Assembly (NCBI RefSeq): GCF_016722785.1
Contig: NZ_JAEQNE010000001.1
Location: 62,001-126,000 of the forward strand
DNA: 64,000 nucleotides
Direction: 5' to 3'
Origin: Ramlibacter monticola
GTDB taxonomy: Bacteria > Pseudomonadota > Gammaproteobacteria > Burkholderiales > Burkholderiaceae_C
The notes below the pieces were generated by a model. It saw only the letters and a list, made by a program, of their open reading frames with translations. It was not told the DNA's origin and ran no database searches. Shown one piece after another: positions 1-64,000 of the stretch. Both the position numbers and the translations under genes were made by a program. How positions within the stretch are numbered: position 1 is the stretch's first letter; the number at the start of each line of letters is the position of its first letter.

Positions 1-132
1 CCGGGCTCCGACGGGTACGTCACCTACTACGCCAACTACCACTCCACGTACGCGCGGCCGTTCTGCGACGCGCAGGCGCGCGCTCATTTCAACCGGCTGC
101 TCGAGATCGGCACGCAGGCGACGCTGAAGTAA
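1..132 (+). CDS. 3' end of an unidentified protein (partial)
   Basis: An open frame enters from the left edge and stops at TAA 130-132, giving the last 43 residues of a protein. The tail is rich in tyrosine and ends in TQATLK. I recognise no family in so short a piece. The stop lies about 130 bp before the allophanate hydrolase start, with a promoter-like region between, so it is probably not part of the next operon. Confidence 0.5.
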   Translation, partial: PGSDGYVTYYANYHSTYARPFCDAQARAHFNRLLEIGTQATLK

Positions 133-213
133 GGCGACGCGGTTGCGGCCGGTGCGTCAAGACGCCGGCCTTTCGCCAGGGGGCGGCGGGTGCTCTTTTG
201 CGGTGCCGGGCCT

Positions 214-228
214 TGGCATGGCAAATGC
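214..228 (+). promoter_or_regulatory. Candidate sigma-54 (-24/-12) promoter of the allophanate/biuret cluster
   Basis: TGGCATGGCAAATGC matches the RpoN consensus (TGGCACG-N4-TTGC) at nearly all fixed positions. GG is at 215-216 and GC at 227-228, with the required 10 bp between them. The predicted transcription start falls near 239-240, just ahead of the first ATGs of the allophanate hydrolase. RpoN/NtrC control would suit a nitrogen-scavenging operon. No NtrC site was identified. Confidence 0.5.
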
Positions 229-237
229 GTCCGTGTC

Positions 238-247
238 TTGCATACAT
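238..247. promoter_or_regulatory. Candidate GntR-family operator at the predicted transcription start
   Basis: TTGCATACAT differs at two of ten positions from the TTGTATACAA-type palindrome bound by many FCD-class GntR regulators. It sits on the transcription start predicted from the sigma-54-like box, where a repressor would block transcription. The cluster ends with a GntR/FCD gene that could encode the repressor. The imperfect symmetry keeps this tentative. Confidence 0.25.
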
Positions 248-263
248 GATGGGATGCTCCCGG

Positions 264-1970
264 ATGGTGCAGACACCGCCCCCGCCCCGCACGGCAGAAG
301 ACGCCGCGTGGATCCTGCGCCTCGCGACGCCGATCTCCACGACGGCGCACGGCCCGCTCGCGGGTCTGCACTTCGCGGTCAAGGACAACATCGACGTCGC
401 AGGGCTGCCCACCACCGCGGCCTGCCCGGGCTTCGGCTACCGGGCCGACGAACACGCAATGGTGGTGCAGCGGCTGCTTGATGCCGGTGCATCCGTCGCC
501 GGCAAGACGAACATGGACCAGTTCGCCTGCGGACTCAACGGCACGCGCTCACCCTACGGTCCGGTGCCGAACGCGTTCGATGCCAGATATGTGTGCGGCG
601 GGTCCAGTTCAGGATCGGCGTGGACCGTCGCGCGCGGGCAGGTCGACTTCGCGCTCGGCACCGACACCGCCGGCTCGGGCCGGGTACCGGCCGGCCTCAA
701 CAACATCGTCGGACTGAAACCTTCGAAAGGCCTGGTCAGCGCGCGCGGCGTGCTGCCCGCCGCACAGAGCGTCGACTGCGTGTCGATCTTCGCGCCCACC
801 GTTGCGCTCGCCGCCCGCGTGCGGCACGCGGCCATGGGCCACGACTGCGCCGACCCGTACTCCCGCCGGCTGCGGCTGGAACGCTCGCCCTACCCGCAGC
901 GCTTCCGTTTCGGCGTGCCGGACGAACTGGTCTTCTTCGGCGACGAGCTCGCCCGGGCGGCCTTCGCCGACGCGGTCGCCCGCTTGCGCGAGCTGGGTGG
1001 CACGCCCGTGACGATCGACTACCGGCCCCTGCGCGAGGCGGCCTCGCTGCTGTACGACAGCGCGCTGGTGGCGGAGCGCTATGCGGCGGTGCGCGCCTTC
1101 TTCGACGGCCACGCGGACGAGGTCGTCGAGCCGGTGCGCGGCATCCTCGCCTCCGGGTCCGGGTATGCGGCGTGGGAACTCTGCGAGGCGCAGACACGCC
1201 TGCGCGCCCTCGCGCAGCGCGCAGACGCGATGTGGGAGCACATCGACCTGCTCGTCGTGCCGACCGCGCCGACGCACTACACCATCGCGCAGATGCACGC
1301 GGACCCCGTCGCGCTGAACCGCAATCTCGGGGCCTACACCAACTTCGTCAACCTGCTGGACTACGCGGCCCTGTCGGTTCCGAGCACCCTGCGCGCGGAT
1401 GGCCTGCCCTTCGGCATCACGCTGATCGGCCGGAGCGGCAGCGACCTGCAGCTCGCCGAGCTGGGCCAGCGCTACCACCACGCCACGGGGCTGCCGCAGG
1501 GGGCCACCGACCTGCCGCTGCCCGCGCCCGCTGCCATCCCGGGCCTGGCCGTCCCCGCCACCGTGAAGCTCGCCGTGGTCGGCGCGCATCTCTCGGGCAT
1601 GGCGCTGAACCCGCAGCTCACCGAGCGCGGCGCCCGCCTGCTGGCACGCACCGAGACCGCGCCCGACTACCGCCTGTTCGCCCTGCCCGGCACCACGCCG
1701 CCGAAACCGGGGCTGCTGCGCATCGACCCCGGCATGGGCCACCGCATCGCCGTCGAGGTGTGGGAGATGCCGATGGAGCAGTACGGGTCCTTCGTCGCGC
1801 TGGTGCCGCCGCCCCTGGCTATCGCCACGCTGCGCCTGGCCGACGGCAGCGCAGTGCAGGGCTTCGTGTGCGAAGCGTTCTCCATCCTCGACGCCCGCGA
1901 CATCTCGCATTTCGGTGGCTGGCGCGCCTATCTCGCTTTGCAGCGTTCGGACGCCGTGCCGGCCTTCTAG
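264..1970 (+). CDS. atzF: Allophanate hydrolase (AtzF type)
   Basis: Cytoplasmic amidase-signature enzyme that breaks allophanate (or the dicarboxyurea intermediate) down to ammonia and CO2. The catalytic triad is visible as K40 (FAVKDN), S114 (GGSSSGS) and the nucleophile S138 (DTAGSGR), with the family's 24-residue spacing between the serines. A C-terminal allophanate-hydrolase domain begins near residue 440 (VGAHLSGMALN) and runs to the end. I chose the ATG at 264, 568 residues; ATGs at 246 and 249 would add five or six. The N-terminus is short: the helix that normally precedes PLAGLHFAVK is reduced to about 30 residues. It heads a tightly packed cluster with AtzG/AtzE, a biuret hydrolase-like enzyme and an importer. 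Confidence 0.88.
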   Translation: MVQTPPPPRTAEDAAWILRLATPISTTAHGPLAGLHFAVKDNIDVAGLPTTAACPGFGYRADEHAMVVQRLLDAGASVAGKTNMDQFACGLNGTRSPYGPVPNAFDARYVCGGSSSGSAWTVARGQVDFALGTDTAGSGRVPAGLNNIVGLKPSKGLVSARGVLPAAQSVDCVSIFAPTVALAARVRHAAMGHDCADPYSRRLRLERSPYPQRFRFGVPDELVFFGDELARAAFADAVARLRELGGTPVTIDYRPLREAASLLYDSALVAERYAAVRAFFDGHADEVVEPVRGILASGSGYAAWELCEAQTRLRALAQRADAMWEHIDLLVVPTAPTHYTIAQMHADPVALNRNLGAYTNFVNLLDYAALSVPSTLRADGLPFGITLIGRSGSDLQLAELGQRYHHATGLPQGATDLPLPAPAAIPGLAVPATVKLAVVGAHLSGMALNPQLTERGARLLARTETAPDYRLFALPGTTPPKPGLLRIDPGMGHRIAVEVWEMPMEQYGSFVALVPPPLAIATLRLADGSAVQGFVCEAFSILDARDISHFGGWRAYLALQRSDAVPAF

Positions 1971-1984
1971 CCAGGAGAGCCCCC

Positions 1985-2194
1985 ATGGAAGAAACCGAAG
2001 TCCTCCAGTACGTGCAGGCAGCCGCCCTCGCGATGGGCCTGCACCTCGATCCGGCCCGTGCGCAGGCAGTCGCCCGGCATTTCGGCCGCACGTCCGCCCT
2101 GGCCCGCCTGCTGGAAACGGCACCGCTCGCCGCTGCCGACGAACTGGCCGAGATCTACCGGCCGGCGCCCTTCCCCGCGGAGGACGCGCCATGA
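1985..2194 (+). CDS. atzG: AtzG-like small subunit (DUF4089, HpxX-like)
   Basis: A 69-residue acidic helical protein of the DUF4089 / AtzG class, which forms a complex with the AtzE amidase and is needed for its activity in the cyanuric acid pathway. The residues MGLHLDPARAQAVARHF match the family pattern. A Shine-Dalgarno-like AGGAGAG at 1972-1978 precedes the ATG. Its TGA overlaps the ATG of the next gene by four bases (ATGA), typical of translational coupling between complex partners. In ureide clusters the same protein is called HpxX, so the exact substrate of the complex is not fixed by sequence. Confidence 0.8.
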   Translation: MEETEVLQYVQAAALAMGLHLDPARAQAVARHFGRTSALARLLETAPLAAADELAEIYRPAPFPAEDAP

Positions 2195-3597
2195 AGACGC
2201 TGGAAGTCCTGCGCACCATCGCCTCGGGCGAGCGCAGCGCCCGCGACGTATGCGAAGACGCGCTGGCGCGCATCGAGGCCAGCGACGCCTGCGTCAACGC
2301 CTTCACGGAACGCACCGCGGCCCGGGCCCGCGCCGAGGCCGATGCCGTCGACGCGCGCCGGGCCCGCGGCGAACTGCTGCCGCCGCTGGCGGGCCTGCCG
2401 TACGCGGTGAAGAACCTGTACGACATCGAAGGGCTCACGACGCTGGCCGGCTCGGTCATCAACCGCGACCAGCCGCCGGCCGCCGCCGATGCGGTGCTGG
2501 TGCAGCGACTGGCGGCCGCCGGGGCGGTGCTGCTGGGCGCGCTCAACATGGACGAATACGCCTACGGCTTCACGACCGAGAACACGCATTACGGTCCCAC
2601 CCGCAACCCGCACGATCCGGCACGCACCGCCGGCGGTTCGTCGGGCGGTTCGGGCGCGGCCATCGCGGCGGGACAGGTGCCGCTCGCGCTCGGCTCCGAC
2701 ACCAACGGATCGATCCGCGTGCCGGCCTCCCTGTGCGGCGTGTGGGGCCTGAAGCCCACCTTCGGGCGCCTCTCGCGGCGCGGCAGCTATCCCTTCGTCC
2801 ACAGCCTCGACCATCTCGGGCCGCTGGCCGACACCGTCGAAGGGCTGGCCCTGGCCTATGACGCGATGCAGGGCGGCGACCCGCTCGATCCCGGCTGCCA
2901 CGCGCTGCGCGTGCAAGCGGCGATGCCGACCCTTTCGCTCGGCATGATCGGCCTGCGGGTCGGCCTGTTGGGCGGCTACTTCCGCCTCAATGCGTCACCG
3001 GCGGCGCGTGCCGCTGCCGCGCTCGCGGCGCAGACGCTGGGGGCGAGCGACGAAGTCGAGTGGCCCGACGCCGCCCTCGGCCGTGCCGCCGCCTTCATCA
3101 TCACCGCCAGCGAGGCCGGCAGCCTGCACCTGCAGGACCTGCGCACGCGGGCGCAGGACTTCGAGCCCCTGGTGGTGGACCGTTTCATCTCCGGCCTCCT
3201 GCAGCCGGCCGACTGGTACCTGCGCGCCCAGCGCTTCCGTCGCGTCTATCGGGACCGCGTCAACGCCCTGTTCCGCGACTGGGACGTGCTGGTCGCCCCC
3301 GCCACGCCGGTGAGCGCGCCGGCGATCGGCACCGAGTGGCTGGATCTCAACGGCACGCGCCAGCCCGCCCGCCCCGCCATGGGCCTGCTCACGCAGCCGG
3401 TTTCCTTTGCCGGCTGCCCTGTGGCGGCCGCACCGCTGTGGCCCGAAGGCACCGGGGGGCTGCCGATCGGCGTGCAGCTGATCGCAGCGCCGTGGAGGGA
3501 GGACCTGTGCCTGCGCGCAGCCCGGGCGCTGCAGGACAGCGGGGTGGCGCATTTGCGCTCCCCCACCCCGGCCCTCCCCCAGCGGGGAAGGGAGTAA
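2191..3597 (+). CDS. atzE: AtzE-family amidohydrolase
   Basis: Amidase-signature enzyme of 468 residues. The triad is K74 (YAVKNLYD), S150 (GGSSGGSG) and S174 (SDTNGSIRVPA). In the cyanuric acid pathway AtzEG deaminates 1-carboxybiuret; the HpxY homologue acts in oxalurate breakdown. No cyanuric acid hydrolase lies in this window, so the true substrate is open. It overlaps atzG by four bases and is followed after three bases by the AtzH-like gene. The last 14 residues (LRSPTPALPQRGRE) and the stop codon come from a C-rich dispersed repeat at 3555-3597, so the native C-terminus has been replaced or extended. Confidence 0.85.
   Translation: MKTLEVLRTIASGERSARDVCEDALARIEASDACVNAFTERTAARARAEADAVDARRARGELLPPLAGLPYAVKNLYDIEGLTTLAGSVINRDQPPAAADAVLVQRLAAAGAVLLGALNMDEYAYGFTTENTHYGPTRNPHDPARTAGGSSGGSGAAIAAGQVPLALGSDTNGSIRVPASLCGVWGLKPTFGRLSRRGSYPFVHSLDHLGPLADTVEGLALAYDAMQGGDPLDPGCHALRVQAAMPTLSLGMIGLRVGLLGGYFRLNASPAARAAAALAAQTLGASDEVEWPDAALGRAAAFIITASEAGSLHLQDLRTRAQDFEPLVVDRFISGLLQPADWYLRAQRFRRVYRDRVNALFRDWDVLVAPATPVSAPAIGTEWLDLNGTRQPARPAMGLLTQPVSFAGCPVAAAPLWPEGTGGLPIGVQLIAAPWREDLCLRAARALQDSGVAHLRSPTPALPQRGRE
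3555..3597 (+). repeat. C-rich dispersed repeat forming the atzE 3' end
   Basis: GCGCTCCCCC and the following CCCCGGCCCTCCCCC, a short loop and GGGGAAGGGAGT form a potential stem-loop. The same core occurs at 56237-56283 inside hrpA, differing mainly in the loop. Here it encodes SPTPALPQRGRE and ends in the TAA that stops AtzE. Such repeats are normally intergenic. Confidence 0.7.
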
Positions 3598-3600
3598 GGC

Positions 3601-3984
3601 GTGGAGATCAACATCCCGGAAGTGGTCGCGGAGGTCGGCGCGCAGTTCGCGCGCTACGAGGCCGCGCTCACCGGCAACGACGTCGCCGTGCTCGACGAGC
3701 TGTTCTGGAACAGCCCGCACACCCTGCGCTACGGCGTCACCGAGAACCTATACGGCTACGACGCCATCGCGCAATTCCGCAGCGCCCGGTCCGCCCAGGG
3801 GCTCGCGCGCGAGCTGCTGCGGACCGTGATCACGAGCTACGGCCGCGATTTCGCCACCGCCCACACCGAGTTCCGCCGCGCCGGCAGCGACCGGACCGGC
3901 CGGCAGAGCCAGACCTGGATGCGCACGCCGCAAGGCTGGCGCGTCGTCGCGGCGCACGTGAGCCTGCTCGCGCCCCCCGCCTGA
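3601..3984 (+). CDS. AtzH/HpxZ-like protein (DUF3225, NTF2 fold)
   Basis: A 127-residue protein with a GTG start three bases after the AtzE stop. The pattern [29 protein letters not shown] and [18 protein letters not shown] is that of the DUF3225 / SnoaL-like NTF2 fold. It is called HpxZ in oxalurate clusters and AtzH near atzE. Family members accompany AtzE amidases; a role in turning over a carboxylated urea intermediate or assisting the amidase has been proposed for relatives. The position in a four-gene run with AtzF-AtzG-AtzE is the strongest support. Confidence 0.78.
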
Positions 3985-4026
3985 TCCTCGCAGTCGCCCG
4001 TGCCTCTTCCTTTCAAGGAGCTCTCC

Positions 4027-5133
4027 ATGAACCAGCGCTTCAACCGCCGCGACACGCTCAAGTCGCTCGCCGCCCTGTCCGCGTTCGGCGCCGCCCCGCT
4101 CGCCTTCGCGCAGAAGCCGCTCACCATCGGCGTGATCTACGTCGGCCCGCGCGACGACTACGGCTACAACCAGGCGCAGGCCGAGGCCGCCGCGGCGCTG
4201 AAGAAGATGGCCGGCATCAAGGTCGTCGAGGAAGAGAACGTGCCCGAGACCGTCGCCGTGCAGAAGACCATGGCCGGCATGATCGCGCAGGACGGCGCGA
4301 CCCTGCTGTTCCCGACCTCCTTCGGCTATTTCGACCCGCACGTGCTCGCGGTCGCGCCCAAGTTCGCCGACGTCCGCTTCGCCCACTGCGGCGGCCTCTG
4401 GGCCGAGGGCAAGCACCCGAAGAACGCGGCCAGCTACTTCGGCTACATCGACGAGTGCCAGTACCTCAACGGCGTGGTCGCCGGCCACATGACGAAGGGC
4501 AACAAGCTCGGGTTCATCGCCGCCAAGCCGATCCCGCAGGTGCTGCGCAACATCAACGCCTTCACGCTCGGCGCGCGCTCGGTCAAGCCGAACGTCACCA
4601 CGCAGGTGATCTTCACCGGCGACTGGGCGCTTCCGGTCAAGGAGGCCGAAGCCACCAACAGCCTGGCCGACCAGGGCGTGGACGTGTTCACCATGCACGT
4701 GGACGGACCGAAGGTGGTGGTCGAGACCGCGGCCAGGCGCGGCAAGATGGTCTGCGGCTACCACGCCAGCCAGGCGAAGCTGGCGCCGCAGGCCTATCTC
4801 ACCGGCGCGGAGTGGAACTGGATCACGGCCTATACCGCCTTTCTCGAGGCGGCACGCAGCGGCAAGCCGCACCCGAACTTCGTCCGCGGCGGGCTGAAGG
4901 AAGGCTTCGTCAAGATGTCGTCCTACGGCCCCGCCGTGACCGACGCGGCGAAGAAGCAGGCCGACACGATCAAGGCCCAGATGGTGGCGGGGAGCTTCGA
5001 CATCTTCAAGGGCCCCCTGAAGGACAACAAGGGCGCCACCGTGATCCCGGCGGGCACGACCCACAAGCAGCGCGACATCGAACTCGAGAAGATGAACTAC
5101 CTGGTCGAAGGCGTGATCGGCAACGCGGCGTAG
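4027..5133 (+). CDS. BMP-family ABC transporter substrate-binding protein
   Basis: Periplasmic ligand-binding protein of the BMP / PnrA-like class, 368 residues. The N-terminus carries a twin-arginine-like signal (RRDTLKSLAAL) cut after about PLAFA. The mature start KPLTIGVIYVGPRDDYGYNQ is typical of this class. GAGCTC before the ATG at 4027 provides a plausible ribosome site. It begins a complete importer: two permeases follow directly and the double ATPase lies downstream at 8895. BMP proteins usually bind nucleosides or similar heterocycles; here the neighbours suggest a ureide, biuret or related nitrogen compound, which is inference. Confidence 0.88.
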   Translation: MNQRFNRRDTLKSLAALSAFGAAPLAFAQKPLTIGVIYVGPRDDYGYNQAQAEAAAALKKMAGIKVVEEENVPETVAVQKTMAGMIAQDGATLLFPTSFGYFDPHVLAVAPKFADVRFAHCGGLWAEGKHPKNAASYFGYIDECQYLNGVVAGHMTKGNKLGFIAAKPIPQVLRNINAFTLGARSVKPNVTTQVIFTGDWALPVKEAEATNSLADQGVDVFTMHVDGPKVVVETAARRGKMVCGYHASQAKLAPQAYLTGAEWNWITAYTAFLEAARSGKPHPNFVRGGLKEGFVKMSSYGPAVTDAAKKQADTIKAQMVAGSFDIFKGPLKDNKGATVIPAGTTHKQRDIELEKMNYLVEGVIGNAA

Positions 5134-5152
5134 GCCCGGGGACCGGCCTGCC

Positions 5153-6247
5153 ATGCGCGCACTCTTCAGGGAAGCCCTGCTGCCCGTGGCCGCCATTGCC
5201 GCGGCGCTCGCGCTGTTCGGCGTGTTCGTGTCGTTCGCCGGCGCGAGTCCGGTGGAGGTCTGGCGGATCCTGTTCCAGGGCGCGTTCGGCGACTGGTTCT
5301 CCTGGCAGAACACGCTGCAGCGCGCCGCGCCGCTGATGCTCACCGCCCTGTGCGTCGCCATCCCGGCCCGCGCGGGGCTCACGGTGATCGGCGGCGAAGG
5401 CGCGCTGGTGCTGGGCGGGCTGGCCGCGGCGGCGCTGGCGCAGGCGCTGCCGCTCGCCGGCTGGCCCGGCAGCGTCGCGGTGTGCCTGGCCGGCGCGCTG
5501 GCCGGCGGCGCCTGGATCATGCTGGCCGGCTGGTTGCGCCAGTGGCGCGGGGTCAACGAGACCATCAGCAGCCTGCTGCTCGCATATGTGGCGATCGGCC
5601 TGTTCAAGCACCTCGTGGAGGGGCCGCTGCGCGATCCGTCCAGCCTGAACAAGCCGTCGACCCACGCCCTCGCCGAGAGCCTGCGCATCGGCGGCATCGC
5701 CGGGTCGGACGTGCACTGGGGGCTGGTGCTGGGCCTGCTGGCCTGCATCGCGGCCGCCCTCTGGCTGCGCTGGACACCTTCGGGCTTCTCGGTGCGGGTG
5801 GTGGGCGGCAACCTGCGCGCCGCCCAGCTCGTGGGACTGCCCGCGACCCGGCTGATCCTGCTGGCCTGCGCCTGCGGCGGCGCCGCGGCCGGCCTCGCGG
5901 GCGCGGTGGAAGTGGCGGCGGTGCACACCAGCGCCAACGCCTCGCTCATCGCAGGCTACGGTTACGCGGGCATCCTGGTGTCCTTCATTGCGCGCCACCA
6001 CCCGCTGGCCGTCGTGCCGGTGGCGATCCTGTTCGGCGGCTTCGCCGCGGCGGGCAGCCTGCTGCAGCGGCGGCTCGGGCTGCCGGACGCCTCGGTGCTC
6101 GTGCTGCAAGGCATCGCCTTCGTGCTGATCCTGGCCAGCGAGGCGCTGCGCGGGACGGACTGGAAGGCGCTGCTGGCGCGCCTGTGGCGCTTCGGCCCGT
6201 CCGAGCCGCTGACGCTGCTGGTGGCCGAAACGAAGGAAACCCAATGA
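5153..6247 (+). CDS. ABC transporter permease (BMP/ribose type), subunit 1
   Basis: Integral inner-membrane protein of 364 residues with many hydrophobic segments and the family-typical stretch TVIGGEGALVLGGL, plus RVVGGNLRAAQLVGL in the coupling region. It belongs to the branched-chain/ribose-type permease fold used with BMP binding proteins (YufP-like). It starts 19 bases after the binding protein and overlaps the second permease by four bases, so the two permeases are translationally coupled and form the transmembrane heterodimer. Confidence 0.88.
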   Translation: MRALFREALLPVAAIAAALALFGVFVSFAGASPVEVWRILFQGAFGDWFSWQNTLQRAAPLMLTALCVAIPARAGLTVIGGEGALVLGGLAAAALAQALPLAGWPGSVAVCLAGALAGGAWIMLAGWLRQWRGVNETISSLLLAYVAIGLFKHLVEGPLRDPSSLNKPSTHALAESLRIGGIAGSDVHWGLVLGLLACIAAALWLRWTPSGFSVRVVGGNLRAAQLVGLPATRLILLACACGGAAAGLAGAVEVAAVHTSANASLIAGYGYAGILVSFIARHHPLAVVPVAILFGGFAAAGSLLQRRLGLPDASVLVLQGIAFVLILASEALRGTDWKALLARLWRFGPSEPLTLLVAETKETQ

Positions 6248-7164
6248 ACGCGGACCAGCTGCAGGGCCTCACGGCGGCCATCCTCGGCGGCGCCCTGCGG
6301 GTGGGCGCGCCCTTCCTCTTCGTCAGCCTGGGCGAATGCATCACCGAGAAGGCCGGCCGCATCAACCTGGGGCTGGAAGGCGTACTGGTGCTGTCGGCGA
6401 TGGCGGCCTTCGGCGGCGCCTACCTGAGCGGGTCGGTGTGGACGGGCGTCCTGGTGGCGATGCTCGCGGGGGCCGCGCTCGCCGCCCTGCACGGCCTGCT
6501 CTGCTCGCTGCCGCGCGTGAACGACGTCGCCACCGGCATCGCCCTGATGCTGCTCGGGACGGGGCTGGCCTTCTACCTGGGCAAGCCGCTGATCCAGCCG
6601 CAGGCGCCGCAGCTGCCGCCGATCGAATTGGGCACCTGGAGCAGCACACCGGCCGTGCGCGCCGCCTTGCAGATCAATCCGCTGGTGCCGCTCGGCGTGC
6701 TGCTGGCGGGCGCGCTCTGGTGGGGCTTCGCCAACACGCGCGCCGGCCTGCTGGTGCGCATGGCGGGCGACTCGGCCGACGCGGCGCGCGCGCTCGGCTA
6801 CCCGGTGCCGGCCATCCGCATCGCGGCCACCGCGGCGGGCGGCCTGGTCGCCGGCCTGGGAGGCGCCTGCCTGACGCTGTTCTATCCGGGCAGCTGGAAC
6901 GAAGGCATCTCCAGCGGCCAGGGGCTGATCGCGGTGGCGCTGGTGATCTTCGCCCGCTGGAGTCCCCTGCGCTGCGTCGGCGCGGCACTCCTGTTCGGCG
7001 GCGCCGGCGCCCTCGGACCGGCCCTGCAGTCGATCGGCATCGGCTGGGGCTATCACCTCTTCAACATCGTGCCCTATGTGCTGACGCTGCTGATCCTGGT
7101 CCTGAGCTGCCGGCCGGGCCGGCTGGCGGCCGGCAGCCCGGGCGAACTTTCCTCGGCGAGGTAG
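6244..7164 (+). CDS. ABC transporter permease (BMP/ribose type), subunit 2
   Basis: Second permease, 306 residues, YufQ-like, with the hallmark GRINLGLEGVLVLSA near residue 40 and a coupling-helix region LLVRMAGDSADAARALGY. The ATGA at 6244 overlaps the end of the first permease. It stops three bases before the formamidase start. With the binding protein (4027) and the ATPase (8895) it completes one importer. Confidence 0.88.
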   Translation: MNADQLQGLTAAILGGALRVGAPFLFVSLGECITEKAGRINLGLEGVLVLSAMAAFGGAYLSGSVWTGVLVAMLAGAALAALHGLLCSLPRVNDVATGIALMLLGTGLAFYLGKPLIQPQAPQLPPIELGTWSSTPAVRAALQINPLVPLGVLLAGALWWGFANTRAGLLVRMAGDSADAARALGYPVPAIRIAATAAGGLVAGLGGACLTLFYPGSWNEGISSGQGLIAVALVIFARWSPLRCVGAALLFGGAGALGPALQSIGIGWGYHLFNIVPYVLTLLILVLSCRPGRLAAGSPGELSSAR

Positions 7165-7167
7165 GCA

Positions 7168-8211
7168 ATGAGCGGACTGGGCGGACTGAACAAGGCGAAG
7201 AACGGCGTGGTCCTGGGACTGGTGCAGCTGCAGCTGCCGGGGGTCGCCACCAAGGCGGGCCTGGCGGCGCAGGCGGCGCGCATCTGCGAGCTGGTCGGCA
7301 AGGCACGACGCAACCTGCCCACCATGGACCTGGTCGTGTTCCCCGAGTACTCGCTGCACGGGCTCTCCATGGACACCAGCGCGGAAATCATGTGCACGCT
7401 GGACGGCCCGGAGGTCGCGGCGTTCCGCGAGGCCTGCCGCGAGAACCGCATCTGGGGCTGCTTCTCCATCATGGAGGCGAACCCCGCAGGCAACCCGTAC
7501 AACAGCGGCCTCGTCATCGACGACACCGGAGCGATCAAGCTGTACTACCGCAAGCTGCATCCATGGGTGCCGGTGGAACCCTGGGAGCCGGGCAACCTGG
7601 GCGTGCCGGTCTGCGAAGGGCCGAACGGCAGCAAGCTCGCGCTGATCATCTGCCACGACGGCATGTTCCCGGAGATGGCGCGCGAGGCGGCGTACAAGGG
7701 CGCCGAGATCATCCTGCGCGCCGCCGGCTACACCGCGCCGATCCGCCACGCCTGGAGGATCAGCAACCAGGCCAACGCCTTCGGCAACCTCGCGTACACG
7801 GCCAGCGTGTGCATGTGCGGCAGCGACGGCACCTTCGACAGCATGGGCGAAGGCATGTTCTGCAACTTCGACGGCACCGTGCTGGTGGAAGGCGGCGGCC
7901 GCGCGGACGAGATCATCACCTGCGAGCTGCGGCCCGACCTGGTGCGCGAGGCGCGCAGCGGCTGGGGCGTGGAGAACAACCTCTACCAGCTGTACCACCG
8001 CGGCTACGTCGCGGTGCAGGGCGGCGCCCAGGACTGCCCCTACACCTACATGCACGACATGGCGGCGGGGCGCTACCGGCTGCCCTGGAAGGTGGAGGTC
8101 ACGGACGGGACGTCCTGCGGCTTCGCGCCGCCGACGCGCGCCTATGCCGGGCCGCAGCGGAATCCGGTGATGGAGGTCGAGGCCCCCGTTGCGCTGAAGA
8201 AGGTGGCCTGA
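7168..8211 (+). CDS. amiF: Formamidase (AmiF type)
   Basis: Cytoplasmic nitrilase-superfamily enzyme of 347 residues that hydrolyses formamide to formate and ammonia. The Glu-Lys-Cys triad is visible at E60 (FPEYS), K129 (YYRKLHP) and C162 (IICHDG). Length, spacing and the long shared stretches (RISNQANAFGNL, CMCGSDGTFDSMGEG, GVENNLYQLYHRGYVAV, DCPYTYMHDM) point to formamidase rather than a general aliphatic amidase. It lies between the permeases and the biuret hydrolase-like gene, which it abuts without a gap, so it adds another ammonia-releasing step to the operon. Confidence 0.85.
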   Translation: MSGLGGLNKAKNGVVLGLVQLQLPGVATKAGLAAQAARICELVGKARRNLPTMDLVVFPEYSLHGLSMDTSAEIMCTLDGPEVAAFREACRENRIWGCFSIMEANPAGNPYNSGLVIDDTGAIKLYYRKLHPWVPVEPWEPGNLGVPVCEGPNGSKLALIICHDGMFPEMAREAAYKGAEIILRAAGYTAPIRHAWRISNQANAFGNLAYTASVCMCGSDGTFDSMGEGMFCNFDGTVLVEGGGRADEIITCELRPDLVREARSGWGVENNLYQLYHRGYVAVQGGAQDCPYTYMHDMAAGRYRLPWKVEVTDGTSCGFAPPTRAYAGPQRNPVMEVEAPVALKKVA

Positions 8212-8898
8212 ATGGAACGCTTCATCGACGCCAACCCCTATCCCTGGCCCTTCAACGGCGACCTCAGGGCTGCCAACACTGCCCTGCTCGTGATCGACAT
8301 GCAGACGGACTTCTGCGGGCCCGGCGGCTACGTGGACAAGATGGGCTACGACATCTCGCTCACGCGCGCGCCGATCGCGCCGCTGCGCAAGCTGATGGCC
8401 GCCATGCGCGCGCGGGGCCACCCCGTGCTGCACACGCGCGAGGGCCATCGCGCCGACCTGTCGGACCTGCCGGCCAACAAGCGCTGGCGCTCGCGCCGCA
8501 GCGGCACCGACGGCGTCGGCATCGGCGATCCCGGCCCCTGCGGCCGCATCCTGGTGCGCGGCGAGCCCGGCTGGCAGATCATTCCCGAGCTCGCGCCCCT
8601 GCCCGGCGAGACGGTGATCGACAAGCCGGGCAAGGGCTGCTTCTACGCCACCGACCTCGAACTGATCCTGCACACGCGCGGCATCCGCAACCTGGTGCTC
8701 GCCGGCATCACCACCGACGTCTGTGTGCACACGACCCTGCGCGAAGCCAACGACCGCGGCTTCGAATGCCTGCTGCTGTCCGACTGCACGGCCGCCACCG
8801 ACCGCGGCAACCACGAGGCGGCGCTGAAGATGATCACGATGCAGGGCGGCGTGTTCGGCGTCCACGCCCCGTCGGCGGCCGTGCTGGAGGCGCTGTGA
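8212..8898 (+). CDS. biuH: Biuret amidohydrolase-like cysteine hydrolase
   Basis: Isochorismatase-like cysteine hydrolase of 228 residues. The expected Asp-Lys-Cys triad is D29 (VIDMQTDF), K138 (IDKPGKG) and C171 (TTDVCV). The N-terminus [16 protein letters not shown] and the segments [12 protein letters not shown]-like and [17 protein letters not shown] closely follow my recollection of rhizobial BiuH, which converts biuret to allophanate and ammonia. Its product would feed AtzF in the same operon. RutB (ureidoacrylate hydrolase) is the main alternative, but no other rut gene is present. Confidence 0.78.
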
Positions 8899-10499
8899 GC
8901 GCAGCGATGGCGCTGGAGACCTACCAGCTCACCAAGCGCTTCGGCAGCTTCACCGCGCTGGACCAGGTCACGTTGAAGGTGGCGCCGGGCACCGTCCACG
9001 CGCTGCTCGGGGAGAACGGCGCCGGCAAGAGCACACTGGTGAAGTGCATCGCCGGCTTCCATCGCGCGGAGGCGGGCAGCATCCTGGTCGACGCTCGCGA
9101 GCAGGAGGTCCCGAACCCGGTCGCCGCGCGCGCGCTGGGCATCGGCATGGTGTACCAGCACTTCACCCTGGCCCCCGGCATGACCGTGGCGGAGAACCTG
9201 CTGCTGGCAGGCGGCCAGGTGCCGCACGTGATCGACTGGAAGCGCAAGCGCGACGAGCTGAACGCGTTCCTGGCCTCCACGCCGTTCCGCCTCGACCTCG
9301 ACGCGCGACCGCAGGAACTCGCCGCCGGCGAGAAGCAGAAGCTGGAACTGCTCAAGCAGCTGTACCTGCAGCCCCGCCTGTTGATCCTGGACGAGCCCAC
9401 CTCGGTGCTGACGCCGCAGGAGGCCGACGAGGTGCTCGGCCACGTGCGCGAGCTGGCGCGGGCCGGCCGCTGCACCGTGCTGCTGATCACGCACAAGTTC
9501 CGCGAGGTGATGGCGCACGCCGACGACGTGACGGTGCTGCGGCGCGGCCACGCCGTCCAGCACTGCGCCGTCCGGGCGACCGACCCGGCCCGGCTCGCGC
9601 AGGCCATGGTGGGCGATGCCGGCGCGGCTGCCAGCGAACAGGCGCCGCGGCACGCGCGCCCTGCCCCGGGCGCGGTGCCGGCAACTGTGCCGGCACTCGA
9701 ACTGGAAAGCCTGCAGGTCATGGGCGACCGCGGCACGCTCGCCGTGCGCGGGCTCTCCCTGCAACTGCGCTCCGGCGAGATCCTGGGCATCGCCGGCGTC
9801 TCGGGCAACGGCCAGCGCGAGCTGGTGGAAGCGCTGGTCGGCCAGCGCGCCCGGGCGGCGGGCTCCGTGCGCGTGCTGGGCGAAGCCTACGGCTCGCGCC
9901 GCGCCGAGAACCACCGGCTGAAGGTGCGCAGCCTGCCGGAGGAGCCGCTGCGCAATGGCTGCGTCGGCGACCTCAGCGTGGCCGAGAACATGGCGCTGCG
10001 CGACTTCGACCGCGCGCCGCTCACGGCCGGCGGACGCCTGTGCTTCGGCCAATGGCGCAGCCGGGCGCGCGAATGGATCGCGGTCTACGGAATCAAGACC
10101 CGGGGCGAGGACGCGCCGATCCGCAGCCTGTCCGGCGGCAACGTGCAGCGCGCCGTGCTCGCGCGCGAACTGGCCGGGCAGATCAACGTCCTGGTCGCCG
10201 CCAACCCGGTGTTCGGGCTGGACTTCGCCGCCGTGCGGGAAATCCATGACCGCCTCCGCGCCGTGCGCGACCAGGGCGGCGCGGTGCTCCTGGTCAGCGA
10301 AGACCTCGACGAACTGCTGGAGCTGGCCGACCGCATCGTGGTGATGAGCGAGGGCCGGCTGGTCTACGCCACCGAGGCCGCGGCGGCGGACCGGCAGGTC
10401 CTCGGCGCGCACATGGGCGGCGGCCACCACGAGGAGACCGAAACACCTCCGGCTCTCCATGCGGCGACCGCGCTCCCGCGGGACGAGGTCGCCGCATGA
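8895..10499 (+). CDS. Double ATPase subunit of the BMP-type importer
   Basis: Sugar/nucleoside-type ABC ATPase of 534 residues with two nucleotide-binding domains. The first has Walker [10 protein letters not shown] (39-47), a signature region [14 protein letters not shown] and Walker [10 protein letters not shown]. The second has the degenerate Walker A GVSGNGQ typical of this family and signature [17 protein letters not shown] took the GTG at 8895, which overlaps the preceding stop (GTGA); an in-frame ATG at 8907 is possible. It energises the permeases at 5153 and 6244, although two enzyme genes have been placed between them. Confidence 0.86.
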
Positions 10500-11173
10500 T
10501 CGCCGTCGACGCGCAACCCTTCGCGTTCCCGTTCGATCCGGCGCGCGCCGCGCTCGTCATCATCGACATGCAGCGCGACTTCATCGAGCCGGGTGGCTTC
10601 GGCGAGGCTTTGGGCAACGACGTGCGCCGGCTGGAGGCGATCGTGCCGGCGTGCCAGCGCGTGCTGGGGGCGTGGCGCGCCCGGGGCGGGCTCGTCGTGC
10701 ACACGCGCGAGTCGCACGCGAGCGACCTCTCCGATTGCCCTCCGGCCAAGCGCCTGCGCGGACAGCCGGCCCTGCGCATCGGCGACCGGGGGCCGATGGG
10801 GCGCATCCTGGTCCGCGGCGAACCGGGCAACGCGATCATCCCGGAGCTCGCGCCGCGCGCGGGCGAGGTGGTGCTGGACAAGCCCGGCAAGGGTGCCTTC
10901 CACGCCACCTCGCTCGACTCGCGCCTGCGCGAGCGGGACATCGCGCAGCTGGTATTCATGGGCGTGACGACGGAGGTGTGCGTGCAGACCACCATGCGCG
11001 AGGCCAACGACCGCGGCTACGAAGGCCTGCTGCTGGAAGACTGCACCGAGAGCTACTTCCCGCCCTTCAAGGCGGCGACGCTGGAGATGGTGCGCGCGCA
11101 GGGCGCGATCGTCGGCTGGACCGCCACGAGCGGAGCGCTGCTGGAGGCGTTGCGCACGGTCGCGCATGGCTGA
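10496..11173 (+). CDS. Second isochorismatase-like cysteine hydrolase
   Basis: A 225-residue paralogue of the 8212 gene with the same triad: D24 (VIIDMQRDF), K129 (LDKPGKG) and C162 (TTEVCV). It keeps the [11 protein letters not shown] and [16 protein letters not shown] blocks but has a different N-terminus and lacks the PYPWPFNG block. It may act on another ureide or amide, or share the biuret step. ATGA at 10496 overlaps the ATPase stop, and its own end overlaps the GntR gene by eight bases. Confidence 0.8.
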
Positions 11174-11906
11174 AGCGCTCGGCCCCGTGGCGCACCGGAG
11201 TTCCGCCGGCGCACGGCGGCCCCATGTGCACCGCTCGCGCGCGGAGGACGTGTACGAGCAGGTGAAGCAGGACGTGGCCGCGTTCCGGCTGGTGCCCGGC
11301 GACCGCTTCACCGAAAACGAGCTGTGCGACCGGCTCGGCGTCAGCCGCACGCCGGTGCGGCAGGCGCTGTTCCGCCTGAAGCAGGAAGGCGTGGTGGAAG
11401 TGCAGTTCCGCAGCGGCTGGCGCGTCCTGCCCTTCGACTTCGAACGCTTCGACCAGCTGTACGACCTACGCATGGTCCTGGAAACGACCGCCGTGCACCG
11501 CCTGTGCGCCGACGATCGCCGGGTGGACCGCCCCCTGCTGGAAGGCCTGGCGGCCCGCTGGCTGGTGCCGGCCGGTGCCCGCAGCGGCGACGCGGTGCAG
11601 CTGGCGCAGTGGGACGAGGAGTTCCACTGCACCCTCGTCGCCGCGGCCGGCAATCCCGAGATGGCCCGGGTGCACCGCGAGGTGACCGACCGCATCCGGG
11701 TCGTGCGCCGGCTCGACTTCACCAGGCAGGCCCGCATCGAGCACACGTACGAGGAGCACGGCAAGATCCTGACGGCGGTCCGCCTGCGGCGCGGCGACCA
11801 GGCGGCGCTGCTGCTGTCGGCCCACATCGCGACCAGCCAGGCCGAGGTCCGCAAGATCACGCTGCACCAGGTCTACCTCGCGCGCGCCGGCGCGCCGGGC
11901 CGGTAG
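11166..11906 (+). CDS. GntR-family regulator (FadR/FCD class)
   Basis: A 246-residue regulator with an N-terminal winged helix (about 25-95, motif [21 protein letters not shown]) and a C-terminal FCD ligand domain (about 100-230) with the metal-site-like residues D, H and H expected in [19 protein letters not shown] and YEEHGKIL. It is the last gene of the nitrogen cluster, overlapping its neighbour by eight bases, so it is probably co-transcribed and autoregulatory. The ligand is unknown; a substrate or intermediate of the operon is the natural guess. Confidence 0.87.
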
Positions 11907-12086
11907 CTCGCCGATTTCCGGGAGGACATCGCCGTCAGCCCTGCTGCGCTGGCGCGGGCCCGGCCGGGCGGCCTTCCATGGCGCTGTGGCTCAGGAATGG
12001 CCGGATCGGCGTTTCCGGGAGACCGTTCCTCGTTCGTTCAGGTGGGAGCTCCTATGCTGGAGCGGAACATCATGAAAGGAACCCTC

Positions 12087-12362
12087 ATGCGCCATGGAGA
12101 TGCGCCGCTGCCGAGGCAGCACCGCGCCGTGACTCTGGGCATTCTGCTTCTCGGCCTGCTATCCCTGCTGCCGCCGGCCTGGGCGGGAGTGGACCGCGAT
12201 CAAGCGGCCTCGATCGCCCACCATCTGGCTCCCGGTCGGGTGCTGGCGGTCGAGCAAGGCCTGCATGTGGACAATACCGTGGTCTGGCGGATCAAGGTGC
12301 TCTCCACCGCAGGCGACGTCCGCCTCATCGTGATCGACGCTGAAACCGGGCGGTCCCGCTAG
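12087..12362 (+). CDS. Small exported PepSY-domain-like protein
   Basis: A 91-residue protein with a signal peptide (hydrophobic VTLGILLLGLLSLLPPAWAG) and a short mature domain. VDRDQAASIAHHLAPGRVLAVEQ and RIKVLSTAGDVRLIVIDAETG follow the PepSY pattern. I chose the ATG at 12087 because AAAGGA lies six bases ahead; ATGs at 12072 and 12054 are in frame. PepSY domains are periplasmic and often modulate proteases or sensor systems. It converges on the DUF4136 lipoprotein gene with seven bases between stops. Confidence 0.65.
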   Translation: MRHGDAPLPRQHRAVTLGILLLGLLSLLPPAWAGVDRDQAASIAHHLAPGRVLAVEQGLHVDNTVVWRIKVLSTAGDVRLIVIDAETGRSR

Positions 12363-12369
12363 AACGGCT

Positions 12370-12954
12370 TCAGTACCCGACCGGCCCCGCCAGCGGCACC
12401 AGCCGCATGCCGGGCGGCACGTTCTGGAAGTCGCGCAGCGCCACCTCCAGCAGGATCGCGGCGTTCGCACCCGAGTTGCTGCTGGCCTGCGACTGGAACA
12501 CCACCTGCCCGTTGGCGACGTCGCGCAGGAGCACGTCCACGCGCTGCGACGGATACACGGCGGTGCCGCCGATCGGAAAGTTCAAGCCGATTCCCACGCT
12601 GCCACCGCCCCAGCTGCTGCCGCCGATGCCCACGCCCACGGAGGGGAAGCCCCAAGCTGGCCCGTACGCCACGGCGTCCTGGCTGACCGTCACCTGAATG
12701 GCCAGGCGCGGATTCGCCTCGTCGCGCCGCAGCCCAGCGCGTGCGAGCACCGCATCCGCGACACCTTCCAGCATCGCCTGATCGGGGCGGGCGGCCTGAG
12801 AGGGCAGGCGCTCGTGGCGATAGGGCGTTCCGGGCGGCAGCTGCGCCGGAAGGGTGAATACCTGCACGGTCGCACTCGGTGGCGGAGCCGCACAGGCAGC
12901 CAGCATCGCGGCCATCGAGAGACCGAGCAAGCGGCGGCGGCGCAAACGGTTCAT
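12370..12954 (-). CDS. DUF4136-type lipoprotein
   Basis: A 194-residue lipoprotein with lipobox LAAC (C21) after an arginine-rich start. The middle contains a glycine-rich stretch (VGVGIGGSSWGGGSVGIG), then YPSQRVDVLLRD and QSQASSNSGANAAILLEVALRDFQNVP, matching DUF4136 proteins found in the envelope of many proteobacteria. Function is unknown. It is transcribed away from the cupin gene. Confidence 0.7.
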   Translation of the reverse strand: MNRLRRRRLLGLSMAAMLAACAAPPPSATVQVFTLPAQLPPGTPYRHERLPSQAARPDQAMLEGVADAVLARAGLRRDEANPRLAIQVTVSQDAVAYGPAWGFPSVGVGIGGSSWGGGSVGIGLNFPIGGTAVYPSQRVDVLLRDVANGQVVFQSQASSNSGANAAILLEVALRDFQNVPPGMRLVPLAGPVGY

Positions 12955-13254
12955 AGCCCATCCTCCCGCGGGGCGCGGGGCTTGGTGCGGGACGCAGCCG
13001 CGGTGAAGCGGCTACGCAGCTGAAAAGCCTGTGCCACAGCAATTGGCGCTCGGAAGCCTCAGGCATCTCAACCAGATGCCCTGTCGGGAGCCTACCCGTT
13101 CCGCGTGGGGCGCGCCATAGACCCGGGGGCGCTCAGGGCATCTGCAAACGAAATACGCGGACTCGCCTAGCATGCCGATCGGCCTGGACGCCCTGCCGGC
13201 GGGGTCCTCGTCGGCGCATCGATCACGGCCAGGTTGACGACTCGGAGGCAGAGC
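12955..13254. other. Divergent intergenic region without recognised gene
   Basis: About 300 bp separate the start of the DUF4136 lipoprotein from the start of the cupin gene. It must hold the promoters for both. I see no convincing -35/-10 pair, RNA gene or repeat. GGAGG at 13244-13248 is the ribosome site of the cupin gene. Confidence 0.5.
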
Positions 13255-13704
13255 ATGAAATGCGTTCTGGTTTTCGCACTCGCGGCGCCCTTCATTGCGC
13301 TTGCCGATCCTGACCCCGCAGCCATGACGCTCACCCGGGAGGCGGATATCAGGTGGGTTGAGAACCCGCTTGTGCCGGGACTCCGATCGGCTGTGCTTTA
13401 CGGCAGTCCACCGAAGCCAGGGCCCTACGTCATCCGTGTGCGTTTCCCCCCAGGAACATTCAGTCCACCCCACTTCCATGCCGAAGACAGGCAGATCGTC
13501 GTGATCAAGGGCACATGGTGGGTTGGTTCGGGGGCGAAGTGGGACCGCGATTCGACGACCCCCGTCTCGGCGGGCAGCTTCGTGATCCACCATGCAAACC
13601 AGATTCACTATGACGGGGCCAAGGACGAAGAAGTCATCGTTCAAATCACCGGCGTAGGAACGAACGCGACGACCTTGGTCGACGAATCGGGGAAACCCAA
13701 ATGA
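13255..13704 (+). CDS. Exported cupin-domain protein
   Basis: A 149-residue protein with a signal peptide (MKCVLVFALAAPFIALA) and a single cupin barrel. The metal-binding pattern appears as PPHFHAEDRQIVVIKG and the second box as AGSFVIHHANQIHYDG. The ATG at 13255 follows GGAGG by six bases, which decides against the longer frame from 13234. Third positions look less GC-rich than in the neighbours, hinting at acquisition. Function is unknown; similar proteins are annotated only as cupins. Confidence 0.75.
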   Translation: MKCVLVFALAAPFIALADPDPAAMTLTREADIRWVENPLVPGLRSAVLYGSPPKPGPYVIRVRFPPGTFSPPHFHAEDRQIVVIKGTWWVGSGAKWDRDSTTPVSAGSFVIHHANQIHYDGAKDEEVIVQITGVGTNATTLVDESGKPK

Positions 13705-13779
13705 AGCGTTTCCTCGGCCCGGGCCCCACGGCGAGCGTGGGTGCACCGTGCGAGGCGAACAGGCTGGGCAGGCGGGCCA

Positions 13780-14235
13780 TCAGCGGGCTCCAGCGGGCCG
13801 CGGCGTGAGCGCCTGGTCCACCGAGTAACCGCCAGCGCCGCTGAACAGCAGCGCGACCGAGGCCGCGAACAGCGCGAGGGCGTATTCGTAGCCGCCCTTG
13901 TCGGCGAAGAAGCCCTTGCCGATGTGGACGCCGAAGATGGCGATCAGCATGGCGGCGGCGAGCGCCGCGGCCGCCGGGCGCACGAGCAGGCCGAACACCA
14001 GCGCGAGTCCACCGAAGAATTCGACCAGGCCGGCCAGCAGCGCCATCAGGTAGCCGGGGTTCAGGCCGATCGAGCCGAAGAACTGGCCGGTGCCTTCGAG
14101 GCCGTAGCCGCCGAACCAGCCGAACAGCTTCTGCGCGCCGTGCGCGGCGAAGATGATGCCGACCGGTACGCGCAGCGCCAGGGCGCCAGGGCCCGCACCG
14201 GTGGCCAGCACGCGTTGGAAGAAAGACGTGTTCAT
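13780..14235 (-). CDS. DoxX-family membrane protein
   Basis: A 151-residue membrane protein with four hydrophobic segments. It carries the DoxX signature RVPVGIIFAAHGAQKLFGWFGG near residues 22-43 and GLVEFFGGLALVFGL further on. AGGAG lies ahead of the ATG at 14235. It is downstream of the NADP-oxidoreductase gene on the same strand with a 29-base gap, so the two probably form one operon facing a divergent LysR regulator. DoxX-type proteins are commonly linked to quinone or redox stress functions. Confidence 0.85.
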   Translation of the reverse strand: MNTSFFQRVLATGAGPGALALRVPVGIIFAAHGAQKLFGWFGGYGLEGTGQFFGSIGLNPGYLMALLAGLVEFFGGLALVFGLLVRPAAAALAAAMLIAIFGVHIGKGFFADKGGYEYALALFAASVALLFSGAGGYSVDQALTPRPAGAR

Positions 14236-14264
14236 GGAAGTCTCCTGCGATGTGTTTCGGGGGG

Positions 14265-14897
14265 TCAGGCCTTGCGGATCCAGACGGGGGCGATGCTCGT
14301 GCCCTGCCCGGCGCCGTAGCCGAGGTAGATGTTCAGTCCGGCCACCGGCTCGAGGTAGCGCGCGTTCTTCAGCGGCCCGGCGTCGACCACGTGGAAGCCG
14401 ATGCTCTCTGCGATCGCGCCCGCCGTCTGCTTGGCACGCTCGCTGTCGCTGGCCACGAACACGTCGGCCTTGCGGCCGTTGCCGAAGTCCGCGCCTTCCG
14501 CGAGGACCTGGGCGAACACGGTGTTGAAGGCCTTCACGAGCTCGGCGCCGGGCACCGCCTTCGCGATCTCTTCCGCCGCGGACGTGCCGTGGCCCAGGGT
14601 CAGGCCCATGTAGTCGGCCGTCAGCGGGTTGGTGATGTCGATGACGACCTTGCCGGCCAGATTGCCCGCACCGCGCAGCGCAGCCGCCGCCTCGGGGTAG
14701 CCAGTGGCCAGGACGACGGCATCGGCGCCTTCGGCCGCGCCGGCGGCGCGGACCGCACGGGCGCCCGGGTTCGCCGCCGCGACCTGTTCCGCCTTGGCGG
14801 CGTCGCGCGCCGTGACGCTGACCTGGTGGCCCGCGCGGGTGAGTTGCTTGACGAAGGCCGAGCCCATGTTGCCGGCGCCGATGACAGTGATCTTCAT
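14265..14897 (-). CDS. NADPH-dependent F420 reductase-like oxidoreductase
   Basis: A 210-residue Rossmann protein with the dinucleotide-binding motif GAGNMGSAF at residues 7-15 and the family stretches VVIDITNPLT and VKAFNTVFAQVL. It belongs to the NADP-oxidoreductase / F420-dependent class; in proteobacteria the substrate is usually unknown and F420 need not be involved. It is the first gene of a pair with DoxX, divergent from LysR (15023), an arrangement typical of an electrophile- or quinone-inducible operon. Confidence 0.83.
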   Translation of the reverse strand: MKITVIGAGNMGSAFVKQLTRAGHQVSVTARDAAKAEQVAAANPGARAVRAAGAAEGADAVVLATGYPEAAAALRGAGNLAGKVVIDITNPLTADYMGLTLGHGTSAAEEIAKAVPGAELVKAFNTVFAQVLAEGADFGNGRKADVFVASDSERAKQTAGAIAESIGFHVVDAGPLKNARYLEPVAGLNIYLGYGAGQGTSIAPVWIRKA

Positions 14898-14943
14898 GAG
14901 AGGTTCTCCTGGTGGGTGGAGCAGCGCTTGGCTGCGATGGAGA

Positions 14944-14957
14944 CAACTCTAAAGTTG
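14944..14957. promoter_or_regulatory. Inverted repeat in the LysR / oxidoreductase divergent promoter
   Basis: CAACT-CTAA-AGTTG is a perfect 5-4-5 inverted repeat about 50 bp upstream of the oxidoreductase start and 66 bp upstream of the LysR start. It overlaps a possible -10 (TAGAGT, minus strand). It is a reasonable operator for the adjacent LysR protein, although the classical T-N11-A motif is not clear-cut. Confidence 0.35.
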
Positions 14958-15022
14958 CGAACACAATAGATAAACCCGTCGACACCGGTTACTTAGTGCC
15001 GGATTTCGGGATAATCCACCCC

Positions 15023-15922
15023 ATGGACCGATTCGAGGAAATGCGCGCCTTCGCCGCGGTCGTCGACGCCGGCAGCTTCGTGCGCGCGGCCGAGGCACTG
15101 CGGTTGTCCAAGACGGCCGTGTCGCGCCTGGTGAGCGACCTGGAGGCGCGCCTGGGCGTGCGGCTGCTGCATCGCACTACGCGCAAGCTCTCGCTCACGG
15201 TCGAAGGCGAGGTGTTCCACGCCCGCTGCAAGGAGTTGCTGTCGAACGTGGAGGAAGCGGAGGCCGAGGTCACCGCACGGGCCGACGAGGCCGTCGGACA
15301 GCTGAGGCTCAACGTGCCGGTCAGCTTCGGCCTGCTGCACCTGGCCCCCTTGTGGCCCGCCTTCATGCAGCAGCATCCGCAGGTGGATCTGGACGTCACG
15401 CTGTCGGACCGCGTCGTCGACCTCGTCGACGAGGGCTATGACCTGGCGGTTCGCATCGCGCAGCTGGCCAGTTCGTCGCTGGTGAGCCGCAAGCTCGCAT
15501 CGACCCGCATGGTGCTGTGCGCATCGCCCGAGTACCTGCGGCGCCACGGCACGCCTGCGCACCCTTCGGAGATCGCCGCGCACACCGTCTTCGCCTACAC
15601 GCTGCTGGCAATGGGCGAGCAATGGGCCTTCGAGGGGCCCGAGGGCCCCGTCAGCGTGAAGGTCGCGCCGCGCATGCGGACCAACAGCGGCGACACCTGC
15701 GTGGCCGCCGCGTTGCAGCACCAGGGCATCGTGCTGCAGCCCTCGTTCATGGTGGGCCACCACCTGCGCGCCGGCACGCTCGTGGAGGTGCTGCCGCCGT
15801 ACCGGTCCCGCGAGCTGGGGATCTACGCCGTGTATGCCAGCCGCAAGCACCTCACGCCCAAGGTGCGCGTGCTGATCGATTTCCTGCTGGAGGCCTTCCG
15901 CATCCAGGCGTGGGGCGATTGA
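15023..15922 (+). CDS. LysR-family transcriptional regulator
   Basis: A 299-residue regulator beginning MDRFEEMRAFAAVVDAGSF. The winged helix (1-60) includes AAEALRLSKTAVSRLVSDLE, followed by the linker and a type 2 periplasmic-binding-like effector domain from about residue 90. The start matches the usual first residues of this subgroup, so the longer frame from 14912 is not used. It is divergent from the oxidoreductase/DoxX pair, its likely target. Confidence 0.9.
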   Translation: MDRFEEMRAFAAVVDAGSFVRAAEALRLSKTAVSRLVSDLEARLGVRLLHRTTRKLSLTVEGEVFHARCKELLSNVEEAEAEVTARADEAVGQLRLNVPVSFGLLHLAPLWPAFMQQHPQVDLDVTLSDRVVDLVDEGYDLAVRIAQLASSSLVSRKLASTRMVLCASPEYLRRHGTPAHPSEIAAHTVFAYTLLAMGEQWAFEGPEGPVSVKVAPRMRTNSGDTCVAAALQHQGIVLQPSFMVGHHLRAGTLVEVLPPYRSRELGIYAVYASRKHLTPKVRVLIDFLLEAFRIQAWGD

Positions 15923-16039
15923 TCCGACGCGCGGGTCGGCACCGCGGGGACACTCGTCACGCACTCCTTTTCGCGGGGCACTTCGTGCTTCGCCCATGAC
16001 GAGGGCGAGGCGGGCAAGAACCGCCTTCGGTGCGATCCG

Positions 16040-16192
16040 CTAGATAGGGCGGACCGTGTCCTCCCACCTCGGAGAAGGCTGCGACCGGGTGGCGCTGCCT
16101 GCCTTCTCCTTGTCGGTCGAGGGCGTCGTTTCACAGCCGGCAAGCAGAAGCGCGGCAAGCAAGGCGATGAGCGAAAGGGCTCGGATCTTCAC
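16040..16192 (-). CDS. Small lipoprotein of 50 residues
   Basis: A short frame with GTG start at 16192 encodes a signal (MKIRALSLIALLAALLLAGC) with lipobox LAGC, C20, followed by a polar 30-residue tail ending DTVRPI. AGGAG lies nine bases before the GTG. It starts only 11 bases after the MlaA stop on the same strand, so it is the last gene of the pump/MgtC/AI-2E/MlaA run. No family is recognised; entericidin-like peptides have a similar layout but different sequence. Confidence 0.65.
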   Translation of the reverse strand: MKIRALSLIALLAALLLAGCETTPSTDKEKAGSATRSQPSPRWEDTVRPI

Positions 16193-16203
16193 GGGGGTTC
16201 TCC

Positions 16204-17013
16204 TCATTGGGGTGAAGCAACGATAGACGGCATGCCGCTCGAAGTCGTCGCCAAAGGGTCGCGGCTCGGTCGCCCCTCAGTCTGCACGCCCTCGCCTTCC
16301 GCGGCGTCGGTGGGAGGCGCGTCTTCCGCGGCAGCGTGCGTGCCATGGACCTGCGCCTCGCGAAGCTGAAGGTACGCGTCGCGCATGAAGGTGTAGCAGT
16401 CCAGCGCGCCGTCGAGCATGGGGTCCGCCGCAAGCATCCTGGCCCGCACGTCCACGGTGCGGCCCGCGACCAGCGCATTGCGGTCCATCACCGGCGCGAC
16501 GAAGCGCAGCGGATCGCCGAACCAGTCCGCCGGAAGCGCCACCGTATCGCGAAGCGTCGAGGGGCCCAGGATCGGCAGCACCAGGTACGGCCCCGCCGGC
16601 ACGCCCCAGTGCGCCAGCGTGTTCCCGAAATCCTGCTTGTGCCGCTCCATGCCCGCATCGGTGGCGATGTCCAGCACGCCACCGAGCCCGAAGAAGGTGT
16701 TGACCGCGAACCGCATCGTGTCCTGCGCGGCGTCCCCGGCCTTCAGCTGCAACAAGCTGTTCACGGCCGACCACGGGTCGCCGAGATTGCCGAGGAAATT
16801 CGAGACGCCCGCGCGCACCAGGCGCGGCACGCCGTGCTCGTAGGCCTCGGCGGCCGGCTTCAGCGCCGCCTGGTCCACGCCGCGGTTGACGCTGTTCACC
16901 TCGCGGTTGAACGATTCGAGGGGATCGTCCGGGTCGCGGAACGGCACGGTGGCACAGCCTGCCAGCAGGAGCAGGGGCGCAAGGAGGGCGGCGCGGAAGG
17001 GGGGCTGTCGCAT
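16204..17013 (-). CDS. mlaA: MlaA-family outer-membrane lipoprotein (VacJ)
   Basis: A 269-residue lipoprotein with lipobox LAGC (C20), the family landmark DPLESFNREVNSVNRGVD and LGNLGDPWSAVNSLLQLK, followed by WGVPAGPYLVLPILGPSTLRD. MlaA removes phospholipids from the outer leaflet of the outer membrane and passes them to the MlaC shuttle. It is unusual here because no mlaBCDEF genes are nearby; instead it follows the AI-2E-type permease by ten bases. The C-terminal 40 residues are acidic and low-complexity. Confidence 0.88.
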   Translation of the reverse strand: MRQPPFRAALLAPLLLLAGCATVPFRDPDDPLESFNREVNSVNRGVDQAALKPAAEAYEHGVPRLVRAGVSNFLGNLGDPWSAVNSLLQLKAGDAAQDTMRFAVNTFFGLGGVLDIATDAGMERHKQDFGNTLAHWGVPAGPYLVLPILGPSTLRDTVALPADWFGDPLRFVAPVMDRNALVAGRTVDVRARMLAADPMLDGALDCYTFMRDAYLQLREAQVHGTHAAAEDAPPTDAAEGEGVQTEGRPSRDPLATTSSGMPSIVASPQ

Positions 17014-17023
17014 GGCGGGAACC

Positions 17024-18895
17024 TCAGGTTGTCTGGATCGGAAGGGAAGGAGTGGCAAGCGCTGGAGCCGGCGGCCTGCCGCCCGCCTGCACGAAGGCCA
17101 GCGCTTCGGCGAAGGAACGCAGCACCAGGTCCACCTCGCCCTGCAGCGCCGATTCGTCGGGACTGTCCGCATCGAGCGGCAGCCGCACCGTGGCGAGCAC
17201 GGCGCGCGGCAGGCGCCGGCGCAGTTCGCGGCAGGCGGAGAGCCATGGCGTCAAGGCGCCTTGCTCGGGACACGCGACGAACACGGTCGAAATGCGCTCC
17301 GCCAGGCCGGATTCGGTCTCCTCGCGCTCCGGCTCGTGCGGCAGGGTCACGCTGCGGGCGTCGATCCCGGTGTCGGCCAGCGCGCGCACCAGCAGTTCGG
17401 CCTCGAACTCGTCGCGCTCGAGCGGCAGGCTGGCGCACAGGACGATGGCGGACGCGCTCGCGTGCAGCGGCCCCTGCCACCGGCCGAGGCGCGCCTCGCG
17501 CATGCGGCGCAGGTGCCCGCCCACGTTCGCCTCCACCAGGCTGGCGGTCCGCGCCTTGCGGCCGCTCCGCCGCACTGCACGGCCCCCGGTGAGCCATTCG
17601 ACCAGGCCGACCAGCGTCTTGCGCAGGGCCTGCAGTTGCGACTCGTGCAGGCGACCCTGGCGGTGGTCGGCCGCCGCCAGCGCCGTGGCGGGCAGCAGGA
17701 CGTGGTCGCAGTAGGACGCGAAGCCGCGGCGCGCCAGCCAGGCGCAGGCGTCTTCCTGGACGTCGCGCAGTTCCCCGGCGAGCGCACGGTGATAGAGCCG
17801 CTGGCCCTGCGTGATGCCGGGGCTGTCGCCGAAGAAGATCGTGATGGGCTGCAGGGCCCGCACGTACCGGCCCGCGACCACCAGGCACAGCGTCAGCGGC
17901 GTGGACAGGATGAGGCCCACCGGTCCCCAGAGCGTGCTCCAGAACAGGGCCGCGACGATGATCGCCACCGGCGCCAGGCCGCTGCTGTGGCCATAGACGT
18001 TCGGTTCGATGACGTTGGCCACCGCGAGTTCGGCGACGAGCAGCACGCCGACGGCCTGCAGCACCAGGGACCAGCCCGGATCGACCGCGGCGGCGAATAC
18101 CGCGATCGCGACGCCCGCGGCGAGGATGCCCACATACGGCAGGATGCGCAGCAGTGCCACGAGCGCGCCGAACAGCGCCGCGTGCGGGAGGCCGATCACC
18201 CACAGCGCCACCGCGACGACGACGCCGAGCGACAGGTTCACCACCATCTGCGTGAGGAAGAAGCGCGAGATCCCGCTGGCCGCGTCCGCCACCGCCTGCA
18301 GGGTCGAGGCCAGCTCGGTCCGGCCCGCGAGGCGCAGCAGCCGGTCGCGCAGCGCGTCCTGGTCCAGCAGCATGAACACCAGCAGCACCAGCACGACCCC
18401 GCATTCCGCCATGGCGCGGCCGATCGCGCCGAGCAGCCGCGGAACGGCCTGTGCCGGCGGTGCGCGCTCGTCCGCCGCAGCGCCGGCTGGCGCCGTGCTT
18501 CGCGGTTCGGGCGCGGCCAGGCCCAGCTCGCCGCGCCACTTCTCGAGGGGGCCTACGGTGAGTTCACGCACCTGCTCGACTTTCGCGAGCATGCGGGCGC
18601 GGTACTGCGGAAGGTCCGCGGCGACCGCGGCGAGCTGGAAGGCGAGCACCGAGGCCAGCGCCAGCACGGCGCCGCCCACCAGCGCCACCGACGCGATGGT
18701 CGCCGCGCGCCGCGGCAGGCCCAGGCGGCGCAGCTGGCGCACCAGCGGCGCGATCACCAGGCTCAGGATCAGGGCCAGCGTGAGCGGCTCCAGCACCTGC
18801 TGCCCGAAATGCACCAGGGCAATGAAGCAGCAGGCCGGCAGCAGCCAGCCGGTCGGAAGCCGCTCACGGAATGTCTGGAGGTCCAGGCTGTCCAC
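17024..18895 (-). CDS. AI-2E family permease with soluble C-terminal extension
   Basis: A 623-residue inner-membrane protein. The N-terminal 370 residues hold the hydrophobic segments of the AI-2E/PerM family, including PYVGILAAGVAIAVF and the end motif GPVGLILSTPLTLCLVVAGRYV. A cytoplasmic region of about 250 residues follows and contains a Rossmann-like stretch (SAIVLCASLPLERDEFEAELLVRAL). Family members export small molecules; the AI-2 link is historical and no AI-2 enzyme is present here. GTG start six bases after the MgtC stop, ten bases before mlaA. Confidence 0.82.
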   Translation of the reverse strand: MDSLDLQTFRERLPTGWLLPACCFIALVHFGQQVLEPLTLALILSLVIAPLVRQLRRLGLPRRAATIASVALVGGAVLALASVLAFQLAAVAADLPQYRARMLAKVEQVRELTVGPLEKWRGELGLAAPEPRSTAPAGAAADERAPPAQAVPRLLGAIGRAMAECGVVLVLLVFMLLDQDALRDRLLRLAGRTELASTLQAVADAASGISRFFLTQMVVNLSLGVVVAVALWVIGLPHAALFGALVALLRILPYVGILAAGVAIAVFAAAVDPGWSLVLQAVGVLLVAELAVANVIEPNVYGHSSGLAPVAIIVAALFWSTLWGPVGLILSTPLTLCLVVAGRYVRALQPITIFFGDSPGITQGQRLYHRALAGELRDVQEDACAWLARRGFASYCDHVLLPATALAAADHRQGRLHESQLQALRKTLVGLVEWLTGGRAVRRSGRKARTASLVEANVGGHLRRMREARLGRWQGPLHASASAIVLCASLPLERDEFEAELLVRALADTGIDARSVTLPHEPEREETESGLAERISTVFVACPEQGALTPWLSACRELRRRLPRAVLATVRLPLDADSPDESALQGEVDLVLRSFAEALAFVQAGGRPPAPALATPSLPIQTT

Positions 18896-18901
18896 TGCCG
18901 C

Positions 18902-19642
18902 TCAATTGCGCACCGGCACGATGCTGAAGCGCGCCACGTCGTGCGCGCGTGCGAGCTCCTGCGCCAGCAGCGCCGGCGAGGTCGACCGCGAGCGATCCAG
19001 CGCCACGACGCCGAAGCGCCACAGCGGCTGGCTGTCGCTGAAGGTGATGCTGAAGCTCTCGCGTACCACGCGGTAGCCGTGCGCCAGCGCCACGTCCACC
19101 ATCTCCTCGAACGCCGGCGCGGCATCCTTGTGGAAGGTGAGGCAGACGTCGAAGGCGGCACGACCCGGCAGCTTGCGCTCGATCTCGTGCACCAGGGTCA
19201 TGGAGAGCATGCTCAGGAGCGCGAGCAGCAGCGCCGCCGCGTACAGCTCCACCCCGAGCAGCACGCCGGTGGCGGCCGCGGCCCACAGCGACGCCGCGGT
19301 CGTGAGGCCGCTGACGCTCAGCCCGTCCTTGACGATCACGCCGGCGCAGAGGAAGCCGATGCCCGACACCACGCCTTGGATCACGCGCGTCGGGTCGACA
19401 CTCAACTGCGGGGTCGCGCCCCCGAACCAGAGCGGCGCATAACCGACGAACACGGTCAGCGCGGTCGAGGCCATGCACACCAAGCCATAGGTGCGCATGC
19501 CGGCGGCACGCCCGTTGTACGAGCGCTCGTAGCCGACCACCATGCCGAGCAGCAGCGCACCGAGCAGGTTGAGGCCGATCAGGGCGTTCGCCGCGAGGAA
19601 GTCGCCGCTCCAGTACAGCGCAAGATGGCGGGCGGAGATCAT
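18902..19642 (-). CDS. MgtC/SapB-family membrane protein
   Basis: A 246-residue protein with N-terminal membrane segments carrying the MgtC signature LLGMVVGYERSYNGRAAGMRTYGLVC and GIGFLCAGVIVKDG, and a C-terminal soluble ACT-like domain from about residue 165. MgtC proteins are tied to magnesium limitation, acid stress and modulation of ATP synthase. It sits 14 bases after the RND permease stop and six bases before the AI-2E gene, so it is co-transcribed with an efflux pump. Confidence 0.85.
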   Translation of the reverse strand: MISARHLALYWSGDFLAANALIGLNLLGALLLGMVVGYERSYNGRAAGMRTYGLVCMASTALTVFVGYAPLWFGGATPQLSVDPTRVIQGVVSGIGFLCAGVIVKDGLSVSGLTTAASLWAAAATGVLLGVELYAAALLLALLSMLSMTLVHEIERKLPGRAAFDVCLTFHKDAAPAFEEMVDVALAHGYRVVRESFSITFSDSQPLWRFGVVALDRSRSTSPALLAQELARAHDVARFSIVPVRN

Positions 19643-19656
19643 GCGTCGGCTGCCGG

Positions 19657-22600
19657 TCAGGCCACGGGCAGCGGCTCGGCGGCGACGCGCGCTTCGCCGG
19701 CGGGCTGCGCCCGCCGCACCTTGAACCAGGCCGCATACAGGGCCGGCACGAAGAAGATCGTCAGCAGCGTGGCGATCGTGAGTCCGCCCATGATGGCGAT
19801 CGCCATCGGGCCCCAGAACACGCTGCGCGTGAGCGGGACCATGGCCAGCACGGTGGCGGCGGCGGTCAGCACCACCGGACGCGTCCGGTGCACGGCGGCC
19901 TCGACGACGGCGGTCCAGGGGTCGGCCCCGTTGTCCATCTCGGTCTGCACCTGGTCGATCAGGATCACCGCGTTGCGCATGATCATCCCGCCCAGCGCGA
20001 TGATCCCCAGGATCGCGACGAAGCCGAGCGGAGCGCGCGTCATCAGCAGCGCCGCCACGACGCCGATGAGGCCCAGCGGCGCGGTGAGGAACACCATCCA
20101 CATGAGCGAGAAGCTTTGCAGCTGCAGCATGAGGATCAGCAGGATGGTCAGCACCATCACCGGGGCGACGGCGGCCAGCGCGGTGTTGGCCTTGTCGCTT
20201 TCCTCCACGGCGCCACCCACGTCGATGCGGTAGCCGGCCGGCAGCCTGGCCTCGATGTCCTTGAGCAGCGGCCGGATGGTCTGGGTGACGGACACGCCCT
20301 GCTCGCCGTCCTTCACGTCGGCACGCACGGTGATCGCCATGTCGCGGTTGCGCCGCCACAGCACGGGCTCTTCCAGCTCGTTCTTCACGCGGGCCACCTG
20401 CGACAGCGGCACCACGGTGCCCTGGCGGGTGAAGAGGTTCACGTCCTTCAGCGTGTCCAGGTCGAGGCGCTCCGAAGGCACGGCGCGCGCCACGATGTCG
20501 ATCAGGTTCTCGTGCTCGCGCAGCTGCGACAGCGGCGCGCCGGTCATCACCGTCTGCGCGACCAGCGAGACGTCGGCGGGCGTGAGCCCCAGGGCACGCG
20601 CCTTGTCCTGGTCGAGTTCCACCCGCAGCGTGCGCACCGGGTCGAACCAATCGAGCTGCATGTCGCGCACGGCGGGGCTGGACGCCACCAACTTTTCGAC
20701 TTCGCGGGCGATGGCGCGCACCTTCTGGGTGTCCGGTCCAACCACGCGGAACTGCACCGGGAAGCCCACGGGCGGCCCCATCTCCAGCCGGGTGACGCGC
20801 ACCCACGCCTGCGGGAACTCGCCGGGCATGGAAGCCATCAGGCGCGAGCGCACCCGCTCGCGCGCCTCCATGTCCTTGGTCATCACCACGAACTGGGCGT
20901 AGCCGGCGTTGGGCAGTTCCGGCGACAGCGCGAGGTAGAAGCGCGGGCCGCCGGCGCCGGTGTAGGCGGTGAAGAAGCGGATGTCCTCGTCCTTCTTCAG
21001 CACCGCTTCCATGTGCCTGACTTGCTCCTCGGTGGCCTTGAAGGAAGCACCTTCCTTCAGCCGCAGCTCCACGATGAGTTCCGGGCGCGAACTGTTGGGG
21101 AAGAACTGCTGCGGCACGAGACGCATGGCGTACAGGGCGACGGCCAGCGCGCCCACCGTCACGCCGATCACGAGCCAGCGGCGTTCCAGCGCCAGGTCGA
21201 TGCCGCGGCGCAGCTTCCGGTAGAAGGGCGTGCCGTAGGGGTCGCCGCCATGGTGGTGCTTGCCGAAATCCTTGGGCAGCAGCTTCACCGCGAGGTAGGG
21301 CGTGAAGATGCCCGACACGATCCACGAGAACAGCACCGCGACGCCGACGATCCAGAAGATGCCGCCGGCGTATTCGGCGGTGACGGACTTGGCGAAGCCG
21401 ATCGGCATGAAGCCGGCCACCGTGATCAGCGCGCCGGTCAGGCGCGGCATGGCGGTGGCGGAGTAGGAGTAGGCGGCGGCCTTCAGGCGGTCCCAGCCCT
21501 CTTCCATCTTCACCGCCATCATCTCGACCGAGATGATGGAGTCGTCCACCAGCAGGCCCAGCGCGATGATCAGCGAACCGAGCGAGACGCGCTCCAGGTT
21601 CCAGCCCATGGCGAGCATGACCACGGCGACGACACCCAGCACCAGCGGCACCGACAACGCCACGATGATGCCGGTGCGCAGGCCCAGGCTCACCAGGCTC
21701 ACGGCCAGCACGATCGCCAGCGCTTCCAGCAGGGAGCGCTCGAACTCCCACACCGAGTCCTTCACGGTGGTGGGCTGGTCGGCCACGCGTTCCAGCTCCA
21801 CGCCGTGCGGCAGTTCGGCCTGGACCTTCGCGACCGCCTGTTCGACGGCTTCACCGAGCTTGACGATGTTGCCGTCGTCGCTCATCGAGATGCCCAGCAT
21901 CAGCACCTGCTGGCCGTTGTGGCGCACCGTGAAGACCGGCGGGTCCTCGTAGCCGCGCGTGATGGTGGTGAAGTCGCCCAGCTTGATCTGGCGTCCGCCG
22001 GCCGAGACGGGCACGTTGCGGATGTCGTCCAGGTTCTTGAACTGGCCGCTCACACGCAGGAACACGCGGTCGCCGTGGGTGTCGACCAGGCCGCTGGCGA
22101 GCATGTCGTTCTGCGCGCGCAGGCTGTCGGCGATCTGCGCCGGCGTGATGCCCAGGGCCGCCAGCCGCTGGTGCGAGAACTCCACGTACACGCGCTGCTG
22201 CTGCTTGCCGAACAGGTCCACCTTCTTGACCATGGGCACCTTCAGCAGCCGGCGCTTGATGTCCTCGGCGATGTCGGCAAGCTCGGCGTGGACTATGCCG
22301 TCGCCCTTGACGGCGTACAGCAGGCCGTACACGTCCCCGAATTCGTCGTTGAAAATGGGGCCGATCACCCCATCGGGCAGTTCCAGCTTGATGTCGGAGA
22401 ACTTCTTGCGCGCCTGGTACCAGGCCTCGCGCTGGTCCTTCTTCGAGGTGCTGCCCTTGACGGTGATGGTCAGCCCGCCGTAGCCCTGGCGCGCATAGGT
22501 CACGACCTTCTCGAAGTGATCGAGCTGCTCGAACTTCTTCTCCAGGCGGTTGAGGACTTCGTCCTGGATCTGCTGCGCGGTCGCGCCGGGCCAGATCACG

Positions 22601-22752
22601 GTGGCCGTCATCGAGGGCACCGAGAAGTTCGGGTCCTCGAGCTGGCCGAGCTTGCCGAATCCCAGCACGCCCGCCACGGCGATGACGAGGATCAGGAACA
22701 GCACCACGGCACGGTGGCCGAGCGCCCATTCGGTGAGGTTGAAGGATTTCAT
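19657..22752 (-). CDS. RND efflux permease (HAE1/AcrB type)
   Basis: Inner-membrane proton-driven efflux permease of 1,031 residues, the usual length. It shows 12 hydrophobic segments, the TM4 proton-relay motif GLLVDDSIISVEMM, and two large periplasmic loops. ATGA at 22752 overlaps the membrane-fusion gene stop. With the fusion protein and outer-membrane factor upstream it forms a tripartite pump. The spectrum (drugs, lipids or solvents) cannot be read from sequence. Metal-type (CzcA) motifs were not evident. Confidence 0.9.
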   Translation of the reverse strand: MKSFNLTEWALGHRAVVLFLILVIAVAGVLGFGKLGQLEDPNFSVPSMTATVIWPGATAQQIQDEVLNRLEKKFEQLDHFEKVVTYARQGYGGLTITVKGSTSKKDQREAWYQARKKFSDIKLELPDGVIGPIFNDEFGDVYGLLYAVKGDGIVHAELADIAEDIKRRLLKVPMVKKVDLFGKQQQRVYVEFSHQRLAALGITPAQIADSLRAQNDMLASGLVDTHGDRVFLRVSGQFKNLDDIRNVPVSAGGRQIKLGDFTTITRGYEDPPVFTVRHNGQQVLMLGISMSDDGNIVKLGEAVEQAVAKVQAELPHGVELERVADQPTTVKDSVWEFERSLLEALAIVLAVSLVSLGLRTGIIVALSVPLVLGVVAVVMLAMGWNLERVSLGSLIIALGLLVDDSIISVEMMAVKMEEGWDRLKAAAYSYSATAMPRLTGALITVAGFMPIGFAKSVTAEYAGGIFWIVGVAVLFSWIVSGIFTPYLAVKLLPKDFGKHHHGGDPYGTPFYRKLRRGIDLALERRWLVIGVTVGALAVALYAMRLVPQQFFPNSSRPELIVELRLKEGASFKATEEQVRHMEAVLKKDEDIRFFTAYTGAGGPRFYLALSPELPNAGYAQFVVMTKDMEARERVRSRLMASMPGEFPQAWVRVTRLEMGPPVGFPVQFRVVGPDTQKVRAIAREVEKLVASSPAVRDMQLDWFDPVRTLRVELDQDKARALGLTPADVSLVAQTVMTGAPLSQLREHENLIDIVARAVPSERLDLDTLKDVNLFTRQGTVVPLSQVARVKNELEEPVLWRRNRDMAITVRADVKDGEQGVSVTQTIRPLLKDIEARLPAGYRIDVGGAVEESDKANTALAAVAPVMVLTILLILMLQLQSFSLMWMVFLTAPLGLIGVVAALLMTRAPLGFVAILGIIALGGMIMRNAVILIDQVQTEMDNGADPWTAVVEAAVHRTRPVVLTAAATVLAMVPLTRSVFWGPMAIAIMGGLTIATLLTIFFVPALYAAWFKVRRAQPAGEARVAAEPLPVA

Positions 22753-23867
22753 CGCGCGGCCTGGCTCACTTCGACGGCACGGTCCGCGCCGGACAGCGCG
22801 ACCTTCAGGCCGGGCGCCATCTTCTGCACGCCCGCGGTGACGACCAGCGTTCCGGCGGGCAGGCCGGAGAGCAGCACGTCGTCGTTGCGAAAGCCGTGGA
22901 CGGTGACGGGCACCATTTCCACGAGCGCGAAGGCGTCCGTGCCCGTGGCGCGGCGCACCGCCCACACCGCAGGCTTGCCGTTGTTCTGCGTGATGGCCGC
23001 CGCCGGGATGGCGGCCACCGTGGTCTGCGCAGTGGGACGTTCCGCAACCAGGGTCGCGGTCGCGCCCAGCGGCAGGCGTCGCGTCGAGACGGGTTTCAGG
23101 CGCGCGCGGAAGGTGCGGGTCTGCGGCACGGCCTCGGGCGACATCTCGCGCAGGACCACGTCGAAGCTTTCGCCCGGCGCGCTCGCGAGGGACGCCTTGA
23201 ACTTCCCCTTGGTGAAGTTCGCGAGGTGGTCCTCCGGCACGTCCACCACGATCTCGGGCTCCCCCTCGGCGGCGATGGAGACGATGGGCAGCCCTTCGGC
23301 GACCACCTGCCCGACCTCGAACTTGACCGCGGTGACGACGCCGCTGCGCGGGGCGCGCAGCACCGTGTAATTCAAGCGGTTGCGGGCCAGCTCCAGGTTG
23401 CGCGCCTGCGCTTGCGCCGTCGCTTCGGCCGTCCTGGCGCCGCTGTGCGCCTTTTCATCGTCGGAGTCGCTGACGGAACCGTCGGCCTTCAGGGCATTGA
23501 GCCGCTGGCGGTCCGATTCGGCCTGGCGCGCCTGCGTGGTGGCGGCGGTGAGCTGCTGCTGCGCCGCTTCCACCGCAAGCCGGTAGTCGGCGTCGTCGAG
23601 CACGGCGAGCACGTCGCCCTCGCGGACGGTCTGCCCGACATCGACCTTGCGTTGCACGACCTTGCCGCCCACGCGGAAGGCTTGGTCCACTTCGTGCCGT
23701 GCGCGCACGGTACCGACGTAGCGGTTCGCCTCGCGCGCGGCGTCGTAGCGGATTTCGGCGGTGCGCACCGGCCGCGGGGCCTCGGCGGTGGGCTTGTTCG
23801 GGGTGCAGGCGGCAAGCAGCGCCGCCAGGGGGACGGCGAGCAGGGCCGCGGCGTGTGAGGTATTCAA
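22749..23867 (-). CDS. RND periplasmic adaptor (membrane fusion lipoprotein)
   Basis: A 372-residue periplasmic adaptor with a TTG start at 23867, chosen because GAGGAG lies five bases before it and because the lipobox (LLAAC, C21) then follows directly. The biotinyl-lipoyl halves (VGGKVVQRKVDVGQTV and LRAPRSGVVTAVKFEVGQVV), a coiled-coil hairpin between them and the barrel region are in the expected order. It links the RND permease to the outer-membrane factor. Confidence 0.88.
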   Translation of the reverse strand: MNTSHAAALLAVPLAALLAACTPNKPTAEAPRPVRTAEIRYDAAREANRYVGTVRARHEVDQAFRVGGKVVQRKVDVGQTVREGDVLAVLDDADYRLAVEAAQQQLTAATTQARQAESDRQRLNALKADGSVSDSDDEKAHSGARTAEATAQAQARNLELARNRLNYTVLRAPRSGVVTAVKFEVGQVVAEGLPIVSIAAEGEPEIVVDVPEDHLANFTKGKFKASLASAPGESFDVVLREMSPEAVPQTRTFRARLKPVSTRRLPLGATATLVAERPTAQTTVAAIPAAAITQNNGKPAVWAVRRATGTDAFALVEMVPVTVHGFRNDDVLLSGLPAGTLVVTAGVQKMAPGLKVALSGADRAVEVSQAAR

Positions 23868-23895
23868 GACAGCTCCTCGTGGCGATCGATGGGGT

Positions 23896-25347
23896 TCAGG
23901 AATGGGTGGAAGGTGGGGTGCCGGTCGCGGCGGGCTGCGGCTCGAAGGCCTGCCAGCCGCCGCCCAGCGCCTTGTAGAGGCGCACGCTGTCGAGCAGCAG
24001 TTGCGTGTCGCTGTCGTTGGCGCCGAGCCGCACCGCCAGGCGCGTGCGCTGCGCATCGAGCAGCGGCAACAGGTCGATCTGCCCGCGGTCGTACAGCGAC
24101 TGCGCGCGCCCCAGGGCCGAATCGGCGGAGTTGGCGGCGTTGCGCAGGTCGACGGCGCGGCGGCGTTCGTCGCCGAGCGCGACCAGCGCGTTCTCCACAT
24201 CCTCCAGGGCACGCACGATGCCGTCCTCGTAGCGCATCACGGCTTCGGACTGCGCGCTTTCGGCGATCTCGTTGATGCTGCGGGTGCGACCCGCGTTGAA
24301 GAGCGGCATCGCCAGCAGGCCCGCGACATTGCGGAAGTGCGCCGCGCCGACGTCGATGTTGTTCAATTCCAGGCTCTCGCGGCCGAACACGGCGCCAAGG
24401 AACAGGCGCGGGAACCACTCGGCCTGGGCCTGCTGCCGGCGGGCGTTGGCGGCGTCCAGCTGCGACTTGAGCGCGAGCAGGTCCGGACGGCGTTCCAGCA
24501 GGGTGGCGGGCTGGCCCGGCCGCGCCGGCGGCACGGTGAGCTCGCCGCCGTGGGTCGCGATGCCGGCCGCGTTCACGGCCTGGTCGCCCACCAGCACCGC
24601 GATGCGATGACGCGAGACGGCCACGACCGTCTCGAGCGGCGGGATCGCGGCGCGTGCGCGCGAAGCCTCCGTGGCGGCCCGCTCGACGTCGAACGGGGTG
24701 GCGAGGCCGGCCCGCTGGCGCGCTGTCACCAGGCGCAGGGTTTCGTCCTGCGCGGCAGAGATCGCGCGCACCGTCTCGAGTTGGCGCAGGGCGCCCACGA
24801 GGGTGAAGTAGTTGGTGGCGACGTCACTTACGACCAGCAGCCGCACGCCGCTCGCGCCGTGCTCCGCCGCCAGGGCGTCGGCGGCCGCGGCGGCGGCGCC
24901 CGCACGGAGGCGCCCGGAGAGGTCGATCTCCCAGGAGACGTCGAGGCCCGCGCTGCCCCGCTGGATGTCGGGCATGTGCTGCTTCACCGCGGCGTCGTGG
25001 CCCGTCTTGGCGTCCTGCCCGCTGGCGCTCAGCCCGATGCTGGGGAACAGCACGGAACGGCTGATCGTCTCTCCCGCACGGGCCGCGCGCACGCGCTGGA
25101 CGGCCATGCGGATGTCCCGGTTCTCGCGCGCGGCGCGGCGCACCAGGTCGGAGAGCACGGGGTCGCCGTAGCTTTCCCACCAGGCGACCTCGGGCGCGTC
25201 CTGGGCCTCCGCCGGCGCGGCGAAGCGGACCGGCACGTCGACCGAAGAGTGGAGGTTGGGAGTGGCGCAGCCGGCCAGCCCCAGCGCGACCGCGATCGCG
25301 AGGGTGGCGGCCAGCGGCGTGGCGGCAGGGCGTGGATGATTCGGCAT
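23896..25347 (-). CDS. Outer-membrane efflux lipoprotein (NodT/TolC family)
   Basis: A 483-residue outer-membrane factor with lipobox LAGC (C27). It carries family landmarks WWESYGDPVLSDLVRRA, SWEIDLSGRLR and LLERRPDLLALKSQL. It is the first gene of the seven-gene run that continues through MFP, RND, MgtC, AI-2E, MlaA and the small lipoprotein. The shared 42-bp promoter element lies 57 bp upstream. Confidence 0.9.
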   Translation of the reverse strand: MPNHPRPAATPLAATLAIAVALGLAGCATPNLHSSVDVPVRFAAPAEAQDAPEVAWWESYGDPVLSDLVRRAARENRDIRMAVQRVRAARAGETISRSVLFPSIGLSASGQDAKTGHDAAVKQHMPDIQRGSAGLDVSWEIDLSGRLRAGAAAAAADALAAEHGASGVRLLVVSDVATNYFTLVGALRQLETVRAISAAQDETLRLVTARQRAGLATPFDVERAATEASRARAAIPPLETVVAVSRHRIAVLVGDQAVNAAGIATHGGELTVPPARPGQPATLLERRPDLLALKSQLDAANARRQQAQAEWFPRLFLGAVFGRESLELNNIDVGAAHFRNVAGLLAMPLFNAGRTRSINEIAESAQSEAVMRYEDGIVRALEDVENALVALGDERRRAVDLRNAANSADSALGRAQSLYDRGQIDLLPLLDAQRTRLAVRLGANDSDTQLLLDSVRLYKALGGGWQAFEPQPAATGTPPSTHS

Positions 25348-25381
25348 GGTCCCGGTCGTGAGAGGAAGTCGATGGGGAGAG

Positions 25382-25445
25382 CGTAAGAAGCGGCGGGCGC
25401 GGAGTCGTCAGTGAAGCGTCGTCGTTCGGTCGTACTTCGGTCGCC
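25382..25445 (-). promoter_or_regulatory. Shared regulon promoter, copy 1 (efflux/MlaA operon)
   Basis: The 42-bp element occupies 25404-25445. The minus-strand -35 CTGACG is at 25406-25411 and the -10 CTTACG at 25382-25387, 18 bp apart. GTC triplets recur every 11 bp across the element. Predicted transcription start near 25375 gives a leader of about 28 bases to the outer-membrane factor gene. Confidence 0.7.
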
Positions 25446-25466
25446 TGCGGGGCGCAGGCGCCGCGC

Positions 25467-25916
25467 TCAGACTCGCGCGTGGAGGGCCTTCAGCTCGGCG
25501 CGGCAGGCCTCGCCGAAGGCCTTCAGGGGATCGGCATCGACGGAGCGCGCGATGCGGCCCATCTCCTCCAGCGTCACGTTGCTGGCGAAGTACTGCTCCG
25601 TGATGCGCATCAGGAGCCGCTCCGCCTCGGCGAGCACGGGGGCGGAGGCGGCGAGCCGGATGCGGTTGAGGAGCGCGTAGGCGGGCAGCAGGGTCTCGGG
25701 GTGTTCCAGCGTGTGCGTCAGCGCGTCCATCAGGAGCCGGCCGCATTCGCCGATGAACTCGCCGTACAGCGTCTCGCGCTTGCGGACATCCAGCCGGATC
25801 ATTTCGCGCCGGCTGTGCGTCTTCTGGGTGATCCATGCCGTGGCGATGGTGGCGCCGCCGCCGGCGAGCGAGCCCACGACGCCCGCCATGGCGCCGACGA
25901 CGCTGATCTCGGTCAC
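25467..25916 (-). CDS. Membrane-anchored protein of unknown function
   Basis: A 149-residue protein with one N-terminal hydrophobic segment (VVGAMAGVVGSLAGGGATIATAWI) followed by a basic, helical cytoplasmic part (RREMIRLDVRKRETLYGEFIGEC). It is the last gene of the DUF3141 operon, ten bases after the preceding gene and only about 20 bases before the next promoter element. No family is recognised. Confidence 0.65.
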   Translation of the reverse strand: MTEISVVGAMAGVVGSLAGGGATIATAWITQKTHSRREMIRLDVRKRETLYGEFIGECGRLLMDALTHTLEHPETLLPAYALLNRIRLAASAPVLAEAERLLMRITEQYFASNVTLEEMGRIARSVDADPLKAFGEACRAELKALHARV

Positions 25917-25926
25917 GGTGCGGCGC

Positions 25927-26262
25927 TCACGCCGGGGGCCAGTCCGCCGCCAGGTCGGGGAAGGACTTGCGCAGGCGCTCGACCACGACCATCTCGATCG
26001 CGGCAGTCTGGCGCTGGCCCAGTTGATCGGCCGACTTCTCGCGCACGGCGAAGTGCAGCATCAGGAGGTCGTGCAGCTTCACGAACGCCCGGGAATTCTT
26101 CGTGCCGCAGACGGAGTCATCGCCGTGCAGCACGCGTTCCACCACGCCGCGCTGCAACAGCGGCACGCGGCAGAGCTGCGCCAGGCGCGCGACTTCCCGG
26201 TCGATGTCCTCGAGGTTGCTCGCGAACCGCCCCACGCGGTAGCCATCCTGCTGCATGGTCAT
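25927..26262 (-). CDS. Hypothetical protein in the DUF3141 operon
   Basis: A 111-residue soluble protein, mostly helical, with no signal peptide or recognised motif. Its ATG at 26262 overlaps the stop of the 70-residue gene by four bases (ATGA), supporting translation as part of the operon. Segments such as LAQLCRVPLLQRGVVERVL and LHDLLMLHFAVREK suggest a small regulator or granule-associated protein, but nothing proves it. Confidence 0.6.
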   Translation of the reverse strand: MTMQQDGYRVGRFASNLEDIDREVARLAQLCRVPLLQRGVVERVLHGDDSVCGTKNSRAFVKLHDLLMLHFAVREKSADQLGQRQTAAIEMVVVERLRKSFPDLAADWPPA

Positions 26263-26471
26263 GGCTCGCCTCCCGAGGGCGGATCGCCCGGACCGGCCGC
26301 GAGGTCGCGCGCGATCGAATCGAGCAGTTCGCGCCCGGAGGCGAACTCGCGCTGCTGGCCGGTGACCAGGTTCTCCAGGCGGCCAGCCAGCGCGTCCGGC
26401 TGCGCATCGTTGCGCACCTTGATCACGTAGGACCGCCGGTTCGGGTACTTCGATTCCGGTTGGAAGGGCAT
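26259..26471 (-). CDS. Small conserved-looking protein (70 residues)
   Basis: A short soluble protein with the core RSYVIKVRNDAQPDALAGRL followed by ENLVTGQQREFASGRELL. Many bacteria have short proteins with this YVI(K/R)VR...GRxE...SGxxxxF...EL pattern, with no known function. I took the ATG at 26471 because GGGAG lies seven bases upstream. An in-frame ATG at 26495 would add eight residues and would overlap the stop of the acetate kinase remnant as ATGA, so it may be the older start. Confidence 0.6.
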   Translation of the reverse strand: MPFQPESKYPNRRSYVIKVRNDAQPDALAGRLENLVTGQQREFASGRELLDSIARDLAAGPGDPPSGGEP

Positions 26472-26491
26472 GGTCGGTCTCCCGGGATGAC

Positions 26492-26585
26492 TCATGGAAT
26501 GCACTGCGCGTCTTCGCGGATCAAGGTCAGCGCGTGGGATGCCGCGACCCATTCCTCGTTGGTCGGCTCGACGACTGCGGAACCC
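26492..26585 (-). pseudogene. Remnant of acetate kinase C-terminus
   Basis: In the frame one base off from MaoC, the minus strand reads AVVEPTNEEWVAASHALTLI and ends at TGA 26492-26494. This matches the C-terminal tail of acetate/propionate kinases (VxPTNEEWxxAxHALxL). Nothing else of the kinase is present. DUF3141 operons often carry a fused MaoC/phosphate acetyltransferase gene followed by acetate kinase, so this looks like the far end of a deletion. Confidence 0.6.
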
Positions 26586-27108
26586 GCACCAGGTCGTCGC
26601 CCTCCGCCACGGAGATCCGCAGCTGCGGCAGGGTGCCGCGCGGGCGCTCGAAGCGCAGGGTCGGCGCGCTCACGCTCGCTTCGCCGGAGATCACCGTCTG
26701 GCCCTCCTGGTTGACGCAGGTGCAGGCCAGGACCACGGAGTGCTTGGTCTCGTCGCGCGCGATCACGGTCACGGTGATCGTCAGTGTGTCGCCCACGCGG
26801 ATCGGCGCGCGGAACTTCAGCGTCTGCGCGAGGTAGACGGTGCCGGGCCCGGGCAGCTGCGTACCCAGCACGGCGGAAATCAGCGCCGCGCCCCACATCC
26901 CGTGGGCGATCACGCCCTGCGCGGGCGTGGACGCGGCGAATTCGGGGTCGAGATGCTGCGGATTGATGTCGCCCGAGATCGCTGCGAACAACTGGATGTC
27001 GGCGGCGGTGAGCGTACGCTGGAGGCTGGCGTGGTCGCCCACGGCAATCTCGTCGAAGGTGCGGTTGCGCAGCACTTCGAGCGGGTTGGATGGTGAAGTC
27101 GTTGTCAT
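26527..27108 (-). CDS. MaoC-like (R)-enoyl-CoA hydratase domain, C-terminally truncated
   Basis: A 193-residue hot-dog-fold hydratase with the hydratase-2 motif SGDINPQHLD (catalytic D47 and H52) and IAHGMWGAALISAVLGT. It closely follows the N-terminal half of bifunctional enoyl-CoA hydratase/phosphate acetyltransferase proteins, but the acetyltransferase half is absent. After about residue 170 the frame runs into unrelated residues (PQSSSRPTRNGSRHPTR) that are an out-of-frame reading of an acetate kinase tail. The hydratase domain itself looks intact and could supply (R)-3-hydroxyacyl-CoA to the adjacent PHA-synthase-like protein. Confidence 0.75.
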   Translation of the reverse strand: MTTTSPSNPLEVLRNRTFDEIAVGDHASLQRTLTAADIQLFAAISGDINPQHLDPEFAASTPAQGVIAHGMWGAALISAVLGTQLPGPGTVYLAQTLKFRAPIRVGDTLTITVTVIARDETKHSVVLACTCVNQEGQTVISGEASVSAPTLRFERPRGTLPQLRISVAEGDDLVRVPQSSSRPTRNGSRHPTR

Positions 27109-27117
27109 GTCGTGGTT

Positions 27118-29406
27118 CTATGCAGGAATGTGGCGCGGAGCCGGCGCGCCCAGCAGCGCGCGGATGCGGGCAAGCGTGGCCACCTGCTGTGCCGACGGCC
27201 GGATGCGCTGGACGCGGCGGTCCGCCAGCACGCGATCCAGCAGCGTCAGCAGCCGCTCGCGGTCTTTCTTGCGCGCCAGCAGCGCGGGCAGGGTCTCGAT
27301 CGCCTGGTCGGGCGCGTAGCGGGCAATGATTTCCTGCTCGCCGCCGATGCGGCGCGCCTCGTCCCGCGGCAGCGCGGGCAGCAGTTCGCGATACTCCTCG
27401 AGCAGGTCGTGCGCAAGCTCGACGCGTGACAGCGGCAGGGGTGCGTCGTCGTGCCCCAGCAGGAAGGCGACGCGCGCGAGGGCCTCCGCATACCCGCCGC
27501 TCCCGACGGCGGCGAGGGCCTGCTTCACCGCCGGGAAGCCGCGCGGATCCACCGCCGGCGCTTCCTCGCCGCACGCGTCGTCGGGATGGAGGTAGGCGAA
27601 CAGGTTGCCGTACAACTGGAAGAAGGCCGCTTCGGAGGCTGCGTCACGCAGCGCGCGGTAGCCGTCCAGTCCCGCGCCGGCCAGTTCGGACACGGTCGCC
27701 TCCAGCCGTCGGGCCGGATGCTCCGGCGTGAGAGACTGGCGCTGCGCCTTGACGGCCTGTGCCGCCGGCGCCAGCCACCAGGTCCAGGGGTTCAGGTCCG
27801 ACAGGGCCCAGCGCTGGAAGCGCAGCGGGTGGAAGGCCCGCGAGAGCGCGGCCGCCGGCTCGCTGACCAGCGCCTTCACCACCGGACGTGCGAACAGCTC
27901 GTAGGCGCGCTGGTTGAACTCCGACACGACCTGCAAGGCCTCGAAGGGCTTCTCGTCCTCGCGCTGGAAGCGGTTCAGCTTCGGAACAATGTCCTCCAGC
28001 CGCAGTTCGAGGAAGCGCACGTCGTGCGAAGGCTTGCCGTCGGCGCCCGCCTGCTCCGAGATCTCCATCCCGTAAAGGCCCGGCGGCAGCGCCTCGATGG
28101 ATTTCAGCACCGAGACGATCTGCGCGTGCTCCTTCTTCGCGACCTTGCCGGATACGAAGATGCCCAGGTGGCCGATGTCCTCGTGCATCAGGCCGACGAT
28201 GACCTGCCCCGTGGCCTTGACCTCCTCCGTGCTGCCGTACACGTCGGCTACCCAGTTGAAGGCCTGCTGCGGCGGCGTGATGTTGTCGCCCAGCGAAGCG
28301 AACAGCACGATGGGCGACTTGATCGCCCGCAGGTCGAAGCGGGAGTCCTTCCACAGCCGGTTGCCCACGAACAGGGTCTGCGTGATCCACTCGATCTCCT
28401 CCCCGTTCAGGAGGAAGTAACCGCCCCACCAGCGCTCGAACTCGAGGAAGCGCGCCGCCTCGGTGTCCACGTTCGCGAACAGCTGCAAGTACTTGTTCCA
28501 GAAGGTGTTGGCCGGGTTGAGGTTCTCGAAGTTCTGCACCAGCCAGGCGCCGTCGAACTTGCCGTTGCCCAGGTCCGAGGTCAGCGACGACAGCCACGTA
28601 CCTCCCAGCAGTCCGCCCGCGTAGCGCATCGGGTTGTCGCCGATGTCGTCGCTCCAGGCGCCGGCCCAGTAGGACATCGGCGCGCCCACGACCACGACGG
28701 GGCCCGTGTCGTCGGGACTGGAGGCGGCCAGCATCATGGCCGACCAGCCGCCCTGGCAGTTCCCGACGATGGCGGGCTTGGGCGCATCGGGATGAAGCTC
28801 GCGCACGCGGCGCACGAACTCGCGCTCCGCGTTGCACACGTCCAGCAGCGTCTGCCCCGGCTGCGGATCGCGGAAGAACACGACGAAGTACACCGGATGG
28901 CCTTCGCGCAAGGCCACGCCCACCTGCGAATCGTCCTTGAAGCCGCCGATGCCCGGCCCGTGGCCGCCGCGCGGGTCGATGATCACGTAGGGGCGGCGCT
29001 TCGCGTCCACCTGCATGCCTGCCGGCGGGAGAATGTGAAGCAGCGCGTAGTTGACGGGCCGCTCGAACCCGCGGCCGTCCATGACCGTTTCGTGCTCGAA
29101 GTGCAGCACGGGGGGCAGTCCCTGCCGCTCGTGCTCGATGAAGTTGTTGCCGCGCTGGCGCAGCGCGTCCCAGAACAGCACCGAGCGCTGCGCGAAGTCC
29201 ACGGCGTACTGCGCGCCGCTCGCCCAGGCCTGCCAGGGAAGCAGCGGTCCCGCCGCGGCTCCGTCCGCCTGGCGCTCGCAAGCCGCTTGCACGCGTTCCT
29301 GCAGGTGCTGGAGCGCCAGCTTCGTGCGGTTCTGCAGAACCTGCGCCACCCTGGAGTGGACCGCAGTGCCGGCGCCCACGACGGCGATCGTTGATGTGTG
29401 TTCCAT
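27118..29406 (-). CDS. DUF3141 protein, PHA-synthase-like alpha/beta hydrolase
   Basis: A 762-residue cytoplasmic protein. The alpha/beta-hydrolase core has the PHA-synthase-type nucleophile box GNCQGGW with the nucleophile C217, preceded by the strand PYVIIDPRGGHGPGIGGF. MHEDIGHLGIFVSG near residue 410 carries the expected histidine. The last 300 residues are helical and family-specific. DUF3141 proteins are annotated as 3-hydroxyalkanoate synthetase-like; activity is unproven. It leads an operon with MaoC and three small genes. The shared promoter element lies so close that the leader would be only a few bases. Confidence 0.8.
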   Translation of the reverse strand: MEHTSTIAVVGAGTAVHSRVAQVLQNRTKLALQHLQERVQAACERQADGAAAGPLLPWQAWASGAQYAVDFAQRSVLFWDALRQRGNNFIEHERQGLPPVLHFEHETVMDGRGFERPVNYALLHILPPAGMQVDAKRRPYVIIDPRGGHGPGIGGFKDDSQVGVALREGHPVYFVVFFRDPQPGQTLLDVCNAEREFVRRVRELHPDAPKPAIVGNCQGGWSAMMLAASSPDDTGPVVVVGAPMSYWAGAWSDDIGDNPMRYAGGLLGGTWLSSLTSDLGNGKFDGAWLVQNFENLNPANTFWNKYLQLFANVDTEAARFLEFERWWGGYFLLNGEEIEWITQTLFVGNRLWKDSRFDLRAIKSPIVLFASLGDNITPPQQAFNWVADVYGSTEEVKATGQVIVGLMHEDIGHLGIFVSGKVAKKEHAQIVSVLKSIEALPPGLYGMEISEQAGADGKPSHDVRFLELRLEDIVPKLNRFQREDEKPFEALQVVSEFNQRAYELFARPVVKALVSEPAAALSRAFHPLRFQRWALSDLNPWTWWLAPAAQAVKAQRQSLTPEHPARRLEATVSELAGAGLDGYRALRDAASEAAFFQLYGNLFAYLHPDDACGEEAPAVDPRGFPAVKQALAAVGSGGYAEALARVAFLLGHDDAPLPLSRVELAHDLLEEYRELLPALPRDEARRIGGEQEIIARYAPDQAIETLPALLARKKDRERLLTLLDRVLADRRVQRIRPSAQQVATLARIRALLGAPAPRHIPA

Positions 29407-29415
29407 GCAGCGAAC

Positions 29416-29479
29416 GTTATTCGCCGCTGCAAGTCACGTCGTCAGCGATGCGTCGCGGTTCGGTCGGGATCGGGTAAGC
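29416..29479 (-). promoter_or_regulatory. Shared regulon promoter, copy 2 (DUF3141 operon)
   Basis: Element at 29438-29479, -35 CTGACG at 29440-29445 and -10 AATAAC at 29416-29421, 18 bp apart. It fills the 84-bp gap between the regulator stop (29491) and the DUF3141 start (29406). The predicted start of transcription is within a few bases of the ATG, so the message may be nearly leaderless. Confidence 0.7.
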
Positions 29480-29490
29480 GCAAGCTGCGC

Positions 29491-32379
29491 TTACGCCAGC
29501 AGCGCACGCGCCCTCGCGGCGGGCGGCGTCTCGGCAGCTTCCGGCAGGGCCTCCAGCAGTGCCGCGAGCGCCTTCCGCTCGGCGGGCTTCGCCTCACCGT
29601 GCTCGCACAGCGCGACCAGCGCCACCAGCTCGTGCCACGGCGCCTCCTGGGCCCGTGCCTCCTGCAGCGCACTGCGGACCGAGGCTTCGGCGGCCGCCGC
29701 CTGCCCGCGCGCCCGCGCGATGGCCGCCTGCGTCAGCAGCAGTTGCGCCAGGTACACGCGCTCCCCGTGCGTCTCCACGAAGCGCAAGGCCTCGCGCAGC
29801 TGGCCCTCGGCCGCGTCGGCTTCGCCGGCGAGCAGGAGCGCCTCCGCGGCGTAACCCAGGACTTCGCTGCCTCCGGCGCGCATGCCGCTGGCCGTATTGC
29901 GTTCGTAGGCCTCGCGGATCACGCGGTAGCCGTCCAATGCTTCGCCGCGGCGGGCCTGGGCCCACCCGCGGAAGAACCCGGCCGCGGCGCGTCCCTGGCC
30001 GAGTCCGAACTCCTCCACCAGGGCCTGCAATTCGTCTGCGAGCCTGGCCACGCTCTCCCCGTTGCCGAGCCGCACCTCCAGCAGGGCGTCGAACCACAGA
30101 ACGACCATCTGCGCCATGGGCTGGCGCAATTGCTGCGCCCGCGCGTGCGCCTGGCGCAGCAGCGCGCGCGCCTGCCGCGGCATGCCGAGGTGAAGCAGCT
30201 GCACGGCGAGCTGCGCCAGCAGCATCACCTGCGGCGCGGCGACGAAGCCCAGGTCCGGAACGGTGTCGGCGGCATCCAGGGCGGGCAGCGCCCGCTCGAT
30301 CGCTGCGCGGGCGCGCCGGGGACGGCCCTGCATCATGTGCACCTCGCCCTCCACCGTGCAGGCGGTCAGCAGCAGGACGGGATCCTGCGTCGTCGCCGAC
30401 AAAGCCACGGCGCGCTGCGTGACCTCGAGCGCTTCGGCATATTCACCGCGGATGGAGAGCAGGAAGCCGAGGCCGTGCAGCAACTGCCCGCGCGCGGGAT
30501 GCTGCGGCACGCGATCGAGCAGCAGGTAGGCCCGCCGCAGCGCGTCCTTCGCCTCGCTCCCCACGCCGTGCGCCTGGAAGGCGGCGACGCCGCGCAGGGT
30601 CGAAAGAGTGATGTCCAGCGAGTCGCGCTCCGCCACGTCGGTCGCCTGGTCCAGGAGGAGCAGCGCGCGCCCGGTGAGCTCCATGCATTCCACCGGGCTC
30701 AGTTGCATCAGCGCGGCCTCGGCGGCCTGGGCGTAGTAGCGCAGGGCGGCGGCGGGATCGCGGCCCCGGTCGAAGTGCATCGCAAGCTCCGCTGCCGGCA
30801 ACGCGCGGCCTCTGGCGCGTTCCGCTTCCAGCGCGGCGCCGACCTTGCGGTGCACCTGCGCACGCGCCGTCGCCGGCGTGCGCTCGTAGAGGATCTCGCG
30901 GAAGAACGCGTGCCGGAACGCGTAGGGCGGCTCGGGGGCGACGTCCTCCCCTCCCCGCCTAGGCGCCGTCACCCACATGTGCCCGCGCGCGAGACGCTCG
31001 CAGGCTTCGGCCACCCACCCCGCGTCCCGTTCCAGTGCCTGCGCCACCGTCTCGGCCCGGAATTCGGAGCCGCAGACCGCCGCCGTGGCGAGCATGGCGC
31101 GCTCCTCGACGTCCAGCCGCGCGAGGAAGTGATCGATGATGCCGGCCAGGTTCTCGGGCACCGGCAGCTTCGCGAGCGCGTCGCCCGGCAGCGCGCCACC
31201 GCCCTGGGCCGCGCGCGCGATCACGTCGACCAGGACCGAAGCCACGAACAGCGGCACGCCGTCGGTACGCTCGTGCAGCGCGTGCACGAAGCCTTCGTCG
31301 GCGGCGAACCCCTGCGCCTGTCCGGCGACGTAGTCCGCGATTTCGGTTTCGGAGAAGGGATCGAGCACGATCTCCTCGCACAGGCGCTGCAGCCGCAGCT
31401 CGTGCCGCACGCGGTTGAGCGGATGGTCGCCGGCGACCACTTCGGCCAGGCGGAAACTGGCCAGCCACATGATGCGCGCGCCGCCGCGCCGCCGCGCGAG
31501 GTAGTCGAGGAGGTGGATCGTCGAACGATCGCTCCAGTGGAGGTCCTCGATGACGAGCAGCAGCGGCCGGCGCTCGGCGTAGCGATCGAGCAGCTCGCCC
31601 ATCTCGCGCAACATGCGTTCCGGGCCGACGCCGGCCAGCTCGCGGCGCAACGCCTCGCGCTCCTCGGCGGAGCTGAGCCACGGCAATTGCAGCAGCCAGG
31701 TGGGAGCGACCGCGCGCAGCAGCGCGGGCAGCGCGCTGTCCCGGCGACACAGGTCCGCCAGCGCCTCCAGCACCGGGAGATAAGGCTCGCCGGTCCCGTA
31801 GTGCTCCACGCACTGGCCGCGGGCGCAGGCGATGTCGCCCAGGCCCGAGGCGAAGCGGTCGATCAGCGTCGTCTTGCCGATGCCCGGTTCGCCGGCCACC
31901 CAGACCAGCCTGCGCTGGCCGTCCGCGGCCGCCTGCCAGGCCCGCTCCAGGCGGGCGAGCGCGTCGGCACGGCCGATGAAGAAGGACGCGTCCTGCGCCG
32001 GGCCTTGTGCCTGCGCGGGCGGCGGCGAGCGCGGCGCGAACGCGCTCGGGTTCGCGATGAACCGGTACCCACGCCGGGGCACGGTCTCGATCAAGCGCGG
32101 CTGGCGCGGATCGTCGCCGAGCGCCATGCGCAGGTCGCTCACCGCCGTCTTCAGGACGGACTCGCTCACGAACTGGTGGCCCCAGACCTCGTCGAGCAAT
32201 GCATCCTTGGTGAGCAGAGTGCCCGGTTGCCGCGCGAGCGCGCACAGGAGCGCGAAAGGTGTCGGGGCGAGCGCGAGCGGCTTGCCGTCGCGCAGCAGCG
32301 ACGCGTTGGCCTCGTCGAGTTCGAACTCGACGAAACGCACGCGGACCGGGTTCGAGACGGCACTCTGGGGGCGTGCCAA
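29491..32379 (-). CDS. Large regulator: OmpR-type winged helix + ATPase + helical repeats
   Basis: A 962-residue cytoplasmic regulator. The N-terminus (about 15-110) is an OmpR/PhoB-type winged helix (LLTKDALLDEVWG, VLKTAVSDLRMALGDDP, ETVPRRGYRF). A STAND-like ATPase module follows (about 130-450), with Walker A GEPGIGKTTL and Walker B LLLVIEDLHWSD. The remainder is helical, TPR-like. There is no membrane segment. I chose the TTG at 32379 because GGAG lies eight bases ahead; a GTG at 32445 is in frame. Such proteins couple ligand sensing and ATP turnover to transcription. It lies amid four promoters bearing 11-bp direct repeats, the spacing OmpR-type domains prefer. Confidence 0.85.
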   Translation of the reverse strand: MARPQSAVSNPVRVRFVEFELDEANASLLRDGKPLALAPTPFALLCALARQPGTLLTKDALLDEVWGHQFVSESVLKTAVSDLRMALGDDPRQPRLIETVPRRGYRFIANPSAFAPRSPPPAQAQGPAQDASFFIGRADALARLERAWQAAADGQRRLVWVAGEPGIGKTTLIDRFASGLGDIACARGQCVEHYGTGEPYLPVLEALADLCRRDSALPALLRAVAPTWLLQLPWLSSAEEREALRRELAGVGPERMLREMGELLDRYAERRPLLLVIEDLHWSDRSTIHLLDYLARRRGGARIMWLASFRLAEVVAGDHPLNRVRHELRLQRLCEEIVLDPFSETEIADYVAGQAQGFAADEGFVHALHERTDGVPLFVASVLVDVIARAAQGGGALPGDALAKLPVPENLAGIIDHFLARLDVEERAMLATAAVCGSEFRAETVAQALERDAGWVAEACERLARGHMWVTAPRRGGEDVAPEPPYAFRHAFFREILYERTPATARAQVHRKVGAALEAERARGRALPAAELAMHFDRGRDPAAALRYYAQAAEAALMQLSPVECMELTGRALLLLDQATDVAERDSLDITLSTLRGVAAFQAHGVGSEAKDALRRAYLLLDRVPQHPARGQLLHGLGFLLSIRGEYAEALEVTQRAVALSATTQDPVLLLTACTVEGEVHMMQGRPRRARAAIERALPALDAADTVPDLGFVAAPQVMLLAQLAVQLLHLGMPRQARALLRQAHARAQQLRQPMAQMVVLWFDALLEVRLGNGESVARLADELQALVEEFGLGQGRAAAGFFRGWAQARRGEALDGYRVIREAYERNTASGMRAGGSEVLGYAAEALLLAGEADAAEGQLREALRFVETHGERVYLAQLLLTQAAIARARGQAAAAEASVRSALQEARAQEAPWHELVALVALCEHGEAKPAERKALAALLEALPEAAETPPAARARALLA

Positions 32380-32585
32380 GGCGTGATCTCCTCGCAATCC
32401 GTTGGGTGGCTTCCGGCGATCCCGGGCGACGGATCCATTCTGCACCCGCGCAGGACCGCGTGCCGACAGGAAATCCGGAAGGCGCGACGCGTGTCACGGC
32501 CGCCGCAGGTAGCACGGCCGCAGGAAGTTCTCGCCGGGGTTCGGCTCGCGGGCCCCGCAGTTGGAAGAGTGCTCCCCGCGCAGGA

Positions 32586-32942
32586 TCATTGGGGCCGGGC
32601 GGCCTGGCCGGCGAGCTGCGAACCGGTGTCGCGCACGCGGTGCTGCGCGAGGTACGAGGACCCGCTGTCTTCCGCCGTCATGGCGCGCACTTCGTCGCGC
32701 GCTGCGAGGTATTCCTGCTCCACCTGCGCGTGGGTCTTCGCCGAGCGGAAGGTCTTCAGCGGGTTGTAGGAGGCGGACCAGGGGTTCACGCCGGCCTGCT
32801 TGTACTGGGCGAGCTCCGCCTGCACCTCGGCCTGGGTTCGCGAGGACACGAAGGGGTGCGGGTCGATGGTGATGTCGTCGGCGAAGGCGCTGACGGCTGC
32901 GGTGGCGAGAATGAGGGTGCCGAAGAAGGCGATGCGGTTCAT
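32586..32942 (-). CDS. DUF4148-family exported protein
   Basis: A 118-residue periplasmic protein with a signal peptide (MNRIAFFGTLILATAAVSAFA) and the DUF4148 motif SSRTQAEVQAELAQYKQAG. This family is common in Burkholderiales and has no known function. AAAGGA stands six bases before the ATG. It is driven by copy 3 of the shared promoter element and is the gene directly upstream of the regulator (about 200 bp), so some readthrough into the regulator is possible. Confidence 0.82.
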   Translation of the reverse strand: MNRIAFFGTLILATAAVSAFADDITIDPHPFVSSRTQAEVQAELAQYKQAGVNPWSASYNPLKTFRSAKTHAQVEQEYLAARDEVRAMTAEDSGSSYLAQHRVRDTGSQLAGQAARPQ

Positions 32943-32980
32943 AGTGTTCCTTTCACAGTCCGTTGTCTGGACGAAGAGAG

Positions 32981-33044
32981 GTTAGGTCCGCGGCGCTCGC
33001 GCGTCGTCAGGGATCGGTCGCCGTTCGGTCGCACTTGGGTGAGG
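32981..33044 (-). promoter_or_regulatory. Shared regulon promoter, copy 3 (DUF4148 gene)
   Basis: Element at 33003-33044, -35 CTGACG at 33005-33010 and -10 CCTAAC at 32981-32986, 18 bp apart. Predicted start of transcription is near 32974 with a leader of about 32 bases. The element overlaps the last codons of the patatin gene, so part of that protein's C-terminus (CDRTATDP) is operator sequence read as codons. Confidence 0.7.
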
Positions 33045-34437
33045 CGCAGTCGTCCACCGCCCCGGACCCGAGGCTCGCTCGCAGGCGCTGGAATTCGGGC
33101 GAATCCCGCAGTGCCGTGCGGCCCGCCGCCTGCAGCTCGTTCACCTGCACCGGGAGGATCTGGAAGGCCGTGGGCACGCGCAGCAGGTCCGCGTCGCGCA
33201 GGCTGCGCAGGCTCACGGTGATCACATGCAGTTCCGCGTCGGCGGCGAAGGGGCTGCCGGGGCGGCCGCGTGCGGCGTGGAGTTGCTCGCGCAGGCGGCG
33301 CGCCTGGTCATCCACCATGGCGGTCGTTTCCTCGGCGAAGCGCGAGCCCGCCCCGAACACCAGCGCGTCCAGTACCTGCACCATGCCCGGGACACGGTCC
33401 GTGCGGTCGATGCGTTCGCCCGCGTCGCGCTCGGAGTTCACGCTCACCAGCACGATCTGGTGCACGGAGCCCTCCGGCCGCGTGCCGAAGCTCTTGTCCA
33501 GTGATCCGCCCGCCATGGTGTGGTCCACGAGCCCGCGCACGCCCAGGTTGTCGGCCAGGCCGCCGTCGACGAGGTGCAGGTACGGACGTTCCCCGGCATC
33601 GCGGTAGCTCTCCGCGATCCGCTGCAGCAGGCGCGCCGAGAGGTTGCGGTCGGCAGGCGCCGGATCTGCGGCAGGCGCCGCGAAGGGGCAGGTCCCCGCG
33701 TAATTGCGCAAGGTGACCGGGCTCAGGAGCATGGGCACCGCCGACGATGCCGCGACCGCCACGGAAAGCGGCACCCTGTCCAGGTCCGAGCAGATCACCG
33801 CGAACTGCTGCGGGGTGAATTCGAAAGGTGCACCGGTGGTGAGGTCGGTGGCCGTGACCAGCAGGCGCGTCAGCGGACGCCGGGCCCGCAGCTCGCCGAA
33901 GGTGATGCCGCGAAACAAGGCGTCGAAGCGCAGTGCCAGCGTGTCGCTGCGGCCCCACCACGGCGAAGTGAGGTGGTACAGCGTTGCCGGGGAGAGGATA
34001 TCGCGCACCAGGCTGGTCTGGAAATCCACCAGCAGGAAGTCGCGCCCGAAGCGCGTGAAGACTTCGTCGCCGAACGCCGCGTAATAGGCGGCGAGAACGC
34101 TTCCGCCGGACACGCCGCTGATCAGGTTCACTTCGTCCAGCAGCGTCGTCGCCCGGCCTTGCAGCTCGAAGCGGGTGGCCTTGAGTTCCTCCAGCACGCC
34201 GAGGCCGAAGGCCGCGGCGCGCGCGCCTCCGCCCGAGAGGGTGACGGCGGCGATGATGGCGTGATCCGGCGCCGACGACGCCACTTCCGGCAGGGGCCGT
34301 GTGATCCCCGCGGCCCACTGCGCCTCCCCGGTGAGCGGCGGGTTGACCCATGGGCGGGCCGTGGAGCAGGCCGTCAGGGCGAGCGCCGTGGCACAGGCCC
34401 AGAGGGCATGCAACGCCGATCGGAGCTGCGCGTGCAT
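33007..34437 (-). CDS. Patatin-like phospholipase lipoprotein
   Basis: A 476-residue lipoprotein (lipobox LTAC, C24) with a patatin domain: oxyanion loop LSGGGARAAAFGLG, nucleophile box GVSGGS and the catalytic Asp in LVDGGLADN. It is predicted to be a lipid acyl hydrolase anchored in the envelope. It follows a small exported protein gene by 30 bases and shares its promoter (copy 4). Its 3' end overlaps the promoter element of the next unit. Confidence 0.85.
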   Translation of the reverse strand: MHAQLRSALHALWACATALALTACSTARPWVNPPLTGEAQWAAGITRPLPEVASSAPDHAIIAAVTLSGGGARAAAFGLGVLEELKATRFELQGRATTLLDEVNLISGVSGGSVLAAYYAAFGDEVFTRFGRDFLLVDFQTSLVRDILSPATLYHLTSPWWGRSDTLALRFDALFRGITFGELRARRPLTRLLVTATDLTTGAPFEFTPQQFAVICSDLDRVPLSVAVAASSAVPMLLSPVTLRNYAGTCPFAAPAADPAPADRNLSARLLQRIAESYRDAGERPYLHLVDGGLADNLGVRGLVDHTMAGGSLDKSFGTRPEGSVHQIVLVSVNSERDAGERIDRTDRVPGMVQVLDALVFGAGSRFAEETTAMVDDQARRLREQLHAARGRPGSPFAADAELHVITVSLRSLRDADLLRVPTAFQILPVQVNELQAAGRTALRDSPEFQRLRASLGSGAVDDCASPKCDRTATDP

Positions 34438-34467
34438 CCGGCTACAGCCCGGGCCGAGGCCTGCCGC

Positions 34468-34803
34468 TCAGCGCCCGTTGTCCGCTTCCGGCACGCGGCC
34501 GGTGCCGCTGCGGACGACCTCCGTGCCGGCAGCCTTGCGGCCCGCACGCGCCGCCAGTTTCTCCTGCGTGCCCGCAGCCTGGCGCTTGCCTGCGGAGACC
34601 GGCTGGTCCGCCACCCGGCCCTCGTCGTTCTTCCCCATTTCCCGGCCGAGGGTGTGCCTCCTCTCGCGTGCGGCCTGCCGCTCGGCCCTGGTGGCGGGCT
34701 CCGAGGGCGCGGCCCGGTCCTCGCCGGGCAAGTCCTGCTGCGCGTACGCAGAGAACGCCAGCAAGGCGGCCAGTCCGCAGAGGGCGGGGGTGAGCTTGGT
34801 CAT
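34468..34803 (-). CDS. Small exported, highly charged protein
   Basis: A 111-residue protein with a signal peptide (MTKLTPALCGLAALLAFSAYA) and a mature part rich in Arg, Glu and Ala (AERQAARERRHTLGREMGKN), probably disordered or helical. GGAGGA stands upstream of the ATG. First gene of the patatin unit under promoter copy 4. No family is recognised. Confidence 0.65.
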   Translation of the reverse strand: MTKLTPALCGLAALLAFSAYAQQDLPGEDRAAPSEPATRAERQAARERRHTLGREMGKNDEGRVADQPVSAGKRQAAGTQEKLAARAGRKAAGTEVVRSGTGRVPEADNGR

Positions 34804-34886
34804 GATGCGATCCTCCGAATCGGATGTTGTCGCGGGCCCGGAGGCCCGATGGATCCGGCAGGGTGCGCCGGGTCCACGCGGCAGAA

Positions 34887-34950
34887 GTTAAGGCCTGGCG
34901 CCGGGCGCGTCGTCAGCGAAGCGTCGCGGAGCGGTCGGAGTTCGGTCAGG
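34887..34950 (-). promoter_or_regulatory. Shared regulon promoter, copy 4 (patatin unit)
   Basis: Element at 34909-34950, -35 CTGACG at 34911-34916 and -10 CTTAAC at 34887-34892, 18 bp apart. Predicted start of transcription is near 34880, giving a leader of about 77 bases. It marks the right-hand end of the regulon region. Confidence 0.7.
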
Positions 34951-35130
34951 AGACGAGGACGGCATCGAGGCACCCCGGCCGCACCAGGTGTGCGACCGGA
35001 TTGCAGCCTGGGGCGCCACCGCACGGCAATGGGCGCGCAAGATCGCATCGATCGACGCCCTGCTGATCGTGACGGGCGAATACAACCACGGCGTGCCGGC
35101 GGTGCTGAAGAACGCGCTGGTGGCGGCGTC
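34949..35130 (+). pseudogene. Fragment of an NADPH-dependent FMN reductase
   Basis: The plus strand reads DEDGIEAPRPHQV and then RKIASIDALLIVTGEYNHGV and PAVLKNALVAAS. This matches the middle of NADPH:FMN reductase-type flavoproteins (TPEYNxxxPxxLKNAxDW). The N-terminal half and everything after the KNAL motif are missing, and no start with a ribosome site is visible. It is a decayed or truncated gene left between the promoter element and the tRNA. Confidence 0.6.
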
Positions 35131-35216
35131 GGCGGTGAGCGGGGGATTCCCGGCGGGGGACCTGGCCGGGATGTGGAGCGGGATTCAGCGAGAGCCAAGA
35201 GAACTTGATCTCCCAA

Positions 35217-35247
35217 TGAAAAGCGCCCCACGAGGGGGCGCTTTGCT
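35217..35247 (-). terminator. Rho-independent terminator downstream of tRNA-Ser
   Basis: AAAGCGCCCC-ACGA-GGGGGCGCTTT forms a strong hairpin. On the minus strand the stem is followed by TTTTC, placing it just past the tRNA 3' end. It is nearly symmetrical and might also work on the plus strand. Confidence 0.75.
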
Positions 35248-35255
35248 TTGTTTGC

Positions 35256-35346
35256 TGGCGGAGAGGGCGGGATTCGAACCCGCGGAGGGCTATTAACCCT
35301 CACACGCTTTCCAGGCGTGCGACTTAAACCGCTCATCCACCTCTCC
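35256..35346 (-). tRNA. tRNA-Ser (anticodon GGA)
   Basis: The minus strand folds as a class II tRNA: acceptor GGAGAGG paired with CCTCTCC, anticodon arm CACGC-CTGGAAA-GCGTG with anticodon GGA, a long variable arm (GAGGG...CCCTC), T arm GCGGG-TTCGAAT-CCCGC, discriminator G and an encoded CCA at 35256-35258. A good -10 (TACAAT, 35360-35365) lies upstream. It sits 41 bp downstream of the hybrid kinase stop. Confidence 0.95.
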
Positions 35347-35387
35347 AGCAGAGCCTGCGATTGTAGCAGGACCGAAGAGCGGATTCT

Positions 35388-37463
35388 TCAGGCCGTTGCC
35401 GCCACCTTGCTGCGCGCCTCCTCCGGGTTCGCCAGCATCGTCAGCAGCAGGTTCACGTCCGCGGGCTTGACCATGTGGAAGTCGAAGCCGGCCTGGGCCG
35501 AGCGGGTGCGGCTCTCCGCCTCGCCGTAGCCGGTCAGCGCGATCAGCAGCGCGTCGTGGCTCTCGGGCTGGCTGCGCAGGCCGTGCGCGACCTCGAAGCC
35601 GTTCATGCCGGGCAGTCCGATGTCCAGCAGCACCACGTTGGGCCGGAACTCGCGCGCGATCTCCAGCGCGGACTGCCCTTCGTGCGCCACCCGCACCTCG
35701 AAGCCCTCCATCTCCAGCAGCGTCTTCAGCGTCTCGGCGGACGCCGCCAGGTCATCGACCACCAGGATCCGCGAAACCTCGTGCCGCGCCACCACCGGCT
35801 GGTGCTTCACGGACGGCAGCGGCTGCGCGGGCTCGGTGGCGATCTTCGCCGGCAGCGCGATCGTGACCTGCGCGCCCTTGCCCAGGCCCTCGCTGTCGGC
35901 CCACACGCGGCCGCCATGCAGTTCGACCAGGTGCTTCACCAGCGTCAGGCCGATGCCCAGGCCGCCCTGCGAGCGGTCCAGCGACTGGTCGGCCTGCGCG
36001 AACAGCTCGAACATGTGCGGCAGGAATTCCGGCGCGATGCCGGCGCCCTCGTCCTTCACCGCGATCCGCAGCTCGCCCTCGGCATAGCTTCCCTCCAGCC
36101 GGATGCGGCTGCGCGCGGGCGAGAACTTGCTGGCGTTGTTGATCAGGTTCGACAGCACCTGCGACAGCCGCACCGAGTCGCCCTCGATCTCGATGCCCTC
36201 CTTGGGCAGCAGCACGTCGAGCACCTGCTCGCGCTGGCCGACGCGCGGCGAGCTCGCCTCCACCGAGCGCTCGATCAGCGTGGCCAGCTGCAGTTTCTCG
36301 GGCCGCACCACCACCTTGCCCTGCACGATGCGCGAGACGTCCAGCAGGTCGTCGATCAGCCGCGACATGTGGTCGGCCTGGCGGCCGATCACGTCGCGCG
36401 CCCACGCCAGCTTGGGCGCGAGCGACTCCGCGGTGGCCAGGATGTGCACCGCGTTGCGGATCGGCGCGAGCGGGTTGCGCAGCTCGTGCGCCAGCATGGC
36501 CAGGAACTCGTTCTTGCGCCGGTCGGCCTCCTGCACCGCGGAGTACAGGCGCGCGTTCTCCATCGCGATGGAGGCGCGGCTCGCGAACTCGCGGATCAGC
36601 GAGACATGCCCGGAATCGAACTTGTCGGCCTCGCCCAGCAGGGCGATGGCGCCGCGGATTTCGTCGCCGGCCGTCAGCGGGCAGATCGCCGCCGCGCGGC
36701 CCTCCTTCTTCCACAGGCGGAACTGCTTGTCGCGGATCACCTGGTCGGCGGCCGCGCGCAGTTCGGGCGTGAACACCTCGGCGTCGTCGGCGCGCGGCGC
36801 CGGGTGCATCTCCAGCCGGCGCACCCCGCCCTCCTTGTCGGGGATTCCGAGGACGGCGCGCTCGCCCAGCATGGGCACCGAGAGGCTCAGGATCGCCGCG
36901 ATCGTGTCGTCCAGGTGGAGCGAGCGGGACAGCGCCTGGCTCGCCTCGGCCAGGTAGTCGGCTCGGTGGATGGCCTCCTCCGCCGCGGCCCGGGCCGCCT
37001 CCGAGCGTGCCAGTTCCTCGCGCTGCACCGCCTGCTTCTGCAGCTGGCGGTTCATGCGGAACAGCTCGACGAACACGCGCACCTTCGAGCGCAGCACCTC
37101 GGGCACCACCGGCGAGGGAATGTAGTCCACGGCGCCCAGCGCGTAGCCGCGCCGGGCCTGCAGTTCGTCCACGTAGGCCGTGATGAACACGATCGGCGTC
37201 TGCGCCGACTTCTTGTACTGGCGGATCAGGCTGGCCGTCTCCAGGCCGTCGATGTCGGGCATGTTGACGTCCAGCAGGATGACCGCGAATTCCATCTCGA
37301 GGATGTACTTCAGGGCCTCCTGCCCGGAGCGCGCGTTGACGATGTTCTGCCCGAGCTCCTCGAGGATCGTGCTGAACACGACGTGCTTTTCCGGCAGGTC
37401 GTCCACCACCAGGATGTTGACCTTGTCGGCAGCCTCCCGCGGACTCGCAGTCTTCGTCGTCAC
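35388..37463 (-). CDS. Hybrid sensor kinase with two receiver domains (REC-GAF-HK-REC)
   Basis: A 691-residue soluble kinase: N-terminal receiver (about 15-135, phospho-acceptor in LLDVNMPD), a GAF domain, HisKA with H-box LAMLAHELRNP, a HATPase (N-box LSNLINNASKFSP, G-box GGLGIGLTL) and a C-terminal receiver (LLDIGLPGMNG). I took the GTG at 37463 since GGGAG stands five bases ahead; a longer ATG form would overlap the upstream gene by 32 bases. It starts 19 bases after the giant HAMP kinase stop and is probably co-transcribed, suggesting a shared phosphorelay. Confidence 0.88.
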   Translation of the reverse strand: MTTKTASPREAADKVNILVVDDLPEKHVVFSTILEELGQNIVNARSGQEALKYILEMEFAVILLDVNMPDIDGLETASLIRQYKKSAQTPIVFITAYVDELQARRGYALGAVDYIPSPVVPEVLRSKVRVFVELFRMNRQLQKQAVQREELARSEAARAAAEEAIHRADYLAEASQALSRSLHLDDTIAAILSLSVPMLGERAVLGIPDKEGGVRRLEMHPAPRADDAEVFTPELRAAADQVIRDKQFRLWKKEGRAAAICPLTAGDEIRGAIALLGEADKFDSGHVSLIREFASRASIAMENARLYSAVQEADRRKNEFLAMLAHELRNPLAPIRNAVHILATAESLAPKLAWARDVIGRQADHMSRLIDDLLDVSRIVQGKVVVRPEKLQLATLIERSVEASSPRVGQREQVLDVLLPKEGIEIEGDSVRLSQVLSNLINNASKFSPARSRIRLEGSYAEGELRIAVKDEGAGIAPEFLPHMFELFAQADQSLDRSQGGLGIGLTLVKHLVELHGGRVWADSEGLGKGAQVTIALPAKIATEPAQPLPSVKHQPVVARHEVSRILVVDDLAASAETLKTLLEMEGFEVRVAHEGQSALEIAREFRPNVVLLDIGLPGMNGFEVAHGLRSQPESHDALLIALTGYGEAESRTRSAQAGFDFHMVKPADVNLLLTMLANPEEARSKVAATA

Positions 37464-37482
37464 CGGATCTCCCAACGCTGCC

Positions 37483-44088
<6,606 letters not shown>

Positions 44089-44110
44089 GTGATCCCCCAA
44101 AGGTAAGCAA

Positions 44111-44128
44111 CTGTTGGCACGCCAACAG
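44111..44128. promoter_or_regulatory. 18-bp palindrome at the HAMP-kinase promoter
   Basis: CTGTTGGCACGCCAACAG is a palindrome with two 8-bp arms around AC. It lies 23 bp upstream of the kinase ATG and just downstream of a candidate promoter, so it covers the predicted start of transcription. A repressor operator is the simplest reading; an mRNA hairpin in the leader is the alternative. Confidence 0.5.
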
Positions 44129-44136
44129 AGCTTGGG

Positions 44137-44165
44137 AGGGTAGCGCCTCGGGGAAAAGCCGGCAA
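44137..44165 (-). promoter_or_regulatory. Candidate sigma-70 promoter of the HAMP kinase
   Basis: On the minus strand TTGCCG (44160-44165) and TACCCT (44137-44142) are 17 bp apart. Both match the consensus only moderately. It is the best pair in the 343-bp region 44089-44431, which otherwise holds the palindrome and the terminator of the neighbouring gene and no coding sequence I can support. Confidence 0.3.
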
Positions 44166-44386
44166 CGCGACAGGAAAGGCCGACCCGGCGCAAACCCATT
44201 GCTGGTGCGGACTGTAGGAGCCTGCTGACATGAAAAGAACTCAGGCACCTACAGGGCTGAAGCGCGCACGCTACGGAGTTTCCTGCATGCGCGGTGACTG
44301 CTGCGGCGCGCGCGCGGACCGCAGACGCGATACACACGGTTACCCCGGTCCAGCGGGAGGCGCGCTCGCGTGCGCGGCATGCAAGG

Positions 44387-44413
44387 AAAAAGGCCGCCCG
44401 AAGGCGGCCCTTT
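44387..44413 (-). terminator. Rho-independent terminator of the amino-acid binding protein gene
   Basis: On the minus strand GGGCCGCC-TTCG-GGCGGCC is followed by TTTTT, a stable UUCG-looped hairpin with a U-tract, 19 bp after the stop codon at 44432. Confidence 0.88.
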
Positions 44414-44431
44414 CATCGCGGCGCGACGCGC

Positions 44432-45562
44432 TTATTGCACGGCCGCCTTCTTGCCGTCCTTGTACGTGTACAGGGTGCTCGCGGCGTTCTTCAGTTCGCC
44501 GTTCGGCTCGAACACGATGTTGGCGGTGACGCCCTTGTAGTTCGCCTTCTGCAGCATCGGGATGTACTTCTTCGGATCGGTGGAGTTGGCGCGCTTCATC
44601 GCGTCCACCAGCACGAAGGTGGCGTCGTACGTGTACGGGCTGTAGATCTGGAACTGGCCCGGGAACTTCTTGTCGTACTTTTCCTTCCAGGCCTTGCCGC
44701 CGGGCATCTTGTCCAGCGAGGCGCCGCCTTCGGCGCAGACCACGTTGTCCAGCGTCTTGGCGCCGGCCGCCAGCTTGGCGATCTCGGCGGTGCAGATGCC
44801 GTCGCCGCCGAAGAACTTCGCCTTCGTCAGACCGAGCTGCTCCATCTGGCGCAGCATCGGGCCGGCCTGGACGTCCATGCCGCCGTAGAAGATCGCGTCG
44901 GGGTTCTTGGACTTGATGGAGGTCAGGATGGCCATGAAGTCGGTGGCCTTGTCGTTCGTGAACTGCTGGTCCACGACCTTCATGCCCTTGGACTCGGCGG
45001 TCTTCTTGAACACCTCGGCGACGCCCTGGCCGTAGGCGGTGCGGTCGTCGACGATCGCCACGGTCTTCAGCTTGAGCTTGTCGGCCGCGTGCAGGGCCAG
45101 CGCAGCGCCCAGGGCGTTGTCGTTGGCGATGATGCGGTAGGTGGTCTTGTAGCCGGGCTTGGTCAGGTTGGGGTTGGTGGCCGCGCCGGTGACGTGCGGA
45201 ATGCCGCAGTCGTTGTAGACCTTGGAGGCGGGGATGGTCGTGCCGGAGTTCAGGTGGCCCACCACGCCGGCGACCTTGGCGTCGCACAGCTTCTGGGCGG
45301 CGGCCGTGCCCTGCTTCGGGTCGGCGGCGTCGTCTTCGGCCTGGATCTCGAACTTGATCTTCTTGCCGCCGATCGTGACGCCCTGGGCGTTCAGGTCCTC
45401 GATGGCCATGCGGACGCCGTTCTCGTTGTCCTTGCCATAGTGGGCCTGCGGGCCCGACATGGGCGCCACGTGGCCGATCTTGACGACCTCCTCCTGCGCG
45501 AACGCGATGCCGCAGGTGGCTGCCAGTGCGAGGACGACCGTCGTTTTCAGTTTGAATTGCAT
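44432..45562 (-). CDS. Branched-chain amino acid ABC transporter substrate-binding protein
   Basis: A 376-residue periplasmic binding protein of the LivJ/LivK class with a signal peptide (MQFKLKTTVVLALAATCGIAFA) and the family motif VKIGHVAPMSGPQAHYGKDNENGVRMA. LNSGTTIPASKVYNDCGIPHV and the hinge regions are typical. No permease or ATPase genes are adjacent, so it serves a transporter encoded elsewhere. It is a single-gene unit with its own terminator and a possible sigma-54 promoter. Confidence 0.88.
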   Translation of the reverse strand: MQFKLKTTVVLALAATCGIAFAQEEVVKIGHVAPMSGPQAHYGKDNENGVRMAIEDLNAQGVTIGGKKIKFEIQAEDDAADPKQGTAAAQKLCDAKVAGVVGHLNSGTTIPASKVYNDCGIPHVTGAATNPNLTKPGYKTTYRIIANDNALGAALALHAADKLKLKTVAIVDDRTAYGQGVAEVFKKTAESKGMKVVDQQFTNDKATDFMAILTSIKSKNPDAIFYGGMDVQAGPMLRQMEQLGLTKAKFFGGDGICTAEIAKLAAGAKTLDNVVCAEGGASLDKMPGGKAWKEKYDKKFPGQFQIYSPYTYDATFVLVDAMKRANSTDPKKYIPMLQKANYKGVTANIVFEPNGELKNAASTLYTYKDGKKAAVQ

Positions 45563-45628
45563 GGAAACCTCCAATGTTCGTGATGGTTGAGATCCACTCG
45601 TTGTTCGCTCAACGGCGCGGACCATATC

Positions 45629-45643
45629 GCAATTTCCAGGCCC
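45629..45643 (-). promoter_or_regulatory. Possible sigma-54 promoter of the binding protein gene
   Basis: GGGCCTGGAAATTGC on the minus strand has GG and GC separated by 10 bp and matches TTGC fully, but the -24 box only partly (GGC). It lies about 67 bp upstream of the ATG. An overlapping TATGGT could be a sigma-70 -10, so this is uncertain. Confidence 0.3.
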
Positions 45644-45720
45644 CAGCCAGAGGGACTCCTCTAGGGCGCCAATGAAAAGCGAGCTTTGCATCACCTGCGC
45701 AACGCAATGCTTGCATCAGC

Positions 45721-46038
45721 TCAAACGTTTGGGCCCGCCATGCGTTGACGCGGCTGCATTTCGTCGGCGAGCGCCTCCGCCACGACCTCGCGCACCACGC
45801 TCTCGACGCGCTCGCGCAGCAGGGGCGTGAGCGCGCTGGTGTGCTCCACGATGGCGCTGGCGATGGCCTCGCGCAGCCGCCGGTCGAGCGTGAGCTCCAC
45901 GCGCTGGAGGACGCGCTGCGCGAGCTGCTCCTGCGTCAGCCCGACCGGCGCGCCCCCCGCCGGTGCGGGCGGCGCGGGGGGCGTCTGCACCACCTCGGTC
46001 AGCGTGGGCACGAATCTGGGGGGCGTGCGCGTGGCCAT
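45721..46038 (-). CDS. Hypothetical protein downstream of holC
   Basis: A 105-residue protein with a proline-rich N-terminus (PTLTEVVQTPPAPPAPAGGA) and a helical remainder (LTQEQLAQRVLQRVELTLDR). Its ATG overlaps the holC stop by one base (ATGA-type TGATG junction), so it is translated with holC. Proteins of this kind are common next to holC in Burkholderiales and lack a known role. Confidence 0.7.
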   Translation of the reverse strand: MATRTPPRFVPTLTEVVQTPPAPPAPAGGAPVGLTQEQLAQRVLQRVELTLDRRLREAIASAIVEHTSALTPLLRERVESVVREVVAEALADEMQPRQRMAGPNV

Positions 46039-46475
46039 CAGCGGGCCTCCCGTTCGGCGAGGTCGTGCTTGCGGATGGCATAGCCGCGGTCGGCATAGTG
46101 CTTCCAGCGCGCGCGGGCCTGCAGGCGGTCGTCCTCCTCCTGCGAGACCAGTTCGATCAGGCGTTCGAAGCGTTCGAAGCCCTCGGGCACCGCGCCGCCG
46201 ATGTTCACCAGCACCTCGTGGTGCGGCGTGCCGCGGGGCGAGTCGGCCAGCACCACGGGGGAGGCCGCGACCACGTGCGCCTCGGCCGAGCCGACGTGCG
46301 CGTGCGGGATGAACTCCAGCGCCGAGAAGGTCCACAGCTCGGTGTCGAGGCGGCGCAGCAGCCCGGGTTCGCCGGTCACCACGACCCGGGAGCCGGCGCC
46401 GGTGGCCTTGCGCAGCAGCCGGCAGGCATAGGCCAGCTTGTCGGGCACGTTGAAGTGGAAGGCGACTTCGGTCAT
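46038..46475 (-). CDS. holC: DNA polymerase III subunit chi
   Basis: A 145-residue protein with the chi pattern: EVAFHFNVPDKLAYACRLLRKA at the N-terminus, RLDTELWTFSALEFIPHA and a final WKHYADRGYAIRKHDL. Chi links the clamp loader to single-strand DNA binding protein. It lies ten bases after pepA, the classical pepA-holC order, and overlaps the next gene by three bases. Confidence 0.9.
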   Translation of the reverse strand: MTEVAFHFNVPDKLAYACRLLRKATGAGSRVVVTGEPGLLRRLDTELWTFSALEFIPHAHVGSAEAHVVAASPVVLADSPRGTPHHEVLVNIGGAVPEGFERFERLIELVSQEEDDRLQARARWKHYADRGYAIRKHDLAEREAR

Positions 46476-46485
46476 TCCCGGGGCA

Positions 46486-48036
46486 TCATGCGCCGGCCCG
46501 GGCCCTGCCCTTGGCAGCGGCCTTCGCACCGGCGGCCGGCTTGCCTTTCCCCGCCGCCCGCGGCGAGGAAGCGGCGCGCTTGCCGGCCGGCGCGGCACCG
46601 TCCGCCTGCGCCAGCAGGTATTCGACCAGCAGGCCCACCGGGCGGCCCGTCGAGCCCTTGGCGCTGCCGCCCTTCCAGGCGGTGCCGGCGATGTCGAGAT
46701 GGGCCCAAGGGTAATTCTGGGTGAAGCGGTGCAGGAACTTGGCGGCGACCACGGCCCCGCCCGCGCGCCCGGCGACGTTGGCCACGTCGGCGAAATTGGT
46801 CTTCAGGCCTTCCGCGTATTCCTCGTCCAGCGGCAGGCGCCAGCACGGGTCGAGCGCGACCTCGCCGGCCTGCTGCAGCTGCTGCGCCAGCTGGTCGTCG
46901 GTGGCGAACAGGCCGCTGCGCACGGCGCCCAGCGCCACCACGCAGGCGCCGGTGAGCGTGGCGATGTCCACCACGGCGCGCGGCTTGAAGCGCTCGGCAT
47001 ACGTCAGCGCGTCGCAGAGGATCAGGCGCCCCTCGGCGTCGGTGTTCAGCACCTCGATGGTCTGGCCGCTCAGGCTGGTGAGGATGTCGCCCGGCTTGTA
47101 GGAGCCGCCATCGGGCATGTTCTCGCAACTCGGGATCAGGCCCACCACGTTGAGGCGCGGCTTGAGTTCGGCCAGCGCGCGGAAGGTGCCCAGCACGCTG
47201 GCGGCCCCGCCCATGTCGAACTTCATCTCGTCCATCTCGGCCGAGGGCTTGATCGAGATGCCGCCGGTGTCGAAGGTGATGCCCTTGCCCACCAGCACCA
47301 GCGGCGGCTCGCCCTTGCCCGCGCCGTCGTGGCGCAGCACGATGAAGCGCGGCGGCTCGGCCGAGCCCTTGGCGACGCCGAGGAAGGACCCCATGCCGAT
47401 GCGCGAGATCTCCTTGGGCCCGAGCACCTCGATGCCGAAGCCGTGCGCCTTGGCCAGCTTCGTCGCCTCGTCGCCCAGCCGCGTCGGCGTGGCGTAGTTG
47501 GGAGGCAGGTTGCCCAGCTCGCGGGCGAACTCGATGCCGGCCGCCGCGGCGCGGGCGCGCGCGAAGGCTTCCCGCTCGGCGCCCGCATCGGCGACGGCGA
47601 CGACGACCTTCTTCAGCTCCCGCCCCTCGGGCTTGGACTTGGTCGCCACGTAGACATAGCTGCTCTCGGCCGTGCCGCAGACCGCCGCGCGCACGCCCGG
47701 GGCCCCGCTGCCGGGCGGCAGCAGGATCACCATGCGCTTCGCGGGCGAGGACTTGATGGCGCCCACCGCCGCCTGCACCGCGGTCTGCAGGCGCTTGCCC
47801 GAGCCGTCGCCGGCGCCGGCGAGGATCACGCGCGGGGCCGCGATGCCCTCCGTGCGGTACGCCTGCAGCAGCTTGCCGGCCTTGGGTTCGAGGTCCTTGG
47901 CCGCGAGGGCGGCGGACACGAGGCGCGAGACCGCGTCCTTGCCGGCCTGGAACCCCTCGGGCACCAGGACCACCAGCACGTCGCACTTTTCCGCGGCCGC
48001 GCCGGCCAGGTCCAGGGTCTTGAGTTCGAAGTCCAT
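46486..48036 (-). CDS. pepA: Leucyl aminopeptidase (M17)
   Basis: A 516-residue cytoplasmic dinuclear metallopeptidase. The catalytic C-terminal half shows the metal and active-site motifs LVGKGITFDTGGISIKPS, MKFDMGGAASVLG and the signature NTDAEGRLILCDAL. The C-terminus has an alanine/lysine-rich tail (PAAGAKAAAKGRARAG) longer than usual. It is divergent from lptF, with 42 bp between the two starts, a conserved arrangement in proteobacteria. Confidence 0.93.
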   Translation of the reverse strand: MDFELKTLDLAGAAAEKCDVLVVLVPEGFQAGKDAVSRLVSAALAAKDLEPKAGKLLQAYRTEGIAAPRVILAGAGDGSGKRLQTAVQAAVGAIKSSPAKRMVILLPPGSGAPGVRAAVCGTAESSYVYVATKSKPEGRELKKVVVAVADAGAEREAFARARAAAAGIEFARELGNLPPNYATPTRLGDEATKLAKAHGFGIEVLGPKEISRIGMGSFLGVAKGSAEPPRFIVLRHDGAGKGEPPLVLVGKGITFDTGGISIKPSAEMDEMKFDMGGAASVLGTFRALAELKPRLNVVGLIPSCENMPDGGSYKPGDILTSLSGQTIEVLNTDAEGRLILCDALTYAERFKPRAVVDIATLTGACVVALGAVRSGLFATDDQLAQQLQQAGEVALDPCWRLPLDEEYAEGLKTNFADVANVAGRAGGAVVAAKFLHRFTQNYPWAHLDIAGTAWKGGSAKGSTGRPVGLLVEYLLAQADGAAPAGKRAASSPRAAGKGKPAAGAKAAAKGRARAGA

Positions 48037-48078
48037 AATCCGTTGTTGTTCATGCGCCTGTCGCGCCCGCAGCCGCCG

Positions 48079-49179
48079 ATGTTATTCCATTCAACCGTTC
48101 GCAAGGAACTGGCCCGCAGTTTCGGCGCCTCCCTCGTGGTGCTGGTCACCATCATCGTCACGATGACGCTGATCCGCACCCTGAGCCTCGCCAACCGCGG
48201 CAGCGTCAATCCCGAAGAAGTGATGATGGTGATGGGCTATACCGTGCTCGGCTACCTCTCCACCATCCTGACCCTCTCGCTGTTCATCGCGATCGTGGGC
48301 ACCCTGTCGCGGATGTACCGCGACAGCGAGATGGTGATCTGGTTCAGCGCCGGCCGCGGCCTGTCGGCCCTGGTCAAGCCCCTGTTCCGCTTCGCCTGGC
48401 CCGTGCTGGCCGCCATCATGCTGCTGTCGCTGGTGGTGTGGCCCTGGGCCAACCAGCAGACGCGCGAGCTGAAGGAGCGCTACGGCAAGCGCGGCGACCT
48501 CGAGCGCGTGGCGCCCGGCCAGTTCCAGGAGTCCGCCAGCGGCCAGCGCGTGTTCTTCCTGGACAAGGACACGCCGGACAACAAGTCGGGCCGCAACATC
48601 TTCATCTCCACCCGCGACAAGGACAAGGAGACGGTCACCTCGGCGCGCAGCGGCCACGTCGAGACCATCGGGGACAGCCAGTTCCTGATGCTGTCGAACG
48701 GTCAGCGCCTGGAGAGCTCGACCACCGGCGAGGGCATCCGCATCAGCGAGTTCGAGGTCCATGGCAGCAGGGTGAAGGGCAACACGCTCGCCAGCATGGA
48801 CGAGGCCCCCGTGCGCGCCCGCTCGACGCTCGCGCTCGCGCTCGATCCGACGCCCGCGAACCGCAGCGAGCTGGCCTGGCGCATCGGCATGGCGTTCGCG
48901 GCCCTCAACCTCGTGCTGCTGGCCGTCACCGTCTCCAGCGTCAACCCGCGCGCGGGGCGCAGCGGCAACCTCGTGTTCGCGCTGTTCGCCTTCGTCATCT
49001 ACTACAACCTCCTGAACGTGGGCCAGAGCTGGGTCGCCTCCGGCCGAACCCCGGCCTCGACGTTCATGCTGCTGCTGCACGGGGGCACCTTCCTGCTGGC
49101 GGCGCTGTGGCTCGCCAAGCAGCACAACAACTGGGCGGTGCGCCCGGTGATGATGCGCCTGCGGGGGCGCGGCCCATGA
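48079..49179 (+). CDS. lptF: LPS export ABC transporter permease LptF
   Basis: A 366-residue inner-membrane protein beginning MLFHSTVRKELARSFGA, the usual start in this group; ATG 48052 would add nine residues. Transmembrane segments flank a periplasmic beta-jellyroll domain (about 130-270). With LptG and the LptB ATPase it extracts lipopolysaccharide from the inner membrane. The stop overlaps the lptG start (ATGA at 49176). Confidence 0.92.
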   Translation: MLFHSTVRKELARSFGASLVVLVTIIVTMTLIRTLSLANRGSVNPEEVMMVMGYTVLGYLSTILTLSLFIAIVGTLSRMYRDSEMVIWFSAGRGLSALVKPLFRFAWPVLAAIMLLSLVVWPWANQQTRELKERYGKRGDLERVAPGQFQESASGQRVFFLDKDTPDNKSGRNIFISTRDKDKETVTSARSGHVETIGDSQFLMLSNGQRLESSTTGEGIRISEFEVHGSRVKGNTLASMDEAPVRARSTLALALDPTPANRSELAWRIGMAFAALNLVLLAVTVSSVNPRAGRSGNLVFALFAFVIYYNLLNVGQSWVASGRTPASTFMLLLHGGTFLLAALWLAKQHNNWAVRPVMMRLRGRGP

Positions 49180-50279
49180 AGACGATCCGCCGCCTGGTCT
49201 ACCTGGAGATCCTCCAGGCCGTCGCATTCGTGAGCCTGGGCTTCCTCGCCCTGTTCTTCTTCTTCGACTTCGTCGACGAACTGGGCGACCTGGGCAAGGG
49301 AGGTCTCCAGCCTTACCGGATGACGCAGGCGCTGCTTTACGTGGCGCTGCGCATGCCCAGCCACCTGTACGAGCTGCTGCCCATCGCGGTGCTGATCGGC
49401 ACGATCTTCGTGATGGCGCGCTTCGCCCAGAGCTCCGAATACACGATCCTGCGCACCAGCGGGCTCGGCCCGTGGCGCGCCCTGCGGGCGCTGCTGCTGC
49501 TCGGCTTCGGGTTCACGGTGCTGACGGTGCTCACGGGCGACTACCTGGCCCCGCTCAGCGACCGGACGGCGCAGCTGCTGAAGGCCCGCATGGACGGGAT
49601 GCTGTCGGTGGGCACCACCGGCGCCTGGCTGAAGGAGCGCCAGCGCTACTTCTCGTACAACGTGAACGTCCGCTCGCTCACGCCCGATGGCCGGCTGCAG
49701 GGCATCCGCATCTTCGAGGCCGACGCGCGCGGCTACATGGTTTCGCTCACGCAGGCGCAGCGCGGCGTGTTCGGCGACGACGGCGCGTGGCTGCTGGAGA
49801 ACGTCGAGCGCACCGAATTCAAGAGCGCCGACGATTCCACCCGCGTGCAGCGCGTCGCCCTGCCCAGCATGCGCTGGCCGACCGAGATCACCCAGGAGAT
49901 GGTGGCGGTGGCCCTGCTCAAGCCCGAGCGCATGAGCACCATCGCCCTGTTCCAGTACATCCAGCACCTGGAGGCGAACTCGCAGACCTCGCAGCGCTAC
50001 GAGATCGAGTTCTGGCGCAAGGTGTTCTATCCGCTCAGCTGCCTCGTGATGGTGGTGCTGGCGCTGCCCTTCGCCTACCTGCACTTCCGCTCGGGCGGGA
50101 TCACCAGCTACGTGTTCGGCGGGGTCCTGATCGGCATCAGCTTCTTCCTCCTGAACAACATGTTCGGCTACATCGGCAACCTGAAGAACTGGGTGCCCTG
50201 GATGGCCGCCGGCGCGCCGGGCCTCCTCTACATGCTGGCCTCCCTGGGCGCCTTCGGCTGGCTGGTATTGCGGAGATGA
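49176..50279 (+). CDS. lptG: LPS export ABC transporter permease LptG
   Basis: A 367-residue partner of LptF with the same fold: RRLVYLEILQAVAFVSLGFLA in TM1, a periplasmic domain (about 120-270) and C-terminal TMs including LPFAYLHFRSGGITSYVFGG. Its TGA stop is the first three bases of a dispersed repeat (50277-50364). Confidence 0.92.
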   Translation: MKTIRRLVYLEILQAVAFVSLGFLALFFFFDFVDELGDLGKGGLQPYRMTQALLYVALRMPSHLYELLPIAVLIGTIFVMARFAQSSEYTILRTSGLGPWRALRALLLLGFGFTVLTVLTGDYLAPLSDRTAQLLKARMDGMLSVGTTGAWLKERQRYFSYNVNVRSLTPDGRLQGIRIFEADARGYMVSLTQAQRGVFGDDGAWLLENVERTEFKSADDSTRVQRVALPSMRWPTEITQEMVAVALLKPERMSTIALFQYIQHLEANSQTSQRYEIEFWRKVFYPLSCLVMVVLALPFAYLHFRSGGITSYVFGGVLIGISFFLLNNMFGYIGNLKNWVPWMAAGAPGLLYMLASLGAFGWLVLRR

Positions 50280-50364
50280 CCCACCCCCGAAGCGCCTGCG
50301 GCGCCTCCCCCTCGAGGGGGCGCCACCAGCGGCCCGGCAAAGCCGGTTCCGCGGTGGCACCCGG
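50277..50364 (+). repeat. Dispersed three-hairpin repeat, copy 1 (3' of lptG)
   Basis: About 88 bp beginning TGACCCACCCCCGAAGCG, then GCGCC-TGC-GGCGC, CCCCCTCGAGGGGG and CCGGCAAAGCCGG hairpins and ending near CGGTGGCACCCGG. The copy at 51768-51857 matches it along its length with small differences in the first stem. Both begin exactly at a gene's TGA. It resembles a REP-type element and may stabilise or terminate transcripts. Confidence 0.85.
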
Positions 50365-50421
50365 TTGCGCCATGCTTGCGCAATCGCCGCGGCACCCGGC
50401 GGGCGCCGGGTCCGACGAAAA

Positions 50422-50778
50422 ATGAAAGCGGTGATCCTGTTCGGCCACGGCTCGCGCGACCCGCTGTGGCGCCTGCCGATGGAGACGGTGGCGGCGCGCC
50501 TGCGGGCGCAGCACCCGGACGTGGCCGTGCGCTGCGCCTACCTCGAACTGGATGCGCCCGACCTGGCCACCGCCGCCGGGGACGTGGTCGCGGCCGGCGC
50601 GGACCGCGTCACCATCCTCCCGATGTTCCTCGGCACGGGCCGCCACGCGCGGGAGGACCTGCCCGACCTGGTGCAGGGGCTGCAAACCACCCATCCCGGC
50701 GTCACCTTCGTGCTGCAGAAGGCCGTCGGGGAGGACAGCCGCGTCCTGGACCTCATCGCAAAGATTGCCTTGGAGTAG
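50422..50778 (+). CDS. cbiX: Short CbiX/SirB-type chelatase
   Basis: A 118-residue single-domain class II chelatase with the N-terminal motif ILFGHGSRDPLW (metal-binding His) and ILPMFLGTGRHAREDLP with a second histidine. Such short CbiX forms insert cobalt or iron into sirohydrochlorin; siroheme is the cofactor of sulfite reductase. The next gene is the sulfur regulator cysB, 45 bp downstream, which supports a role in sulfur assimilation. Confidence 0.85.
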   Translation: MKAVILFGHGSRDPLWRLPMETVAARLRAQHPDVAVRCAYLELDAPDLATAAGDVVAAGADRVTILPMFLGTGRHAREDLPDLVQGLQTTHPGVTFVLQKAVGEDSRVLDLIAKIALE

Positions 50779-50822
50779 ATGCAGGCATAATGAATTTCTG
50801 CCTTAGAAGAAATTCAACATAT

Positions 50823-51770
50823 ATGAATCTGCACCAGTTTCGCTTCGTCCAGGAAGCGGTACGGCGGAACCTGAACCTCACGGAAGCGGCCAAGGCGCTG
50901 CACACCTCGCAGCCGGGCGTCTCGAAGGCCATCATCGAGCTGGAAGAGGAACTGGGCGTGGAGATCTTCGCCCGCCATGGCAAGCGCCTGAAGCGCGTGA
51001 CGGAGCCCGGCCAGCACGTCCTGAAAAGCATCGAGCTGATCATGCGCGAGGTGGGCAACCTCAAGCGCATCGGCGAGCAGTTCAGCGCACAGGACAGCGG
51101 CACCCTGTCCATCGCCACCACCCACACGCAGGCGCGCTACGTGCTGCCCCTGCCGGTGGCCCGGCTGCGCGAGCTCTACCCGAAGGTCAGCGTGAGCCTG
51201 CACCAGGGCTCGCCGGACCAGGTGGCCAAGATGGTGATGGAGGAGACGGCGGAGATCGGCATCGCCACCGAGTCGCTGGGCGACTACCCCGACCTCGTGA
51301 CCCTGCCCTGCTACGAATGGCAGCACGTGCTGGTGCTGCCGCTGGCGCACGCGCTGGCGAAGAAGGAGCGGATCACGCTGGAGGACATCGCGGCCGAGCC
51401 GCTGGTGACCTACCACCCGTCGTTCACGGGCCGCACCCGGATCGACAGCGCCTTCGCCCAGAAGAAGCTGCACCCCCGCATCGCCCTGGAGGCCATCGAC
51501 TCCGACGTGATCAAGACCTACGTCCGCCTGGGCCTGGGCATCGGGATCGTCGCCGAGATGGCCGTGCGCGACGACGGCAGCAACTCGGACCTGGCCGTGC
51601 GGCCGCTGGGCACGCTGTTCGGCCAGAATCTGGCCCGTGTCGCCTTCAAGCGCGGCGCCTACCTGCGCAACTTCGTCTACCGCTTCGCCGAACTGCTCTC
51701 GCCCGACCGCCTGGACCGCAACCTGATCGCCAAGGCGATGAGCGGCCACGGCAACGACTACGATCTATGA
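50823..51770 (+). CDS. cysB: CysB-family LysR regulator of sulfur metabolism
   Basis: A 315-residue LysR protein with the CysB/Cbl-type N-terminus MNLHQFRFVQEAVRRNLNLT, helix-turn-helix TEAAKALHTSQPGVSKAIIELE and the effector-domain stretch TTHTQARYVLP, typical of CysB. In this family sulfate/thiosulfate uptake and cysteine synthesis genes are the targets and O- or N-acetylserine the inducer. The nearby cbiX and cysA agree with this. Its TGA is the start of the second dispersed repeat. Confidence 0.92.
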   Translation: MNLHQFRFVQEAVRRNLNLTEAAKALHTSQPGVSKAIIELEEELGVEIFARHGKRLKRVTEPGQHVLKSIELIMREVGNLKRIGEQFSAQDSGTLSIATTHTQARYVLPLPVARLRELYPKVSVSLHQGSPDQVAKMVMEETAEIGIATESLGDYPDLVTLPCYEWQHVLVLPLAHALAKKERITLEDIAAEPLVTYHPSFTGRTRIDSAFAQKKLHPRIALEAIDSDVIKTYVRLGLGIGIVAEMAVRDDGSNSDLAVRPLGTLFGQNLARVAFKRGAYLRNFVYRFAELLSPDRLDRNLIAKAMSGHGNDYDL

Positions 51771-51857
51771 CCCATCCCCGAAGCGGCCTGCGGCCGCCTC
51801 CCCCTCGAGGGGGCGCCACCCGCGGCCCGGCAAAGCCGGTTCCCCGGTGGCACCGGG
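51768..51857 (+). repeat. Dispersed three-hairpin repeat, copy 2 (3' of cysB)
   Basis: Same element as at 50277-50364: TGACCCATCCCCGAAGCG, a GCGGCC-TGC-GGCCGC stem (one base pair longer than in copy 1), CCCCCTCGAGGGGG, CCGGCAAAGCCGG and CGGTGGCACCGGG. The stem of the first hairpin is changed on both sides, which argues that the structure is kept. A GTG inside it (51847) opens the next reading frame but is unlikely to be used. Confidence 0.85.
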
Positions 51858-51870
51858 AAATACCGCCAGC

Positions 51871-53046
51871 ATGCCGTCCCGTATGAACGCACTTGTACGA
51901 ACCCCGCCCATCGCAACGAAGTTCCCCACCATGGGGACGACGATCTTCACGGTGATGTCCGCGCTGGCCACCGAGAGGAATGCCGTCAACCTGGGACAGG
52001 GCTTCCCGGATTTCGAATGCGACCCGAAGCTCACGGAAGCCGTGACGGAGGCCATGCGCAAGGGCCTCAACCAGTACCCGCCCATGACCGGCATCACGCC
52101 GCTGCGCGAGGCGGTGGCGGCCAAGATCGAGGCGGTCTACGGCCGCCGCTACGACCCGGTATCGGAGATCACCATCACGGCCGGCGCCACCCAGGCGATC
52201 ATCACCGCGGTGCTGGCCATCGTGAAGCCGGGGGACGAGGTGATCGTGCTGGAGCCCTGCTACGACAGTTACGTGCCCAACATCGAGCTCGCCGGCGGCA
52301 AGGTGGTGCGCGTGCCGCTGGTGCCGCACAGCTTCCGCCCGGACTTCGCGAAGATCGCCGCGGCGCTCACGCCGCGCACCCGCGCGATCCTGATCAACTC
52401 GCCGCACAACCCGAGCGGCACCGTCTGGACGCGCGAGGAGATGCTGCAGTTGCAGGACCTGCTCGCGCCCACCGACGTCTTCGTGATCAGCGACGAGGTC
52501 TACGAGCACATGGTGTTCGACGGCCAGCCGCACCAGAGCGCGGCCCGCTTCCCCGGCCTGGCGGCGCGCTCCATCATCGTCTCCAGCTTCGGCAAGACCT
52601 ACCACGTGACCGGCTGGAAGGTGGGCTACGTGGCCGCCCCGGCGCCGCTCTCGGCGGAGTTCCGCAAGGTCCACCAGTTCAACGTCTTCACGGTCAACAC
52701 GCCGATGCAGTTCGGCCTGGCGGCCTACATGGCCTCGCCGGAACCCTACCTGCAGCTGCCCGCCTTCTACCAGCGCAAGCGCGACCTGTTCCGCGCCGGC
52801 CTCGCGAATTCGCGCCTGAAGCTGCTGCCCAGCGAGGGCACGTACTTCCAGTGCGTCGACATCGCGGAGGTGAGCGACCTGTCGGAAGCCGAGTTCTGCA
52901 AGTGGCTCACCACCGAGATCGGCGTCGCGGCGATCCCGCTGTCGGCGTTCTACGGCGACGGCTTCGACCAGCGGGTGGTGCGCTTCTGCTTCGCGAAGAA
53001 GGACGAGACGCTGCGGGCGGCGCTGGAACGGCTGGCGAAGCTCTGA
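51871..53046 (+). CDS. PLP-dependent aminotransferase, methionine aminotransferase (YbdL) type
   Basis: A 391-residue class I aminotransferase with LGQGFPDFECDP near the start, NSPHNPSGTVW, the Asp/Tyr pair in ISDEVYEHMVF and the PLP lysine in SSFGKTYHVTGWK. The pattern and length match YbdL-type methionine aminotransferases, which act in methionine salvage. I used the ATG at 51871, just past the repeat; ATG 51883 is also possible. Confidence 0.85.
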   Translation: MPSRMNALVRTPPIATKFPTMGTTIFTVMSALATERNAVNLGQGFPDFECDPKLTEAVTEAMRKGLNQYPPMTGITPLREAVAAKIEAVYGRRYDPVSEITITAGATQAIITAVLAIVKPGDEVIVLEPCYDSYVPNIELAGGKVVRVPLVPHSFRPDFAKIAAALTPRTRAILINSPHNPSGTVWTREEMLQLQDLLAPTDVFVISDEVYEHMVFDGQPHQSAARFPGLAARSIIVSSFGKTYHVTGWKVGYVAAPAPLSAEFRKVHQFNVFTVNTPMQFGLAAYMASPEPYLQLPAFYQRKRDLFRAGLANSRLKLLPSEGTYFQCVDIAEVSDLSEAEFCKWLTTEIGVAAIPLSAFYGDGFDQRVVRFCFAKKDETLRAALERLAKL

Positions 53047-53083
53047 ACGCCCTGGCCCCCCGCCGGCGCGGGAAGGACGAGCG

Positions 53084-53788
53084 CTAGCACTGCACCGGGT
53101 TGCGGCAGAACTTCTCCAGTTCCCGCACCACCGACTGCCCCGCGACGCTCGTCTTCGCCTTCGGCCCCATCTCGAAACTGAGCTTCACCTCGTACTTGCG
53201 GAAGAACTCGTCGAACAGTTCCGCGCCCAGGGTTCCGTAGGCCGTCAGGGTGTCGGCCCTCGGATCGTGCGTCAGCAGCACGGCGCACAGGGGCTGCTTG
53301 GCCGGCCCCGACAGGACCTCGGCGCCGCGGGACGGGTCGTACTGGCTGTGCTCGGCGCAGCAGTGGATCAGGCCGTCCTGCACGCCGCGCTGCGCCCGCG
53401 TCTTGCGGTAGCTGATGAAGCTCACTTCCTTCGTGGGGTACACCAGCTGGTGCGCGCAGATGGCGGAGAAAGCCACGATGCTGCGGTTGCGCCCCACCCC
53501 GCCGGGCCAGGTGTAGGCCGCCCGGTCCGCCGTACTGAGGGCATGCGGCGCGAGCGGCTTGCCGAGATCCAGCAGGAACACCGGCGTCGCCTCGAAGGGA
53601 TAGTGGAACACGTAGTTCGCCTGCGGACGCAGCTCCGAGGCCCGCAGCGGGTCGCCGCGCTCGTTGACCAGCAGGACCTGGGCGTAGTCCTTCGGCCGCG
53701 CATTGGCGGCCCAGGCAGGCGGGGCGAAGCCGCCCGACAGGCAGGCGGCGCCGGCGGAACAGGACTCCAGAAAGCTGCGTCGGTCCAT
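53084..53788 (-). CDS. Tat-exported Rieske-type iron-sulfur protein
   Basis: A 234-residue protein with a Tat-like signal (MDRRSFLESCSAGAACLSGG) cut near PAWA. Two Rieske ligand boxes are present: C111-A-H113 and C144-A-E-H147. The cysteines that form the disulfide in bc1 Rieske proteins are missing (Q/L after the first box, E146 in the second). GGGGAGGA precedes the ATG at 53788, which decides against the longer frame. No cytochrome or oxidoreductase gene is adjacent, so it is a stand-alone periplasmic electron carrier of unknown partner. Confidence 0.72.
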   Translation of the reverse strand: MDRRSFLESCSAGAACLSGGFAPPAWAANARPKDYAQVLLVNERGDPLRASELRPQANYVFHYPFEATPVFLLDLGKPLAPHALSTADRAAYTWPGGVGRNRSIVAFSAICAHQLVYPTKEVSFISYRKTRAQRGVQDGLIHCCAEHSQYDPSRGAEVLSGPAKQPLCAVLLTHDPRADTLTAYGTLGAELFDEFFRKYEVKLSFEMGPKAKTSVAGQSVVRELEKFCRNPVQC

Positions 53789-53875
53789 GAACGATCCTCC
53801 CCAGGCTGCCGCCACGGTACTGCCCGGCGGACGGGAGGAGTATCCGGTGTTTTACCGCGAACGCAGGTTCGCAGT

Positions 53876-56800
53876 TCAGCCGTTCAACTGGTCCCAGGCC
53901 TTCTGCAGCCGCTTCACGCTGACTGGCTGCGGGGTGCGCAGTTCCTGCGCGAAAAAGCTCACGCGCAGCTCCTCCAGCAGCCAGCGGAAGTCCTCCATTC
54001 TCTCGTCCGTGACGCCCTTGCGCTCGGCCACGAGGCGCCAGTAGCGCTGCTCCAGGGGCTTGAGCTCGGCCAGGCGCGAGGCGTCCCGCGCGGGGTCGGC
54101 CCGCAGCTTGTCCAGCCGCAGCACGATGGCCTTCAGGTACCGGGGAAGATGCTGCAGGCGCACCCAGGGGGTGGTGGCCAGGAAACGCCTGGGCACGAGC
54201 CGCTGCAACTGCTGCGCGGCGTCGCCGGTGGCGTCGGGCTGGATCTTCGTGTCCTTGATCTTGCGCGCGGCCGCGGCGTGCTCGACGAGGATCGTCGCGG
54301 CCAGCCGGGCCACTTCGTTGGCGATCAGCGTCAGGCGTCCGCGGCCTTCGTCCAGGCGGCGCTGGAAATCCACCGCCGTGGCCGGCAGCGGGTCCTGCAG
54401 GAAGGCCCGGTCCAGCGCGACCTCGATGACCTGGTCGCGCAGCTCCTCCTGGGTGCCCAGGGGCATGAAGGCCACCGCCATCTTCTGCAGGTCGGGGATG
54501 TTCTTCTCCACGTACTTCAGCGCGTCGCGCAGCTGCAGCGCGAACAGGCGCCGCAGGCCGCCGCGGTGGCGCGCCGCGGCGACCTCGGGCTCGTCGAACA
54601 CCTCGATGGCGACGGCGTCGTTCCGGTCGATCAGCGCGGGGAAGCCGATGAGGCTGGTGCCGCCCTTGCGGACCTCCATGAGCTCGGGGAGTTCGCCGAA
54701 GGTCCAGGCGGTGTAGCGCTGCTCGGACGACGGCGCACTGGCTGTTCCCCCTGCCCCCTTGGGGGAGAGGTCGGAAGGGGGGCGCTCCCGGTCCTTGCCC
54801 GTGCCAGCGCCCGGCGCGCCCCCAACCTGCCCTCCTCCGGAGGGCGTGGGTGAAGGAGAAACCTTCAAGCCCGCCAGGGCCTGGAAGGCTCCGCGCGCCT
54901 TCGCGCCCAGTTCCGCCTTCAGCGCGCCGAGATTGCGCCCCATCCCCAGCTGCCGGCCGTGTTCGTCCACCACGCGGATGTTCATGAACAGGTGCGCCGG
55001 CACCATGTCCAGCTTGAAGTCGGTGCGCTTCACGTCCAGGCTGGTGGCGTCGCGCACCTGCTTCAGCAGGGCGTCGGTGAGGCTGCCATGGGTCCAACGC
55101 TCGGGCGCGGAGAGCGTCTCCGCCAGCCTGGCGGCCGACTCCGGCAGCGGCACGAAACGCGAGCGCGGCTTCTGCGGCAGGCTTTTCAGCAGCGCCTGGA
55201 TCTTGTCCTTCAGCATGCCGGGCACCAGCCACTCCGAGCGCTCCTCACTCACCTGGTTCAGCACGAACAGGGGCACCGACACCGTGAGGCCGTCGCGCGG
55301 ATCGCCGGGTTCGTGCAGGTAGGCCGCGGAGCAGTCCACGCCCCCCAGCTTCACCGTCTTGGGAAAGGCGTTGCTGGTGATGCCGGCCGCCTCGTGCCGC
55401 ATCAGCTCGTCGCGCGAGAGCTTCAGCAGCTCCGGCTGGCCGCGGCTCGCCTCCCGGTACCAGCGCTCGAAGGTGGCGCCGCTGTAGACGTCCTTCGGGA
55501 CCTGCTGGTCGTAGAAGGCGTAGATCAGTTCCTCGTCGACCAGCACGTCCTGCCGGCGCGACTTGTGTTCCAGCTCCTCGACCTGCCGGATCTGCTTCTG
55601 GTTCGCCGCCAGGAAGGGCAGCCGCGTCTCCCACTCGCCGGCCACCAGGCCCTCGCGCAGGAAGATCTCGCGCGCGCCCTGCAGGTCGGCGCGCGCGAAG
55701 GGCACGCGGCGGCCGCTGTAGATCACGAGGCCGTACAGCGTCGCGCGCTCCAGCGCCACCACCTCGGCCGCCTTCTTCTCCCAGTGCGGATCGAGCAGCT
55801 GCTTCTTCAGCAGGTGCCCCGCGACCTCCTCCACCCACTGCGGCTCGATGTTGGCGATGCCGCGCCCGAACAGGCGGGTGGTTTCCACCAGTTCGGCGAC
55901 GACGATCCAGCGCCCGGGCCGCTTGCGCAGGTGCGCGCCCGGATGGCGGTAGAACTTGATGCCGCGCGCGCCGAGGTAGGCCTCGTCGTCCTCCAGCTTG
56001 AAGCCGATGTTCCCCAGCAGGCCGGACAGCATCGCCTTGTGGATCTGCTCGTAGCTGGCGGGCTGCTCGTTGAGGCGCCACTTGTGCTCGGTGACCACCG
56101 TGAGCAGCTGGCTGTGCACGTCGCGCCATTCGCGCACCCGCCGCACGTTGATGAAGTTCTGGCGCAGCAGGGCCTCGTACTGCCGGTTCGACAGCTTGTG
56201 TTGGGGGCCTTCGGCTCCCGACACAGAGGTGTCATTGCGCTCCCCCTCCCCGGCCCTCCCCCTCCTCGAGGGGGAGGGAGTCCCATGCCCGCCGCGGGAC
56301 TCGTCCAGCCACTGCCACAGCCTCAGGTAGCCCGAGAACTCGCTCTTCTCGTCGTCGAACTTGGCGTGCTGCTGGTCGGCCTGCGCCTGCAGCTCCAGCG
56401 GACGGTCGCGCACGTCCTGCAGCGACAGCGCCGAGGCGATCACCAGCACCTCCTGCAGCGCCCCGCGCTGGCGCGCCTCCAGGATCATGCGGCCCACCCG
56501 CGGGTCCAGCGGCAGCCGCGCCAGTTCCGCGCCCATGGCGGTGAGCTCGTTGTCGTCGTCCACCGCGCCCAGCTCGTTCAGCAGGTCGTAGCCGTCGGCG
56601 ATCGCGCGGCGCGAGGGCGGGTCGATGAAAGGGAATTCCTCCACCGCGCCCAGCCGCAGCGACTTCATGCGCAGGATCACGCCGGCCAGCGAGGAGCGCA
56701 GGATCTCCGGATCGGTGAAGCGCGGGCGGCCGGCGAAGTCCTGTTCCTCGTAGAGGCGGATGCAGATCCCGTTGGCCACCCGCCCGCAGCGGCCGGCGCG

Positions 56801-57835
56801 CTGGTTGGCCGCGGCCTGGCTCACCGGCTCGACCAGCAGCTGTTCCACCTTGCTGCGAAAACTGTAGCGCTTGACGCGGGCCGTGCCGGTGTCGATCACG
56901 TAGCGGATCCCCGGCACGGTGAGCGAGGTCTCGGCCACGTTGGTGGCCAGCACGATGCGCCGCCCGCCGTGGGTGTCGAACACCCGGTCCTGCTCGGCCT
57001 GCGACAGCCGCGCGAACAGGGGCAGCACTTCCGCGTTGCGGGTGAGCGGGTCGTGCGCCAGGTGCTTGCGCAGGTGGTCGGCCGCCTCGCGGATCTCGCG
57101 CTCGCCCGGCAGGAACACCAGGATGTCGCCCGGGGCATTGCCGCGCCACAGCTCGTCGACCCCCTCCGCGATCGCGTCGTTCAGGTCGAAGTCGCGCGAT
57201 TCCTCGAAGGGCTTCCAGCGCTGCTCCACCGGGAACATGCGGCCGGACACGTAGATGACGGGCGCCGGCCCGCTGGCGGACGCGAAATGCTGGGCGAAGC
57301 GCTCGGCGTCGATGGTCGCCGAGGTCACCACCACCTTCAGGTCCGGCCGCCTGGGCAGCAGCTGGCGCAGGTAGCCAAGGAGGAAGTCGATGTTGAGGCT
57401 GCGCTCGTGCGCCTCGTCGATGATGATGGTGTCGTAGGCGTTGAGCAGCGGGTCCGACTGGGTCTCGGCCAGCAGGATGCCGTCGGTCATCAGCTTCACC
57501 GAGGCGTCGCGCGCCAGCCGGTCGGTGAAGCGGACCTTGTAGCCGACGACTTCGCCCAGCGGCGTCTGCAGTTCCTGCGCGATCCGCTTGGCCACGCTGG
57601 AGGCCGCGATGCGGCGCGGCTGGGTGTGGCCGATCAGCCGCCCCTTCCCCGGCGCCGCCTGGAGCTTGCCGCGACCGAGGGCCAGCGCGATCTTCGGCAG
57701 CTGCGTCGTCTTGCCCGAGCCGGTCTCGCCGCAGACGATCACCACCTGGTGCGCCGCCATCGCGGCCATGATCTCCTCGCGCCGGGCGGAGACGGGAAGG
57801 TTCTCGGGGAATGTGATGTTCAGGGCGGAAGGCAA
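53876..57835 (-). CDS. hrpA: ATP-dependent RNA helicase HrpA
   Basis: A 1,319-residue DEAH-box helicase: Walker A GETGSGKT at 36-43, DEAH in IIIDEAHERS, SAT motif VVTSATIDAERF and motif VI QRAGRCGRV, then HA2, OB and the DUF3418 C-terminal region. HrpA acts on RNA in stalled ribosomes or mRNA processing. Two low-complexity inserts (about 515-545 and 988-1040) are encoded by C-rich dispersed repeats inserted in frame; both lie between domains. Confidence 0.93.
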   Translation of the reverse strand: MPSALNITFPENLPVSARREEIMAAMAAHQVVIVCGETGSGKTTQLPKIALALGRGKLQAAPGKGRLIGHTQPRRIAASSVAKRIAQELQTPLGEVVGYKVRFTDRLARDASVKLMTDGILLAETQSDPLLNAYDTIIIDEAHERSLNIDFLLGYLRQLLPRRPDLKVVVTSATIDAERFAQHFASASGPAPVIYVSGRMFPVEQRWKPFEESRDFDLNDAIAEGVDELWRGNAPGDILVFLPGEREIREAADHLRKHLAHDPLTRNAEVLPLFARLSQAEQDRVFDTHGGRRIVLATNVAETSLTVPGIRYVIDTGTARVKRYSFRSKVEQLLVEPVSQAAANQRAGRCGRVANGICIRLYEEQDFAGRPRFTDPEILRSSLAGVILRMKSLRLGAVEEFPFIDPPSRRAIADGYDLLNELGAVDDDNELTAMGAELARLPLDPRVGRMILEARQRGALQEVLVIASALSLQDVRDRPLELQAQADQQHAKFDDEKSEFSGYLRLWQWLDESRGGHGTPSPSRRGRAGEGERNDTSVSGAEGPQHKLSNRQYEALLRQNFINVRRVREWRDVHSQLLTVVTEHKWRLNEQPASYEQIHKAMLSGLLGNIGFKLEDDEAYLGARGIKFYRHPGAHLRKRPGRWIVVAELVETTRLFGRGIANIEPQWVEEVAGHLLKKQLLDPHWEKKAAEVVALERATLYGLVIYSGRRVPFARADLQGAREIFLREGLVAGEWETRLPFLAANQKQIRQVEELEHKSRRQDVLVDEELIYAFYDQQVPKDVYSGATFERWYREASRGQPELLKLSRDELMRHEAAGITSNAFPKTVKLGGVDCSAAYLHEPGDPRDGLTVSVPLFVLNQVSEERSEWLVPGMLKDKIQALLKSLPQKPRSRFVPLPESAARLAETLSAPERWTHGSLTDALLKQVRDATSLDVKRTDFKLDMVPAHLFMNIRVVDEHGRQLGMGRNLGALKAELGAKARGAFQALAGLKVSPSPTPSGGGQVGGAPGAGTGKDRERPPSDLSPKGAGGTASAPSSEQRYTAWTFGELPELMEVRKGGTSLIGFPALIDRNDAVAIEVFDEPEVAAARHRGGLRRLFALQLRDALKYVEKNIPDLQKMAVAFMPLGTQEELRDQVIEVALDRAFLQDPLPATAVDFQRRLDEGRGRLTLIANEVARLAATILVEHAAAARKIKDTKIQPDATGDAAQQLQRLVPRRFLATTPWVRLQHLPRYLKAIVLRLDKLRADPARDASRLAELKPLEQRYWRLVAERKGVTDERMEDFRWLLEELRVSFFAQELRTPQPVSVKRLQKAWDQLNG
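54725..54866 (+). repeat. C-rich repeat pair inserted in frame in hrpA
   Basis: Two adjacent C/G-rich stem-loops, CCCCCTGCCCCCTTGGGGG and CCTGCCCTCCTCCGGAGGGC, lie inside hrpA. They encode the glycine/proline-rich stretch SPSPTPSGGGQVGGAPGAG and what follows, about residues 988-1040. The reading frame is kept. Confidence 0.6.
56237..56283 (+). repeat. C-rich dispersed repeat inserted in frame in hrpA
   Basis: GCGCTCCCCCTCCCCGGCCC followed by TCCCCC, a short loop and GGGGGAGGGAGT: the same element as at the 3' end of atzE (3555-3597). Read on the minus strand in hrpA it encodes GTPSPSRRGRAGEGERND, an insert at about residues 517-534. Confidence 0.7.
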
Positions 57836-57906
57836 GGCGGCGTGGCGCGGAAAAGGCGCAGATTATCCGCCCTCCCGGCGGCGGCCGCCGGCGCGTGGCG
57901 CCGGCT

Positions 57907-59154
57907 TCAGGCGCTGACGGTGTCTTGCGGCTGGATCGGGGGCCCCACGTCGTCCAGCCCCAGCTCGGCGATCTGGTCGGCGGACTTGTCGAACCAGGCC
58001 AGCCGGCTGCGGTAGCTCCAGGCCGTGCGCGCCATGGCGCGCGCCGTGCCCACTACCTGCGAGGGCCGCACCTGGGTGCTGGTGCCCAGCACGCCGATCC
58101 CCACTTCGGCCACCCAGGTGGCATCGGAGGTTTCCAGGTCCTCCGGCTCGCGGCTCGTGCTCAGCGAGATCGGCCGCATCAGGCGTTCCCGGATGGTCCG
58201 CGCGAGCTGGCCCAGACGCTGCTCGTCGGCCGTGTGCGGCACCAGCAGCAGGAAGCCGTCCTCGCTCAGGCGGCCCATTTCCACGTTGGGCGGCACGCAG
58301 CGCCGCAGCCGCCCGGCCGAGACGAACAGGGCATGGTTGAAGGCCGCCCGGCCATGGAGGTTCTCGAGCGCGTACAGGTTGGCGATGCAGATGGCAAGCA
58401 CGCCGATCGGGCGCGGGTCCGTGTTGCGCCGGAAGAACACGTCGCCCAGCATGTGCCCGGTCTCGCTGTGCGAGCGCATCCGGGTCACCGGGTCGTAGTT
58501 GGGCCCGTGCGCCATCACCTCCGACAGTTCCAGCAGGTAGGAATAGCGGGCCCACAGTACGCCGGCCACCACGCTCAGGTAGGCGCAGCCTGCCAGCGCG
58601 CTGACGGCGTGCAACGGCCAGGCCTGGTGGCGCGTCAGCGCGATCCAGCTCAGGCCCGCCAGCGCCACCAGCAGGAAGACGAGGCCGGCCACGAAGGTCC
58701 AGCCGGCGCGGTCGCCGCGCACGGCGCCGCGCACCGCCACCACCAGCATCGCGAAGCCCACGGTGAAGGCGGTGAGCGAACTGAGCGCCAGCGCCTCGGT
58801 GGGCTCCAGCGCCCAGCCCGCGAGCGCCACGCCCGCGCCGGCCCCGATCAGGCCCGCCATGAAGGGGCGCCCCACGCTGCGGTGCCGCAGCATGCCCAGC
58901 GTGGACATCAGCATCAGCGCGAGGCCGACGGCGGTGGCGACGGCCACGTGCGAGAGCACGCGCGCCTCCCGGTCCCCTTCGATCGGCAGCCAGCCCAGGT
59001 AGGCGATGACGAAGCCGGCGGAGGCGATCGAGGTCAGCGCCGCCATCAGGGCCACCCGCCGATGGGAACGGACGAACGCCGCCAGCGAGACGGCCAGCAT
59101 CATCGCCGCGGTGCAAAAAAAGGCGCCCCAGAAGCCGGCGGCGAGCGTGTCCAT
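57907..59154 (-). CDS. Membrane protein with degenerate GGDEF domain
   Basis: A 415-residue protein with about seven N-terminal hydrophobic segments (to residue 225) and a C-terminal GGDEF-like domain. The domain keeps YDPVTRMRS at its start and a hydrophobic core, but the GGDEF loop reads RLSEDGFLLL, so it should not make c-di-GMP. The two metal aspartates are also not evident. It may be a GTP- or c-di-GMP-binding sensor. I chose ATG 59154; a longer frame to 59262 would run into the argA promoter region. Confidence 0.72.
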   Translation of the reverse strand: MDTLAAGFWGAFFCTAAMMLAVSLAAFVRSHRRVALMAALTSIASAGFVIAYLGWLPIEGDREARVLSHVAVATAVGLALMLMSTLGMLRHRSVGRPFMAGLIGAGAGVALAGWALEPTEALALSSLTAFTVGFAMLVVAVRGAVRGDRAGWTFVAGLVFLLVALAGLSWIALTRHQAWPLHAVSALAGCAYLSVVAGVLWARYSYLLELSEVMAHGPNYDPVTRMRSHSETGHMLGDVFFRRNTDPRPIGVLAICIANLYALENLHGRAAFNHALFVSAGRLRRCVPPNVEMGRLSEDGFLLLVPHTADEQRLGQLARTIRERLMRPISLSTSREPEDLETSDATWVAEVGIGVLGTSTQVRPSQVVGTARAMARTAWSYRSRLAWFDKSADQIAELGLDDVGPPIQPQDTVSA

Positions 59155-59339
59155 TCGTTCGACGATACCCGAAAGCGCCAGCGCCCCCGCCCAAGCCACC
59201 ACTGCAGAGGCGTGCTTGGGCGCCGCCGTGACCAAGAATGCGCCTGGCAAGCCGGCCGCCACCGGGTCCTTGGCGCGACGATCACGGAAAGCGCCAGCCC
59301 TGTCCTATACACTGTCGCGCTCAGCCTGCAACGCGCCCG

Positions 59340-60689
59340 ATGTCCGCGATCTTCAACTTCACTTTCGTGCCGTGGTTCCGGTCGGTGGCGCCGTACATCC
59401 ACATGCACCGCGGCAAGACCTTCGTCGTGGGCATGGCGGGCGAGGCGATCGCCGCCGGCAAGCTGCCCCACATCGCGCAGGACCTGGCCCTGATCCAGAG
59501 CATGGGCGTCAAGGTGGTCCTGGTCTACGGCTTCCGGCCGCAGGTCAACGAGCAGCTCAAGGCCAAGGGGCACGAGGCGCGCTATTCGCACGGGATGCGC
59601 ATCACCGACGAAGTGGCGCTCGATAGCGCCCAGGAGGCCGCGGGCCAGCTGCGCTACGAGATCGAGGCCGCCTTCAGCCAGGGCCTGCCCAACACGCCGA
59701 TGGCCGGGTCCACGGTGCGCGTCATCTCCGGCAACTTCATCACGGCGCGGCCGGTCGGCGTCGTCGACGGGGTGGACTTCCGCCACTCCGGCCTGGTCCG
59801 CAAGGTGGACGTGGCGGGCATCAAGCGCACCATCGACCTGGGCGCCATGGTGCTGCTGTCGCCCTTCGGCTTCTCGCCCACGGGCGAGGCCTTCAACCTC
59901 GCCATGGAGGAGGTCGCGACCAGCGTCGCGGTCGCCCTGCAGGCCGACAAGCTGATCTTCCTGACCGAGATCCCCGGCATGCGCATCAAGCCGCTGGAGC
60001 CCGAGGGCGAGGACAACCCGATCGACACCGAGCTGCCGCTGGCCGCCGCGCGCCGGCTGCTCGCCAGCCTGTCGCCCCCGCAGAACCCGACCGACACCGC
60101 CTTCTACCTGCAGCACTGCGTGAAGGCCTGCGAATCCGGTGTCGAGCGCAGCCACATCATCCCCTTCGCCGTGGACGGCTCGCTGCTGCTGGAGATCTAC
60201 GTGCACGACGGCATCGGCACCATGGTGGTGGACGAAAAGCTGGAGGAGCTGCGCGAGGCCACGGCCGACGACGTCGGCGGCATCCTGCAGCTGATCGAAC
60301 CGTTCGAAAAGGACGGCACCCTGGTCAAGCGCGATCGCACCGAGATCGAACGCGACATCGCCAACTACACCATCGTCGAGCACGACGGGGTGATCTTCGC
60401 CTGCGCGGCGCTCTACCCCTACCCCGAGGCGCGCACCGGCGAGATGGCGGCGCTCACGGTCTCGCCCCAGAGCCAGGGCCAGGGCGACGGCGAGAAGATC
60501 CTGCGCCGGGTGGAGCAGCGCGCCCGCGCGATGGGGCTGGAGAGCATCTTCGTGCTCACCACCCGCACCATGCACTGGTTCCTGAAGCGCGGCTTCGTGC
60601 AGGTGGACCCGGAATGGCTCCCGGAAGCGCGCAAGCGCAAGTACAACTGGGACCGCCGCAGCATGGTGTTCGTGAAGAAACTCGTCTGA
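59340..60689 (+). CDS. argA: N-acetylglutamate synthase (ArgA type)
   Basis: A 449-residue first enzyme of arginine synthesis, acetyl-CoA + glutamate to N-acetylglutamate. The N-terminal amino-acid-kinase-like domain (about 10-280; FVVGMAGEAIAAGKLPHIAQ) binds arginine for feedback inhibition. The C-terminal GNAT domain (about 300-449) has the acetyl-CoA loop SPQSQGQGDGEK and the end motif WFLKRGFVQVDPEWLP. The start MSAIFNFTFVPWFRSVAPYI is usual for Burkholderiales. Confidence 0.93.
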   Translation: MSAIFNFTFVPWFRSVAPYIHMHRGKTFVVGMAGEAIAAGKLPHIAQDLALIQSMGVKVVLVYGFRPQVNEQLKAKGHEARYSHGMRITDEVALDSAQEAAGQLRYEIEAAFSQGLPNTPMAGSTVRVISGNFITARPVGVVDGVDFRHSGLVRKVDVAGIKRTIDLGAMVLLSPFGFSPTGEAFNLAMEEVATSVAVALQADKLIFLTEIPGMRIKPLEPEGEDNPIDTELPLAAARRLLASLSPPQNPTDTAFYLQHCVKACESGVERSHIIPFAVDGSLLLEIYVHDGIGTMVVDEKLEELREATADDVGGILQLIEPFEKDGTLVKRDRTEIERDIANYTIVEHDGVIFACAALYPYPEARTGEMAALTVSPQSQGQGDGEKILRRVEQRARAMGLESIFVLTTRTMHWFLKRGFVQVDPEWLPEARKRKYNWDRRSMVFVKKLV

Positions 60690-60699
60690 GGGCACCGCG

Positions 60700-61122
60700 A
60701 TGTTCCCCTGGTTCTGGCTCTGGTCCCCGCACTACCACCTGTTCAACCAGAACGTGCAGCCGCAGACGGACTGGATCTTCGGCAACATCGCGCCCCGCGC
60801 GGGCAACGCGGCCACCGAACAGCGGATCCATGAAAGCGTGGCTTCGTATGGCAGGCAGCTGGGCCTGATCACCGAGGTGCTGCTCGGGATCGCCGACCCG
60901 GAGAGCATCGGCCCCGAGCAGGCCAGCCAGTCGCTGGAGCGGCTGAAGACGATCCGCGCCGAGATCGAACAGGTCAAGGCCGGCGCGCCCAGCCTCCCCG
61001 AAGCCGCGGCCCTGCTGCTGCGGCAGCTCGCCGAGCAGGACCCCGCCGCGTACGCGGAGCTGATCCGGCGCTGCGCCGACGCCCGGCCGCGCCTGCCGCC
61101 CGCCGGCCATCGCAAAGGCTGA
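60700..61122 (+). CDS. Hypothetical protein downstream of argA
   Basis: A 140-residue soluble protein starting MFPWFWLWSPHYHLFNQNVQ, with a helical middle (LERLKTIRAEIEQVKAGAP). It begins ten bases after the argA stop and is probably co-transcribed. The aromatic N-terminus might lie on a membrane. No family or function is recognised. Confidence 0.65.
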   Translation: MFPWFWLWSPHYHLFNQNVQPQTDWIFGNIAPRAGNAATEQRIHESVASYGRQLGLITEVLLGIADPESIGPEQASQSLERLKTIRAEIEQVKAGAPSLPEAAALLLRQLAEQDPAAYAELIRRCADARPRLPPAGHRKG

Positions 61123-61211
61123 GGCCGCACTCCTACAAACGCTTCGCCCCGCGACTACACGCGGCGGGCGGCAGCTTCTCTACCTTGATCGCTGCAGATC
61201 GAGGAGTGCCC

Positions 61212-62558
61212 ATGTTCCGTTCTTCCGTCCGTGACGACACGTCCCTGCTGGAGGGCCTGCGCGTGCACCTGCGGCCCCTGGCCGGGCCGGCCGCCGACGA
61301 CGGCGAGCTCGTCGCGCGGCTCGGCCGCGCCCGGCTGGCGCTGCTGGGGGAGGCCTCGCACGGCAGCCACGAGTTCTACGCGGAGCGCGTCGCCCTCAGC
61401 CAGCGCCTGATCCTGGAGCACGGCTTCAATGCCCTGGTGCTGGAAGCGGACTGGCCCGATGCCTGGCGCGTCAACCGCTACATCCACGGCCGCTCGGACG
61501 ACCGCGACGCCGCGGGCGCGTTGTCCGGATTCGAGCGCTTCCCGACCTGGATGTGGCGCAACACGGTGATGGTCGGCTTCGTCGAGTGGCTGCGCGAGTT
61601 CAACGCGAGCCGGCCGGCCTCGCAGCAGGTGGGCTTCTACGGCATGGACCTGTACAGCATGTACGCTTCGATCGCGGAGGTCCTGAACTACCTGGATCGC
61701 GTGGACCCGGAAGCGGCCCGGCGCGCGCGCAGCCGCTACGGCTGCTTCGACCACTTCGGCGAGGACAGCCAGGCCTACGGCTATGCCGCCAGCTTCGGCA
61801 TGAAGTCCAACTGCGAGGACGAAGTGATCCAGCAGCTGCGCGAGATGAACCGGCGCGCCGCCGACCTGCTGGCCGGCTCCGGCGAGGACCGTTCCGACCT
61901 GTTCCACGCGCAGCAGAACGCCCGCCTGGTCCGCAACGCGGAGGAGTACTACCGCACCATGTTCCATGGCCGGGTCTCGTCCTGGAACCTGCGGGACAGC
62001 CACATGGTGGAGACGCTGCAGGCCCTGGAGAAACACCTGGCCAGCCTGACGGGCCGCGCCCGCCTGATCGTCTGGGCGCACAACTCGCACCTGGGCGACG
62101 CGAGCGCGACCGAGATGGGCGACATCGGCGAGTGGAACGTGGGCCAGCTGGCGCGCGACCGCTGGGGCGACGCCGCCATGCTGGTGGGCTTCAGCACGCA
62201 CCACGGCACGGTGACCGCGGCCCCGGAATGGGACGCGCCGGCGCAGCGCAAGCGGGTGCAGCCGGGGCTGCCGGGCAGCTACGAGGACCTGTTCCACCAA
62301 GCCGGCGAGCGCTTCTGGCTGCCGCTGCAGGGGAATGCGGCGCTGGCGAATCTGCTGGCGGAAAGGCGCCTGCAGCGCGCGATCGGGGTGATCTACCTGC
62401 CCCACTCGGAGCGCACCAGCCACTACTTCCACACGCAGCTGCCGGCGCAGTTCGACGCGATGATCCACATCGACGAGACGCGGGCGCTGGAGCCGCTGGT
62501 GGCGGAGCCGGAATGGCACGCGGGCGAGGCGGCGGAGACGTATCCGACGGGACTGTGA
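61212..62558 (+). CDS. Erythromycin esterase family protein
   Basis: A 448-residue protein of the EreA/EreB-like family with the active-site block LLGEASHGSHEFYAERVALS (catalytic Glu and His), VLEADWPDAWRVNRY and VWAHNSHLGDAS carrying a further histidine. ATG 61212 follows GAGGAG by five bases. Most chromosomal members do not confer macrolide resistance and have unknown substrates, so resistance should not be assumed. Confidence 0.85.
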   Translation: MFRSSVRDDTSLLEGLRVHLRPLAGPAADDGELVARLGRARLALLGEASHGSHEFYAERVALSQRLILEHGFNALVLEADWPDAWRVNRYIHGRSDDRDAAGALSGFERFPTWMWRNTVMVGFVEWLREFNASRPASQQVGFYGMDLYSMYASIAEVLNYLDRVDPEAARRARSRYGCFDHFGEDSQAYGYAASFGMKSNCEDEVIQQLREMNRRAADLLAGSGEDRSDLFHAQQNARLVRNAEEYYRTMFHGRVSSWNLRDSHMVETLQALEKHLASLTGRARLIVWAHNSHLGDASATEMGDIGEWNVGQLARDRWGDAAMLVGFSTHHGTVTAAPEWDAPAQRKRVQPGLPGSYEDLFHQAGERFWLPLQGNAALANLLAERRLQRAIGVIYLPHSERTSHYFHTQLPAQFDAMIHIDETRALEPLVAEPEWHAGEAAETYPTGL

Positions 62559-62603
62559 TCCCTGGGACCATCACCCCAAGGAGGCCGGGGGCCCGGGGGA
62601 TCC

Positions 62604-63152
62604 TTACGCCGTCAAGGCCTCGCGCTGCTGCGTCCGCGCGCGGCTGCGCAACTGGCGCGCCAGCAGCGTCGCCGCCACGACGATCACCGCGCTGAACGCG
62701 ACGAAGGACCAATTCGCCAGCGATCCGCCCAGGAAGGTCCAGTCGATCTTGGTGCAGTCCCCGCTGCCCTTGAAGATCATCGGGATCGCGCGCTGCAGCG
62801 GGAAGTTCTCGATCATCCCGTAGAAATCGCGGCCGCAGGAAGCGACCTCGGGCGGATACCACTGCAGCCAGCTCTGGCGGGCCGCCACGAAGGCGCCGAA
62901 GCCGGCGGCCAGCAGCATGAGGCCCGTGCCCGCGAGCTGCGCGCCGCGCGCCGGGAAGGCGGCTCCCAGGGCCGCCACGATCAGCACCAGGATCAGCGCG
63001 TAGCGCTGCACGATGCACATCGGGCAGGGCACGAGGCCGACCACCAGTTGCAGGTACAGCCCGAAGCCCAGCATGGCCACGCACGCCGCGGCGACCGTTG
63101 CCAGGACGCGCCGCGGCGCGGTATCGAACCAGTTCAGGAGCTTGCCGCCCAT
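62604..63152 (-). CDS. dsbB: Disulfide bond formation protein B
   Basis: A 182-residue inner-membrane protein with four hydrophobic segments. The first cysteine pair is C43-P-M-C46 and the second C106 / C133, both in periplasmic loops. DsbB reoxidises DsbA and passes electrons to quinone. The arrangement and length match the family. Confidence 0.92.
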   Translation of the reverse strand: MGGKLLNWFDTAPRRVLATVAAACVAMLGFGLYLQLVVGLVPCPMCIVQRYALILVLIVAALGAAFPARGAQLAGTGLMLLAAGFGAFVAARQSWLQWYPPEVASCGRDFYGMIENFPLQRAIPMIFKGSGDCTKIDWTFLGGSLANWSFVAFSAVIVVAATLLARQLRSRARTQQREALTA

Positions 63153-63179
63153 TGTTCCTCAGCCCTCCATGCGGGGGGG

Positions 63180-64000
63180 CTAGATGCCCGCGCCGCTCTC
63201 CACGAATATGCGGGCCTTGCGCGGCGTCACCACCAGCGTTTCGCCCTCCTTCAACCCCATCGCCCGGAACTGTTCCGCCGGGATCTGCGCCTCGATGATG
63301 GGGTCGGACTGTGAATTGTCCCCCGATTTGGTCCCCTCGACCGGCAGAAGTTCCAGCCGGGCGATCGGCCCGACGACGATCGCCCGCGCCAGCTTCGCCG
63401 GAATGCCGGCGGCGCCGGGGGTGAAGCGCTGCACCTCCAGGTCGTGCGGCCTAACGTAAGCCGCGGCCCGGGCGTTCTGCGCCTCGGCGTGCTCGGGCGA
63501 GGCGATCTGCAGGCCCTGGATGTCGACCTCGCCCTCGTGGGCGCGGCCGTGGAACAGGTTCACGTCGCCCAGGAAGCCGTAGACGAAGGGGCTGGCCGGG
63601 TGGTCCCAGACCTCCTGCGGCGAGCCCACCTGCTCGATGTTGCCGGCGTTCATCAGCACCACGCGGTCGGCCACTTCCAGCGCCTCCTCCTGGTCGTGCG
63701 TGACGAAGATGGAGGTGACGTGCAGGTCGTCGTGCAGGCGGCGCAGCCAGCGGCGCAGTTCCTTGCGCACCTTGGCGTCCAGGGCCCCGAAGGGCTCGTC
63801 CAGCAGCAGCACCTTGGGCTCCACCGCCAGCGCGCGCGCCAGCGCGATGCGCTGCCGCTGGCCCCCGGAGAGCTGCGAGGGGAAGCGGTCGGCCAGCCAG
63901 TCCAGTTGCACCAGGTTCAGCAGGTCGTGGACCTTCTTCCTGATCTCGGCCTCGGCGGGGCGCTGGCCGCGGGGCTTCACGCGCAGGCCGAAGGCCACGT
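63180..64000 (-). CDS. cysA: Sulfate/thiosulfate ABC transporter ATP-binding protein (partial)
   Basis: The 5' end lies beyond the window; about 273 residues are visible. Present are the signature [16 protein letters not shown], Walker [13 protein letters not shown], the switch histidine in [15 protein letters not shown] and a C-terminal TOBE-like region. [20 protein letters not shown] is typical of CysA. The Walker A segment is missing only because the window ends. It is consistent with the nearby cysB and cbiX. Confidence 0.9.

Follow-up and report, generated by a model that had tools for sequence, protein, structure and literature searches.

PMC4832192 describes how OmpR/PhoB-type proteins, including PhoB at the pho box and PhoP of M. 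tuberculosis, bind direct repeats as tandem dimers, with a 7 + 4-bp spacing for PhoP, whose binding is tighter when three or four motifs are present. In PMC10936776, AfsR and other large SARPs of Streptomyces combine an OmpR-type winged helix with a STAND ATPase and TPR repeats, and the AfsR promoters carry 11-bp direct repeats over a poor -35 together with a suboptimal -10.

The window, the whole stretch of 64,000 nucleotides analysed here, encodes a regulator (29491..32379) in which an OmpR-type winged helix (Trans_reg_C) is followed by an AAA_16 ATPase and TPR-like repeats. The regulator gene, element copies, promoter boxes and cluster genes named below are all on the minus strand. In the Pfam scan, Trans_reg_C (PF00486) scored 71 bits, above its cut-off of 26.2, and AAA_16 scored 85.1 bits. 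The AAA_16/NACHT-type NTPase has a Walker A region (GEPGIGKTT, mostly invariant in 15 regulator homologues) and then a repeat sensor, the arrangement of a STAND ATPase. By sequence, the nearest solved chains of the winged helix were CadC, MtrA and PhoP, of which CadC scored best. The fold search put a STAND-TPR protein first and MalT domain III at rank 15, with modest TM-scores for both. The regulator shares the NTPase and TPR sensor fold with STAND activators such as MalT, but the DNA-binding domain of MalT is a C-terminal LuxR-type HTH, whereas the regulator has an N-terminal OmpR-type winged helix. CadC, HilA and ToxR, of which CadC and ToxR are membrane-bound, likewise have an N-terminal OmpR-type winged helix and lack a receiver, but here a STAND ATPase follows.

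The repeats putatively bound by the regulator are spaced by 11 bp, in the manner of OmpR/PhoB-type tandem repeats, and are linked to its gene. The DNA-binding domain belongs to the same family as those of PhoB and PhoP, but the families that the Pfam scan listed for the regulator did not include Response_reg (the receiver), and the system was rejected as a Pho member on this ground. Its motif is GACCGAA, from which the pho-box motif differs. The element also shares with SARP targets direct repeats spaced by 11 or 22 bp. However, AfsR and the SARPs use two units, compared with up to four here, and contain a BTAD domain, which was absent from the nine families that the Pfam scan of the regulator listed at E<=0.01. 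Their 3' repeat lies 8 bp from the -10, whereas the distance here is 17 bp, further upstream. SARP membership was rejected on the BTAD domain and this spacing. AfsR is associated with antibiotic clusters, and the genes concerned here are efflux, envelope and polyester genes of Proteobacteria. The original prediction that no described regulon has this layout was therefore too strong: it is the usual OmpR/PhoB layout and resembles SARP/AfsR promoters, as described in PMC4832192 and PMC10936776, and since 11-bp direct repeats are typical of OmpR/PhoB-type proteins, the layout is not new in kind. Among the papers listed by the literature search, none dealt with this regulator or its operator.

Element copies in the window and in the genome

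The copies had been described as 42-bp segments at 25404-25445, 29438-29479, 33003-33044 and 34909-34950. Their coordinates, gap-free alignment and invariant columns (25 of 42) were all exact; four random 42-bp window segments shared a mean of 1.3 invariant columns and a maximum of 8 (20,000 draws). The GTC triplets reported at columns 4, 15 and 26 were present in all four copies, but the one at column 37 was found in only two of the four, with GTA in copy 2 and GTG in copy 3.

Divided into four 11-bp units, the element lies at 25403..25442 (copy 1, 44.3 bits) before the NodT-MFP-RND efflux operon, at 29437..29476 (copy 2, 38.7 bits) before DUF3141/MaoC/small-protein genes, at 33002..33041 (copy 3, 41.1 bits) before the DUF4148 gene and then the regulator gene, and at 34908..34947 (copy 4, 41.7 bits) before the genes of a small secreted-looking protein and a patatin. 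These scores of 38.7-44.3 bits were recovered with a model built without the window sites, which also yielded a possible fifth, weaker copy at 16243..16282 (model match 16219-16273, 21.5 bits). This copy is inside the 3' end of the MlaA frame and before a 50-residue lipoprotein-like gene; the copies at 33002 and 16243 both share bases with the 3' end of the frame that precedes them. The fifth copy is doubtful and the least certain of the window sites, because the best match in a relative without the regulator (G035) reached 21.4 bits. The predicted count of four promoters thus stood for the strong copies, with a possible fifth promoter added.

A degenerate 29-bp pattern had four zero-mismatch matches in the 6.1-Mb genome, all in the window, and the reversed control had none. 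At three mismatches, two more genome matches appeared, one of which was the fifth window site. The model scan for many unrelated matches, which would mark a repeat rather than a regulon, found none above 15 bits outside the cluster among the matches listed (6 of 9 at E<=1). A plain genome-wide repeat was ruled out by these pattern and model scans.

Recurrence across genomes and position of the promoter boxes

In Beta- and Gammaproteobacteria the element was found again next to homologues of the regulator. The loci scanned were L015-L049 of the 80 kept, L050-L094 being left out. A matrix from the four window cores only gave 51 matches in 45 other loci, and its reversed form gave 2. Among the 51, TAnnnT was located at exactly +17 in 33, at +18 in 2 and elsewhere within 5-33 in 2. 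This unselected run was used because the downstream bases had already been seen when the curated sites were chosen. These were 57 sites out of 80 matches of an iterated matrix, after removal of 11-bp-shifted copies and of weak matches standing alone, and the distance from the 3' repeat to the -10 was 17 bp in 45 of them. The model was trained on 45 of the 57; those withheld were the five window sites, five doubtful sites and the two L018 sites, which duplicate L017 sites. In leave-one-locus-out runs (57 sites, 24 loci), held-out sites scored 15.3-45.9, and no other position of the locus exceeded 15.6.

An alignment of 63 rows was assembled by removing the two L018 rows from the 57 sites and adding eight new sites; it excludes the weak L152 site at 6592, a shifted match in L173 and the two L175 sites, which nearly copy those of L173. 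The units of the 11-bp repeats read nACCnAA, GACCGAA, GACGnTT and GACGACT, and the A of GAC at units 2-4 was invariant in 63/63 sites. Upstream of the four units, no further repeat was seen across the 63 sites and the information was at background. Several copies lie near each other, as a functionless repeat spread by duplication of upstream DNA might, but the 17-bp spacer and the flanks are barely conserved and the same columns are conserved across genera, which makes this origin scarcely credible.

Cross-locus comparison placed the -35 at ACGAC(T/G), overlapping the last repeat, and the -10 at TAnnnT, with a 17-bp spacer. The strings CTGACG and, 18 bp on, CTTACG, AATAAC, CCTAAC or CTTAAC, originally taken for the two boxes, are present, but this assignment was not upheld: the comparative -35 (ACGACT/ACGACG) is 3 bp and the -10 is 2 bp further downstream. 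The boxes were corrected because TAnnnT stood exactly 17 bp downstream in 33 of the 51 matches. Accordingly, the -10 is TACGCT (25380..25385) for copy 1, TAACGT (29414..29419) for copy 2, TAACCT (32979..32984) for copy 3, TAACTT (34885..34890) for copy 4 and TATCGT (16220-16225) for the fifth copy. The -35 overlapped by the last unit is at 25403-25408 in copy 1, and that of copy 2 is at 29437-29442. The DUF3141 ATG begins 7 nt after the copy-2 -10, and its mRNA is possibly leaderless; some targets may give leaderless mRNAs.

Two conserved blocks at a fixed distance could also represent the promoter of an alternative sigma factor, for example of the ECF type, with no operator. However, the upstream block extends over 40 bp in 11-bp units, far beyond a -35, and the -10 fits T, A and T, the key positions of the sigma70 consensus, so this explanation is very improbable. 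The overlap of the repeats with the -35 position would also suit a repressor, in which case the regulator would cover the -35 and block polymerase until a signal arrives. Against this, the -35 is degenerate, with GAC alone in ACGACT fitting TTGACA, the repeats extend upstream and not into the start site, as for an activator, and two of the closest STAND regulators to have been characterised, AfsR and MalT, act as activators according to PMC10936776. Repression is therefore unlikely.

Pairing of the element with the regulator gene

Matches of at least 29 bits occurred in nine of 147 relatives, among the matches listed, and all nine encode the regulator. It was found at E<=1e-60 in eight of them, and in G014 it is in pieces within 12 kb of the sites. 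Seven of the nine had supplied model sites, which leaves the window, G014, G527 and the new contigs as independent positives. Weak new model matches of about 19 bits were seen in G515 and G520. In the class sample, 0/368 other genomes had a site at E<=1e-4 and none had a close regulator either; this count therefore speaks for specificity only. The four new contigs followed outside the training set carried sites next to regulator paralogues in L174 and L176 and next to cluster genes in L173 and L175.

The pairing holds within a subclade. Regulator relatives of 31-41% identity in seven genomes (G103, G113, G220, G282, G320, G355 and G360) were without a strong site, and the genomes of L028 and L029 had no site at E<=0.01. 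Relatives of 39-42% identity in L138-L141 do have the site. L041 contains regulator pieces and no site within its 22.8 kb, and four sites are on another contig of its genome; 20 kb of that contig (L173) gave no regulator match. In L175, the only regulator match covered 93 residues at 35%.

The pump was also considered as the partner of the site. Pumps of at least 78% identity were present only in G000, G003, G014, G021 and G117, all site-bearing, among the matches listed. The pump alone as partner is weakened by the pumps of 35-59% identity in many genomes without strong sites, and it was not fully separated from the regulator; as the two co-occur, it is still a possible conserved partner.

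With 141 receiver-domain matches in the genome and a hybrid kinase gene (35388-37514) adjoining the cluster, the element could be read by another OmpR-type protein, such as a response regulator served by that kinase. This is quite unlikely, since strong sites were confined to genomes with the STAND regulator (147 relatives, among the matches listed), the new matches L174 and L176 adjoin regulator paralogues, and the mapped kinase had no match in 24 other loci, with low-identity (26-34%) kinase matches in L175 only. Because the promoter signal tracks the regulator gene across bacteria, the element is very probably the landing site of the regulator gene product. The original prediction of a regulon element at promoters tied to the regulator is strongly supported by what can be read from the sequences: the element itself, its conservation, its fixed geometry towards the -10 and its co-occurrence with the regulator gene.

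Proposed activation and putative target genes

As the best explanation of the whole, and with a probability of roughly 0.85, the element would be the cognate operator-promoter of the regulator and would serve to activate the pump and its companions. Judged from sequence, the best-supported role for the regulator is class II-like activation, with an RND pump, the conserved 70-residue protein h71 and envelope-lipid and acyl-CoA/polyester genes as its targets. In the mechanism we infer for binding, positive control, the ATP switch and the signal, signal and ATP would, by analogy, release the regulator from autoinhibition. The winged helices would align head to tail on the 11-bp units, one unit per monomer, with the last unit coinciding with the degenerate -35, 17 bp before the TAnnnT -10. 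Once bound, the regulator would bring sigma70 RNA polymerase to an intrinsically weak promoter, and the RND pump, h71, the envelope-lipid genes MlaA and patatin, MgtC, AI-2E, DUF3141 and MaoC would be co-activated. Copy 3 may drive DUF4148 and the regulator gene as one transcript.

TetR-, MarR- or two-component regulators are generally regarded as the controllers of RND pumps; in this case a STAND ATPase seems to control the pump along with the envelope-lipid and polyester genes. As a tentative extension, Beta- and Gammaproteobacteria may have a previously undescribed family of STAND activators triggered by a ligand. An oligomer of such an activator would line its winged helices on an operator of four units, the last of which doubles as the -35, coupling efflux, envelope-lipid and polyester/acyl-CoA genes, often through leaderless mRNAs, with h71 as a possible partner or feedback component. 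With the element, a regulator for which no assigned function was found acquires a precise candidate operator and a list of putative targets that is seen again in different genera. The geometry, with repeats ending on the -35 and 17 bp from the -10, departs from that of AfsR and would provide a second system for the contact between STAND oligomers and RNA polymerase. As the new contigs illustrate, the element can also lead to additional members of the regulon.

The putative targets begin with a NodT-type outer-membrane efflux subunit (23896..25347), an RND periplasmic adaptor (22749..24212) and an RND permease, ACR_tran (19657..22965), the latter two given as open frames whose true starts are not fixed. 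Then come an MgtC-domain stretch (18902..19588) of the frame 18902-21751, its true gene start likewise not fixed, an AI-2E family permease (17024..18895), an MlaA lipoprotein (16204..17172) and the 50-residue lipoprotein-like gene after the fifth copy (16040..16192). The conserved small cluster proteins are h149 (25467..25916), h111 (25927..26262) and h71 (26259..26471), which is recurrent in the loci. The window h71 had no Pfam or NCBIfam family and matched no solved structure with an E of 0.001 or less, and its family gave one chance-like match among 17 members. The patatin-like protein gene (33007..34437) and that of the small secreted-looking protein (34468..34803), which has no Pfam family, are in the unit after copy 4, and the DUF4148 gene is at 32586..32942. 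Plasmid carriage was rejected, with one distant record among 72,556. The acyl-CoA/polyester genes are a MaoC-type enoyl-CoA hydratase gene (26527..27108) and the DUF3141 gene (27118..29406), whose weak similarity to class III PHA synthase is under the family cut-off; in relatives, PhaC or MaoC-PTA are the acyl-CoA/polyester genes.

The repeat element and its promoter

The 42-bp element occurs on the minus strand at 25404-25445, 29438-29479, 33003-33044 and 34909-34950 (copies 1 to 4), before the pump, DUF3141, DUF4148 and patatin units, respectively. As originally noted, the four copies align without gaps, and 25 columns are invariant. For sets of four random 42-bp window segments, the mean was 1.3 invariant columns and the maximum 8 (20,000 draws). 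GTC triplets had been placed at columns 4, 15, 26 and 37. The first three were present in all copies and the last in only two of the four. A degenerate 29-bp pattern based on the copies gave four zero-mismatch matches in the 6,137,276 bases of the genome, all in the window cluster, and its reversed control gave none. Allowing three mismatches added two more matches, including one at position 16244 of the window.

A site model, R1, was built from 45 sites, none from the window, and scored the four copies at 44.3, 41.7, 41.1 and 38.7 bits. A fifth window place, 16219-16273, reached 21.5 bits. This possible fifth, weaker copy (16219-16282) falls within the 3' end of the MlaA frame and precedes a lipoprotein-like gene of 50 residues. 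The next-best score, 21.4 bits, came from G035, a genome in which the regulator had no match; the case for the fifth copy therefore depends more on its location within the cluster than on its score.

In a profile of 63 sites, conservation was concentrated in four 11-bp units and the -10 box. The units read nACCnAA (weak), GACCGAA, GACGnTT and GACGACT, and the A of GAC was invariant in units 2, 3 and 4 (63/63). With TAnnnT as the -10, ACGACT occupies the -35 position with a 17-bp spacer; the boxes first proposed were 3 bp (-35) and 2 bp (-10) too far upstream. Compared with the -35 consensus TTGACA, GAC agrees and the first two bases remain AC, as in the repeat. Judged from these bases, the last unit seems to double as a repeat and a poor -35. 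Among 57 curated sites, TAnnnT followed the core by 17 bp in 45 and by 18 bp in 2.

A 40-bp matrix made only from the four window cores (threshold 14) was scanned over 45 other loci carrying or adjoining regulator relatives or sites, and gave 51 matches compared to 2 for the reversed matrix. TAnnnT stood exactly 17 bp behind 33 of these matches, 18 bp behind 2, and at the remaining offsets between 5 and 33 in 2 altogether. The -10 region contributed nothing to the matrix, so this fixed placement independently points to a promoter.

In 10 of the 63 sites, an ATG began exactly 7 nt past the -10, where the average position had 1.5; 19 sites had one 5-8 nt past it. Two of the ten (L017, L173) are near copies of others. 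Likely gene starts among the 7-nt ATGs were those of DUF3141 (window 29404-29419; locus L133 near 14000), NodT (L017, L173) and h71 (L139, L140), and h71 in L138 probably starts 6 nt past the -10. Others, such as L017 at 6410, opened a short frame only. We infer leaderless mRNAs for some targets, and the ATG distance in two genomes suggests one for DUF3141.

Co-occurrence of the element and the regulator

When R1 was applied to 147 relatives, all matches of at least 29 bits among those listed under stricter filters fell in nine genomes (G000, the window's own, and G003, G013, G014, G016, G017, G021, G033 and G117). Eight of the nine belong to the ten genomes with a regulator match at E<=1e-60. 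G103 and G113 had such matches without strong sites, and these matches were partial (35-39% identity). In G014 the regulator was found in several pieces, less than 12 kb from its sites. These pieces of the gene (L152, 3708-6522) lie in different frames, by assembly error or decay.

Training sites for R1 came from seven of the nine genomes, with none from G000 or G014. The window-only pattern search of the relatives is independent of this training. At up to three mismatches it matched 24 of the 147 genomes, and the reversed control also matched many. At up to two mismatches it matched G000, G003, G021 and G117, plus single two-mismatch places in G006 and on another G021 contig that look like chance.

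In leave-one-locus-out analysis of 24 loci, held-out curated sites scored 15.3-45.9, compared with at most 15.6 for any other place in the same locus. In a class sample of 369 genomes, a site at E<=1e-4 was found in G000 only; five others held regulator relatives (31-41% identity), none with a site. Whole-genome search of 16 named genomes, most of which had supplied training sites, gave matches at E<=0.01 in 14. The genome of L025 matched at 19.2 bits only, and those of L028 and L029 (regulators of 33-39% identity) had no match at E<=0.01 in this search. Two further weak matches, of about 19 bits, were in G515 and G520.

The regulator search retained 80 of 131 related loci in named genomes. 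Loci with 52-64% regulator identity included isolates (Variovorax, Aeromonas and a strain named Pseudomonas) and metagenome bins named Accumulibacter, Thauera, Rhodanobacter and Hydrocarboniphaga. The two sites of L017 (Accumulibacter bin) and those of L018 (Thauera bin) had identical cores, downstream bases and spacing, which suggests a common or misbinned contig.

The regulator and known systems

The regulator (29491-32379, minus strand) contains an OmpR-type winged helix (PF00486, 71 bits), an ATPase domain (AAA_16, 85.1 bits) and TPR-like repeats scoring under the Pfam cut-offs; no receiver or BTAD domain was among the families listed in the Pfam scan. Against solved chains, the CadC DNA-binding domain scored best by sequence, with MtrA and PhoP next. 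The best fold match of the predicted structure (mean pLDDT 81.5, pTM 0.60) was a STAND-TPR protein, and MalT domain III ranked 15th, both at modest TM-scores. Across 15 aligned homologues, the recognition-helix region (VWGHxxVxxSVL, then S, then R) was strongly conserved.

PMC4832192 describes OmpR/PhoB-type proteins as tandem dimers on direct repeats; the motifs required by PhoP are 7 bp long and 4 bp apart, and three or four of them are bound more tightly. According to PMC10936776, AfsR combines an OmpR/PhoB-type domain, a STAND ATPase and TPR, and its afs box has two 11-bp repeats overlapping the -35. The present system is similar in outline to AfsR as described there. In contrast to the SARP promoters of that source, where the 3' repeat lies 8 bp from the -10, the last repeat here lies 17 bp from it; because of this distance and the lack of a BTAD in the scan, SARP membership was rejected. 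We conclude that the regulator is a class II-like activator, with putative binding, activation and ATP switch. The literature searched yielded no paper on either the regulator or the operator; because most subscription papers lay outside its scope, this result speaks weakly for novelty.

Putative target genes

Gene content was mapped in 25 loci, including the window. Homologues of the small protein h71 (26259-26471) stood beside the regulator or sites in 17, and the pump genes NodT, MFP or RND occurred in 20, one of which (L135) continues L134. Either h71 or pump genes often lay directly behind a site. Patatin, MgtC, MlaA, DUF3141, MaoC and DUF4148 recurred partially. Polyhydroxybutyrate synthase lay behind sites in L173 and L136, and a MaoC-phosphotransacetylase fusion in L020. 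The window h71 protein (70 residues) matched no Pfam or NCBIfam family and was modeled as three strands and a helix (mean pLDDT 77.2); it may be a partner of the regulator.

In the window, DUF4148 and then the regulator gene stand behind copy 3, and L134 has the same order; the regulator may thus control itself from copy 3. In L021, a site and h71 stand ahead of the regulator.

Four contigs outside the training set were examined. In L174, h71 and NodT accompanied a regulator paralogue of 47% identity; L176 had a paralogue of 40%. L173 carried the pump, h71, h111 (window 25927-26262), h149 (25467-25916) and patatin, while L175 gave matches to patatin and AI-2E; a clear regulator was not found in the fetched stretches of these two, and lies elsewhere in their genomes (L041, L017). 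In L024, a site next to a regulator relative of 39% identity precedes an RTX-type calcium-binding repeat protein (8227-9414, Pfam), and the frame behind the site near 6473 in L176 looks like it.
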